Of a stretch of DNA of 64,000 nt, positions 1-64,000 are shown piece by piece. Position numbers and translations under genes: made by a program. The stretch spans positions 12,052,699 through 12,116,698 of the forward strand of contig CM057133.1 of the NCBI GenBank assembly GCA_029964075.1, written 5' to 3'. Origin of the DNA: Patiria pectinifera (lineage: Eukaryota; Echinodermata; Asteroidea; Valvatida; Asterinidae). Each line of letters starts with the position of its first letter. Position 1 is the first letter of the stretch. The notes under the pieces were generated by a model. That model saw only the letters and a program-made list of their open reading frames with translations, ran no database searches and was not told where the DNA came from.

Positions 1-310
1 ATAAGGCTGTATACAACTGAAGCAAAGTGTATGAGTGTGGCTATATGTAAATGTAGTACAAGACACGTAACATGACAAATGTCTTTTGCTGAAAAACCTT
101 GTGATGCCCTACTAGAAATATGGCATCACTTTCGTGAAGAAACTGAACTTACCTTTTTCTTTGAAGACACTGCTACTGTGAATTGGCACTGAGTACCTAA
201 GATGAAAAATCTAAACACCATATGGGATATTCCAAGGATCAAGCCTTCTATATTCGTGGGCAGTGGACATTTCTTGGCTGATATTGATCCAAATATAGTG
301 GTGGTTCATC
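1..310. other. No gene seen
   Basis: AT-rich sequence with no open frame or splice pattern that I can support. It ends where the 100-bp tandem repeat begins. Confidence 0.5.
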
Positions 311-710
311 TTTAAGCAGGACCATATTAACCTGATACCGGGGCCATCGCCATGGATACATCATGGCCCTGTATCATGGACAAACCGATGTCAGACTATC
401 TTTAAGTGACCATAGGACCATATTCTAACCTGATGCCGGGGCCATCGTCATGGATACATCATGGCCCTGTATCATGGATGAACCGATGCCTGACGATACA
501 TCTTTAAGTGACCACAGAACCATATACTAACCTGATGCCGGGGCCATCGCCATGGATACATCAGGGCCCTTGTATCATGGATGAACCGATGGCTGATACA
601 TCTGTAAGTAAGTGACCATAGGACCATATACTAACCTGATGTCGGGGCCATCGCCATGGATACATCAGGGCCCTGTATCATGGATGAACCGATGGCCGAT
701 GCATCCAAGC
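311..710. repeat. Four-copy tandem repeat, about 100-bp unit
   Basis: Four head-to-tail copies begin near 311, 401, 503 and 603. Each holds the same order of blocks: TTTAAGTGACCATAGGACC, then CTAACCTGATGCCGGGGCC, then ATCGCCATGGATACATCA, then GTATCATGGATGAACCGATG. Copies differ by point changes and short indels, and unit length runs from about 90 to 108 bp. This is a minisatellite-like array with no coding frame. It could be internal repeats of a larger transposon, but no flanking termini were seen. Confidence 0.85.
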
Positions 711-719
711 TACCAGCCG

Positions 720-2020
720 GAGGGAGTATGGAGGCATTCATGGCTGGCGTTGAGGTGACCCCGCCCCCTCTGTGCATCCCACGAGGCATTGGGGTGTAGC
801 TGTACTGTGATTGGTTGGTGGATCGGCTGCGCTGGCTGCCTATTGGTCGCTTGGCGGCAGACGAACTGACTGTTCTCTTTGTATGCGATGGTTGCTGTGA
901 ATCATGTAAATATTTTAGAGAAAATCACAAGTCTGATAATTTATTAGTCTATTTTTATGAAGAAACACCCTTTTGGGGAACTCTATATAAAACTTCTGAT
1001 ACTTCTGTTTTTTCTGGGTTTTTTTGCCAAAATAAATAAATAAAAATAAATAAATAAACAAGAGCTCGGATGGTAATTAAATGTCCAAAAACGTGAATTA
1101 TACTGCCATGTTATCAATGTAGTAAATATTGAAACATGGCTCCCTTGAAACATACACCGGTACAAAGAGCCTTAAGTCTTAAATTTTAGGGTTGGGAAAA
1201 GAAAAAAAAAATTGAAAATTAAGAACTTGGAAAATTTCTAAGTCACAGTTCAACTCTTCAATTTTGAAAAGTTTTGCTGACTTCAACCCATATCTTGTGG
1301 ACGCAAATTTCCAAAACAGAGAATTTTAAAGGAGAAAACGTATCATGGTAAAAGAGCAACAAAACCTCTATCAAATCCTCTTAATGACATGTGACCTTGT
1401 TAACCACCTTTTTGGTTGCGCCTGCTCTAGGGTGCTGGGTGGCTGAGCTGTATCTTGGGCGCGGTGGGACCGTGGTTGCCTCCCCCATAGAACTGGATCC
1501 AACGGACACGGGCTTGGTAGCAGCTTGCATGTACCGTGATGGTACAAACGTGGCTAGGAGACGATACGTCATAAATAATTAGAACTGCTATAAACATGGA
1601 TGGGGAGGGGGGAAGGAGCATGGGCGGGCGGGGGCGGGGGTGGGGGGGGGGGCTTGGGGGAGGGAGGGGGGGGGTGCATGGGCAGGAGGGGGAAGTGGCC
1701 CTATCTAAGGGTGCGGGAGCTCTCTGGCTATTCGCTTTCTCAACAATTTTGGACATATTGTCGACAACTGATCACCGTGACCAATGAAAGTGGTTTTTAT
1801 GTTATACATTTTTAAAAGCGTTAACACCAGTTTAGACAAACTCTGTCCAATGAAAACTGGAAGGCCCTTGCTGTCACCACCTAAGATAGAATTTTTTTTT
1901 AACTTGAAATAAAACAGAACAGTGGCTGTGGAGCCCTGAATCAGTGGGTAAAGCTCAAACTCCCATTGTTGATTTTGACAGGTTTTTATAAGTTGATGAT
2001 GACTGTTGAAGACACAAACT
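720..2020. other. Non-coding stretch with simple repeats and a G-rich tract
   Basis: No supported exon. It contains an AAAT-type microsatellite at about 1030-1060 and a strongly G-rich tract at about 1597-1695. Short open frames across the G-tract are low-complexity artefacts. Confidence 0.5.
1597..1695 (+). repeat. G-rich tract, potential G-quadruplex
   Basis: About 100 bases are almost entirely G with occasional A, T or C, including runs of 5 to 11 G. Four or more G-runs lie close together, which is the pattern that can fold into a G-quadruplex. Apparent reading frames are poly-Gly or poly-Pro and are not credible proteins. Confidence 0.7.
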
Positions 2021-2035
2021 GTCAGCATTTGCTAC

Positions 2036-5000
2036 CTTTCTTTTTCTTCTTGTCCTTCTGGGTGGATTCTGTCTTGGAGCTGGAAATAAAAACAGAACGA
2101 TTAAATTTAACAAAAGTCCTAGAGAATATGTACTGTTGTTGTGAGTCCATCATAAGTCCATCACAGCTCTGGTCCAACCAAATCGCAAGTCAGCTCACAA
2201 GCAGCAGGTCATGAATGATAACAAAGGAATGCTTTTATTGCAGTTCATTTGAATAGTTTGTGCACTGACACAGGACTAGATGACTTATGCAGACTTGTGA
2301 CCGACTACTTGACTACAACAATGGTACCATTAAAATGCTGTGTAAAATTGTCTGTCGAAGAATATTTATCTGTGGGGCACAGTGTTCCAAAGGTTGCAGT
2401 GTTGGACACGTGTGCTGTGGTAGACGGGTTCGAAACCTGACAGGGAACATGGTGCTTGTGTTCTTGGGCAAGACACTTTACTACAATTGCCTCTCTCTAC
2501 CCAAGAGTATAAATGGGTACCTGTGAGGGTAGAGACCAAAGTGCGCTGATCTCAAGCTGCTGCAGAAAAATGGTCTCATTCCTGATGAACTTTTTAAAAT
2601 GTTGGTTTTTGTTAAAAAGTGAAACTGTGACTCAAAAAAAATCTGGACTATTTCTCACCCAACTGATGCATTCTTATCCCCATCTCTGGATGCATCTTGG
2701 ATTCTCAGGGCCTGTGATAAATCCTGTGAAATACCTGCGGGCAAGATTGGTAAAAAATAACAACGGGAAATAAAAGCAATCAATCCATTTCTCTTTCAGA
2801 TCATTGTTACTTCATACTGGCCTGTGCAACCACTTTTAAACAAACTTAATGAGTTGACAATATCTTGTTATTTTTTTATATACATGTACGTGTTTTCTTT
2901 TTCTTAATGAATTCACCAAAGTTTTAGTTGATAGGTAATTAAATTTTTACTTTTGTTGGCTTTTCCATTTCACCCATAGAAAAGTAAATATTTCAAACTT
3001 TGGAATTGAATTTGAGGCAAACCTATTTTAATAACAAGCAACACTAAATGTACTTTTAGAATCCCATTTGTCTTCCAGAACTTGGAATTATTTTCAAACA
3101 AAGAGAACAACTTTTTGCTCTTCGTTAGAGTGCCCAAGTAAATCTATACACATTATAAATTACATCGTCACTGACTTGACATAAAACTAAGCCAGTACCG
3201 CTTCCTCCGTAAACTGTTCACTGGCTCTAGATTATTCCCAGGATTAAAGCTACTTAAGCCCATATCCTGTTGACACTGTTGCGGTAGCCGTCAACTGACC
3301 TCCGTGTTCCTTCAATGACCTGTGTGCCTTTAACCCTAAAGGTCACCGCTCAATATAGACCAGCACTTCCAGGGCTTATATAAGTGTCTATAGACCAGGT
3401 GACAATTGTTTACAAAATTGGACGTTGTTCAATGTGGGCCAAATAACATGGAAAAGATGCTTTGAAAAAAAATGCTTTTCATAGTTTTACTCATTAAGGA
3501 CTTGTTTTATTAATGTTGTTTTATTTCTTTAAGGCTTTGCATAATTATAATTTATTGACAATTGTTTTGAGTGTTTCCTATTTAATCGGTTGGACAGCCC
3601 CTCGACAGAAACCATGTTTATTTTGGGTTATCCAGCGGGAGCTGGTTAAATATTGTTCTGTGTAAGTTTTGTCTAAAATGTCAGCGTTTGTTTTGTAACA
3701 ACTGTATCCCGAATAATGAAATGAATAAAATAAAACGAAATGTTTGGGGTTGCCCGGTGGTTTCCTGACGGTATGACGTCACAGGGCACTTGGTCTATAG
3801 TGTCAGTCAGGAGCAGTTGAAAAAGCATTTCAATACCTTGCCGATTGGCTTATATGACGTCAAGCCAAGTTTGATTTTAACCTTGGGCATCATTATAGCT
3901 TGTTTCCTGTTCTTGTTTTCACATCTTATTATGCCCTGACACCCCTCCCCCCTGGTATGGATCTAGATTACAGTAATCTTTTGATGTAAATCACCCTCCA
4001 AAAATGCATGGACAAACAACTGAATCTGGAGCAGCTGAACTCCATCTTTAATTTCCACGTGTCCCCGTGAGGCAGTACACTGGGAATTAGGGAAGGCGGA
4101 AAGAGAACGATTTGCAGCTTCTTACAAAGTCCTTGATTTAAAGAAATTTAATCTTTTTTTTTTAAGAAAAATAAATTGTATCACACACTATAGGGATTAA
4201 ACCTGTTGACCCCTGCATTCAGTCATAAAAGAATTTGCCTGACTACAGTGCTTTCCAGATGTTATTCACAAATTTATAATCTTGAATATTGTGGTCTGAA
4301 TAAAAGAGCATGCAGGTTAACACGTACCACAATTTGTACCAGAAAAAAAATTGAAGGTTGTCTACCATAACTTTTAGGTGGTCTGTTTCAAGACAGGACA
4401 AGTTTTCGTTCAATGGTCCAACAAAGGACATGTTCAAATTTCCTAAAAGGCTCCAATCGTATGACATCAAAAGTACCATGTGACCATCCAGTTTCCCCAT
4501 GATTGGCCACCATTGCAGTAGGCAAGCGTTTGGTTAGCAACCACGTCTTGCGTTGTAAACTAGAGAGTAGGGCGTATTCTGACTTAAAATAACTGCAAAT
4601 TCTTTATCGAATGGCATAATGGTCACTAACTGTTCCATTGTCATAATCACTCTGACCCAATCGTGCCAACCCAACACTGGGTGTTGGCTCCACATTTTTC
4701 TCGCAGTTTTTGCCGTCCATCACAGCTGTGAAGGCTTGACTACTGCCTACTGCAATGGTGGCGCTGACTTTCCGGTACCCCGATGTAGGCGGGGTCACGT
4801 GGGTCAGTAAGAGAGCCCTCTATAATGAAAACTTTTTCCAGAAATCTCATATGCTAAGCAAACCAGTAATAAGCATTTCTCATCACCAGATCTTTTTGTT
4901 GCTACCCTATTATGGCCTAACCTGCTAGCGTATTCTCCTGGACAACCAGCGGGGTTCTAGCACCACCCTTTGATGCGGCAGTGACAGGATTTGAAGCTGA

Positions 5001-8000
5001 CCTTTTGTCACCTTTGACCTGGGTCACATCGAGGTCACCGAGCAGGCTGACGGTCGGTACAGCCTCCACCTTAATCCTGGCCGTTTCCTGCGTATATCCC
5101 GTGTCTCTAGAATGAACATCAAGACCAAATTTTGCCTTATCATGTCAGCACAACTTGATTAGGTCCCCCCCCTTTAGAAAAAGAAAAATAATCGTAACAA
5201 ATAAATGTTGTGTTTCTAGTAACATTGACAATAAAAGGACAAGTCGGAAACTTAGAATTTTTTCCAATTTTCAACTTTGTTTAAATTTTGTTCATATGAA
5301 TGTATAGATTTTTCAGTTCAAAAATAATAATATAAAAGTCATCTGCTGACACTGTTTACACCCAAAATTTAAGGGTCAGAAAGGAGACCAAAAAAAACAC
5401 AGAATTTTTTTTGGGGGGGACAGAAAAAAACACAGGAAAATTAACCAAACCAAACCTCACTTTCAAGTGGGAAAGTTCAAGTAAGGAAGAGCAAATTCAG
5501 ATTTTATATTTTTTTCTTAGGAAACAGCTGTTGCCTGACCGAGATTTCAAAAGCGATACTGCCAACCAATTTGGAATACCTTTTTCTTATCATAATTAAC
5601 ATTCGTGGCATGTCCATGTTTTTGTCAAACCAAACTGAAAGCCAATATTCCGGGATTTTTTGTGTGTGGAGGGGGATCATTTCTGGTACGTAAGTAAAGT
5701 TTTAATTCAATTAGGTGTGACAGACGGCCGGAGTATCACAGAAGCGTTAAAAATAGCTGCAATAATTTGGGCAGGAAGGTTTTGCAATCAATGTTTCCTT
5801 TGACTAGTAAGTACATGTAGGGCCACAAAGGCTCATGTAAGGGTCACAGTCAAGACAAGTGGGGTAAAGTTGATTTCTCAACTATTTTTAAAACTAGCAA
5901 TCTTAAATCTCAAGAAATACGTTAAGACTTTTCATAAATTTGACGCGATTACAACAATATGAGCATGGGACTGTACCAAACCTATTTTTCTGGAGCAAAG
6001 ACTAATTTTGTAATAAGATAACTTTGTATAAGCTCCCAAATACAATCTTGACATCATTATATTTTCAACTTTTTTCTCACAAAAGATATGAAAAATGTAA
6101 GAAATTCTGGAAAGGATCTAAGATTTTAATAGATTTGTTGAGTTAAATGTCCATTCTGAAAAATGACAACAAACAAAAACGTTTTTTTTACAATCACAAT
6201 ATTTGCATTTCGTAGTCCTATACCTACCTCAGGTCACTCTCAACCACCGCCGGGGCGTGACATATGACCTTAGCTGGCGAGATGACCAGGTTGGTGTTGG
6301 TTTCGACCTCTGACCTGTCTGGGTCAACACGACCTCCGGACGCGTCCACAAACAGCACAGGGGAGGGGGTCAGATGTCTGATGTGCAGTACAGGGGACTG
6401 CTTCAAAATAAAAATCAATAAAAAATACACATATTTTATGCAAATATTGACTGCTAAAAATGGTGCAGTAAAACTAGCCTCCTGAGGTGATCCATGGAGT
6501 TTTGTTTTTCCGATGCGAAGCTGATGGAAAATAGAATGCTCAATGAATCAACGAGGGAGGCTAGTATTATTGTATCACAAATTAAAGAAGGAGTTCTGCC
6601 TAAACTGGTGCTGAACTTGTTGGAATAGACATTATGCGTTAAGGCGGAGTTAGAGGGCAGTGGTTTTGTCTCGCTAATTAAGATATGCATGAGTAATATT
6701 TAAATAAAACCACTAAATTTAATATTGCCCTTTTTTTTAGTGGTACTTGCTGCTGCATCAGACTCGAACCAGCCAGCCGACCCTGGCAAGCTCGGTGGTC
6801 AAGTGGTAGACGCATGCACCAGTGACTACAAATAAAAGGTCGTAGGTTTGAGTCCCACCCAAGTATATTTCGTTACATTTTTCCCTCACAATCACTCAAG
6901 ACAACACTAAGTACACAGTGTTTAAAATATAATGGTGAAGGGCAAAACCGATATTGATTTTATATCACCCCGATGCAAATTCCATATACCCACTGAAGTA
7001 CCTGCAAGGTATAAGGTCTATAGAACTTTTAAGGTAAATAAATGCGACAGGTTTTGGATGAAGGGCTCGACATATCTCACCTTTGATGTGCTGTGGCTTG
7101 GATCATTTTCAGCATCTGACAGCTCTAACAATGCTGAGGGCGTTGGCTTGGAGGGGGAGCTGGGCGTGGCTCCATGGCCACTCCCATACTGACTACCAAA
7201 CGGCAACCTACACGTCAAAAGAATAATATCCAGTTATGACAAATTAAGATATGAAAAACTGGACATTCTGATTCTTCTATAATCATACAGCTGCTTTTAT
7301 GTTTTAGGCAAATCGGCCAGATTACAGGCCATCGGGCAACCGATTAAAATATCAATCCGGAACTATTTTCATGAATCTTGTACCAAGCAGTTTAAATTGA
7401 AGAAGTTGATTTTAAAAGTCCAGATATGTACAAGATTAGTAAAATCTTTAATTGTTCCAAATGGTTAAAATTTACATTTGGAAAACATCGGCCTAGTTCT
7501 GTTTAAAAAAACCCAGATACATAAACCAAATAAACTTGCAATAAAATCCCCATGCTAAATATAGCAGTCCAGTTGGTGGCTAAGCACTGATATGAAAATT
7601 TTCAAAATTGTATGTAGTGCATTTACTCTACAGCTCAATTGATTAAATGAATCAAAAAGTCGACAAAATAAAAGCCACTGAGTATTGGTTCCAAAGTATT
7701 TGTCTGTCCACTCCCCGTTCAATTACCTAAAATAATAATAATAATAACAATTAGTTCAGAATCTTTTCTTTAGTTTTGCTCCAATAAATCTGGACATTGT
7801 AAATTCCTAAATGGCCCACATGTACAAAAATGAAATCAAATTGCTTTCTGTTCCTAAGCAACCTGTCGGCTACACTGAACCGAAACGGTATTGCAAACAC
7901 ATCAATCAATATTAGCTGATGCGACTGCCCGTAAAAGTTAAAGAGCCATGAATCAAAAAAAAAAATTATCTAAGCTAAGGAACAACGGGGGATACAACAT

Positions 8001-11000
8001 TAAAAATTCTCTCGCCAATTCAACTTGACAAACAATATCATCCTGCACCAATCAATATTTTGTGAAGCGACAAATGGTAGCGAAAGTCAAGGAGCAGTGA
8101 ATTATATTTGAAGAGGATTCAACTGACAATTCAATGGAAAAAAATCCGTGCCATTTCAGCTCCGCAATCAATAATATCCCCCTTTTAATATTCAAAGACA
8201 ATTATTTCTGAAATTGACCGTTCTCGGAACTAATAGTCCATGAAAGAATTAGTGCTGAACAAACAACCCAAGCATTGTCAAAAGGCGTGTTAATATCCAA
8301 ACACAAAGTGAATTTTTCTTTTGCTTACAATTGAATGAACTAGCCTTTGTACTGATAGCATTCACGTGTGTAACAGGTACTCGTGTACTTATCAGCTATT
8401 TACCAATGATTAAATCTGTATTGTATGGACACTACAACTGGACTACGACAATCGAGAGTTCTCGTTTTCCTGCGTTCGTTTGGAATATCTCTGCAACAAC
8501 GACAAGACATGTTTACGCAATGATATGATCGATGACAATATGAGGCGGAACACTACGGGAATGGGGGCGGCTAACAAAATGGGTAAACATTAACACCGGG
8601 GAGTGGAACAGATATAAAACAGTGAAACCGCGACAAAAGGCAACAGTGTGCCATGTGTGCGACCTCAAAATGCTCCCACAGATCACAAGTTTGTGAGCAT
8701 TTTACTGTCAAAGGAACTTTTTATTCTGGCGTTGGGGAAAAGGACCGACACACTATAGAAAGTCACTTCTTCTCAATGCAAAGACATGCGGAATGTGATA
8801 TTAAACAAAGTGGAATTTATGAGGAAATCAAAGATTGAGTAAGCAGAATTAACGATTAAAGGCAAACTTTGAAGTGTACAATTATTAAAGGATGCTGTTT
8901 GGCTGTGACTGCTCCTGATGCTTGAGAACATGACACACAGTTTTGAAATTTGAACTACGCATTTACAATCCCAACAGTTGAGATTCACAACTGGATTCTC
9001 GCTCGGCACTTATTCTGAGGAAACAAAAGTTTGATATGCCACAGCCAGGATTCGAACCTACTTTCTGAAGACCAACAGATTTGTTATAGGCCTAAGTGCA
9101 CACAGCAGGCTTAAATGGCTCTCATCTCAGCTACTGGAGGAGTCTGCTAATAGTCAGAAGCCTTGACTAGGATTTGAACATCTAACCAATGCATTTCTTT
9201 TGAGATATGCCACAACCAGGATTCGAACCAACAGTCTGAAGACCGGCAGAAGTCTCACCTGGACAACTTGTGACGACAATGAAAAGGGGCCTGGAGCTGG
9301 ACTCGAATCAGTCTTAAAACCACGACAGAGCTAAACAAGATTGGTCTCATCTCATCCATTTGGAGACTCAACTGAGGACTCAATATACACGTAGTTGTCT
9401 ACAACATTCATGACAAAATTACCGACAGAAATTTGGCTATTGACGATCAGCAATCACACCCAGCCAGAGCTCAAATCAACAGGACCAAATGTTGTATGTA
9501 AGTAAATGTAACATTGACGCATTTTCTTGAAGACGACCAGAACCAGGAATTGCAAACAGTGCAATACTACCAGATTGGAACCTTTTGTCTGGCAAGACAT
9601 TTGTGACTTCTGACTCTGAGGATAGTTTTAGGAAGCTCCAAATGTTAAGTGTTTGATCCTCCTGTGGAATTTTATGTTGTGAACAGTTTTATCAGTCGAC
9701 TTATTAAAGTCTTATTTTATGCACATGTAGCATCATTGTGAATTTGAGGTAAGACAATTGTTTGTAATGTTTGTGTGTACAATATTTTGAAAATACAAAA
9801 ACTCTTTAAAACATCATATAGACAAGCCTAGTACGTATAGTGCAAGTACGGTATATGAGCATAATTTGATAAAAACATTTTAAATTTAAATTAGATTGAA
9901 AAGGAGAAACAGCAAAGCCAAGATGGAATATGCTGGAGATTTAATGAATGGGACGGAGAGTCCAGTGAATGGCACGCAAAATGAACAACCCCCTGGCAGA
10001 CTGAATTTCTCAATATTACTCATCATGATAGTACCCCTTACAATAATGGCCATCGTATACATTTGGATTATACTTTCCGTAGCGTTCTGCCACTCCCTCC
10101 GAAAACCCTCCAACTATTTTCTGGCCAACCTCTGTCTTTCCGAGTTACTGTGCGTCATCCTGTCCCTGCGCACGATCCCCTTCATGGGGGACAACACCAA
10201 AATGTACGACATTTCGTTTCTCGTGATTCTCATGTTAGTGTTCAACTACCTCATCGCCATGTACTTTGTGAATTCCATCTTGGTGGCCGGGGACATGTAC
10301 GTGAAGGTGTCGCGGCCCATGCAGTATTTGCGCCTGATGACCGATCGGAGAAGCTTGCTGATAATTGTTCTAGGGTGGGTTATCATGACGGTAGTCGCAT
10401 CCATCCTGGCCGCCGTTACGTTCACGTGTAGCCAGATACGAGGCATTGTTGAACCGATCCAAATCGTTCACGCGGCAGAGAATGAGTTCATTGTGGTGAC
10501 TTTTAACGTCTGCTTTGATACTGTGAGCATCCCCTGTGTTTTCATTGTTGCCGTCTTGTGTTCGTCCTTGGCGCGCATTGCTTGCAACCAACACAAAAAA
10601 ATACACCAAGAAACTTGCAGTGTGTCGCAGACAGTTGTGGATCAAAGTCAAGCAAACTCAAATGCAAACAGGCCCGGCCCAACCAATAAAAAAAATCCAA
10701 ACGTCAATCGCAAGACGATGCGGTATTTTCTCATCAATTTCAGTTCGTTCGTCGTGGCGTGGGTACCAATGATTATAACGTGCACTATCTTTGCCTGTTA
10801 TGGGAGGGTCACCGAGCAGCAGTTAAAAGTGTCTGCTCTTTTGGCCATAAATCCGATTTGTCACGTTTTCATTGGGACAACCTTCCTGACGTACATTCAA
10901 GCTGAACATAGGCAGGTACTCCGAAAGGCCGTTACGTGCATTGTGAGCAAGTGTAAGCGGTCACGTTGAAATTTCAATTTGTAACTGGAAAAAACTGGTG

Positions 11001-14000
11001 TCAGACTTCAAGACGTCTCAAATATTTTGGTATTCACAAGTTTGATGGAATTTTAAACAACATTTACTCTTCCCAAACTTGTGTGATGGATAACTTTTGG
11101 AAAAACTCTTTGTGTTGTGAGCACAGAGGTTTTAAATTCCTCCAGATTCTATTTTAATTACCTATTTTAAGATACACATTTTCTGACAATTCTAAAGAAT
11201 TCTAGTTATTGTAGTCTGTGCCTTATTATTGATTTGAAATTGAAGTGTTACCAATCATATGAAGGCTACGTGAACATATGAATGAAGTGCAAATGTTTCG
11301 CTGTGTTAACTTAACTGTGTATTAAAAACTGTATTTTTAAGGTAATTTTTAAGGTACAGGGAACACTAGATGAATATTGTGTCATTCAAATTACACACAA
11401 AATGTATGAATAGTTTGGTGATAAAAAAAAACAGTGAGACTTTCTTTGAAAATAACATGTAAGTAAAGTCAGTCAAGACTCACGAGCATACATTTACATT
11501 TGTGTATGACCCATATTAAGACTGGCGTTTATGTTCCGTTTCAATGGAATGAGATGGCTGAGAATATTTCTATTCCCCCTAGATGGGATGCCAGTCCATC
11601 ACAGGTTGCTCCCAAGCTAATGGGAGGAGAGAGGCAAGTGGGGGTGAAGTGGCTTGCCCAAGGACACAACATATGGCCAGCAGCTGGATTCGAACCCCTG
11701 ACCCTCTGATCGTGAATCACAAACTCTAACCACTTGGTCACATTTCTCAGTATTCTCTAAAATAATGAGGGCAAAATGACTGCCTGAAATTGAACATTTT
11801 TGGACCGTTTAAAGATTCGTCCAAGGGAAAAGAAGTGAACTCAGGTCAATTCTGTACAGTGAATTTTGCATTCTAGTGAAATAATTTGTCACTGTGCAAG
11901 GGACAGGTCAAAATTTGGTTGTGCTATTTCATGTTATCAGAGCAGTTTTTGTGTCTAATTGCTAGCCTATGTATCATGTGTATTATATTAACTCATTAGC
12001 ACTTGTATTACATTGTACTAGGCTGTATTTATTGCTTGATAATCCATAAAACAAAGGGTGCTGGGGCAGGTTTGGGCAGTATAAGGACTAACAGGCAGGG
12101 CGCTTTGGGGCGGTACAGGCACTAATGGGTTAAGAACAGTATACAAGTAATTAATGTTTATGAGTGCAATTGTGAAAATATTTTCATGAGTTGAAAGATG
12201 GAATGTTCCATTCAACAAGGCCAAGCCGAGTTGAACGGAACATTCAACGAAAATGCATTCAATGCAAAACGCTCATTGTTTGTTTTATATAACATCCAAG
12301 TAGATCTTTGTCATTCGATTCGAGGATAAAACTATAAAAACAAACACAATTTACAAAATTGTATTCTGGCATCCAGTATTTTTGTTCAGCTTGTTCAAAG
12401 TTAACAAAGGTTTAAAATTAAAGACATCAACAATATATGGGCAGAAAACAAATAATGAATGTTTCACATTCGTGCAATGGAAAGAATAATTTCATTCGGT
12501 AACAGATGGAATATTCAATTCCACTCAACTTCGCCTCGTGGAATATATAACATTTTATCTGTCACCTCATAAAATTATTCTTACCACTGCACTCATAAAC
12601 ATTCATTATTTGTGTGCTAACTCACGATTTGGATTGATGTGAGATGTCGTCTGGTGTTTTGGGACCGTTGCCGGTCATAGCCCTTGCCAGGGACTGCCTG
12701 GGAGGGGTGAGGGTGCCCTCTACAGGGTAGCCGCAATTAGGCAGGGTCACTGTTAAATCACCTGCAAAAATAATCATTTGAAAAAGTATAAAGTTGCTGA
12801 TACCGATAAGTTGAAAATGATATTGTCACGACAGGTTGAGCATAATTTTTCCAAATAAAAAAAACACTCTGTATGCTATTATTCTTCACTTCAAAACCCC
12901 AAGATGAATCGCTTTCATTTAGTTTATGTATTTAAAAGTCTATTTAGTCATTAAGTTTTTTAAATTAGAAATTAGACATTGTTTATCCATCTTTTGATAG
13001 ATAAATGCATTTTTATCAATTTATTTGAATTTGAAGGCAAACTGTTTTAGTGTATAGAAAACCAAAATTGATATTATTTTAGGTTTTTCAGACACATGGA
13101 TAAACTTACCAAATATACCTTTTAATACAATATTAATAATTAAAAATCTGTAACGATTAATAAATAATCAATTAAAGATTAATAAAAATGAATATCAGTC
13201 CTTTCTTTTGCAATTCATTGTTCTGCTTTTTCAACAGAACTGAATCTTGCCAGTAATAAATGACTACCAATTAAGTCTTTAATAGTCACCAACATTCATC
13301 AGTGTTCAGAAATTGTGTACAAATAGATCACAGATAAAATAACAAAACATACAACAATAAATATACTTCTGATACGCCAACATTAAAATGGCCGCTACTG
13401 GACTGAGTTGGGAGAAATTAATAGATTTTTTTATCTACCTGTATCCGTGTTTGAAGCGTTCAGATTAAAATCTCTTGGAGACGCAAACACAGTCATAGTG
13501 TCTGGTAGAACTGGTTTACTCACGAGCCGACCCTGGGCCAACCCTCTCCTGTTGAAAAAATTGAATCGATTTTCTGTGATAAGTTGAGAAGTCACTGACT
13601 GACTGAGTGACTGAGTGACTGAGTGACTGATTGACATTTGTGAGCTGGGCAGTGCTATTGTATATGATAACCCTGTAACACTACTGAATGGGCTAAATCC
13701 GGGCCCAGGCTAGGACCTTAGTGCAAAAAAAAACATGCAAAACTAAATCAGGCCAAGTGAGTTGACTCAACATCATGCTCAAGTCTACGTGACTGGCACT
13801 GGCAGCAGAAACAATCCAGCACGCGCGTGATCTTTCGAGTTTGGAAATTTAGATACGCAAACGTGTGCAAACAAACCTGGAAATTACATAAAAAGGGTGA
13901 GTGTGCTTCTAAAGCGTAAATATAAAATAAACTACAAAAAAGGTTAAATTTAAAAATGAAAAATTGGAAAATTTCTACATTTTCGGGTAGGCCTAAGCCT

Positions 14001-15080
14001 ACATGTTCCAAGTGTGACCCTTATTTACAGACATGACAGACGAACCTGCTAACGGAGGTAGTCCAGCTATTCGCCACATTTATGGGGCTATGTTTATCCT
14101 CGATCCTCCATATTAAATCTGCGCAGACGCTTGCAACGCGCTAGCCCGACTGCGTCTGGCCGTACAGTACTATCGCAAGCTCTGTCGTACCACAGAGCTT
14201 GCGATAGTACTGTACGGCCAGACGCAGTCGGGCTAGCAACGCGCGTACGTTGTCACTCACAGTACATTATTGAATGAATGCGTAAAAATAGGACCGCGTA
14301 GCTTTACTTTAGGATAATGGATATTTTGCCAGAGGTAATGACGGCAAACTAACGTTTACTAAAGGTTTGCCGGCGGCAATCCATATCAACAGAGGGCGCT
14401 GTACTCTTTAGGATAGGGCTGAATTATAAGATGTATTAAATTCCCACCAAAAGTTGTGTAGCACGTTTGGTGTAATGGTTAAGCAAAGGCTCTGGTAAGC
14501 GGGATGACTCGGGTTCGATTCCGACCGCACCACATTTTAAAAAAAAAAAATTCTCATCCCCAAATAAATAAGATTATTCTTCTTTTATTATTTTAACATG
14601 TCTCAAACATTTTTTTGCAGAGTAGGCCTATTAGGCCTACATTTTCTTTTTCAAATTTGTGGCTCTGGAGGATTTTTTTTTAAAAGGGAAATAGGCCTAA
14701 AGTCCGAAATTGTAAAATGGTCTGAATCCCATCTTGTGAATACGAGGTTACAACGATAATTTTGGCATGGAGCCAGACTAAAATTTGTCACCGGTACAAA
14801 AAAAACAGTAACTGCGCATGTTCAGTGCATATCCGACAAACTAACGTTTACTAAAGGTTTGCCGTCTCCGGCAAAATATACACTGCCTTACTTTAGCATA
14901 ATTTGGGCTGCCGTTAAACGATGCGTTCATTTTAAACAACCATAAAACAAAGTCACAAAGGGGACCCTCGGGACTGCATTTTATTTGATGGCTATTCCAA
15001 ACTTGACCAACAAACCTCTGTTCTTGACTGCCGATATCTTGCAAAGTTGCCGGTTTGTAAAGTGCCCTCTTCGACGCCAT
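2036..15080 (-). CDS. Unrecognised multi-exon gene, possible low-complexity protein
   Basis: Six minus-strand exons join with matching phases: 15080-15016 (starts MASKRALYKPATLQDIGSQ), 13548-13439, 12761-12626, 7207-7081, 6397-6228 and 5106-4922. Each junction uses a GT donor (GTTTGT, GTAGAT, GTGAGT, GTGAGA, GTAGGT, GTTAGG) and an AG acceptor, and the split codons combine without a stop. The ATG context (AAGATGGCG) is good. A seventh exon, 2079-2036, has a strong acceptor, fits the phase, and would add a basic stretch (PRRTRRKRK). About 260 residues result, rich in Ser, Thr and Pro, with no signal peptide, membrane segment or catalytic motif that I recognise. A nuclear or regulatory protein is possible but is only a guess. 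The 3' end is unresolved: exon six could instead end at the TAG just after its last codon. An intronless GPCR lies on the opposite strand inside the 5.4-kb intron between exons three and four. Confidence 0.6.
2395..2560 (+). mobile_element. tRNA-derived SINE fragment
   Basis: A perfect RNA polymerase III B-box (GGTTCGAAACC, 2427-2437) is followed about 25 bases later by the block TTCTTGGGCAAGACACTTTA, a CCTCTCTCTACCCA segment and ATAAATGGGTACC. The same order of blocks, in opposite orientation, occurs at about 11515-11748, so this is a dispersed family. Box-B-plus-core elements with a CTTGGGCAAG block are typical of marine invertebrate SINEs. The A-box is less clear. Confidence 0.65.
2600..4921. 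other. Intron or intergenic sequence, no gene supported
   Basis: AT-rich sequence between the last firm exon of the minus-strand gene (4922) and the candidate terminal exon near 2.0 kb. It holds CRE-like TGACGTCA (about 3774) and a LINE-like 3' tail near 3700-3740 (AATAATGAAATGAATAAAAT), neither well supported. A minus open frame at 4604-4798 contains a self-complementary stretch and lacks a good acceptor. Confidence 0.4.
6775..6865 (+). repeat. tRNA-like sequence (pseudogene or SINE head)
   Basis: An A-box-like segment (GTGGTCAAGTGGTAGACGC, about 6796) precedes a B-box variant (GGTTTGAGTCC) and a T-arm-like GTAGG...CCCAC stem at the proper spacing. An acceptor stem cannot be paired convincingly, so a functional tRNA is unlikely. 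It lies in an intron of the minus-strand gene. Confidence 0.5.
7208..9020. other. Intron sequence, nothing recognised
   Basis: AT-rich sequence in the large intron of the minus-strand gene. It contains a short ATAATA microsatellite near 7735. Open frames at 8331-8528, 8653-8838 and 8773-9009 have no domain, no splice support and no codon pattern that suggests coding. Confidence 0.4.
9034..9243 (-). repeat. Direct repeat pair with tRNA B-box motifs
   Basis: Two copies of a 40-base segment, GATATGCCACAGCCAGGATT-CGAACC followed by TCTGAAGACC, lie at about 9034-9072 and 9203-9243. On the minus strand each carries a perfect B-box (GGTTCGAATCC). They look like truncated tRNA-derived repeats, about 0.7 kb upstream of the GPCR start. 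Confidence 0.55.
9923..10969 (+). CDS. Intronless class A (rhodopsin-like) GPCR with divergent motifs
   Basis: A 348-residue seven-helix receptor in one exon. The start is the ATG at 9923 (AAGATGG context); the frame is open slightly further upstream but has no earlier ATG. The N terminus has two N-glycosylation sites (NGT at 9 and 16). TM1 is near 29-55, TM2 near 64-84, TM3 near 98-123, and TM4 holds W152. Key class A positions are altered: D2.50 is E74 in LSELL, the DRY box is DMY (124-126), CWxP is AWVP (279-282), and NPxxY is NPICH (310-314). No Cys is seen at the TM3 disulfide position. The third intracellular loop (about 220-265) is polar and Lys/Asn-rich. Such intronless orphan receptors are expanded in echinoderms and lancelets. 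Ligand unknown; signalling through G proteins is expected but the changed motifs make this uncertain. The gene is nested in an intron of the opposite-strand gene. Confidence 0.85.
   Translation: MEYAGDLMNGTESPVNGTQNEQPPGRLNFSILLIMIVPLTIMAIVYIWIILSVAFCHSLRKPSNYFLANLCLSELLCVILSLRTIPFMGDNTKMYDISFLVILMLVFNYLIAMYFVNSILVAGDMYVKVSRPMQYLRLMTDRRSLLIIVLGWVIMTVVASILAAVTFTCSQIRGIVEPIQIVHAAENEFIVVTFNVCFDTVSIPCVFIVAVLCSSLARIACNQHKKIHQETCSVSQTVVDQSQANSNANRPGPTNKKNPNVNRKTMRYFLINFSSFVVAWVPMIITCTIFACYGRVTEQQLKVSALLAINPICHVFIGTTFLTYIQAEHRQVLRKAVTCIVSKCKRSR
10970..12150. other. GPCR 3' flank and repeat-containing intron
   Basis: AT-rich 3' flank of the GPCR. It contains the minus-oriented SINE at about 11515-11748 and otherwise no supported gene. 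Confidence 0.4.
11515..11748 (-). mobile_element. tRNA-derived SINE, near full length
   Basis: Read on the minus strand, an A-box-like TGACCAAGTGGTTAGAG (about 11740) is followed by a perfect B-box GGTTCGAATCC (11696-11686), then GTGTCCTTGGGCAAGCCACT, TGCCTCTCTCCTCCCA and GATGGACTGGCATCCCATCT. Head, core and tail are in the usual SINE order. The core matches the element at about 2395-2560. Target-site duplications were not identified. Confidence 0.8.
12153..12603. mobile_element. Candidate foldback/MITE element, 450 bp
   Basis: The two ends are imperfect inverted repeats. The left end reads ATGTTTATGAGTGCAATTGT; the right end, reverse complemented, reads ATGTTTATGAGTGCAGTGGT, and similarity continues for about 60 bases (both then carry ATTTTxATGAG-TGAxAGAT). 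The interior has no coding frame. It lies in an intron of the minus-strand gene. Confidence 0.55.
14133..14243. mobile_element. Hairpin MITE with perfect 44-bp arms and 8-bp duplication
   Basis: Bases 14141-14184 are the exact reverse complement of 14193-14236, separated by 8 bases. The arm begins CTAGCCCGACTGCGTCTGGC. GCAACGCG flanks it on both sides (14133-14140 and 14236-14243), consistent with an 8-bp target-site duplication as made by hAT-class transposases. It lies in intron one of the minus-strand gene. No transposase is present. Confidence 0.85.
14461..14534 (+). repeat. tRNA-like sequence followed by an A-run
   Basis: GTTTGGTGTAATGGTTAAGC resembles a tRNA A-box and D-arm, and CGGGTTCGATTCCGA a B-box and T-arm. 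The 5' and 3' ends do not pair as a 7-bp acceptor stem. A-rich sequence follows at once, as in a retroposed tRNA pseudogene or SINE head. Not called as a working tRNA. Confidence 0.55.
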
Positions 15081-16640
15081 CTTGAAACTCCCGCGATTCC
15101 ATCGCCAATGTACTCAAAATTTATTTTTTAAACGTGTAGTTCGTTGTCAGTGTAATTTAAAGTGAATGTCTCCTTTATAGCCTGCCACTGTCAAATTTAT
15201 ATAAATTAAAATAATATCATTAAAAAAATAAACGTTAGGCATATTTTCAATTTTGTTTTCAAATAGCAATTTCTTTCGAACCATAAATTCTGCCCACATT
15301 GAATAATTCAAATGTTTGCATGTAGCGTGACAATTATTCAGTTGTACCTTTGCATGTTTAATATTAAACCAAATATAAAAACATACTTTCAGAAGGTTGA
15401 AAACGTCCGAAAGGGGAAACACCTGGGTGTTTTTTCCGCTTAAAAATGTATTCCACAGACTCTTTTTGGGGGGTTTCACCTCGAAAAATAGAATTGTTTT
15501 TTTTTTAATGCTATTTTCCTAGCAATATAAAATAATTCACTTAGAATAAGACATTGATAAAAAAAAATCCAACATGCGTTTAGTTATTGAATTGTTTCTT
15601 CACAAAGTTTGATGGCCTGTGAGCTGCTCACGGGTTTAATTTGGGCTGCAGCCGCCCAAAATCGAAATACATTTTTTTTTCCATTAAAACAAAACAAATA
15701 AATTAAAAATTTGTTAGGGAGAAAAAATCTAATTTTAAAGTGCATGGGTATGCATCTTTAACCAAAAAAATAAAATGAAAATTGGAATACATGAAATTAT
15801 GTTGAAGAACATTAACACGGGTAGTAGTAGAGCAACTTCAAAGTTCAAACATCCTCTTTAATACTTTTGTGACATGAGGTACACGTTATTAATTGATAAA
15901 AGTTGAACTTTGTCTTTACGGCATGAAAAAAGTCTAGTCCGGTCTATCTACCGTAGACGCGTACCGTACAGGCCGTGTACAGAATTGAAACACGTACGTA
16001 TAGTACGTGCATGAATAATTCGAATACGCTGCTTGTGTGTACGTACGTTTCTGTGCGAAGATCCGTTCAGAAATTCTGTGACTGAATCGGCCACTGTTTC
16101 CGGGGAAGCCTGTACATTGGATTGTCGTTTTATCAAGACCAAAGCCAGTTGTTCTTCTTGATGATGTGATTCTAAAATTTACTGGATTCTACTGCTAGTG
16201 CTACTGCTGAATTTCACGATTGAGCATGTCAATGTCATGCATGTTTGCATGACAAGCAACAAGTGGGAGATTTTATACTGTACAACAGGTGAAATGGTGA
16301 GAACATGAATGTCAATGCATGCTTGTGTGCATCACATGATTATTTACAATTTCCTACACCATGTAATCATGGAGAAATAATGTAGTGTACATCGTAGTTT
16401 TTATGGAAAGATTTCCATATACGAAGTTCACTCAACACTCTGTGTACAAACCCTATGAGAGCGGACTGAAAAATTCTAAGTATTTTCTAAGAAAATGCTT
16501 GTATTTTCTCACTGCTCAAATTGACTTTGATGACATGAAATTGCTATCTGGGGGCTTGTTAGTCAAAACAGAGGAAAATTAGTGAACTTTGCATATGGTA
16601 ATCTTGCCGTTTTTATAAGTGATATATGGGGCCATTTGTC
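15081..16640. other. Upstream flank of minus-strand gene, no other gene seen
   Basis: AT-rich sequence with A/T runs. The 5' UTR and promoter of the gene starting at 15080 should lie here, but I see no TATA box or initiator that can be defended. A minus open frame at 15147-15479 is AT-driven. Confidence 0.4.
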
Positions 16641-16832
16641 GGAAAGAATGTTGCAACCTGACGCTGCTTTTTTATCATTTCAATTGCAGGTCCGTCATTG
16701 CAAACATAAGACATGAATCTTGGACTGAGAAACATTTCCAATTTTAGAAACTTTTCTTGACTCTTCTTTGATTGACTTTGTACACAACCATGACAACCAC
16801 AGAAGTGAGCGTCAGGTTGCAACATTCTTTCC
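16641..16832 (+). mobile_element. MITE, GGAAAGAATG family, intact copy
   Basis: This 192-bp element has terminal inverted repeats: GGAAAGAATGTTGCAACCTG at the left and its complement ending CATTCTTTCC at the right. It is flanked by CATTTGTC on both sides (16633-16640 and 16833-16840), a perfect 8-bp target-site duplication. Related copies lie at 17482-17689, 35308-35481 and 54827-55042. The interior is non-coding. The duplication length suggests hAT-type mobilisation in trans. Confidence 0.9.
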
Positions 16833-16840
16833 CATTTGTC

Positions 16841-17481
16841 AATTAATTGTTTAGAGCATTTTGGACATATATATCATCAATCATCAGACCCCCCAAAGCT
16901 ACGCGGTCCTGTTTCTACGCACTACCTTCAATTTGTGTGTTGCAAGCGTTACCTGCGCAGATTACAACGGAGGGTCGAGGATACATGTACATGCTTGCTC
17001 TAGAGTAGTAGTTTCTTATCATACTTGACAGTTCCGGATCACTAAGTCTTGAATGTCTTGATTAATATAATTTAAATAAGAATTTATTCAAGTGTACAGC
17101 CTACTGTATGTAACCCATTTTTTTTTCAAGATTTTTTTTCACCACTTTCAATGTCGATCATTTTGTAATGGTCAGAATTTTTTTTTTGGAAATATCTTTA
17201 GTTTTGTATATGTGGCATTTTAACAAAATCATAATTTTAGGAATACCGGTAGTACTTTTAATATACCGCCGGTCACTTGTAAATAGTATCAATAATTTAT
17301 AACAGTACGACTCGACCCTAGTTCAATAGTTGCTTGTACTTTTTGTAGACAGCTCCATTTTTTTTGGGGGGGGGGGCTGACATCAAATGAAAAAATTTGC
17401 ACACCAGTTTTCATAGGTTGCTATGTGTTACCATTCAGTTCCCCTAGAACTATGGGGCTCCGCGCTTTGAAAAAAAATAAT
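16841..17481. other. Intergenic, nothing recognised
   Basis: AT-rich sequence with a G-run near 17364. No exon-like segment was seen. Confidence 0.4.
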
Positions 17482-17689
17482 GAGAAAGCATGTCCACATG
17501 CCACGTCAGTGATTGTGTACAAAGTCAATGGAGAGTCAAGAATTTTTTTTAGTAATTTCCTAACAAATATGGAAATGTTTCTCAGTCCCAGATTTATGTC
17601 TTTTCAACATTCTTGCAATGACTGACCTTTATTGAGTCTTGAGGTGATACATGAAGAAAAAAAAGGCGTCAGGTTGCAACATTTTTACC
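17482..17689 (-). mobile_element. MITE, GGAAAGAATG family, diverged copy
   Basis: The interior matches the reverse complement of the copy at 16641-16832 (TTGTGTACAAAGTCAAT, GGAAATGTTTCTCAGTCC, then GGCGTCAGGTTGCAACATT at the right end). The left terminal repeat is heavily diverged (GAGAAAGCATGTCCACATG). Confidence 0.75.
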
Positions 17690-18640
17690 AAATATAAATG
17701 GTTTGCTATATTTACAAGCCATAATTATAATGTTTTTTTGGTCATCTTTTTTTCCTCTTTCCGATGGAATCTTGACAGAGTCTAATCAATTATTTCCTGA
17801 ATGCCTCAGTAGCCTAGTGACCTGGTCATGAAGGTGAAATTTAGGATGAAGTACACTACAGTGTGCATTCTCAGAGGTATCCAGTGTTTATGGAATCATT
17901 TGATCCATGGTGGCATGGTCAGTAGGCCATGGGTGAAGCGAGGAATGATGTCATTAAAATAACACCATTGATGCAAGGCAGGGGCGGAGCTTCAAGAAAT
18001 GGGAGGGGGTGGTTACTGATATGAATGTCTACATCTACATGTACATGTATGTGTGTAACATTAGTATGTAAGTGGCTGTTGAGCTGTGGTCGCAACCCCC
18101 GACTCCCCCCTCCCCTACATGTAGATCAGCCACTGTAAGGTTAGATACTGTGTACATTCTTAAAACTACCAAAAAAGTAATCTTTACTCTAATATTGAAT
18201 AAGGGTACTAAAATGAACAAATTACAGACACTCAATTATGAATGGCCAGTGCATTGTGGACGTTGCGAGTAAAAAGCTTTAAATAGGACCGACTACATTT
18301 AAGTTACTAGGCAACAGCGGGTTACCGTCCACTGAATCCAGATATCATGTGATGTCACGATGTCATTGCTCGTGACAGACATTTTCTATCCAGCCGGCAG
18401 TGTGATTACATGTATTTTGGGACCATGCCAGGAATTGAGTTTTTCGGGAAAGACCGTCACAGACAAAGCAAGGAAATTAGCTCATTCTCTGTCCCCCAAT
18501 TATACCCACAAACTGGCAATCGATGGATACATGTTTGTGATGGCCTGTACTTCCTCACCTCAGAACCATCCAATATTGTTTCCCATGTTTTTGGAACAGT
18601 GCGGAAATTTTTTGGTGGGATTTTCCTGTAAATGCACATT
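17690..18640. other. Intergenic, weak open frames only
   Basis: Overlapping plus frames at 18360-18662 and 18410-18631 carry no recognised domain and have no splice partner. They may be part of an old repeat. Nothing else is supported. Confidence 0.35.
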
Positions 18641-18950
18641 TAAAGGGGCAATTAAGGACTGAAATCCCTGACAATTTTATGTTTTGGATTGTTTACTTAT
18701 AAATGCTTTTCAAAGGTCTGGTTGAAAGGAAACTATTGCAATGTCTTACTGTTCCCGAGATTTTTTTTTAAAAGGTTGTTGACCCCCAAAATAAGTTCTT
18801 GCATAACTACAAAATGCCCAGTTTTTAAAGGATGTTTGTGTGGACGTTTATATCCTACTTTTAAATGCTCTTTCCAATTAAACATCCCTTTATTTAAAAC
18901 TTGTTGTAGCCCAATTTGGCACATTCCTGGAGTATGACATAGTGGCCCTT
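18640..18950. mobile_element. Possible MITE with short TTAAAGGG ends
   Basis: The left end TTAAAGGGGCAATTA and right end ATAGTGGCCCTTTAA are inverted relatives. The interior has no coding sense. Support is limited to these short termini. Confidence 0.3.
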
Positions 18951-18990
18951 TAATAGTAATTAAAGATTCAAAATGATTTATCATTGACAA

Positions 18991-19163
18991 TACAGGCGAT
19001 TCACAATAGTGCGCCTCCAAGAGTTTGCAACGCGTTGGCCAATCACAATGCGCGAAATCAGTCGACCTTTTCCAAACGCGCATTGGGTCGACCGATTTTG
19101 CGCATTGTGATTGGCCAACGCGTTGCAAACTCTTGGAGGCGCACTGTTGTGAAACGACCGTAT
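18991..19163. mobile_element. Long inverted repeat (MITE-like), 66-bp arms
   Basis: Bases 19002-19067 and 19086-19151 are reverse complements with three mismatches, around an 18-base loop. The arm includes GCGCCTCCAAGAGTTTGCAA and CGCGTTGGCCAATCACAATG. Weaker complementarity extends about 10 bases outward to flanking TA dinucleotides, which would fit a Tc1/mariner-type TA target. Open frames across it on both strands are products of the symmetry. Confidence 0.8.
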
Positions 19164-19487
19164 TAATCAGATTTTTTAATAAATATAGTTTGATCCCAAG
19201 AGCAAGTACTCCTACAAATTCATTTATTTTTATCAAAAGAATATCACAAAACACAATGCCAATATTGGGCCATTTTGTTTCATGATTGATGGTCAGAGTC
19301 TATACTCTACCGGTACTTAAAACAATAAAATAAGTTTTTAATTGATGTAATTATTTCTTCTCGGCTGAACAAGGAATGTCACTACATGTAGAGTGTCAGT
19401 TGTCATTTGACACGACCCTTTAAAGTTTACGATACGTGGACTTCCCCGGACTGGCTTGGTGGGTATTGTGATATCCTGTTTGTTCAA

Positions 19488-19540
19488 GCTACATGTACAT
19501 GTACATGTACAGCACATGTACATTGTACACGTTATTATGT
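19488..19540. repeat. ACATGT microsatellite
   Basis: Repeated ACATGT units (TACATGTACATGTACATG) with a short degenerate extension. Confidence 0.8.
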
Positions 19541-19780
19541 ATGGGTACGACATCGGTGTATCTAGGTAAAGCACAACTGGCCGGATTATCTGTAAAATTT
19601 CCCTGGGAACAGTAGAGACATATTACATCACACTGGTACGTGTAAGTGATAGATCTGTTTGTGTTCAAAATATTTGGAATGAATGTATTTGCTATGACAG
19701 CAAGCAGGATATATATGTTTTTATTGAATGATAAAAGTAGGCAACTTATAATCTTGAATTCTCATGTAAAGTGCTGTTAT

Positions 19781-20280
19781 NNNNNNNNNNNNNNNNNNNN
19801 NNNNNNNNNNNNNNNNNNNNNNNNNNNNNNNNNNNNNNNNNNNNNNNNNNNNNNNNNNNNNNNNNNNNNNNNNNNNNNNNNNNNNNNNNNNNNNNNNNNN
19901 NNNNNNNNNNNNNNNNNNNNNNNNNNNNNNNNNNNNNNNNNNNNNNNNNNNNNNNNNNNNNNNNNNNNNNNNNNNNNNNNNNNNNNNNNNNNNNNNNNNN
20001 NNNNNNNNNNNNNNNNNNNNNNNNNNNNNNNNNNNNNNNNNNNNNNNNNNNNNNNNNNNNNNNNNNNNNNNNNNNNNNNNNNNNNNNNNNNNNNNNNNNN
20101 NNNNNNNNNNNNNNNNNNNNNNNNNNNNNNNNNNNNNNNNNNNNNNNNNNNNNNNNNNNNNNNNNNNNNNNNNNNNNNNNNNNNNNNNNNNNNNNNNNNN
20201 NNNNNNNNNNNNNNNNNNNNNNNNNNNNNNNNNNNNNNNNNNNNNNNNNNNNNNNNNNNNNNNNNNNNNNNNNNNNNNNN
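19781..20280. other. Assembly gap, 500 N
   Basis: Exactly 500 unknown bases, probably a fixed-size placeholder. It interrupts the region downstream of the minus-strand secreted-protein exons. Confidence 0.99.
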
Positions 20281-20370
20281 ACCTGAAAAGTTGGCTTCGA
20301 AATATGTCTATGCCATCTCTTGATGTTCTGCTGCTATAATTATGAGGGACTTTATGACGTAAGCAGGTAC

Positions 20371-21051
20371 CGCGCCATGAGGCTAGGAGCCCAAAGTAGT
20401 TTTGCTGAAGATTGTCCAAACTGTCGATGGCTATGGACGTATTTGAAGCTGAAGGCACAACATAAAATGTAAAAACTAAATCAAGCATCAAGTCACAGAC
20501 AAATCAGTTTCTTGTACGGCATAGAATTGTAAATCGCAGCGCAGTTTTCTTCTGCTAACTTCGGTTGTAAAACAAATCCCTGTATATTACAACTAATTTA
20601 TTAAAATAAAAACTACAGGGAAATGCGGTGACGGTACTTTACGTTTTTATCAATACTGAGATGAAACAAACAAGCAAACAGCAAAACTATATCATCACTA
20701 TAAAGCTACAAAATACTGTTACTTGTAGCTATATCATGCATTGTAGCACCTGTAGCATTTGGTAGTTATATTAGTGCTTCTCCCAAATAACTTATGTGGA
20801 GGTTCTGCGTTAATTGAATCCCGTTTTAATATCAGGGGTTAATACTAGAATTAATTACAATATGACTTTAAACTAAAGATAGATTGAAAGCCTTTACTCC
20901 CGAGGCTGTAATTCGAATTGAATTTCAATGACTTACCAATGACGGCATTCAAAACGTCCGTTCTGGTTAAATTCTCAAGACAAAGTGACGCTGGATAGAC
21001 ACCAAATGACGCAATGTACAAAATAATTATCAGCAGATCATCACGAGACAT
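20371..21051 (-). CDS. Partial secreted or membrane protein, signal-peptide exon plus one
   Basis: Exon one (21051-20937) starts at an ATG and encodes MSRDDLLIIILYIASFGVYP, a short polar start then a hydrophobic core like a signal peptide, followed by ENLT (N-glycosylation site). It ends ATT-G before a perfect GTAAGT donor. Exon two (20448-20371) follows a TTGTGCCTTCAG acceptor, completes the split codon without a stop, encodes a segment with NTS and SLDNLQQNYFGLL, and ends in phase 1 before GTACCT. Further exons would lie in or beyond the 500-N gap. Phase-1 boundaries are common in extracellular module genes. No family is recognised; an adhesion-type receptor is possible but unsupported. Confidence 0.5.
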
Positions 21052-24000
21052 TATATGGCACTACTTTAATGCAGACAAGCCAATAAACCCACTCTTCAAG
21101 ATGATTTAGTACAGGAAATGTCAACATAATATTTGTTGTTGGCACACTCATGATTTTATGAGAGTATAAACAGTTTATTGACAGACCATTGATTTGAACG
21201 AGAGTTTTTTGTTTTGTTGGTAGCTTGAACGAGTTATGGAGAAGGCGTTGCCGCCCTACTTTCAATATCAAACACACCTGAAGAGATTTTGTCGTTTATG
21301 AAGTCGTCTTTATCAAAGTTTTAATATCAAACTTGACTTTTGAGCAGACTTGTAAATCAGGTGGACAAGAAATTTATAAACCTATAAACGAAGTCTGTAA
21401 GATCGCACACCTTCAATAACCCAACATGGTTTCGCAACGTAACATTTTATGCATGCTTTTACCTTTTTTGTTCTTTTTATTTTTGATCGCACTTTTTTTT
21501 TTTCGAAAGAGGCGGATGAGATTGTGATGGGTGCACAGTGCGCAGGTGCAACGTTCGCGTCCAGCCGCCGTGTGCGCATCAATGGTATTGGTGATCTGAT
21601 TTCCCTGACCTGCTATTACGCAGATTTTTGCTTAATATTTGTGAGCGGCGTAGATAGTTTGAAACGAGTTAACCAATAAAATTAGCTGCATAATGTGTCT
21701 GCTGCCACCAAGCGGTTGACATCCGTCAACATAATTCCGTCAGCAGATAATTGTGTCGCAACCATAAGAGCTATATTAAATTAACAAAGGTCTATGGTCG
21801 CAACCTTGATCGGTTGTAACTCGTCACTCACATTGAGTTTGTATAGAATACCATAGAAGTGTCATAATTGTTTTATTTGGAAGGGTCTATCAACGTTAGA
21901 TGCCGGTATTTATAACGGTATTTGATGGCATTCACTATACTTCAAACTAATGACCAATTGGAACCGTCAGGGAGTTTTACAGACGTGAATAATTATGGGT
22001 GGTGCGCTATTGAAGGCAGCTGGACACGCTCAGACACTGGGGGCGCTGTTCAGGGAGGCTTCTTTAATTAAATGACAAATTAAATGATAATTTTGTCCGG
22101 GTCCACCGACAGAAGGCAAGGGTTAGAGGCACTTTTGACAGTTGTCTCGATAAATTCTGTTATATTTCCCCGAAGGAGCTCAAAATGCTCTCGGAGGAAG
22201 CTGTAAACACAATGACAGAGACCGCAGCCGTGCCTATGCATATTTCTGACCTCAAAATCCCCCGGCTCTTGAACCAATTTAAGTGATACTGACGACGTTG
22301 GTTTTGTACTCACGATGAAGGCCTATTTATTCACCTTACAACTGAAATGGTGTAATCGTAACCCCACCTGCCTTCAAACTCATGCGCGTAAAGATATTGT
22401 GGGGCACACAAACACAGCAAAAAAGATTGCCAGTCGCGGCGCGATACGCGACGGTAGTCTCCTAGTAGCCGCTTGCTGACAAGGCTTAGCGTCTGTGATA
22501 TTCGCGCAGATTCGGCGATTATTTATGCAAAACACAACTGCGTCTTGGTCTCGAGATGTTCTGACCATTCAGGGGCGCCTTCTATCTGGTCTTCCGTAAT
22601 CCGATGCATTTCAAAAACATGACAGCCAGTTTGATCAATCAACAGCTTAGTTCACATTTCTGATCGAAATGTCGTCGCAGATTCTAAAGTCGACTCCGAT
22701 TATAGCACGGGGTCGCATAACATTTTGCATGCTCAGATGGTCGTGGAAGTGGCTCTGCACACGTACATTTCTGATCCTCTGACTACGATAGGTGTCACTT
22801 GCAGGGTATGCTCTCTACCATGCATGAAAAATCATGCACGAAGTGACATCCTACTTGTATTAAAGTAGACAGTACGTCTTCAAGGTATCCCACGGGAAAT
22901 TAAAACAACCCACTCAACTCAGCATGCAAAATTGCAGCAACAAGCTCTGTGCACACAAATCTTTCACGTTCAGTGCCGCCAAATGATTTGGTTTTTATTC
23001 CCATGCGGGCTTTCCCCATAGTCTGTTGCCTGTTTGTACTGATAATGTTGTCGACGTAGTTGACACAATTCGAATCCATAACGTTTTGTGTTACTTTTTC
23101 TCTTATACTTTTGTAATATTTAATCATGAAACTACAAGTAATCATTGGGTCCTTTTTTGGGGGGAGGGGCGCTAAATGACGATGTATCCCTTCAGGAATT
23201 TATCCCAATACATAATATAAAAAAAAAATTTACGTTACCTAAATCCTATTAAAAAACATATTCCCGTCACGTGATATCGCTCAGGGATTGATATTCCAAC
23301 ACAATTTTGCGTATAAAATTATTAAATATCACATGGATTCCGAAGAGGGTGCGTCCAACGCCCCCTCCCCAGTTTTTGAATCGTCACAACTAGTCACGGT
23401 TCTCCCCCCCCCCCAACTCAGCCCAGCCTACCCCACCCCCAACCATGTTGAAAAGAAAATGATTGCCACTGTGTAAGACTATCTGGCATCCTTTTCGCAA
23501 ACTCATACCTCATACTATAAAACCAACCATTCAAAAATGGTACTTGTTGTTAGAGCAAACCTCATAGGAAAAACCAGCCAAACGGAAAGGATAAAGCGCT
23601 TATCAACCTAACAACTCCAGAGTGAGCTACAATGTTTTGAGGTGTTATGTGCATGTACATGTATACACACTGGGCAAATCACCAACGGTTAATGCCATTC
23701 AGACACCTCATACAGTGTTAATCTAACACCTAGGCCATGCAGTGAAGTGAACAGAGACACTATCAAACGTTGCTCCCAAGAGCAATGCGTAAAGATAAAG
23801 TAAGCTGTATGTCAAATGTAAAAAGCTGCTGTGTCAGACAAAGAACAAACCTGGTTTTACAACATTTTCTCTGTAAAGGTGTAGGGTATTGCGTGGATTT
23901 CTTGTGATCCACACATTTGAAACGTGGTAAGTAAACGCTCGAAAGCATTAAATGTCGGTGATCTCTGGGCTAGTGTTTACCACCACTGCCGCTTGCCTCC

Positions 24001-27000
24001 AATAGACATGCGGAGTATAATATAACTTGCTTCAGGCGATCGCGCGTGATATCGCCTAGCCTCCCTGCCCATCCGCGGATGAACAATATCCGTGCACGAC
24101 CTGCCTTCCCTCAAATCCAGGTTCATTAAACTATTACATTAAATGAAGTCACGTATCAATAATTGCAAATCAAGATGTCCTGCACTCACACGAGCTCAAC
24201 CACCCCTCGGCTGGTGCCAGTACGGGATTGATTGGCAAATTCGAAACCTCTAATGCATTTCCCTTTATACCCAAAATCTATGGTTACTCTATTGAGTACG
24301 TACTTCCAATTCTAGGTAACCAAGGCAATGCTACACCCTTGTAAGTCAGTTATTCGAATTTGTCAACATAACTCTATTTCTAGCCGAAACAAATACATCT
24401 CGGCTTTTCCCCATCTCGACTATAGAACCACAGAAACCGGGCGATGTCACGATGCATGAAACGCACTTGAATCATCACGTTAACTACGTTGCTATGTTAA
24501 TCGTGGTATCGAATGGTCAGCACTCTCCCTCATCCATTACCCTACAGCGGCCAACGTATATTATTAAAATTGTGGCATTTATTTTTCATCCAAACACGAA
24601 TTGGGTAACTCGTGTCTAATCTGGAAGGGTAGTTTGGGAACTAAGTGCATGGGTTTCAAATAAAAGGGAAGTTGATTTACCTTTCCGATAATAAACCTGA
24701 ATCCAAATACGTCATGCGCGCTTTGTTTACACTTGCGCTTTCATGGGAACTTGTGGCTCTCGTCCCACCTGACTGCCATAGAAAAGCGCATTTGTAAAAA
24801 TGTGACGTCATTACGATTTCGGTCTGTTGTGAGCGTAACCCTACTTAAGATTTTGAGCAAGTCTTATTTTGTTTCAAAACGAAAATAAATGCACAGCAAC
24901 AAAATGAGCCTATACATTTAAGAGTCGAATGTGCACCGTATTGCGCATAGACTAGCTGACGCGACAGCTCTCTGCCGTACATATGATTAATGGACATGCT
25001 ACAATTAATCCATTCAAAACATCCATGTCTTCGAGACCCTTTTCGATCATAAGCCCAATAAGCTTGCCGTGACAGTTTCGATGAGGACAACCTTTCGGGA
25101 TCATTACACATGCAGACAGATTGAAGGATGGTATGGGCTTTTGCGGTATAAGATTGAAAAAAAATACAAAATCATCAACACGATTTTTTTTTCATCAGTG
25201 TAGAATCTGTCTCAGCATTAAGCTAGTTTCACTTAATTCAAATGACGTTACTGCACTAATGCACCTTTGATGACGTCTGAAAGCATCTCTAAAAATGTAA
25301 AGGATATATATATTTTTTTTTTTGCTGTTATTCAACAAGATGTGTTTACTATTCTTCAGTCTCGGAATATCAAATGATGAATGATTTGAGTTCAAAGACC
25401 AGAATCTGTCTCGGAGTAGTTCCGAAATTTATGAAACAATATTTTCAAATAATTTCCCGGTTTTGTTTTGGACATTGTTAATTTCGGACATTTTTATCCT
25501 TTGGCGACCTGAATGGATTAGATTCCAAATTAAATCAAGGGTTAGATAATTATAATGCCGTTAGTGAACGTCTGACTGATGACAGGCATCGTATTACCGT
25601 GGTCCCGAGTCTGAAGATCTGTCTAGCCAGTGGTTTTCAAGAACTCTACTCAACACGGTCACGAACCGTCACAAAGGACCATCACGGCGTTACTTGATAT
25701 TGCCAACAAGCTCGCTGAGTAAAGCTGCTTTTCAATTAGTGGTGGTGCCCTTAACATACAGCGCGTTTAAGTACCATTATAACGCCATGTGAGAGCAGAA
25801 AGCGTGTAGTGCATGTCTGAGGAAAATGTTCTTGACGTGTTATTATATCACATGGAATCATAATGCGAACACACGTTGAGTGCTTTGGATGTAAATGGCC
25901 CATAACTCCTCATTTCCCTCTCCTAAAAACTCTCCGGATACTGATTATAGGAGCAGACCTGCGTCGATGCATGTGAATTAAAGGGGATGCAATATATATT
26001 TTTTTAAGTGTAGCCTCCGTAAAAATGCACCTTTGTAACCAATCTATCCACATTTTCAATTTTCACGTTGTCGTTTTCAAGGATGTTTTGTTTTCGTTTG
26101 GTGTTTTGATAATGCAGATTCCAAAACAGCGTAATTCAAGGCTTAAGCCGTTTCGTTAAAGCTGTTAAGCACTATTTTCGTTGGGTTTTTTTTGGCCGTG
26201 ATAAAATGTTCCGGTTTTGGTGGCCCATTGTTGTTTCAGTACATGGTAGTGGGCCTAAGTCATTAATGTTTTTTCAGTGAGCAAAGTTTAGGGTTTACAC
26301 ATTCATTTGAAAAAAAGTAAACTGAGGAGTGGACGCATTAAATCACATCACAGCCGTACAGCTTTACCATTAATGGTTGTCTCGCAGTTTATACATTTTA
26401 GAGGACTGGATAATTTCACAAATGTGTTCGATATTCAATATTCAATATTCAAATTCCATCTCATGAATGTGTTACATGTTAAAATCCATGTCGCGCACGC
26501 CTTCTTTAATATCGAAAAGCAAATACCATTTGATTCGATTGAATTTTAATAGATATATATATACGAATAAACAATGTTTTCCCCGAGACGTTCACAATAA
26601 CTGGTCCTCACAAAACATTACACTTGGAACAGCCAAAGACAACAAAGATGCAAGCAAGTTTTGAAAATGGAAAATGGTAACTGAAATTACGATTTAAGTG
26701 TACAATACGACTCTTTTTGAAATTAAATTCGATGATCATTATTTTCCTCATGATTTTAAAATATAAATTACCGCTGGCCTGATGACAATATTGTATGCCA
26801 GAAGTACAATCACATACGTTCTTGTCGATCATTCGTAACCACGCTTGCACGAATTTCTACCCTACTTCAAAATTCACAGCTTGAAGTGCTTGGGGATAAT
26901 ATTTCACTACAAACCGTGCGTACTAAACAGATGTTTACATATTATGTCAAACTTCTCTTTTTGTTTACTAAAAAAAATCGAAGGGTGTATAAATTCAGGA

Positions 27001-28017
27001 GCATAAGTTAGAAAAGGTGTTTTCCCTAGGAAAACAGTTATTTACAATATTTTAATTTTGAGGGGAAAAACTGATGTAGGCCTAAGACTTACAATTTTTC
27101 CAAAACGTTAAACAGAGAAGATTAAAGTTAGGGTTTTTGTGTGTGGGGGTGGGTATGTTTGTTTCTGCATTCAATAGGGGACGTTAAACAATAGAGGACA
27201 ATAGGGTCCCCAATTCCCGAAGGTCCCCAATTTGGCGATCGTGTACAAAACATATGGAAAAAGTTAGTACAAACAAAGAGGGACAGTAGGGGTCCCCGAT
27301 TGCACGAAAATACACACTGTGTGTGTGGATGGTGTGTTTGATGATCACTTGTGGAGACCCGGGTATAGGCCCTAATATACAGAACAAGATAATGTAAAGG
27401 TCGCCACAAGGCAATTTCTAAAGGTGAATATGTCTCAACAAGGATTTCCAAATATACTTAGCCGTCGCAAATTAAAGTATTTTATGTAAGGGATATTTGG
27501 TCGGAATTTCAACCCAGGAAAGTAATTCTGGTTAAGTAGTTTTGCATTTTGAAAGTAGATTTCGACCCACTCACAATTTTGTACGCGAGAAAAAAAGCGA
27601 TGGCTCCACAAGGATGTGTGCGTTCAGTTTTGAACCGCTGGTTAATTATAGATATATTAACTGTGCCTGAAAGTGTTCGACTTTCTCCTTTGAATTATAA
27701 ATGTTTCTGTTAATTTATTTAAACGAAAAAAACACTTTTCCTATGTTGGGAGTTTGCAACACTCTGGAACAAGGTTTTGTTTTTTGGTTGCTTTGACGTC
27801 TCATATTCACAAAAGGTAATCATGTAGCCTGCATTATTGTTGGGCCGCAAATGCTTCGAAATTTGTTAAGTAATGCTTCAACAAGCAAGGTGGGCGAATT
27901 TTGTTCGTAAGATGTTTCATCTATACAAGATCTATACAAGCAGTAATACCGGTAACATTTTATGCGAGAAAAATAGCGAGGGGAAAAAATACATTGAGAG
28001 TTGTTCAGATGAATTAC
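21052..28017. other. Long intergenic stretch, no convincing gene
   Basis: About 7 kb, largely AT-rich. I checked open frames at 21382-21582, 22080-22313 (minus), 22380-22568 (minus), 22900-23145 (minus), 24845-25111 (minus), 26307-26549 and 27128-27451 (minus). None has a recognisable domain or paired splice sites. The 22080-22313 frame, with a Cys/His-rich segment, is the least random-looking. C-runs occur near 23405. Confidence 0.4.
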
Positions 28018-28039
28018 AGTTATTGGCGTTACGGACCAC

Positions 28040-28342
28040 TAGCAGTTCATAACGTTAATGGTACTTTTGGGAGACACGGTGTCGCCATTAGTCATACCTT
28101 ATGGAGGCACCGGACATGATTATGGAGAATGTCTCCATAATGTCACAGGTCATATTAAAAGGCAAATTTGTAGCGTCGCAAATAGGCTAGATCGATGGCT
28201 CGTGGTCCAAAAAATAAATGTACCGACATTCGTGGGGTAGGATAAGGTAAAATTGAGGTTAGGTGACATTGAAGTTGGAACAATTTTGTGCACAAGTCCA
28301 GGGGAATGTCTCCCAAAATGACCTATTTCCCGTAACAACTGA
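28040..28342. mobile_element. Possible inverted-repeat element
   Basis: The left end (about 28042-28076, ending GGTACTTTTGGGAGACA) and right end (about 28304-28340, starting TGTCTCCCAAAATGACC) are imperfect inverted repeats. No coding interior and no clear target-site duplication. Confidence 0.4.
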
Positions 28343-28417
28343 TACGTCATATCATTCCATATACAGCTGACACATCATCTAATTTCTATACAGCTATAAA
28401 AGTTGGTACAAATTGGC

Positions 28418-28424
28418 TTTATTT
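28418..28424 (-). terminator. Candidate polyadenylation signal for the minus-strand GPCR
   Basis: The minus strand reads AAATAAATAAAG here, about 110 bases past the stop codon at 28532. AATAAA at this distance is a plausible cleavage signal, but the motif is common in AT-rich DNA. Confidence 0.35.
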
Positions 28425-28531
28425 ATTTCTACGGATGCCTGTTCTTGACATGTTTGTCCCACATTGTGTTTCATTTCATTAAGCTTTATATAGCAGAAAT
28501 TCACTTGAAACAATGGCAGTCATTGCTTTGG

Positions 28532-29611
28532 TCAGCAGGCAGTTTGCTTGTATCGAATCTTGCGTCTACCGTCGTGAAACCCATGGATTGTAGTAGATAT
28601 GACGTCATGATCATGGGAGTGGCTTGGTGAGTGGGCATTGTGGGCTTGGCCCCGGCGCAGGCATAGCCACAGACCCCGTCTGAAGTCTTTGTAACACATG
28701 GCGTAAATGAAGGGGTTTACACACATGTTCACCAGGGCCATGACTACTGTGAATCGGTAGAACACGCCGCTCCTGTCCACGACCCCGCCCATATTGACGT
28801 AGAAGTACATGATCTCATTCGGTCCCCAGCAAACGAGGTACGTTAAAGACACCAGGAAAGTTGTGATGATGACATTGCGTGAGGCCTGCCGTACAAGGCG
28901 TCGCCTAGCCCCACTGCTAGGCATGTCCGCATCTGCTTTACGCCGGGCATGCCGGAGTTTGCAAATTATTCGTGAATACACGAATGCCATGATGCATAGA
29001 GGGATGACGTAATGATCGATCAATGAGAGGAAGCCGATGGCGAGGCCCATTTGCACCGACGGCCATTGCGACGTGCATGTACCATTGGTCACGTGGTTGG
29101 TCAGTCCCCAGCCTAACTCGTGGATCGGACCAACAAACCATGGTATGACGCAGATAAGCCGAGCTTTACGCAGCGTGAACTTTGACCGGTAGTAGAACGG
29201 ATGAAACACAGCAACGTATCGCTCTATCGTTAGGTACACCAAATTACACGTTGAGCTCGTCCCCAGGGCCCAGATCACGTATTCCGATATCCACACCTTG
29301 CATAAAAAATTAGCGACAGCTGGGTCAGAGGGCAGGTTAACTTTGGGTCCGAGGTTGATGAGGACGAATAGCACACTCATGGCCAGGTCTATGGCGGACT
29401 GATTACACACAATGGAACTGGTAACATTGCGCAGGAACGAGGGTGAACGCATGTAAACAAGTATAACAAGACCGTTACCGATGATACCCAACGTTCCTAT
29501 GACGCCATACACAACAAGTAAAAATACCGTTTCTGAATCGGCATCATATTCCATATCTGCAGTCAAATTCACATCAGGAGCATTGGTGTCCCGGTCTCTG
29601 ACGTTATCCAT
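28532..29611 (-). CDS. Intronless class A GPCR, canonical peptide-receptor-like
   Basis: A 359-residue seven-helix receptor in one exon, starting MDNVRDRDTN at the ATG at 29611. It has an N-glycosylation site at N15 and every class A landmark: GN at 45-46 (TM1), D75 (TM2), C104 and C179 for the extracellular disulfide, ERY at 130-132, W158 (TM4), P204 (TM5), CWGP at 261-264 and NPFIY at 299-303. The third loop is basic (HARRK, ARRRLVRQASR). The tail has HSPSHSHDHD and a polybasic GRRKIRYK. Family-level knowledge points to a G-protein-coupled receptor of the neuropeptide-like or orphan group expanded in marine deuterostomes; I cannot name the ligand. Intact motifs contrast with the divergent receptor at 9923-10969. 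Confidence 0.9.
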   Translation of the reverse strand: MDNVRDRDTNAPDVNLTADMEYDADSETVFLLVVYGVIGTLGIIGNGLVILVYMRSPSFLRNVTSSIVCNQSAIDLAMSVLFVLINLGPKVNLPSDPAVANFLCKVWISEYVIWALGTSSTCNLVYLTIERYVAVFHPFYYRSKFTLRKARLICVIPWFVGPIHELGWGLTNHVTNGTCTSQWPSVQMGLAIGFLSLIDHYVIPLCIMAFVYSRIICKLRHARRKADADMPSSGARRRLVRQASRNVIITTFLVSLTYLVCWGPNEIMYFYVNMGGVVDRSGVFYRFTVVMALVNMCVNPFIYAMCYKDFRRGLWLCLRRGQAHNAHSPSHSHDHDVISTTIHGFHDGRRKIRYKQTAC

Positions 29612-31146
29612 GTTGAAATCACTTTGGTTCCATTCGTTATATATTGTTCAAACGACGAAGGTTCTGATCTCAGCTCCCCTGATCTTATATTTGTTGATAG
29701 TCTCTTAACTCAGACTTTTGTAGCTACATCCAGCGGGCCGTAGCAGTCTAATGTAGTGATGCGCATTATATAATACAGTTTCACAATAATCGTGTCCCGC
29801 AAAAGGTACGGCACCATGTAGCACGAGCGAAAACAACCCGATCTCGTATGTGCGGGTTACAAGAATTCCTCCGGCATCCGGAGTCTTGAGGCGCTTGATT
29901 TGTAATGCTCACGAAGACACTCGTTAGAAGACACGCCTTGAGACCTGCGATGAAAAAAAAACTAGTTGATGTTGCCATGTACATTTTTTATCATTTTCAG
30001 ATATTGTGTACCTGTGGCGCCTAGGCTATTTTTCATCATCCATGATGAAGTTTGTGATGATCTGCCGATTTTGCCTCAACCGCATCAAGATGTGATGATG
30101 TGTCATCACCCAGGGGAACCAGTTGCCATGAATACACTGTCGGAAACACTGAGACGCTCCGTTAGCAACGTGTATCATCTAGATCGCCTTGTTGACTACA
30201 CCCGTCTTCCTTTCTCAGTTAGCCGGAAGCCTTTCGAGAGGGCTTTTTGTCTGTGTGATGCAGCTCAGTTAAGTAGTTGACAAACAGGGACGCTGCAGAG
30301 GAATATGCGATGTGGAAAGACACCGACCGCTTTCCATTTGGCTTAATTAATAATGATATATATACCGGTAACGATGATGAAGTCACTGAGGGGCTCACCC
30401 CGGGCAATGGAACACCGCGTACGTGGCACGACTGCCGGATCGCGTATTTTTTTTATTCCTAGGATGGTTAAGGCCAATTCTTGAATAATTCAGTCATTTC
30501 GATGGGAAAATTATGTTTATTCACGAGAACAGAAACAATAACATCAACAGCATGTTGTTTCTTAGTCATCCAGTAACATTAAAGCATTTTAAAGAACGGT
30601 TGTCGTCGAGCTACACAACACAGTAGTAAGTGGATAGCGAGATGAGCTATGGATACAAAGATCCCTGGTTCGAATCCACGTCGTCGCTGCTCATTTTCAT
30701 CGACTGTTTTTCTTCTCCAAATTCATCGTTGAAAATGGCTGATAATTTTAATTTGAATAATTCATGACATTGCGCCTAACCCTCCTGGGAAAAGACGCTG
30801 CCGGATCGGCTTCATGCAGACGCCGTACCACTGCCGTTTCTAATAATGATTATAAACGGATCCACTCTTCTCATCTTCTGCACTACGCGCAAAGTGGAAA
30901 TATGATTAATAAATGATTAAAGAAGAGCGTCGTGTTTCAGTCTTCGAACTGCTACCGTACTGAACATTTTCAGTTCGGTATGACAAATGCGAACGAAACG
31001 AAATACCTTGTACGAACTCCCAAATCTCCAATGATACTCCTATGGACGAATTTGAATTGGAATTGAAACCTATGCTCTCATTGCTAAGCCATTGTATGAT
31101 GATGACCTTTTTTTAATCCTCTCAACAAAAACTGATGTTTTTGGCT
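29612..31146. other. Intergenic, tRNA-like fragment only
   Basis: Upstream flank of the minus-strand GPCR. It holds a B-box-like CTGGTTCGAATCCACG near 30668, preceded by a weak A-box, probably a SINE or tRNA remnant. The open frame at 29966-30280 is unsupported. Confidence 0.4.
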
Positions 31147-31437
31147 TAAGTGCCAACAAGGGCGGATCCAGAACACAATTTTGAAAAAAAAAAAACCCCC
31201 AAAAAAAAACAAAAAAAAAAAATTACGGCGTGGGATGCTCTGTGGTGCGATCTGAGGCAATGAGGACCACTTTAACGAATTTTTTTGAAATTTTTTTTTG
31301 AAAAAAATTTGTTAGCCTTCATTGCTTTATTGCGATTTCAAAAAAAAAAAAAAAAAATTGGTTTCGTTTTTTTGGGGGGGGGCCATGGCCCCCTTTGGCC
31401 CCCCCCCCCTCCCCCTGGATCCGCCCTTGAGTGCCAA
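31147..31437. mobile_element. MITE, CAAGGGCGGATCC family, copy 1
   Basis: The element spans 31155-31429, with terminal inverted repeats CAAGGGCGGATCCAG and CTGGATCCGCCCTTG. AGTGCCAA flanks it on both sides (31147-31154 and 31430-31437), a perfect 8-bp target-site duplication. The interior has A-runs, T-runs and a G/C-run with GGCCATGGCC. A second copy with its own duplication lies at 53734-54040. Confidence 0.9.
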
Positions 31438-32716
31438 TTTGAAATTTGTCAATGGTTGTAAGAAAAAAAAAATTCTCACTAATAGGGCGTAATATTGAGG
31501 TCATTATCCCAATTGCTAATAGTCCTAATGACGTCACGCTTCGTTCATTTCTTGGCGTGCCCCATGGTTCCCCCCCCCCCCCAAGCACGCCGCTGTTTAC
31601 ACTAGCGATCTCTTAGGAGAAGCTTTAATTTAAAAAATAAGCACTTATGTAAACATAGGATGACGTCATCACGTCTCAGGTCTATTACAATAATTAATGT
31701 GAACCTATTAGCGCACATAATGACGTGACTTCAATTTAACACATGAACAAGAAATATTGTTTTGATGAAGTAACTGATGTAGAAAGGTAGGCCTGCTTCT
31801 TAAATGCCTCTAAACCTGCTTTCCAGAGAGGGGGGAAATTGTGTGGGCGTGGGCAAGTCCACGTAACGTCGCTGCTACCTGGTTTATGTGGACCTCTTTT
31901 GTTCGGAAGTCCACGCAGTGAATGTAATGCTTGCACACCCATAGACGTATAAGTGATCTGCCAGCATGCTTTCAATAATACTTGGCCATGATTCGTCACG
32001 TCGCCTAGTCATCGTTAAGTCCACGCTCTTGAAATTGCTATCACGACCCCAGTAATTATGTGGTACTGTCCAGCATGCTAGCAGTTTGTATCCTGGATCC
32101 GTGTTTATTAAAATCGCAAAAGGATCTGTCACTAACAATTTCAACTAAGAGAATTAATTAATTCCACAATGTTCGTCCGTGACATGGAGGCATTATGTCT
32201 TGTTTGATTGCCGCTTCTGCTTGTCAAGAAACACAAATCGGGGAGTAAAATCCATCAGCTGTACACGTGAAATACACGGCCTTTTTGTTACCAATTTTTG
32301 GATTCACTAAAGAAACGAACCAAAACAGATATGAACAAATAAATAAATACACGTACATGTGTAACAAAGGATTGAAATATTGGCAAAGTACCAAGGGACA
32401 TTCATTTGTTATTGTCCGATCCCGTACTCTTATTGATTAACATTAAACGATTTTTGGGTTTAGTACCCCTGCCTTGCCCTGGGTGGTAGTTGTGTCCTCG
32501 TTGCCTAATATAGTCCACCTTTGAACACAAAAACAAAATCGATATTTGTTGTGCCGCTCCTCGCGATCGCGTTTGCTGTAGTCTTCGGTTGCAGAGTGCG
32601 TGTTTCTGGGGGATTGTAAGCACTCCGTCCCGGCGATGTTTGCGAAACTTGGCGACAAATGGTTTGAAACGGACTAAGGTCTTATTCTCGGCAGTTTTTT
32701 TCTCCTGGGAGATGCA
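31438..32716. other. Intergenic, upstream of the lectin gene
   Basis: Two overlapping minus open frames (31736-31999, 31884-32144) and one at 32402-32776 have no domain or splice support. The promoter of the lectin gene should lie at the right end but is not recognisable. Confidence 0.35.
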
Positions 32717-33067
32717 ATGGAGGTGATGCAAGGAGGAATCCGTGTGTTTTTGATAAGTGAGTGACTTAAAACTCATCCGTTTTATTCCGAACTGTTGTGT
32801 CTTTGTTGGGTTTTTTTTCTTCAGTAGGACCCCTCGTCCGCAGGAATAGTTTACCAGGTTTTTTTTATAGATGTTTGAAGATGTTCACTTTTGAGAAGTT
32901 AATCACACACGTTGATTGATGTAATGAATGTTGCCAACGTCTAGTCGGCAAGTTGATACCTTTTAGGCATATCTGAAGAAAGATCTATAAAAGTCAAAAT
33001 TTTATCCCATCTTTTCTTTTCTTTTTTGTTTTCCAGGGATTTTATTGACATTAACCTCAACAACAGG
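32717..33067 (+). CDS. Lectin gene: candidate signal-peptide exons
   Basis: Exon one (32717-32756) runs from an ATG to a GTGAGT donor. Exon two (33038-33067) sits between a TTTTGTTTTCCAG acceptor and a GTGAGT donor. Joined, they read MEVMQGGIRVFLIRILLTLT and then enter the first lectin exon in frame (split codons AGG and GAT). The hydrophobic run VFLIRILLTL suits a signal peptide, although it contains an Arg. A later start at the second Met (32726) is equally possible. Confidence 0.45.
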
Positions 33068-36000
33068 TGAGTTGGAAAAGAATCCTTTTCTTCAATAAGC
33101 TAAAAGTTCCTTGAAAGAGAATTTATGAATGAATTTGTTTCGGCATTCAAATTGCCAAACCTTTGTTCAGATATTATCCCTAAGTAGATTATTATTATGC
33201 CTTATAAACCTGTATTAGACGTGTGTTTAAGGGTCGTTAGTTACTCAAATTTGGACTGAAGTCAAGGGATAATTTTCAAATTTGCTTTCTTACCAAAAAA
33301 AAAAGGTGGGCTATATTTACTCTAAAATGGTTTGGTCGCCACTTTTTGTTTCACTCTTTGAAAATTAGAAAGTAAAACTTGTATACGTCTGCGGGCGGAT
33401 ATATTTGATAAGTTTCCTCCTGCTAATATTCGGAAATAAAACGATTTTTGAATTTAAAAAAAAATACCCCTTCTTATTCGATGTCTTATTGGAAAGCACA
33501 CTATCGTATCCAATACTTAAAACAATTACTTTGGGGGATGTTTCGCCAAAAAAGGCAGTTGACTTATCATCGTACGTAGAGTGCATAATAACTAACCTGT
33601 TGAAATTTTAGCTCAATGACTGCTGTGGATTTCAGAAAAACGTTTATCATTTTGGGGTCTTATATTGGATTACGTTGCTGACGCTGCTATAACATAATTA
33701 TAACAGCACCTGTTTTTTATTCATTCGATCGAGACCATTAACTACCTGACGAAATAATTTCACAGGGTTTAGCGTGGTTTCTCATTAAACTTTGGACATG
33801 TGTTTAGGTAATTACACATTTTCATAAGTGTCTAATTCACGATATTATGAAGGTTGATTATATTTATATATATTTATTGATGGCATTGTGATTTTTCCAT
33901 CCTTTACTTAACTATCTGACACATTTTTGTCTTCTTCGGATCAGATGCCATGTCACAATGCCGTAAGGACTGGAGTCAGTATGGTACGCAGTGTTTCTAC
34001 GTGAATACCCAGCACCTGAACTACGCCAATGCCAAGGGGCATTGTGAGTCCTACGGAGGCGGGTCAACCATTGCCAGTATTTCCGACAGTGGTGTCAATG
34101 GCCATATACAATCGCTTATATCTGGCATCTCGAGTTCCAAGGCCTACATAGGTGAGTTTGCGCCTTTAAAGGTGCATATCTTTGAATGCTCTTAAAACAA
34201 TATTTTTTTATTTTTTTTTCTCTCCTAACGAATTTTCCATTTGTATGTTAGCGAAAAAAATATATTCTGACGGGTGTATGCAACACTCTAAAAACAGGGC
34301 TTTCATTTTGTGCACAAATGGCCCGCCCTGCGAGCGTGCGATGAACTTGACAGCCAGTTCGCACTTGACGAAAAAAATAACTTAATAAGTGAACGCCGGT
34401 GCATGGATTGCTAGGAAAATGACAATTGAAAAAAAAGGAATCTTTTCATTACGAGTTGAAACTTGAAACACTGGAAGTACATCTTTTATTAAGGTAAATT
34501 AAAATAATTCTCTACATTTTGTTAATTTATAACACCAAATTCACTTCCACGCAGCCCAGTTTTTCGGAACCATACTCATAAACATGTATAATTATGTACA
34601 TCCGACTTGGATTAAACTTCTGACGTGACAGTCGTCACTAAAAAAAAATTGTCGGAACAGCAATGTGTTGGTCCACAGCCACAGCTACTCAAAGTTCTTT
34701 GCGATGTTTTTTTTTGGGGGGGGGGGGGTATCAGGTGGAAATATCACACAATACAACATATCGACTCATAGACCTAAAGTGACAGAATTCTATCGATCCT
34801 TCGCCGAGTGGAGCAAGAGTGTAAAACCGATGTCAATTTGAAAGCTTTTCAGAAACTTTTGTAATTTTTTTTTATTGACATAATGTCCGTGCGACGTCGA
34901 GATCGACGCCGAGGCGGCCTTTTCCAAAATAATAGTTGATCAGTCAATCCGACTGACAGCTCTAAACACCCAGCGTTCAGTATGAGATCGAATTAATTCA
35001 TTAAAAACAACAATCATATGTATTTAATTCAGATATAATAAGCCGATAAGATAAGCCCATCGCAATTTTTACCTCAAGGTTTTCGGAGCCACCAGTTGCT
35101 TTGTATGTGTATACCGCCCTCATTCGGGTCAAATAAACTGGTCTGACAAGAGAGGGCGTAACAGCGCGGCATACAATTTCTTTTAGTTGGGTTTTAATTT
35201 TTGCTCAACCTCTTCCTAAATTCTATTTCAAAATTCGATGTATATGTAGGCAGTAACATGAATTCCTCCATGGTAGAAACAGTGTTAGTGATGCGGGTGT
35301 GGATATAGGAAAGAATGTTGCAACCTGACGCTACTTAACTTGTTGTTTACAATTGAAAATGTTTCTCACTCTCAGTTCCAGTGATTCATGTTCATTATGT
35401 CATGTATGTTTTGCATTGACCAACCTTCATTGATTTGATATATGAAGAAAAAAAGCAGCGTCAGGTTGCAACATTCTTTCCTAAATGTATTCCAAGCCAG
35501 TAATAATGGTATGCAACTTAGTTTATTGATATTTACACGCAACATGATGTCAGGGTCTGTGATGTGACACTGTTGTTATTGTTAGCTTGCCATGCTTGCG
35601 CTCAGTTCAGCAGGGTTGTTTTTTTTTACTTTTTGCGATGTCACCTCAGTTTGATTTGATTTTGTTTTGTTCTTATAATTTGATTTTTAGGGAAAAACGT
35701 GATCCTTATCTTTAGGACACCTCTATAATACGAGTTCTGATCAAAACTGACTTTTGCAATATGACTGTCCAGTACCAAAGTGACTTTTGCAGGCTAAATG
35801 GAAAGCTTCTGAAAGCATGGAGGTTCTTCAGATAAATCATAAACTCATGTTTGTTGTAATTTTGAACATGTTGAAAGCACTTTCAAAGAAAATGTGACTT
35901 TCCTAGATCTTCTCACAACACAAGTGAAAGTCCAACACAATGAAAGCCCAATGCTGATTGGCTGCTAATAAAATAGATAGTAAAGGTTTTTTTATCAGCC

Positions 36001-39000
36001 AATCAGCATCAAGCTTTTATTTCATCTAGCTTTTACATTTGCCATCTTTGTTTGTGAGTCTGATTTCTGATTGTCTTGGTCGTCTTTTACCCCTTAATTT
36101 CCCTCATAAATCAAAGCCCTGCCCTCTTTCAAAAAGCCTAGACGAGAAACTAGTTTTTTTTTACATGGCCTTGCATTCATTTCAGCTAAGAGATTCTCAA
36201 CATTTGTGTTACGTTATTCCTATCAGCTTTCCACGATATTGACAGTGATGGGACGTGGATCTGGGAAGATGGCGCTAGCGTCTCCTACACCAATTGGAAC
36301 AGTAATGAACCCAACGGCGACTATACGAAAAACTGTGCCGGGATGTACAAATCCAACGGACTATGGGATGACTTCTCTTGTACGTCCGAAATCGCGAGCG
36401 TCTGTAGAAGTAAGTGTCGTCATTTTTTCATCGCTTGCTTATGTTGAATCCAAAGATTACTTTTTACTGCAGTGGTATTTTAGCTTGTAAAAGGTAGAAA
36501 ATAACTGGGCCACGAGAACGCCTTTTTTTCATTTTGTCTCAGATTGCTCATACTTGCTAGTACGTTCTCCCAATCCAAACCAAACTTTCAAAAACAAAGA
36601 ACAGGGCCCCAGTTACTAGTCTATTACGTTACATGGGAGATTTACTGAGACGTTTGTCTGAAATCTGGCAAAAATATTGGCACTAAATCACCCCTGAAAA
36701 TGGCAATTTTACACGAAAAGTGAAAATTAACTTTAATGAGATTAAAAGTTACAATAATGTTTGTGCGTAAAAAAATGTGTTAGTTGGGCTCTTTAATTTT
36801 TGTTTACCTTTCTGATAACTTCCCTTTAACCCGTCTTGAGTTATCTGACAGTGAACTTTGACCTTTCACCCTGACCTCACAGCTATCATCCAGTATACCG
36901 CCACCACTACCGGTTGTCCGTGCTCGTTTGACGCCACTCGCAATGACTGTGCGTGTTGTTATACCGGGGGTTGTCACTGCGGAGCGGATTATCCCGATCG
37001 GTGCGTCGCATGCGGTGGAGATTGTACATCAGATGATGCTGAACCTCTGGAGGGTAAGGCTATAGATATCTCTGATGACTGTGGATTATTTACTTTACAC
37101 GAGTACTTATTACTCAATGTAAGGCTGAGTTTCCACTTGAGCCTCCAGAACTAGGCTGGCGTTTCTTGTCAGCTTGTTTCCCTCATGAATTTAACGCTCG
37201 TTTTGTTTGATCAGTCACAGACGGTCAAAAATTCAAATCCTGTTCCCTGCCATGCCTTTTATACAGGCTAGTCACCAACAGTCAGATCGTATTTCAGTAG
37301 GCAATGTGACTAGTCAGATTCCATCAACAGACAAAATTAAGCAAGTGACTGGTAGGCTAGGCACAGCAGGCTTACCAATCTCCTGCAGTCAAAGCATGGC
37401 CATATCAGACAAAATTAAGCAACAGACATAATTAAGCAAGTGACTGGTAGGCTAGGCATGGCACAGCAGGCTTACCAATCTCCTGCAGTCATAGCATGGC
37501 TATATCAGGTTTCATAACAATCACAGCCAGTCAGTGCTGGTTTATGAAAGCAGGGAGCACTCAACTCTTAAAAACAGTCACTTGATTTATTTGACTGCTG
37601 GACTGGCCTTGTTGACATTGCCAGTCGGAGAGGGATGGTGGATGAAGATCTCGACAACGGCCCGAAACAAGAGATGCAGGCTAAGCATTCTTAATACTTG
37701 CCCTTAATTATGAAACTACACCTGTGTGCCATCCTACACATGCCTAACCAGTGATGTTGTTAATATACTTCCACGCAGAGTGGACACTTGTCTTCAAGCA
37801 CATTCGTTCCTCCGGGATTAACGTCCGGGACCTGTGGCAGGGAAGCGAAACCTACAATGACGGATCGGACACGGCACAGATTGTGACATCAACATCTAAC
37901 CACTACAAAAGCAGTGCTGCCAACAGCTATGATACCAACCAAATTCAGTATGTAAGTAGCACATCCACAACTCACTTCTAGAGTATTACGAGGTGGTAAT
38001 GCCCGAAGCCTGGTAAGAAATTCCAATCAAATAGATCCCTCTCACGAATCCTTGCTTTCTATCTAAAGGTCAAGTTTGCGTTCTATACCTCTGGTGGGTC
38101 CGAGGTCATGTCCATGACCTTTGACACGGCTAACACCGACAAGAATTCCTGGTACTCCTTTGACCGTCTGCTCTACGCGCCGTATTCGGATATCTACACA
38201 GCCGGAAAAGGTTACTTTTCAATAGACGGGTGAGTGTGTACTTTTCTTCAAATTTTTCTGCATTTTGCTTTTGCCGACGAAGGTGTATTTGTGTGTGGAA
38301 TCCAATTTTTTTGTTGGTATTTTGTTACTGGCATTTTTGTGGGTCATATCTATTGATCAGTTCCCGGAGGTAAGCAGGGGCGAGACCATGAAGACATTTG
38401 TAGGTCAGGAGAAGAAGTTTGACAACTATCCTGAGCTTGACCAGGAGCCAGTGAATGGAAAAAATATCATCGTGTCTGTGCAACAAGGTCATATCTCCTA
38501 AAACGGGCCGTACCTGAAAGGCGAGTTTCAGAGTGTCAAAAGATCGTATCTCACTTAAAAATACCTAAAATGCCAATGGACGTCAAGATACAACCTTGTT
38601 GTACGGAGCGTATTCGCCAAAGATACGACTTTGTTGCAGAATGGATTTAGCACCTTGTTGCACGGACTGGACGACACATGTCCTTTAACTTTCATTTATG
38701 TGTTTGTGGCCTATACAGACACTATGACGCCAGAAGGTGCTTCTTTGTGGAGTCTTATTACAACGGCTGTGGGGGCGACGCGGGCTGGGTGATGGTCAAG
38801 GACACTGGCTACTCCGGTCCCTGTACGTACGACAACTACTACAGCTACCCGTTTTTCACGTACAATACCGCGAGCACCCTACAAGCGTTTCAAAGCGGTT
38901 AGTGAAAAAAATCATAGTGGTAGCGTGATTATTAAAAAATATATCATGGCTTTGGTCCATCTCACGTGGCAGTCTATTTTTGAATAATATATCAAATATG

Positions 39001-42000
39001 TATGGGATTTTTTATCGTGGTCCTGAACCCTAACCCCTTTTGGCTGGGAACCATCATCAATACTGCCAAATCCTCCAATTGCCACTGTGAACATCGGATT
39101 CAGCCTCAATCCTCCAAAATCATCCGTAATTTCTTGAATTTGTTTGGTGGAGGGGTAACCATTGACTCAATCCTTCAAAATCCTCCAACAAGCACTGTTG
39201 ATGGGTTGAGGCAGTGCTGATGACATTCAGAAGCAGTGCGGATGATATCGAGCATAATGCAGGGCTCAATTATGTGTGACTGAACATAAACAATGCTGGG
39301 TACAGCCTATGACTTTGACACAATGCATCCTCCAAAATCAACCGACACTATTTGCCATTCAGCCTCAATCCTGGAATATTTTTGGAAGATTAAGGAGGGT
39401 TAGATTAATCAACAAATTATATGATCAGTTAGATTCACTTTATGTTGGATTTGGTTTTTACATTGAGGACGTATTTGAGAGTACCTTTGAGAAATTATAC
39501 CTTTAAAATCATCTTGAATGCATAGTTTCTTGTTGTACGGCACTCCGTAATGTCACGTTTCTTTCTTTTTTTGTGCAGGACATTTTGCATTCCCAGAAAT
39601 CATGGCGATATTGTACAAGTATTACGGTAAGAATGGTCACTTTTTTGGGGTTGATTTTCCCCCTTTTACCAGCATAACTTCATAAGCATTCAGGACTGTT
39701 GTAGAGCCAACGCGAACATTTGACAAGCTTGCTCGGCGAGACAGTTGTAAGCAGGAGATTGTGGGTTCGAGTCCCACCAAAGCAAGATTGTGATTTTTTT
39801 TGGTTGAGCTCTGAGGCACTACTGAGTAGATAGTTCTTATAAAGTAACCTCAATGAAGGGCAGAACTTCTTCAAAAAATCTTATGATCAGTTTTCTTTGA
39901 AAAAGTCTGCCTGATGGACAAATCATGAATGATTAATTTTCTCCTACAGACACTTCGACCAATACGGGTATCTGTGATGACAACTGGCATCTGGGATACA
40001 ATGGCAGATCGTGTTACCGTGCCGTGGATTCCACCGTGACGTGGCAGGACGCGTTGGACGCGTGCCGCGGTCTCCGTAGCGACGCTGACCTTGCAAGCAT
40101 TGGCACAGCCGATGAGAATGCGTTTGTGCTGACTGTGTCACGGTGAGATATTGGCCGGGGTTGTGAATGACCCCATCAGAAGCCAGTCACAAGTCAATCA
40201 CAAGTTTATTATTAGTCAATTACAAGTTATCGCAAGGCAATAACTAGTCGGTCAGAAGTTACCACAAGTCAGTCACAAGTCAGTGAGAGTGAATCGCGAG
40301 TCAATCACAAGTCAATCACAAGTCATCACAAGTAGTCACAAGTCAATCACAAGTCAATCACAAGTCAGTCACAAGTCAGTCACAAGTCAGTCACAAGTCA
40401 ATCCCAAGTCAATCCCAAGTCGATCACAAGTCCATCACAAGTCCATCACAAGTCCATCACAAGTCCATCACAAGTCCATCACAATTCAATCACACACCAA
40501 TCACTAGTCAATCACAAGTCCATCACTAGTCGATCACAAGTCAATCACAAGTCAATCACAAGTCAATCACATGTCATCGCAAGTCAATCAAGAGTCATCC
40601 AATCTCAAGTGAAACAACCAGCTATTCATTTGAAAGTTGAGAAAGGCATTCCTTTATCATTGCTCATCCCCTGTTACTTGTGAGCTCTCTTGTGATTTGA
40701 CGTTAAATTGACTTGTGTTTTGACTCCATAATACAACTCTGAACTGTGGTCAATTGTTTTTCAGAATCACAAGCTTTTTAAACAGATATTCAAAGGCCCA
40801 CATTGCATATTTTCCTTCAATTTTAGGTGTCAGCTTGAATTCTTTTTCAGAATGAAGTTCTGAAATCCTCAAACTTTTCCTTAATCCATGTGTGACCTAA
40901 CTGGTCGTGGATATTCAAGTTGGGATTAGACCGGACTGCTAAGCCAAAGGAATCTCCTGTTTGAGGCAGTATCTGCCCACAACCATTTAGACACGAGGAA
41001 AATAATTCAATAAGGCTGGTTACCTGTCTTTAGGACTTTTCAAAGCTTCACTCTTCTAAACAAATTGGTGTGTCCTGCAACTGAAAAAGCAAGAAGACTA
41101 TCATAACTTCATCTCAAATGCTAGGTGAATTCCAATATTAGTCTGTAAAGTGATCCCATGGTTTGGTTATGCTCTGACTCTACAGCCGGACACTAAGCCA
41201 CAATGAATACTGGATTGGCTTGAACGATTTCGCCGTGGAAGGTACCTGGGAGTGGTCCGACGGCACAAAGAGCAGCTATACTAACTGGTATTCCAGCGAA
41301 CCAAATGATTGTGAGTAAATGAATCAAAATCCAAACCAAAGTTCTTTGTAATCTCACATCTGATTGTGTAGCATTGAGATGTAAGACAGCTGGCACCATT
41401 TTTTGTTGTTACATTTGATTTGTGTCACACAGAAGCAGTATTAGCGAGTTAACCGTAGTTTGACTTTTAACGTCGCTCAAACTCGGGATGGTTTGACTGC
41501 TTGATCTGGTCATCTATTTTGAGCGAGAGCGTTTGACTACAGACGGTCCCACGCTGGTATGAGTCACGAATCAGTCACTAGTTGACTGATGGTTCTTGAC
41601 CGAACGTGCTGCAGATCACAAATATCTCTCAACATCTTTTACAGTTTTACCCCCATCCTGAAGCAGCTACACTGGCTCCCTATCAAACAGCGACTACAGT
41701 ACAAACTTTCCACGATAACCTAGAAAGTGCTAAGCGGTCTAGCTTCATTGTACATATCAGAGCTTAAATGTTAACAGCCGTTCTGGTCGGCGACATTTTT
41801 TCTCACAGGCTCCAAGAGAAGTATGGGAAAAAATGTATACATTGATTATTCGCACGATTATTTGTCTTTAAGTAATTATGTGAAAACTTCTTGCTCATTT
41901 CTAAATGAGGTAGTTCCATATGGCATTCATATATATGGTCTTGAATTTCTATAATCAACTGCTATTTCGTGAATGTTTGCATCGTCAACATTTTTCACAC

Positions 42001-45000
42001 AGGTTCAAAGAAGTAATATGAATAATGTATATATTTGTAATTTGTCTGGTTCTTGTCAAGATAGTCATCATTCATAACTTCTTGTTATGAATGTCTTGAT
42101 TTTCGATAATCAACCACTATTTCATGAATGTTTATTTCTGTGACAACCACCCAATCATTGGAAATTTGCACAGTTTGTGTTATTAATATTTTCAAAGTTC
42201 TTGTTCTGAACGAAATAGTCCATTAATGCTCTGGTATTTTCATACTCACCACTATTTCATCAATACTTATTTCTTTTAGCCAGCGGACAGGAGCACTGTG
42301 CCGTGATCCGATGGTCAACCGACGGGACTTGGAACGACGCAAACTGTGCCAACAGCAAACGCTACATATGCGAATATCCTCTCATTGCCAGTAAGTGTTA
42401 CAAAGAGTTGGGTTGTAGATATTTTTATTATATTTTCCAACAAAACCTCCATAAAAGGAGAAGATAAAAACACAATAGATACATATAATTATATACATAA
42501 CAACGTGTTCACGAACAGGATAACCCCAACACTCAAGGACGACCCCCAAGATAATCCAGACAACGCCAGAAATTAAAGATTGTCAAAACGACCTGAGGAG
42601 TCCACCAAGAGTGCCAAGATCATCATAATCAAGAAATTGGTCACGATACAAAACTGTCGTCAGACACTATCACGAATACCATGGTTGATTCTGTCTCGTT
42701 TCTTAATGGTAGAAATGTATTTCCGTCTGAATGATGGACTAACAATGCAATTTAGTAGTGAGAAATCACTATATAAGAATAAGTAGAATAAAGTGTTTTA
42801 CATATAATTTTTTCCAATTTTAAAATCAAAAAGGTCTAATTTTTTTGAGTTTTGAATACAGCTGTTTTTAACAGCAGTTCTTTCTCATTCCAAGTTTGAT
42901 TGATGGAAAATTCCAAGTTTGATACATAACATACTCCATTACAGACTTTGCCTTGCCTTCAACTTTATTGTTGTTGTGTTTTGTTGTTAATAAGTAAAAG
43001 TAAAGAAGTTTTTTTACTTAAAAATAATCACTAATCAGTTACTCAACTCACAGTTTTTGCTTTCACAGGTGTGTTTCACCCATGATTTGTCCTTTCAATG
43101 ATTGTCAATGTGTAAACTTTTTGCCCCCCTCATCCATCCACCTTCCACCTGCAGTGGTGGAATGGGCACTGCTGTTAAATAATAGACTAGACTGATTTCA
43201 AACCAAAATGAACAGAGACCAATGGAGTTTTTTCAAAAAGTTACAAAATTAAATGAGCTTTTTAAATCTGAACACTAAATTGAGAATAATACTTGATTTT
43301 GGAATTAATTAAGCAGTCTATCAGAGGGACATTTTTTTTGGGACACGCTGTATATGCAATGGACATCACACAAAAATTAACATTGGTTTCAGGAGGTACT
43401 TAGCCTCGTAGTGTAGTATTTTCCAAACCCTTTTTCTATCCTTTTTTATCTGATTGCAGTTTCCTGTGCGGACTGGAAGCGCCGAGGCTATTCCAACAGC
43501 GGGGACTACACCATTGATCCAGATGGGCCAGGCTTTGGCAACGATCCATTCAAGATCTACTGCGACATGACCTCCGATGGAAACACAGGTAAGCGGGTCG
43601 CGACGCAAACGAACAAACTCTCTTGTTTTCATTTGTTTGGTTTTTATGCTACTACGGTGCAGGTTTTGAACGTAATTCGCAACAATTTGCTTTGAGCAAT
43701 TTTGCGTGAATTGATCATCGTGGCAGTTATACACATACAGTAAGCCTTTTGCGAGTAATTAATATAACCTTTGGAATTTACATTTGAAAAACATCTGGTA
43801 CACTGACTTGCTCAGAATGCTTGGCACATTTTAACTTTGAATTCTCCAGACCAAATCACATGATTCGGGGCAAGCTCTTTGCATAGTTACGTAAAAAACA
43901 CTCAGCACACTCACTCACAAAAAAAATATAAAATTACAGTTGCCACAAAATTTATATATATTTTTCTCAATCCATTTTAATTATTTAATAGGTATTGGTT
44001 TTTATTTCCAAAATAGTTTGTTGAAAGGCAAGCCTTGTAATAAAACAATTTTAAGCAATTTTTAAAACAATTTCTATCTTTCACAGGTATTACCGTTATC
44101 AACCACAACCAGGAGATGCGACAGTGGGTCAAAGGTTACGAGGGTGCTCGATCCTACGTCCGGTCCCTCAGCTACAGTCCCGTCAGCGTCAGCCAAGCTG
44201 CCGCGCTGGCTGATGTCTCGGGAGAATGCTACCAGCATATCAAGGTCTGCCTTTTTATGGGGTTTAAATGTTTTCGGCTTTTTTTGTTTTATTTTCTTTT
44301 GATGTTTTTTGGATATTGTACGTGGTTTTTAAGGATGTACAGAGCCTTTGGGTTGTTTTATTATTTAGTCACATTTGTTGTATTTTACTTGCCTAGTATT
44401 AGTGAGGAATTTAAAGGGAATATACATCATTTGCTTTTGCTGTAACTTTCAGAAATGGATGAAATTGGGGGGTTGGAAATATATAGCAAATATAGTTACA
44501 CTGACTTTTTTGAGGTTTTGGGTTCAAAAAATGCTATAAAAAGCAAGAAAAACAATCATTTTCCTGTAGTCTGGTTCCCTGACTCCATATAAGAAGAAAC
44601 AGAGCAGTTTACGTACATTGGGGAATTGTAAGGTCAGGGAACCAGTCTAGCTGGCTTGTACCCGTTCATAGGTGTGTAATCGATTGCAAACAAGTGCGAT
44701 GGTCAATTGGGGCCAGTTTTTTCCAACGCTGGTCGGCCGACCAGCGTTGGAAATTGATAAAAAACATACCACTTTTCTTGAAAATGACAGTATACCAGGT
44801 GCCATGATTCTACAAGATGCTTTACACTGTCATTCACTAACAGTCCAGCAAGGTATTTCAAAATGATTTGGTAGTTTTATTTTTTGATGTTTGCAAATGT
44901 TGTATTTTCCCTTTAAGACTTGTGCCAGGATCTGAGCCAAAGGGTATACAAAAGTAAACAGTCATTGTTATGGACATGACACGTGACAATTTAGACCAAT

Positions 45001-45889
45001 GGAAATTGAAGTATCCCAGACACGACAGTGACCATTTTACAATTTCTGTATTTTACCAGAAGCATCACTGTTTATACCCAGAGTGTTCCATTTCTTGCAG
45101 TTTGAATGTTACGGATCCACCATGAGTACTGGCTACTACACGGCGTGGTACGATCGCGACGGTAACATGGAAACCTACTGGGGTGGAGCGCCCTCTAGCA
45201 CCAGCCTCTGCGCATGCGGATATGAGGGTATTGTCTGGCTTGAATACATCCCATTTAAATTGTCCTTTTCAACATGTTATNNNNNNNNNNNNNNNNNNNN
45301 NNNNNNNNNNNNNNNNNNNNNNNNNNNNNNNNNNNNNNNNNNNNNNNNNNNNNNNNNNNNNNNNNNNNNNNNNNNNNNNNNNNNNNNNNNNNNNNNNNNN
45401 NNNNNNNNNNNNNNNNNNNNNNNNNNNNNNNNNNNNNNNNNNNNNNNNNNNNNNNNNNNNNNNNNNNNNNNNNNNNNNNNNNNNNNNNNNNNNNNNNNNN
45501 NNNNNNNNNNNNNNNNNNNNNNNNNNNNNNNNNNNNNNNNNNNNNNNNNNNNNNNNNNNNNNNNNNNNNNNNNNNNNNNNNNNNNNNNNNNNNNNNNNNN
45601 NNNNNNNNNNNNNNNNNNNNNNNNNNNNNNNNNNNNNNNNNNNNNNNNNNNNNNNNNNNNNNNNNNNNNNNNNNNNNNNNNNNNNNNNNNNNNNNNNNNN
45701 NNNNNNNNNNNNNNNNNNNNNNNNNNNNNNNNNNNNNNNNNNNNNNNNNNNNNNNNNNNNNNNNNNNNNNNNNNNNNNNNCCGTAGTCAAAGCTGTAAAA
45801 TGATTTATGTGGACTGGGGGGGATGGGATAATCGTACGAGTGTCAGGGAAGAGATGTTTCAGCTCAGTGCCCGAGTGAGGGCGCTATGA
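32717..45889 (+). CDS. Secreted mosaic C-type lectin with fibrinogen-like C-terminal region
   Basis: Fifteen exons can be joined with consistent phases: 32717-32756, 33038-33067, 33945-34151, 36227-36409, 36883-37053, 37779-37951, 38069-38229, 38719-38897, 39579-39626, 39950-40142, 41186-41310, 42280-42390, 43460-43588, 44087-44244, 45101-45227. After that a 500-N gap intervenes, and a probable terminal exon follows it. The predicted order is signal peptide, C-type lectin domain 1, Cys-rich module, a domain I cannot name, C-type lectin domain 2, and a fibrinogen-like region. No membrane segment is visible, so the product is likely secreted, binding glycans in a Ca2+-dependent way. Phase-1 junctions around modules fit exon shuffling. 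It is followed by an NLR gene; a role in innate recognition is inference. The first two exons are the weakest part. Confidence 0.85.
33945..36409 (+). CDS. Lectin gene: C-type lectin domain 1
   Basis: Two exons, 33945-34151 and 36227-36409. The first half opens with CRKDWSQYGTQCFYV and has the helix segment YANAKGHCESYGG. The second half has GTWIWEDG, NWNSNEPNG, NCAGMY, WDDFSC and a closing CR. EPN plus an acidic WDD in place of WND match the calcium/sugar site of mannose-type C-type lectin domains (established for the family). The four core Cys are present. Confidence 0.85.
35308..35481 (-). mobile_element. MITE, GGAAAGAATG family, intronic copy
   Basis: The ends GGAAAGAATGTTGCAACCTG and the complementary CATTCTTTCC enclose an interior matching the other copies (GAAAATGTTTCTCA, ATATGAAGAAAAA). 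It lies in the intron that splits lectin domain 1. The flanking 8-mers agree at only about 5 of 8 bases, so this insertion is probably older. Confidence 0.85.
35952..36012. repeat. Short inverted repeat
   Basis: ATGCTGATTGGCTG at the left and CAGCCAATCAGCAT at the right, with AT-rich sequence between, form a hairpin of about 14 bp arms in the same intron. It contains CCAAT boxes but lies far from any promoter I can define. Confidence 0.6.
36883..37053 (+). CDS. Lectin gene: Cys-rich module
   Basis: A single exon of 57 residues, joined at phase 1 on both sides. It encodes a Thr-rich lead (YTATTTG) and then a dense Cys pattern: CPCSFDATRNDCACC, GGCHCG, DRCVACGGDC. There are about eleven Cys in 38 residues, suggesting a small disulfide-bonded fold. 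I do not recognise a named domain. It may act as a spacer or as part of the next domain. Confidence 0.75.
37335..37508 (+). repeat. Tandem duplication, about 96-bp period
   Basis: Two copies of AATTAAGCAAGTGACTGGTA ... CAGCAGGCTTACCAATCTCC ... GCATGGCCATATCAG lie at about 37335-37409 and 37430-37508, in the intron after the Cys-rich exon. Confidence 0.85.
37779..39626 (+). CDS. Lectin gene: large unnamed extracellular domain
   Basis: Four exons (37779-37951, 38069-38229, 38719-38897, 39579-39626), about 187 residues, all phases agreeing. Landmarks in order: EWTLVFKHIRSSG, VRDLWQG, SNHYKSS, VKFAFYTSGG, SWYSFDRLL, RRCFFVESYYNGCGGDAGW, GPCTYD, and FPEIMAILYKYY at the end. Aromatic residues and Gly are frequent, as in beta-sandwich domains. 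From memory, similar unannotated segments occur in secreted proteins of lancelets and cnidarians, but I cannot check this and know no family name. Confidence 0.75.
39690..39790 (+). repeat. tRNA-derived repeat (SINE-like)
   Basis: A perfect T-arm-like GTGGG-TTCGAGT-CCCAC with B-box is framed by CTTGCT and AGCAAG, which pair. The whole is too short for a complete tRNA. Minus-strand frames across it read as the typical spurious peptide of such repeats. It lies in an intron of the lectin gene. Confidence 0.6.
39950..42390 (+). CDS. Lectin gene: C-type lectin domain 2 (EPN/WND type)
   Basis: Three exons, 39950-40142, 41186-41310 and 42280-42390. The domain opens CDDNWHLGYNGRSCYRAV, has TWQDALDACRGL, DLASIGTADENAF, YWIGLNDF, GTWEWSDGT, TNWYSSEPND, HCAVIRW, GTWNDANC and closes RYICEY. 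It shows the WIGL landmark, the EPN mannose-type motif and the WND calcium motif, so calcium-dependent binding of mannose or GlcNAc-type glycans is expected from the family. It is the better conserved of the two lectin domains. Confidence 0.9.
40180..40610 (+). repeat. 11-bp minisatellite
   Basis: About 35 to 40 tandem units of consensus AATCACAAGTC, with variants CATCACAAGTC and CAGTCACAAGT, fill about 430 bases of the intron within lectin domain 2. The open frame across it is a repetitive artefact. Confidence 0.9.
41649..41769 (+). pseudogene. Non-LTR retrotransposon reverse-transcriptase remnant
   Basis: The frame starting ACCCCCATCCTG reads PILKQLHWLPIKQRLQYKL, then a stop, then KVLSGLASLYISEL. 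LHWLPIxxRxxYK followed by KxLxGLAxxYxSEL is the conserved C-terminal signature of CR1/Jockey-like LINE open reading frames. The internal stop and the short length show a dead fragment. It lies in a lectin intron. Confidence 0.75.
43460..45227 (+). CDS. Lectin gene: fibrinogen-like region, CASPR type
   Basis: Three exons (43460-43588, 44087-44244, 45101-45227) carry SCADWKRRGYSNSGDYTIDP, PFKIYCDMTSDG, HNQEM, KGYEGARSYVRSLSYSP, ALADVSGECYQHIKFECYG and METYWGGAP ending CACG. The pattern, YTIDPDG, YCDM and YWGGA-CACG in order, matches the fibrinogen-like region of contactin-associated (neurexin IV/CASPR) proteins better than a classic fibrinogen domain. The region continues into the 500-N gap. 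The donor after the middle exon (GTCTGC) is weak. Confidence 0.8.
44567..44649. repeat. Inverted repeat in lectin intron
   Basis: TAGTCTGGTTCCCTGAC at the left and GTCAGGGAACCAGTCTA at the right form arms of about 17 bp around a 49-base centre. It could be a very small MITE; no target-site duplication was identified. Confidence 0.65.
44721..44752. repeat. Perfect 32-bp palindrome
   Basis: TTCCAACGCTGGTCGG is followed directly by its exact reverse complement, with no loop. It lies in an intron of the lectin gene, about 70 bases after another inverted repeat. Confidence 0.95.
45281..45780. other. Assembly gap, 500 N
   Basis: 500 unknown bases within the fibrinogen-like part of the lectin gene. 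Frames reported across it have no meaning. Confidence 0.99.
45781..45889 (+). CDS. Lectin gene: probable terminal exon after the gap
   Basis: The frame right after the gap reads CKMIYVDWGGWDNRTSVREE and ends in MFQLSARVRAL before a TGA at 45887-45889. A Trp-Asp segment followed by a hydrophobic strand resembles the last part of CASPR-type fibrinogen regions (the W..D...LPV.. segment). Its acceptor lies in the gap or nearby, so the join to the exon at 45227 cannot be shown. Confidence 0.45.
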
Positions 45890-48800
45890 CACACAGCATA
45901 GAGTATAAATAACTCCACGAGAAAAGTTCACTGTCATGAAGTACCTGTCGCTTCGTTAATTCAGCCAGAAAAATAATCCCTGGAATTTTAGTGCACTGCA
46001 TGTGACCTCCATTCATTCGGCTGAATGGAAATTGTGGTTGAGAGAATTGTTCAGCAAGCCCCTCCCCCGTGACCACGTGCCTCTTCCTTGGTACCCGGTA
46101 AGCAGTGACCAGTTATTGAGAACCATAGTGCACTAACAGTTTCTACAAAGGTGATAAATAAGCATAACAATGGGCATACATAATCTAGAAATTTCCCGTT
46201 CTGTCCCGTGATTGAACATTTTTTTACTGAACAGGAAACGACACAGTTTAACAAAAGGGGTTTCATGCAGGAAGAGGGATATGCATGATAAATTGGTCTA
46301 AACTTCAGTCCGATTTACACGGGCTAAAGAAACTAACAGGAACGATGCAACAGTTCTTAGGTTTCGTTCAAGTTCTGCAGGAGGAAAGGGAATAAGTACA
46401 AGAAGTGTTCCAAGAAGTACTCTGTCTACCACCATGCTGGAACGTACGGAGAGTGAAACAGTTCGACCCTACTAAGTTTGAAAATTACCGAACCAGCCTT
46501 TAAACTGGACAGTAGTGACCAGAGGCTAGTTGCTCTCGTTGACCAGCTGTGAGTTTGTGCCCAGCACAGGCCAACTACAAGAAAACCACACCCAGAGCTT
46601 CATGACTGCTCACAGATAACTGGACAACTTGGTTTGCTACGCAGTGCATGTTGCCTTTGAGAGAGGCGTGGTTGGATTGTGTTTGAAGGATTCCTTAATT
46701 GGTCTGGTGTGGAGAGCCGGTAGAAGTCGGGCATAGCCAGGTAGGTAGGATTATATATTTTTTTCACAGTGATTAGACACAGGCAAATTCAGTATACGGT
46801 GAGAAATGGAACAAAGTATGAACTAAAGGAGTGTTTAAAACTGTTAATTCATGCTACGTAAAGGAGAAAACGTTCTCAGCAATTAACCGAGTTTCCAGGG
46901 GTGATAGAAAAACTAAAAGATGAACTGAAAGATGAACTAAAAGCAATGGAATAGCTTAGTTTGAGTTCAGAAAATTAGGATGAAAAACATATTTTGTTTG
47001 CTGTTTTCTCCAACAAGTTTGTAGAAAAAGCAGCTTATCTACCTGACCCTTTCGAATGGACTGAAATCCAATACTTTTACAGCATTAGTCGGGCCAATGG
47101 AAGGACTTTCCAAAGGGTATGTTCATGTGGGTTTTTTTTTCTTGTTGGGCCGTTTATGACGCGTATTGCAATTATGAATATCAATCTGCACACTCCAAAT
47201 ACGGTTTAAATCCGTCGGTTTCAATTTGAATATGAATGCAGTGGGCGGGGCTTAACTGGGTAGGGCTATGGATATGCGATGACGTACGAAAAAAAGGGCT
47301 AGACGCCAATGGGTGAAATCACAGTGCTTTATTCTCGTTGCGATACAAGATGTATTGCGAAATTCGGCTGCGTTTGGAAATATAGGGGATTTTTTTCGGT
47401 TGTCGTGGGGTATTATAAAAATTTGTGTTATGCCCCATTGAAAATAACTGTCCTCATTTCTGATGTTATATCATTTTTGTTGGATGCTGAATGGAAACAA
47501 CATGACGCTGCAATGGTTTTGCCTTCGTTTCAAATTAATATTAACTCAGAAAAGGGATGTTATCCGACAAAACTAACTGTCTCAGTAGGCCACATTTGTA
47601 GCACAATGTGTTAAAAAAAGACTGGTCCCTTACCATTTGTTATCAGGCTCAGCTAGGCTGCCAATAACACTACTCCTGAGAAAGAAATAAATTTGAAGTA
47701 AATATTTTATAACGCCGTTTAAAAAAAAAAGGAAAAAGAACGAATTCTTGGATTTTGCTCCTCGCTTTAATAACACAAAGATAGGATATTAGCACAATAA
47801 AAAAAAAATTGTTCGCGTTTTATCCCAATAAATTAATTTTTCTTTCTTTTAGAGAATCTTGACTTTTTTAGGCGTTTTCAACCCTTCGAAAAGGGATCTT
47901 AATCTTTGGTCGGCTTTTGCGCCTCTGTGGTTGAACATATAAACCGCTGGAGTTGATGGCGGGCAAAAAAAAAATAATTGAAAACATGCATAATAACCTT
48001 ATTGGTAATTAGTTCCGTCAAAAATAACGCGATGATCTGCTGACGAATTGTCACTTGATCATTCCACAGTCTGACGTCACTCTATCAAGACCCTAAAGAT
48101 TAACTTTTATAAGAAAAGTTGCATTTCCATTTGATCTGATTTCATGTACTTACAAGACAAATTATGAACGAGTATGGAGACAATTAAAAGGTTTGTTTGA
48201 AGTATGACGGAACCCGTTGAGTGCCTGTACAAAAATGAGCTTCATCGTGTGCGCCACTGACAAAACCATCTATTTTTATGGAAAACATTGTGATTGTCAT
48301 TCCATTCCCGCGTGGCCTTGTCCGAGTGAAATGTATTATTTTCTGAACAGGTTCGCTGCTAAAAGAGAATATTTTGTTTTTAGATTTTCCCTCCACTTCA
48401 CTATCATTGATGCATGTTGACAAGTCCGCGGTGCACCAAATACATGTAGCCACAAAAAGCATCGCCTTGAATATGACAGAGTGCTGTAGAAACTCCATGG
48501 CTGTATAGTTCCACAATGACCTTGGTAACCTTTCATATCAACGCCATAACATGTCTTAAATCAATCCCCTGTCCATTTCTGAATCGAAGCATCAAATTTC
48601 AAATTCTTTTTTAAATAATTCCCCTGCCAATTTCTGAATCGAAGCATCAACTTTCTTTTCCCCCCCAATTTTTATTTCAAATGCTTAGGTGAACAATAGC
48701 GCAAGGAGTATGACCATGGTCTTGTGCAGACAGAGGCAGCATGCGAAACACTATAAACGAAGTGTCCGTGGGCCAATCAGTGGTTCACAACAGCTTAATG

Positions 48801-49353
48801 ACGTTTATTAGATGTGTTATATCTGATTTTAGTCATTTTGTTTCAAATCTATTGAAAACAATTGAATACGAAATATCTTTCAAATCAGCTTAAGTACAAG
48901 GTTTATAATAGACTTCAAACTAATTTACATGTGTCAATTTACTCACGAGTAAAATGATTCCAAAATAACTGCTTTGTTCTTGCAGGGCTAAAACGACCAT
49001 GGGAAGTTGGCGGCAAAAAGGACCTGGACCGATAGAGGTTCGTTACACTAATCACTCCATGGAAATCCAATTACTCGGTCGTTCTCGGTTAATCAATTAT
49101 ATCACTTAAATTCTTTGAAAGGAATACTTTAATTAAGTTACAGAATTTACGTTGTTGGACTCCATTGTTAACGTCAGTGTCAAATTTGCGGAATAATCGA
49201 ATTTTTTTTGGTGCAGTGTATTCGTCTGAACCAATAAACGCCCTTGTTTCGTCACTTTGCGTGATGATACTCCCATACGGCGACTGTGTTTATAAAACAA
49301 AACAAAAAACCTTTAATGTATGACTATAATTACATGTTTCTTTTCACTTTCAG
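45890..49353. other. Intergenic between lectin and NLR genes
   Basis: No supported coding region. Open frames at 46994-47209, 47309-47614 and 48184-48516 (minus) have no domain. A short tandem duplication of about 75 bp lies near 48565-48650 (shared TTCTGAATCGAAGCATCAA). A candidate exon at about 48987-49036 does not fit in phase with the next one. Effector-domain exons of the NLR, if any, would be expected here but none was recognised. Confidence 0.4.
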
Positions 49354-49400
49354 AACAATCGGCAAAGACCAAGCTAGAATGGGACAAGTGCTTGGAAGTG
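49354..49400 (+). CDS. Candidate small exon upstream of the NACHT exon
   Basis: 47 bases between a strong acceptor (TTTCTTTTCACTTTCAG) and a GTAAAT donor. In one frame it reads TIGKDQARMGQVLGS and ends in phase 1, which joins in frame to the NACHT exon if that starts at 50074. It is too short for a domain call, and its own upstream partner is unknown. Confidence 0.35.
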
Positions 49401-49537
49401 GTAAATATACAATGCTCCAAGACAATATTTTGCGTGTTAACATTTGAGTAAAATGTTTTAAAAAAGGCATTCCTTTTCAAACTCTAGATTGTGGATCTTT
49501 CTTTGGAATGATGATCGTTTTGAACTGAACGTATTAC

Positions 49538-49813
49538 AATGTATACATGGGCGTCGCGAGGGGGGGGGCAAGGGGGGGGAACTTGGCCCCCCCCCTGGAA
49601 AAGCAACCAAAAAAGAAAAAAAAATAAAGGAAGAAAAAAAAAGAGGCGCGAAGACAAAGTGGTGTAAATTTAATGAGTTGGGGGGCAAAATGTCCCTGCC
49701 CCCCTCTCAAACTGATAAATCGAGAATATATTGAGAAATACAAGCATTTTTTGGCAAATTTTTTTTTTTTGCCCCCCTCTAGAAAAAATCCTGGCGACGC
49801 CCATGAATGTATA
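49538..49813. mobile_element. MITE with CATGGGCGTCGC ends, 260 bp
   Basis: The element spans 49546-49805. Its termini are CATGGGCGTCGCGAGG and CCTGGCGACGCCCATG, near-perfect inverted repeats. AATGTATA flanks both ends (49538-49545 and 49806-49813), an 8-bp target-site duplication. The interior has G-, C- and A-runs. It sits about 270 bases before the NACHT exon, in its putative last upstream intron. Long open frames there on both strands are repeat artefacts. Confidence 0.9.
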
Positions 49814-50073
49814 TAGGGAAATACAGAAGCATATAAATACAGTTTTGTACAGGGTGGCCCCAGAGCCAAGTCTTCGCCCAAATCAAAGATGTTTTCACCA
49901 CACCCCCACTTTTTTTCCTGAGTATCAACACATCTAGAGTTGCACATCTAGAGTTGCACATCAAACTGGCGTGATTTTCTCAAGAGATTCGTGTCTGAAA
50001 ATGTTTACAATGATGTTAAAAAGGCATGGGCCTATAATATACGAGTACTTAATTTCCTCCTTTACCGGTTTAG

Positions 50074-52280
50074 ATCTCAGATATTGCCAGCAGCAGCTTA
50101 GTCAGCACTACAAGGCTACAACAAGCACCATCCCTGCACACCCCTTGGATCCTTCCAGAAGAGTCGATATCAACGAGTTCTTTTTTGAGTTACAACTCGC
50201 TCAACGAGGGAAACAAACTACCCAAGAACACGTGTCCTTACCCAGGGAGGAACGGATAGTAGACAAACCTGAAAACATTTCCTTAAGTTCATGGGAAGAT
50301 TTCTTCAGAATCCGAAAAGTGGGTGGCATTAAAGCTATTCTTTCAGGCGGGGCAGGATTTGGCAAGTCGACTCTTTTGTTGAGAGTTGCAAATGCTAGCA
50401 CTAAATTTTCTCTAACTTCATGCCTTAGAAAGTTCAAGCTAGTGTTTTTGGTGAAGCTGAAGCAAATGCGGAACTCAAGTTGTGTCATAGATGCCATATT
50501 TGAACAAATCTTCCCAATAAACATCCGACTAACTAAGCCCCAGCTGAAAGAGCTCATTGCAGATAACGAAGCAAACACACTGTTCTTATTGGACGGGTTA
50601 GATGAGATTCCACTTGATGTTCTCAATTCCCAAGAAGGTGTGTACAGAGTCCAGGATATCTTGCATGGCAGGGTATTGCCAAAAAGTTTTGTCTTAGTCA
50701 CAACACGGCCACATATGGTGGAGTATGTCATCAAGGGATACCCACACTACGCCCACGTTCAAACACTGGGGTTCACAACCGAAACCACAAACAAATACTT
50801 CCTGACGCATTTTGCTGAAAACATCAACTCGGCAGAAAAACTGATATCAAACCTGAAATCCAACACATCTCTACAGACAATGGCACAGGTTCCAATCATT
50901 ACTCTCTTGCTGTGCATAGTTTGGGAAAATCTATCGAAATTGCCAGAGAGATTAACGGCTCTTTACACAGAGTTTGCTGAGGTTCTTGTCGGTCGTCGGT
51001 GTAATGAAGGCGAGGACAAGGTGAGGCTGATGAATTCAGTCCTATGTGGACTGGGGCGAGTCGCTCTGGACGGGTTACTAGACCCCAAGGGGGAAAGGCT
51101 GGTGTTCTCCTCTGACGAATTTGATAAGAAGGACTTGGAGGACGGGTGTCGGTTAGGTTTCCTGCAACTAGAAAGTTGCATCAGTGGTCTGGCGTTGATG
51201 CAAATTGTTACCTTCCTACACAAGTCCATCCAAGAATACTGTGCAGCATACTTCTTTGCCAATTTGCATCACGCAGACGAAGAAATGTTTCATGAGAAGT
51301 TGCAGCAGATTCATCCAGGTAATGTACATGCAATGGAATATCTGCTTCGGTTTACATGCGGTATATCGTCGAGGTCTCCAGCAACCGGACTCATCCTGGA
51401 ACACGTGCAAAAGCAACATCCTGTCCTCCATTTGAAGCGTTTTGTCCGTTTGTTGTTTTTTGAGTCCAATTCTCACGAAATAGCTGCTAGGATAGACCGG
51501 TCACCCTATGTGAAATGCGAAACTCAGGAGGATCTCATAGCACTGCAATATTTCTTACAGAATGTCCCACTTCCACTAGACGACACGAAGTTTGAAATCG
51601 ACTGTCGTTCATATGAAGCAATGACGTCGTTGAGGGATATTCTGCTGGATGGCAACATAAAGCCAGCCACCAATCAGGATTCAACTCGGTTCATAAAGGT
51701 CAGGTACTACATGTCTGAACGAGGGAATGAGGAGTTGCTTCAGTTGGAGGAAACACTTGAGAGGATGGATGAGGCACTCCGTGATCGACTCAGGCTATCT
51801 CTGGACTTTGGTCCGGATTCGAGGTTTGATGATAGATGTGGGCGCCTGCCTTGTATTTCGAATCAGGTTCAGTATGTCAAGCTGATTGGCCGGTCACATG
51901 GCATCGTAACACTAACGAATGCACTTGAGGGGTGCAATATATTGCGGACGGTCATCTTACTTGGTGTCAACCTGAGAGGTCGAGTGTGCAGGATTGCTCC
52001 TCTTGTTCCTCCATCCCTTCAAGATTTGATGATCCTGTGCTGTTATCTGAATGATGATGACGTCAAAGTTCTGATCAGCATCCTTCCCGCTGGGCATGGT
52101 TTGATTACGCTTTGTGTTTCTTTGTCATCGTGCACTCTGAAAGGAGTGCGGAATCTCACTGCTCATCTCCGGGGTCTTCCAAACCTTCAGGTCTTGGAAA
52201 TTGATACTTGCTCTCAGATCGATAGACATCTTGTCAAGGAGGTGGTTAAGCAAGATCTCCCCAACGTCACTTTCGTGTAA
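50074..52280 (+). CDS. NACHT-domain NLR-like protein
   Basis: A single large exon, about 735 residues. The frame extends further left, but a pyrimidine-rich acceptor (TTTCCTCCTTTACCGGTTTAG) argues that the exon begins near 50074 or 50081. The start RYCQQQLSQHYK resembles the linker ahead of NACHT in echinoderm NLRs. Motifs: Walker A GGAGFGKST (about 50346), Walker B FLLDGLDE (about 50586), sensor SFVLVTTRP (about 50685), the helical segment VPIITLLLCIVWENL, and FLHKSIQEYCAAYF (about 51217), a winged-helix/HD2 hallmark. The C-terminal 150 residues contain weak leucine-rich-like repeats (LRTVILLGVNL, LQDLMILCCYL, LQVLEIDTC) before the TAA. By family knowledge it is an intracellular ATP-binding sensor. 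No DEATH, CARD or TIR domain is visible upstream, so it is either 5'-incomplete or effector-less. No internal frameshift. Confidence 0.85.
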
Positions 52281-53725
52281 TATACATGTAACAGAAGGAC
52301 GAAGACGTGCGCTGATAAAGTTAAAAGAAACAGCACGCATGAGATGATTTTCGCGCATATTCAATACCGTGCATCATTTGAACTTCCTACAGTCGAGGGG
52401 CGGATTCCGGCCCAATATCAGATCCCAGGAAAGACTTCGTTCAAATTTGTCATGCATAACAAACCATTCATACTATGGATAAAGTTTTAGTCCAATCAAG
52501 TTGAGCATTTCTTGAATCGGTGTCACGAGTGAGCACTTAACCCATCCTGTGCGCGACTTACAAGATATCGCGAGAACGTCCGAAAGACATTCGCCGACAA
52601 AAATGTATTGCTCGGGTTCACGAATAATGAAAAAAGAAGGAAAATTCGTGGCAGCGATATCGGGGGAGGGGAGTTACAGTTAGACACAGGGCTTACGTAT
52701 CAGCCCGCACCTGTTTAGCCACATTGTAGTAATACAGAGCAGCTAAGTCACATATCCACGCGCATTATACATTGCGGTGTTCACAGTCTCCGGTCAGTTT
52801 GCATTCCAGTCTTCACAGATCTTGAGATTGAGACTATAATGTTCGAAAATACTTGCAACGCATCCTATACAAATATTTTGGGTTCACCAAACTGCAACAA
52901 ACTTGAACACATTTCTTTACACATAATTTCTTACACATATTTTGAGTAGGCTATATCTGCCATGTGTGGTTTGTATTCATCAAAAGATTCCAAGGGGTAT
53001 AGAAATTTAGTGAAAGCCGCCCGTTAAATAGATATTCTCGACTATTTGAAGATCAGTCATGTTAGTCATGTTTGGATTTGGTCATGTCTATTTCAAATTG
53101 AGTTCACTTTGCCAATTCCTGAGAAGTACAGCACATAAACGTTTACTGTTGTGTTGACTGGACGTCACACAATGTTGCTAAACAGTGCACAAACAGTACA
53201 ATGTATGTAGAAATTTGACTAGGCCATGTATATAATGTAAGATCGATATAATACTTTGAGGTTATCATTGTCAGAATTGTTCGTTTTAATCACACCAGCC
53301 TGGTGAAGATCCTTTTCAAAAGGCTGTCAACTTTTAGGCATTAAAAAAAAATTGCATCATGTTTGATTGGTAATGCTCCAGTGTAACCTGAAATTCTATC
53401 AAATCAGTCGGATATGCCGGTGTCATATGCAATTTGGACTCTTGCGAAATCCGGTCACTTTCACCGTATGGATTCTATAACCACCGTACACGTGCCTGTC
53501 ACTGTTCTAATTATGTCCCGAGGCATGCGCAATACGAAAGAATCCGTATTTCATGGAGTCCAAGTTTCACAGACTCAGCCAGCTTTTTCCTTAAATCCAT
53601 TACAAACCACAGAAAGGAATTTTCCCGCCCATTTTTTTTTCGGCGGGGAGGTGTTGGATTCATTTGTCCTCACAATCGGTCAGAGTTTATACCTAAAAAG
53701 AATGTTGTTTACTATATATCGTCTT
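52281..53725. other. NLR 3' flank, no gene seen
   Basis: AT-rich sequence. Overlapping plus frames at 53414-53835 run into the MITE that follows and are not supported as genes. Confidence 0.4.
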
Positions 53726-54048
53726 GGTATCACCAAGGGTGGATCCAGAACACAATTTTTTTGGGGGCCCAAAAAAATTGTTCCCCCAAAAAGTGGGTCA
53801 AAAAAATAACGGCGTGGGGTTCGGGGCCCGCTTAAGGGCCCCGAATTTTTTTTTAGATGCTCTGTGGTGCGATCTGAGGCAATTTCTGACCACTTTAACC
53901 AATGTTTTTTTGAGGAAAAGATGGTGGTGTGCTCATTGCCTGCCTTTATTGCGATGTCACATAAAAAAAAAAATTGGTTTCGTTTTTTTTTGGGGGGGGG
54001 GGCATGGCCCCCTTTGCCCCCCCCCCCGGATCCGCCCTTGGGTATCAC
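53726..54048. mobile_element. MITE, CAAGGGCGGATCC family, copy 2
   Basis: The element spans 53734-54040, with ends CAAGGGTGGATCCAG and GGATCCGCCCTTG. GGTATCAC flanks both ends (53726-53733 and 54041-54048), an 8-bp target-site duplication. The interior shares with the 31155-31429 copy the segments GATGCTCTGTGGTGCGATCT, TTTATTGCGATxTCA and GGCATGGCCCCCTTTG. No transposase is encoded. Confidence 0.9.
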
Positions 54049-54826
54049 GGGTTATTGTTTGTCAGTAGGTGTTCAGTTATCTGTATTTTCTGACGTTTAT
54101 GTTATAATCGTCAATTCAAGAAGAAATTGGTCTCAAGTATGAATTCTTCCACTGAAAGGTTCGAGGTTTATCATTTTGTGATCTGACAAACTCTCTAGGC
54201 CCTAGTATAAAAGGGAATAATATTTGAATTCATATTTAGCAATTTAAAATGTGTCAGCATTGTACGGTGAAATCTTGCAAATCAATTCTTTATTCAGTCA
54301 AGCAGCGAGTATTACCTTTATGTTCACTCGACTTAGATGCTGAGGTAAAATAAAAACCATTGAATGATTGAAATACCATTTATGAATTAGTTTTCACCAA
54401 AATGGCATTTCACTGCATGAACTACGAACACTTAAGACTTTATGTAAACATAAGAGAACAATTTATTTCACCCTGAAAATGACAGTCGATGAACATCAGG
54501 ATTTTTTTTTGTAATTGTGGATCCTTTTCTCTTCATAATTTCAGCCTATTTACGGGATTGTGTTGTTTTAGAAAAATCATATCATGCCTGTGTTACTTTA
54601 CTCAGAGTCTGTTTTTTTCCCTTCTTTTTTCTTTTTTCTTAATGGAACATTAATGTGTTGACGGTTTGATTGTTCGATCATGTATGGATGTAGAGGTCTT
54701 GTTATAAGTAATCATTGCATCAATATAATTGTTAATTTTGTGTCAACACGTATTTTATGCAAATTCAAAGCTTCCGACACGAGACAAAACTGCAGAGGGG
54801 AGGCAAAGAACACAGCATAACAAACT

Positions 54827-55042
54827 GGAAAAAAGAATGTTGCAACCCGACACCACTCAAGCTGTTTCTTCATATAAATCTCAAGGTCGTTCGTTGCAAA
54901 AATGATGACATAAATCTGGGCCTGAGAAACCTTTCCAATTTTGTTAGGAAATACTTTCCACGTTAGGAAATACTTTTAAATTTCTCCATAGACTCTGTAC
55001 ACAATCGCGGAAGTGGCGTCAGGTTGCAACGTTTTTTTTCCC
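54827..55042 (+). mobile_element. MITE, GGAAAGAATG family, fourth copy
   Basis: The left end GGAAAAAAGAATGTTGCAAC and right end GGCGTCAGGTTGCAACGTTT match the terminal repeats of the 16641-16832 copy. The interior shares GACATAAATCTGG, CTGAGAAACCTTTCCAATTT and GACTCTGTACACAA. It contains a small internal duplication (GTTAGGAAATACTTT twice). Confidence 0.85.
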
Positions 55043-55680
55043 GACTGAATATTATTGTTAAGCGAGTTGATCGCAAGAAACTTACCGATCAATACTTCTC
55101 AGATGATATTCCGATGTTATGTATTTTCCAAACGAAACAATTCCCTGCGAATAGGTGAAACATTTCGATGTGTACTCCAAAACACGAGGTCAGCTTCAAT
55201 TAATGGTCTTCTTTAGAGTGGACGATTGCAATGAGGTTCCACAAAATGAGCTGCTCACCAAACTTCCTTGTGGTCGGCGTCAACAATCCTCAATCCCGTC
55301 CGATCACATCGATGGCATTGTTTTTAATCCAGCATATTCCTTAGCTGTAACGCTAAAATACATGTCTGTATATTTACTCCATTTTGATTTGATCGGTCCA
55401 TGTATTACGGAGAGAGTTTGTATGCACTGCGACCCACCTATGTGATTGTGGGTGTGTGCCTCTCCACGTATTTCTAGTAGTGATAAGTGGAATTTAAGTT
55501 GTGCACCCATGCGACGGGTTAAAAATAAGATCCGGTAACGGTACAGTTATGCGCACAATTAATAAGAGCCAGGAGCAATGCCTCTAGCTATTACTGAACA
55601 ATGGATCGAATTCACATCATTCCTCGGAGCATTAGTAAGAATCAACACTTTTTGTTCCTTGTACATATGCACACCGAGTC

Positions 55681-55756
55681 GGAGAAACGACTCAAAAGGT
55701 GGAGATTCTCTGAGTCAATTCCAATCAAAGAATCTCCACGTGTTGGGCGTTTCTCC
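55681..55756. repeat. 76-bp hairpin
   Basis: GGAGAAACGACTCAAAAGGT followed by GGAGATTCT pairs with AGAATCTCC and the complementary right arm ending GCGTTTCTCC, leaving mismatches in the middle and a loop of about 19 bases. Arms of about 29 bp with a bulge have the size of a microRNA precursor, but a tiny MITE is equally likely. No expression evidence is available from sequence. Confidence 0.55.
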
Positions 55757-57182
55757 TTAACTTATTGCAAAAAGACATGCGCAGTTGGAAAAAGGGGGCG
55801 GGGCTAGTTGCTAGGCTCCATTGTCTTAATTGTATCAATTAATCAACCTGCAGAAAATTATTATTAGGTCAATCATGGGCACAGCTTATTCTCTGTGATG
55901 TGTTTTTCAGGAAACAAATTTGTGATACTAATGGAGGTACATTAAAATTCTGTACACGTCTGAAATATGAGGGAATATCGTTTGGAACAAACAATACACT
56001 GTGATTAATCTACATGTTCAGCATTAATATCATGTTCAAATTTCAAACCTACTAACCTCTCTCCATAACTAACACAGGATTAGAAAAAAAAATAACAGAA
56101 AACAGTTGTTACATTCAATATATATCTTTATTTTATAATGAAATACTGGGGCCAAAAAAACCCCCAACATGACTACACCCTGGCCTTTGCCTACCTTTAC
56201 AATAAACTGTTTTATACGATAAACTAAACGAAAACCTAAATGAAAAAGGTACAAAACACTTGCGACATTTAGTAAAATGGTAGGTATCACTGATTTTTAT
56301 CTTAATTTTATCGCTAGGTTCTTGATACAGCATAATTTGAAGCCTCATTTTGATACAAAAGAAGTCTTCAACAATTGTTGAGGCCTTTTTTTTTCTTCGT
56401 GGGATTCAGTTTACTTTCTCTATGTTTCTGTCAGTTTGAAAACTGCAATCCATAAAAACTCAAGATTTGCTACATTATGTGTGATACTGTTTCACTTTTA
56501 ACCACAAGAAAAAGATGTTTAACTTAAAAACCAAAAAAGTCAAAAAAAATGTTTAAACCTGATTGGAGATATTGATACTATGCTAAACACTCACCACACA
56601 CAGACAATTGTCACGTCATAATTTTCAAATTAAGTAATACAAATTGTGTTAAATTTAACTTCTGTTTTTCGCAGAGTAAATTTGACGTCTTTCTCTTTAA
56701 TGCACACTAATTTCAGTTTTATATCCAGCACTGAAAGGGAACATTTTCCCTAGAGTGAAAAGCTTATCCATTAATAAAAGTTCAAATGTAGTACTTGTCG
56801 CAACATAATATATTTTTTTTGGTAAGTTTTGTTCCATTTCGTCAACTGTACAGTTATAAATATATTGTAGTATTATTGATATTGCATTATATGTAATCGT
56901 CTTTTCATTGGATTAAAATCTGGCTTGATGAGATAAGGGTTTCTAGAATTTCATTATATTCCCCAAAATTTTGCATTTGTCTGCGCGTAAAATAGGTTAT
57001 AAGGATGCATCCAAATTTAGACGAAGCCATGTTTGGTAAATTTTTTAAAAACTTTTTCTTTTAAACCAAAAATGTAATGTATCCTTAAAAGGACCCTTCC
57101 CCTAAAAAAAAAAGAACCTTTCTGGTGTGATATTGACAAGAATTTGAAAAAAGAGACAATAATTTAAGATACACAAGATTCA

Positions 57183-57312
57183 TGACTCGGAGGCCCCCTT
57201 CAATGGCGAATGCATTGTGCTAGCTATTGTTCAGATAATCCATCATGGGGCAGTTGCTTTCTACAATAGAGTGCACAATGGTTACTCCATTGAAGGGGGG
57301 CATCTTGAGTGG
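57183..57312. mobile_element. Inverted-repeat element (MITE-like), 130 bp
   Basis: The left arm (GGCCCCCTTCAATGGCGAAT, then CATTGTGCTAGCTATTGT) and the right arm (ACAATAGAGTGCACAATG, then CTCCATTGAAGGGGGGC) are reverse complements with a few mismatches. Weaker pairing reaches ACTCGG / CTTGAGT outside. It lies 3' of the CDC25 gene. Confidence 0.65.
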
Positions 57313-57736
57313 ACTGTGATCACGTGCCCAGATTCAGCCACATAGACAAAAGACGTTTATCATGCTGCCACCATTTCAGTCATGTTCCCTGTGTCCAATA
57401 ACAGTACTGAATGATATTTTTTTGCGCAAAAAGGAACCAGACTACTTTTCCTTCCAGCCTCGCTTTGGTTACGTTGATTTGAATGGGAAAAAATCAAGAT
57501 GGCCGCAACATGATTATTGTCTATTGCAAAAAAAAATGGGTTGCAACACTCAAACCAATGCATCAGCTCAATGTTTCCAGCTTTTGTAGTGTTTTTAAGG
57601 CAACATATTGCGTCCCGGTACGCATATAGATACAAAGTCCCCTCAGAATTCGTCCCTGCATTTTGAGTATTAACATTTGATTTTTTTTTTTACAATTTGA
57701 CTCCGTTGCATTCTTCAGTTTTACAGCAAAGGTTCA

Positions 57737-60700
57737 TCAGCTGACGGAGGCTTTACGGTGACCCAGCCGACTGCGCTCCCCGGCCCAGGACTTGGACTTG
57801 GCCTTGAAGTGCAGGCATTCCTTCCTGTAGCCCTCGTGGTCCATGGGTGTGTAGGACTGAGGCTCACACAGTGTCTGAGAAAGAAAGACAGAAAGAAAGA
57901 AAAATATTGATGGGAGTGCAATTCTGATATTAAGCGACAGGTTGACAGAATGACCAGAATGGACTGGGTATTGTGCCAGCATCCCAGTCAAAAACAAAAT
58001 AAATCAAATTTAGATGATGCTTTTATTTCGTACATCGGAGAGTTTTTCCTTCAACACAAACGATGAGGAAAGGCATGTACAGTACTTCAATATAATCTCT
58101 ACTTTTGACAGATGATCATGAAGTAATTTTGCTGCCCTGATTGGTTTGGGGGGGGGGGGGAATAATTGCTGCGATCGATGGATCAAGACACGTATCCTCT
58201 ATAGACGCATAAAGCTGTTTCATAACGGATAGACACCCACCCCCGTTTCTTGATGGTGTAAATCAAGGATTTTCTATTGTTCCTCTTCCCTTTTCCTTTG
58301 TTTATACTCTTTGTTTATACTTTTTTGCAAAAGCTCTCATTGGTTTCGTACATGTTTTCTAACCGAGGTCGTCCTTGATTTGGTTCCTGTCCTCAATTCA
58401 TCCATGATGTTGCACGTGTGTGTCCTCGATTCACAACATAAACAAACGCACACCATACTTTTTGCGTAATTATGGAGACCACACACACCTGATGATCGGT
58501 AGTTCAGATATTGACCTTGAAAAGTAATCAGGCCTCACAACTCGGGCCTCAGAACTGAATAATCATAAAAAAAAAAAAAAACCAAGAATTTGATTTGAAA
58601 ACCTTTCAAATATCAAAAGATCGTTATTGCTACAGACCTTGTCGTTTTCATAGAATGCCTTGTAGCCTCCAAGCAGGATATACAGCTCGGGGTAGTAGAG
58701 GTCAGGGTACCGGTCGCAGTTGGCTTCTCGATCCTTGTTGCGTAGGAAGCGCAGCAGGTCCGGCCCCCGTTTGGAAGAGAACTCGCAGTGGAAGATGATA
58801 ACCCGACCGTCCCGTGGTTCCATGGGATTCTCCAAGAAAAACTGACTCACAAGCTGTTTGGTATATAGGTTTTGGGCTCCCTAAAATAGAAATAAATTTA
58901 AATTGTTTTAAAAAAATGAAATTCTCAGTTTAACATGAAGAGAAAATCAAAAGGGTATATATCATTTGTCATTCGTGCATTTGTTTCAATTAAAGCAACA
59001 CAAGTGCTCAAAAGCAGTGGCTCACCCAAGGGGGGTGGGAGGCTTGGGGGGCTTGAGCCATTCCCCCAAGAGGTTGTCAAATTTGGGGGTTTCCCACGAT
59101 TCGACCGTGGTGACATGAATTTCGAGTTGTATAATAGGGGTGTAAATGGCGCCACCAAACTAGTCCATCCCGGGGCAAAACAAACTTAAAAAAATTTGGG
59201 CAACATTTTTTGAACAAATTTAAATTTAAAAAAAAAAAAAAAATTGTGAACCCCTCCCTAAAGCCAAATCCTGGGTGCACCACTGAATGAAGTTTAAGCT
59301 CTGTGAATTCTGTACCAGTATATTCAAACAAAAACAATATTCTAGGATCTCAGTTTCGATTCAAAATTTGCGGAGTCTCGTTTTGAATTGCACCCAAAAT
59401 CAGCATCTGGGACATGCTGTCATTCAGCCGATTGCAGCCACGCAATGTCATGTGCTGAACTGACCAATAATAGCAACCGCACGCATCGTTGGAAATGGCT
59501 TTCTTTCATTGTTTGCTTTTAAATGACAGCATGCCAGAAAGAACAATTTCACAGGGAGTTAAGTGCCATTACTTTCTTTAAACCAAGCCTTTCAACAATA
59601 ATTTTGTCAGTTACTTTTTGGATAGCCGAAAATGATCTACTCTACCTTTAAATTCAGATTTCAAATTTCAAATATAAATCAGATTGTTTTTATTTAAACA
59701 GTTTTGTTTTAATTTTTATAAGTTTTATAATTATAGGATACAAAAACATTTTGTCCATCAAATTCAACACATGCTAAATTATTTAACACACATAGGTATT
59801 ACTCAGTATGTTGTGCATTGCATTTGACCTTTTAAAACTCCCAAAGAAATTTCTTTTCAAGTTTTCTAAATATAAATTATGGAAACTCACCCTAATGTGA
59901 CCGCCATTGTACTCATAAGGGTAGCGGCAATCCAAGATGTAGAGCTCCTTGACCTCGCCGACCTCTGACCTCAAAATTTGGCACAGTGTCTCTGGTGTGA
60001 TGCTCTGCAAATCCTGGTGTTTGCCTTTGCACAGAGGCAGGGTGTAAGGCTAACAAGAGAAAAATACAGGGTGATTAAAAAAAAACCCGAAACCCAAATG
60101 TCGGGACCATTTAGTGAGCCTATAAAGTAGTTTAGACTATGGCCTCCGTGCACAAATTCTCCTTCAACAGCCAAAAACTGAGAGTTGGGGGAGACCCGCT
60201 CCATGCACTGTGTATTTAGAATAATCCAAAGTTATTGGGGGCGGGGATTAGTCTGGGAGACCATCGCAAATTAAGTTCGAACGTTTACACGAGCCGACAA
60301 CGCCAAACGCTCATGCAAAGACGCTGTGGCTAATAGCTTTGGCGCATTCAGAAAGTCGTGCGTACTTTGTGCGCAAACCAGTACAGTACAGCACGCACAC
60401 GCTGTGTGTGCCATCCACGGAGCTCTCAAAAGTGGTAAGAATGCGCCCTCTTTTGTTGGCGCACGGAGCCCATTAAAACTAAAAATCCCTGGCCACACAC
60501 CAGCCCTCTGACATGAACCAGATGTTTTACCAAAGCCATTGGAATAACACCAACCTTTTTGAGATCACCGGTAAGCTTTGTGTAGTCCACATTGGGCATC
60601 AGCGCCATGGCGATTCTTGCATGGTACTCTGTACTGTCATCCATGGAGTGGGACCGGCTAAGAGGCCGCGCCCTTGGAGACTGATGAGCGAGAATGGAGA

Positions 60701-62990
60701 CAAGGAGAAAGGAAATAGGAAAGGATTTGTGACAAATTAAGAGGATCAAAATATTCGCATGCAATTTTGAAGGATAATACCATGATTAAACACATTTTTA
60801 AATACCTGCAACCAATATTTATAAAATATTCCAAAAAATTTGAATAAAAAACCCAAAGAAATTGCAATCAATGAAAACAGACAAGGGGAAACACAAAAAT
60901 ATTGGACCAGTCACTGACATGATCTGGAGAAAGGAACCTCAATGCCAGGATATAGCATGTTGTGTCCAAACAGGAAAAGAATTTGAAGAGAAAACCTTAA
61001 AGTAGGCAGTAAGATATTTGGAGCTCAGGATTTTTAATCGATCTACACCTGAAGAGCACTTGAGCTTGACAAATGGACTAACCTTATTTGTCTGCATGTG
61101 CATCGTTTCCTTGTCGACATCTGAGGTGTTGGCGATGGAGCAGCTTCGGTATCGTTTGCTCTGCACGGGGCTGGGCGTGTCCCGCGGTCGGTCGGGTCTC
61201 TTCAGGAAAGCCCCGCGCCGCAGCACGGGCTGGCTGGGAACCTTGAAGATACCCCGGCGACACTTGGGGCCCGGGGTGTCGGCCAGGGTGTTGCAGTCCA
61301 GGTCACGGAGGGGCTCTGAGCAGGTAGTCGTGGTGGTGGTGGTTGGGGTCGGGGGCGAGGTGACAAGGAGGGGGGCGTTCATCAGGGAGCACAGACCGTC
61401 CGAAATACCAGACTCGGTGGGCTGTGGGGAATCAATTTGAAACTTAAATTGAGAGAATGAATTTTGGGAATCAACATTCTTGAACAAAAATATTTACTGT
61501 TTAGGAATCGGTCAAAATTTAATTGGAACTGATATTGTGAAAATGACCTCATAACACACATGTACCTGAGGACAGGCAACAGCCTTGCACTGCTATTATC
61601 TTATTGGTTGCTACGTATGTGCCTTGGCTGTGCCGCCTCCCCTATGGTTTGATTGCCCTAGACTCAAGCGTCACGCTTAACGCAGTGCCCTATTGGTACG
61701 CGCCTACATATTTAAATCAGGTCAACCTGACAATCAATGCACTAGCCGGTATCAGACTTTAAATTGTCCACAATCTGTCGTTATGAGTCTGTGTTCGGAC
61801 TAATCTCCCCCCCCTGCTTTGGAAGAGGAACCTTCAGTCACTACATGAGACATCAATATTTTGAGAGGCTCACTTGATTGGAGTCACCACTGAAGATGTC
61901 CGTGAAGCCATCTTCTCCATCTTCATCGTTGCTGCTGGTCAGACGGCTGTGCTGGAGCTTGACGGGAGAATTCACGACAATGGTCTGTGGTCTCGAGGAC
62001 TGGTCAAGCTACGAAAGAGAAAACGAGCAATGGTTTTAAGAAAGGATAAGACGATTCGAGGCATTATGGCAAAATGAGATGCAACTGGGCACAGAGTGTA
62101 GTGGAGCAAAATGCCAAAAATGTGATGTTTTTGATTTTCAGTTTTATTGATATTTGTAATCTTAGATATGTCTACTAATACACATAACTAGAACAAATAT
62201 AGTATAAAAATCATTGACCAAAGTGTTTTTATTAAAAAAAAAATCATCTTTCAACTCGAAATTTTGAAGCTCCTTTTCTCAGTATTTAATTTTTTTGACA
62301 AGTCGATGAATGCGAACCTAAAACAGCAAAGTTGTCAACGGAAGGTCCATTTGAAAAGCAACAAACAGAATTATATTCTATTTTTTTTCTATTTCCAAAT
62401 TCTAGCAAACCATCCGCCCAGTCCGTTTCATTTTACAAGAACGTCTCAAAAATAAGAGTAATTCACACTACGCTACCAAGTATCTGTCTCAGTGAGCCCA
62501 CTTTTCAGGTCACCAGTGGATAAACAATGAGTAATTTCCATAAAGGACAATTTGTCCGCTACTAGTTGATTTGTAAAGCAACATATGAATGTGCAATTAC
62601 AGTAATGTTCATACATGTACCTCTGCATAAAAAAATTGTCAAAACAGCCTTACCAGGTATAAGATTTGAGGCTTTGCATGGTGGGGTATCGGTATCGTTT
62701 CGGTTTGCGGTAACACCATGTGGTAATAACTACTGCTTAGAAGATATTCGTTCTGAAAAGAACTTGTCCTGCTTATTATCAACTTTGCTAAGTTTTTTTT
62801 TTTTTCTGATAAGAACAGTCCTGCTGTAAGTTCTAAACGAACTTGTCTCTGGTCAACTCACTTACTAGCTCTAGCTAGTCATCACGTCAGGCAAGCCTTA
62901 CCAGGGTCGCAGGGGCAGATATTGGTCGCACTTTCCCCGCCTTGTCTGTCGTGCCTGACTCGATGAAGGAAATCTGACGTGGCCTGCCAG
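57737..62990 (-). CDS. CDC25: CDC25-type dual-specificity phosphatase (M-phase inducer)
   Basis: Seven minus-strand exons join in phase 0: 62990-62902, 62008-61874, 61421-61083, 60680-60555, 60049-59891, 58880-58638, 57874-57737. CDC25 removes inhibitory phosphates from CDK1/CDK2 to drive cell-cycle entry. The regulatory part has SNDEDGEDGFTDIF, a Pro/Thr-rich stretch, FLKRPDRP and SPVQSKRYRS (candidate CDK and 14-3-3 sites). The rhodanese-like catalytic domain has GKHQDLQSITPETL, ILDCRYPYEYNGGHI and the active-site loop HCEFSSKRGP (Cys-x5-Arg, intact), then YPELYILLGGYKAFY. The last exon ends CEPQSYTPMDHEGY ... KSWAGERSR and a TGA at 57739-57737, matching the family C terminus. All catalytic residues are present, so the gene looks functional. 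About 410 residues are visible. The first exon found begins two bases into a codon, so the start ATG lies further right, probably outside the window. Confidence 0.95.
57880..57905. repeat. GAAA microsatellite beside a splice acceptor
   Basis: The plus strand reads AGAAAGAAAGACAGAAAGAA. On the minus strand it forms the pyrimidine tract of the acceptor for the last CDC25 exon. Confidence 0.7.
59015..59285. mobile_element. hAT-like MITE in a CDC25 intron
   Basis: The termini CAGTGGCTCACCCAAGG and CCTGGGTGCACCACTG are imperfect inverted repeats beginning CAGTGG, the usual start of hAT ends. No clear 8-bp duplication is left. The interior is G-rich at the left and A-rich at the right. It lies between the CDC25 exons at 58638-58880 and 59891-60049. 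Confidence 0.7.
60062..60500. repeat. Repeat-like intron sequence in CDC25
   Basis: The left end ACAGGGTGATTAAAAAAAAA resembles the end of mariner-like elements. The rest of the intron has short inverted pieces and no exon. A matching right terminus was not found, so the call is weak. Confidence 0.3.
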
Positions 62991-64000
62991 CTTGAAAGGT
63001 AGAGATTTTATTCTGTTTCATAAAAAGAAATGGAACATGTAAACTCTTTACAAAAGATAACCACTACCATAAAAAGGGAGTCTAATACATTTTTGTTGTA
63101 ATGAGAATAGAAGTATTTGTGACCGATGTTACACTGTAAAATACTTTCTACAGTAAGGTACTTTTTCACATTTAACACTTTTTTTTAACCGTGTAGTTCA
63201 TTTAAGTGAGATTCAACCATGCCAAACAAAAGCCACAAATAGACACTGATGAGAAAGTATGATCGAAGACTAGTGGTTGATTAATTGATTGATAAAGTAC
63301 TTGCACATGTGTCACAGTACAAATGTATGAATGAATACTGGTCAATATTTAGTCAAACATCATCATGACATTTTTGCCTCTGGCTTGTCTGCTGAATATT
63401 GTTGATGGCCCCTTACGTGGCACGGCTCCTAACGTGGTGCACTTTGATTTTTCGCCTCTAGTGCCTTGCTGGAGCAAAAATTTTACCTGAAATTTCACAG
63501 TGAGTGAAATTTCATCAGGCTCTAAATTTCCCGTTCATAAATCTTGAGTCTACCTACCCATTACAAAGTTAGCAGAGAAATTTATTTTTGGCGTGATTTC
63601 CCAAATTTTATTTTGTAGTTGGCTGCGAACTCTCTAAAACTGCTCCCCAAAATAAGAAATAATTTTCTGACAAACTGCTAGTTGAGTTTGTTGTTTTTCA
63701 GAATTAATCACTTTTAAAGAAATTCTTAAATGTTAACTTAGGACTTTCCGAGATTTGTTCAAGGGCGCCACGTTAAGGAATGCTCGGCCAATTTTGTGCC
63801 TAATTTCTGGACACTCCGTTTTTGAATTTCGGACTAAATTTCACGACACTGAAATCGTTTGCAAAGGTTTAACAGTAAGCATTATTATGGTCGAAGTACC
63901 AGTATTTTACTGGATCAATTTGAAGTTTGTTAACAAAGAAGTTTGGCAACACTGCACGAGGAAAATCAGGGAAAACGTCAAAGTGTGCCACATTAGGGAA
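62991..64000. other. CDC25 upstream intron or flank, nothing recognised
   Basis: No minus-strand exon fitting the open phase of CDC25 was found. The motif CCACGTTA occurs several times in both orientations (near 63411, 63430, 63768 and 63988), possibly from an old inverted-repeat element. Confidence 0.4.

Follow-up and report, generated by a model that had tools for sequence, protein, structure and literature searches.

A predicted secreted mosaic gene of Patiria pectinifera joining two C-type lectin domains, a recurrent unnamed domain, and an incomplete fibrinogen-like end

RESULTS

Gene content of the window and exon structure of the mosaic gene

The window analyzed in this study, a stretch of 64,000 nucleotides (C5:12052699-12116698) from a 613.5-Mb genome in 1020 contigs, carries on its plus strand a gene of 15 exons (32717-45227), which our exon-by-exon reading joined into a product of 678 residues with 0 stop codons (Table 1). 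All 14 introns follow the GT-AG rule, and the phases agree at every join. The gene is a real one and largely fits its earlier description: the order given in the preliminary description, namely a lectin domain, a cysteine-rich module, an unnamed domain (hereafter X), a second lectin domain, and a fibrinogen-like region, was borne out on the plus strand with agreeing phases. Splice sites were scored by a leave-one-out procedure against intronic decoys (590 GT donor decoys and 556 acceptor decoys). For the donors of 13 of the 14 introns, between 0 and 6.1% of the 590 decoys scored equally high; the donor of exon 14 was weak, being equalled by 24.6% of them. The acceptors were less sharp than the donors, with 0.2 to 34.0% of the 556 decoys scoring equally high. 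The weak join between exons 14 and 15 is nevertheless backed by four related loci (L045-L048), because each of them reads through the matching place in a single open frame. Exons 1 and 2, which lie outside the homology coverage, are proposed as the true start and signal peptide of the gene; the hydrophobic stretch encoded there, recognized by eye, includes an arginine.

Table 1. Parts of the mosaic gene and the gap at its 3' side, with window coordinates and the basis of each assignment
Feature	Coordinates	Strand	Basis
Exons 1-2, putative start with signal peptide, 23 codons	32717-32756, 33037-33066	+	Splice sites, phases
First C-type lectin domain, exons 3-4	33945-34151, 36227-36409	+	Pfam, PDB matches
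Cysteine-rich module, exon 5, 10 Cys, phase 1-1	36883-37053	+	Gene model; second genome place
Domain X, exons 6-9, phase 1-1 block	37779-37951, 38069-38229, 38719-38897, 39579-39626	+	Gene model, genome searches
Second C-type lectin domain, exons 10-12	39950-40142, 41186-41310, 42280-42390	+	Pfam, PDB matches
Fibrinogen-like region, incomplete, exons 13-15	43460-43588, 44087-44244, 45101-45227	+	Pfam, NCBIfam, PDB, genome relatives
Gap, 500 N	45281-45780	.	Sequence

Several other features were recognized in the window. Two single-frame receptors of the rhodopsin family lie at 9890-10966 on the plus strand (7tm_1, E 9.5e-14) and at 28535-29647 on the minus strand (7tm_1, E 6.3e-36). A NACHT domain (Pfam, E 8.3e-20) was recognized in a long open frame at 49938-52277 on the plus strand, an NLR-like gene about 4 kb past the gap listed in Table 1. 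The minus-strand frame at 58566-58880, which may be Cdc25-like, matched no Pfam family at E 1e-4. Intron 10 of the mosaic gene contains a tandem array (40175-40590) with a period of 11, 38.4 copies, and the consensus ATCACAAGTCA.

Two C-type lectin domains with different sugar-site residues

Our Pfam search of the full protein assigned two stretches to Lectin_C (whole-protein E 3.7e-37; 127.8 bits against a cut-off of 22.6). UL45, a family whose Pfam description calls it C-type-lectin-like itself, was the sole other family over its cut-off (E 2.5e-8), and two further weak matches both remained under theirs. Six cysteines were counted in each lectin domain of the 678-residue product, a number that marks the long form of the C-type lectin domain. 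The mannose-type calcium-binding site consists of an EPN motif, a glutamate two residues before the next cysteine, and a WND motif. All of these are kept in the second domain (exons 11 and 12), whereas the first domain keeps EPN, carries lysine in place of the usual glutamate, and has WDD instead of WND. Judged by these residues, the second domain would belong with mannose-type calcium-binding domains and the first would not. Because EPN, the glutamate, and WND are kept, the rules for such sites predict that the second domain should bind mannose-type sugars with calcium; the same rules predict that the first should not bind in the usual way, because of the lysine and WDD.

A cysteine-rich module and an unnamed domain that recur elsewhere in the genome

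The genome search located the module of exon 5 at one other place, C16:5191566-5191700 (E 1.3e-6). The surrounding stretch (C16:5184001-5194000, L062) holds two cysteine-rich modules that precede an F5/8 type C domain encoded on the same strand (E 3.2e-28, in a piece joined from two frames), and it is probably another mosaic gene. Pfam gave no match for any of the three copies of the module, that is, exon 5 and the two in L062. The idea that the module is a fixed first part of X was rejected on the basis of a cysteine-pattern scan, which matched the window only among the window and 13 X loci, and of the C16 place, where X was not found within 10 kb around the module (best profile E 0.5).

No family in Pfam exceeded its cut-off for the window copy of X or for two of its relatives, nor did any when 10 aligned copies were compared with Pfam (best weak match, E 0.085). 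NCBIfam, a library made for bacteria and archaea, gave no match for X with one relative scanned, and the PDB yielded none by sequence (best E 0.16) or by profile (best E 0.36). Among the prokaryote contigs scanned for X, 19 stretches fitted a pattern, and 0 of the 19 were confirmed. Within the genome itself, the window copy as a query returned 27 exon matches at E <=0.1, four of which were the query itself, and a relative on C22 returned 83 exon matches at E <=0.001 on 10 contigs, three of which were again the query; the divergent window copy was absent from these 83 matches.

Our alignment of 10 copies (A1), comprising that of the window and nine others and omitting the L036 copy and the incomplete L040 and L041 copies, contained 22 invariant columns, two of them cysteines, and the identity between the window copy and the other nine ranged from 25 to 31%. 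In the fetched loci, X is likewise divided among several exons, with the cuts at matching positions; one phase of the L015 copy, when read closely, appears unlike that of the window. The neighbors of X include PAN_1 in L029, TSP_1 in L032, and a second set of X exons in L040, and strand and distance suggest that PAN_1 and TSP_1 share one gene with X at their respective loci. A tblastn search with the two lectin domains of the window, which is a weak test for distant lectins, found no lectin exons in 13 X stretches of 10 kb at E 0.001. On C14, the X exon matches form two opposite-strand blocks (C14:17.94-17.97 Mb and 18.19-18.23 Mb) and often come in pairs whose scores are identical or nearly so, resembling a large inverted duplication.

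A fibrinogen-like region interrupted before its terminal exon

The last 138 residues exceeded the Pfam cut-offs for both COLFI (E 1.1e-6) and Fibrinogen_C (E 1.7e-5), the latter match scoring 25.2 bits against a cut-off of 22 and covering only profile positions 5-51 of 221. The fibrinogen-like NCBIfam model GGGWT_bact was also over its cut-off (E 1.4e-10), and these residues also matched MFAP4 in the PDB (E 1.7e-4), over approximately the first 40 residues. The label "CASPR-type" given to this region in the preliminary description is a tentative one. In the genome itself, the fibrinogen-like part had at least 18 exon matches at E <=0.001, three in this gene and at least 15 elsewhere, among the 150 of 172 candidates that were scored.

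All four fetched relatives (L045-L048) possess an extra terminal exon with CNCD, LTD, and LPV patterns. When the terminal exons of three relatives were used as queries, no such exon was found in window positions 45201-64000 (best E 0.70), and the same three queries recovered all four loci (E <=8.2e-7). A weak donor follows exon 15, with 42.9% of the decoys scoring equally high. The window also contains another gap of exactly 500 N (19781-20280); because both gaps have this same length, 500 N is probably a placeholder. The gap downstream of exon 15 may hold the missing terminal exon. The right border of the gene had been placed at 45889, and this did not hold: the terminal exon of the relatives was not matched there, the 500-N gap follows position 45227, and the open frame after the gap appeared by eye to lack the terminal-exon pattern. 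A coding score that was trained partly on this gene detected, at its cut-off, no further 40-codon frame on the plus strand from the gap to position 49937.

DISCUSSION

We hold with middling confidence that this locus encodes one secreted, shuffled mosaic product acting as a soluble multivalent glycan binder. The protein would consist of a signal peptide, a C-type lectin domain, the cysteine-rich module, X, a second C-type lectin domain, and a fibrinogen-like end that is incomplete here. Its most likely mode of action would be that of a soluble, multivalent, calcium-dependent glycan-binding protein, in which the second lectin domain would bind mannose-type sugars with calcium and the first would bind weakly or recognize another ligand. 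The cysteine-rich module and X may be spacers or provide additional contact surfaces, and the fibrinogen-like end may offer a further binding or assembly surface, so that one molecule could bridge host partners and the surface of a microbe or of the matrix. Secretion is suggested by the hydrophobic start, which is short and was recognized by eye; since the 3' end is missing, a membrane anchor could lie there. The preliminary description had counted three glycan- or pattern-binding module types in this product. The lectin domains and the fibrinogen-like matches were indeed found, but the full claim goes beyond the evidence, given that X has no known ligand and that the first lectin domain lacks a full sugar site.

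A role as an immune agglutinin or opsonin would be our first choice, and its main rival is that the same secreted protein belongs to the matrix or skeleton, or is adhesive, rather than serving immune recognition, which we regard as somewhat unlikely. TSP_1 and F5_F8_type_C are common in matrix proteins, and in other loci X lies beside the former and the cysteine-rich module beside the latter, which speaks for such a role. Skeletal proteins of echinoderms reportedly also carry lectin domains (PMC4336488). Against this, the full mannose-type motif set in the second lectin domain favors sugar binding, a capacity that would be usable in either role.

One gene is much the likelier reading than two. 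The two halves are separated by intron 9, between exons 9 and 10, which measures only 323 bases and has good splice sites (equalled by 1.5% of the donor decoys and 0.7% of the acceptor decoys) and matching phase. By eye, neither a signal-peptide exon nor an evident start of a second gene was seen in this intron, and the open frame leading into the second lectin domain contains no ATG. These observations count against two neighboring genes, of which one, with a lectin domain, the cysteine-rich module, and X, would end at about 39.6 kb and the other, with a lectin domain and the fibrinogen-like region, would have its own promoter. We judge that arrangement improbable, although a stop in the intron past exon 9 makes a short form by polyadenylation there possible. 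The mosaic proposed earlier as a single gene is well supported by the phases, by domain joins that follow homology, and by an intron 9 in which no start of a second gene is evident. A chimeric assembly or gene decay, as might be suspected from the 500-N gap that cuts the 3' end, is very improbable in view of a stretch without any N run (32717-45280), 678 codons without a stop, and phases that all match.

As for the origin of this single gene, the first lectin domain, the cysteine-rich module, X, and the second lectin domain each have phase 1 at both borders, as does the fibrinogen-like part at its start. In extracellular proteins, phase 1-1 modules are the classical hallmark of exon shuffling. 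In L045, a PAN_1 domain lies near a copy of the fibrinogen-like part. The shuffling of phase 1-1 exon cassettes would be the best account of how the gene arose, because its modules have these phases and are found elsewhere in other company. PAN_1, TSP_1, and F5_F8_type_C are as a rule extracellular domain types. We tentatively propose that X represents an undescribed extracellular domain family that has spread as a phase 1-1 cassette among the secreted and surface proteins of this animal, and that the present gene is a lectin-bearing member of an expanded recognition repertoire. X, which is conserved, rich in exon matches, and not modeled in any library searched here, is a more useful result than the architecture itself; a name for it would allow many genes to be labeled and its ligand to be tested.

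The preliminary description knew of no described protein with this domain order. In the open-access subset of the literature that was searched, no paper came up that evidently describes it, and the claim stands to that extent. Marine invertebrates often show lectin modules in new orders, so this architecture is by itself a modest surprise. The contactin-associated proteins (CASPR) may bear a resemblance to the fibrinogen-like region only, and Pfam detected no laminin G domain in the 678-residue product. MFAP4, tenascin, and angiopoietin have in common with this region how the fibrinogen-like fold begins (first 40-50 residues of the PDB matches), and the C-terminal domain of fibrillar collagens (COLFI) matches over 100 residues; the remainder differs, and four relatives in this genome end with the CNCD, LTD, and LPV exon. 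CEL-I and CEL-IV, small echinoderm C-type lectins of sea cucumber origin, have the C-type lectin domain in common with this gene, and CEL-I matches both of its domains, but each is just one small domain (140-157 residues in the PDB chains) with no partner modules. Both lectin domains had their best PDB matches among members of the mannose-receptor family (mannose receptor 1 and 2, LY75, and the PLA2 receptor), which are membrane receptors with many lectin domains. This gene resembles them in having several C-type lectin domains and differs in that its two lectin domains flank the cysteine-rich module and X and are followed by a fibrinogen-like end. Among the mosaic lectins of invertebrates, it is probably a new combination of mostly known parts.
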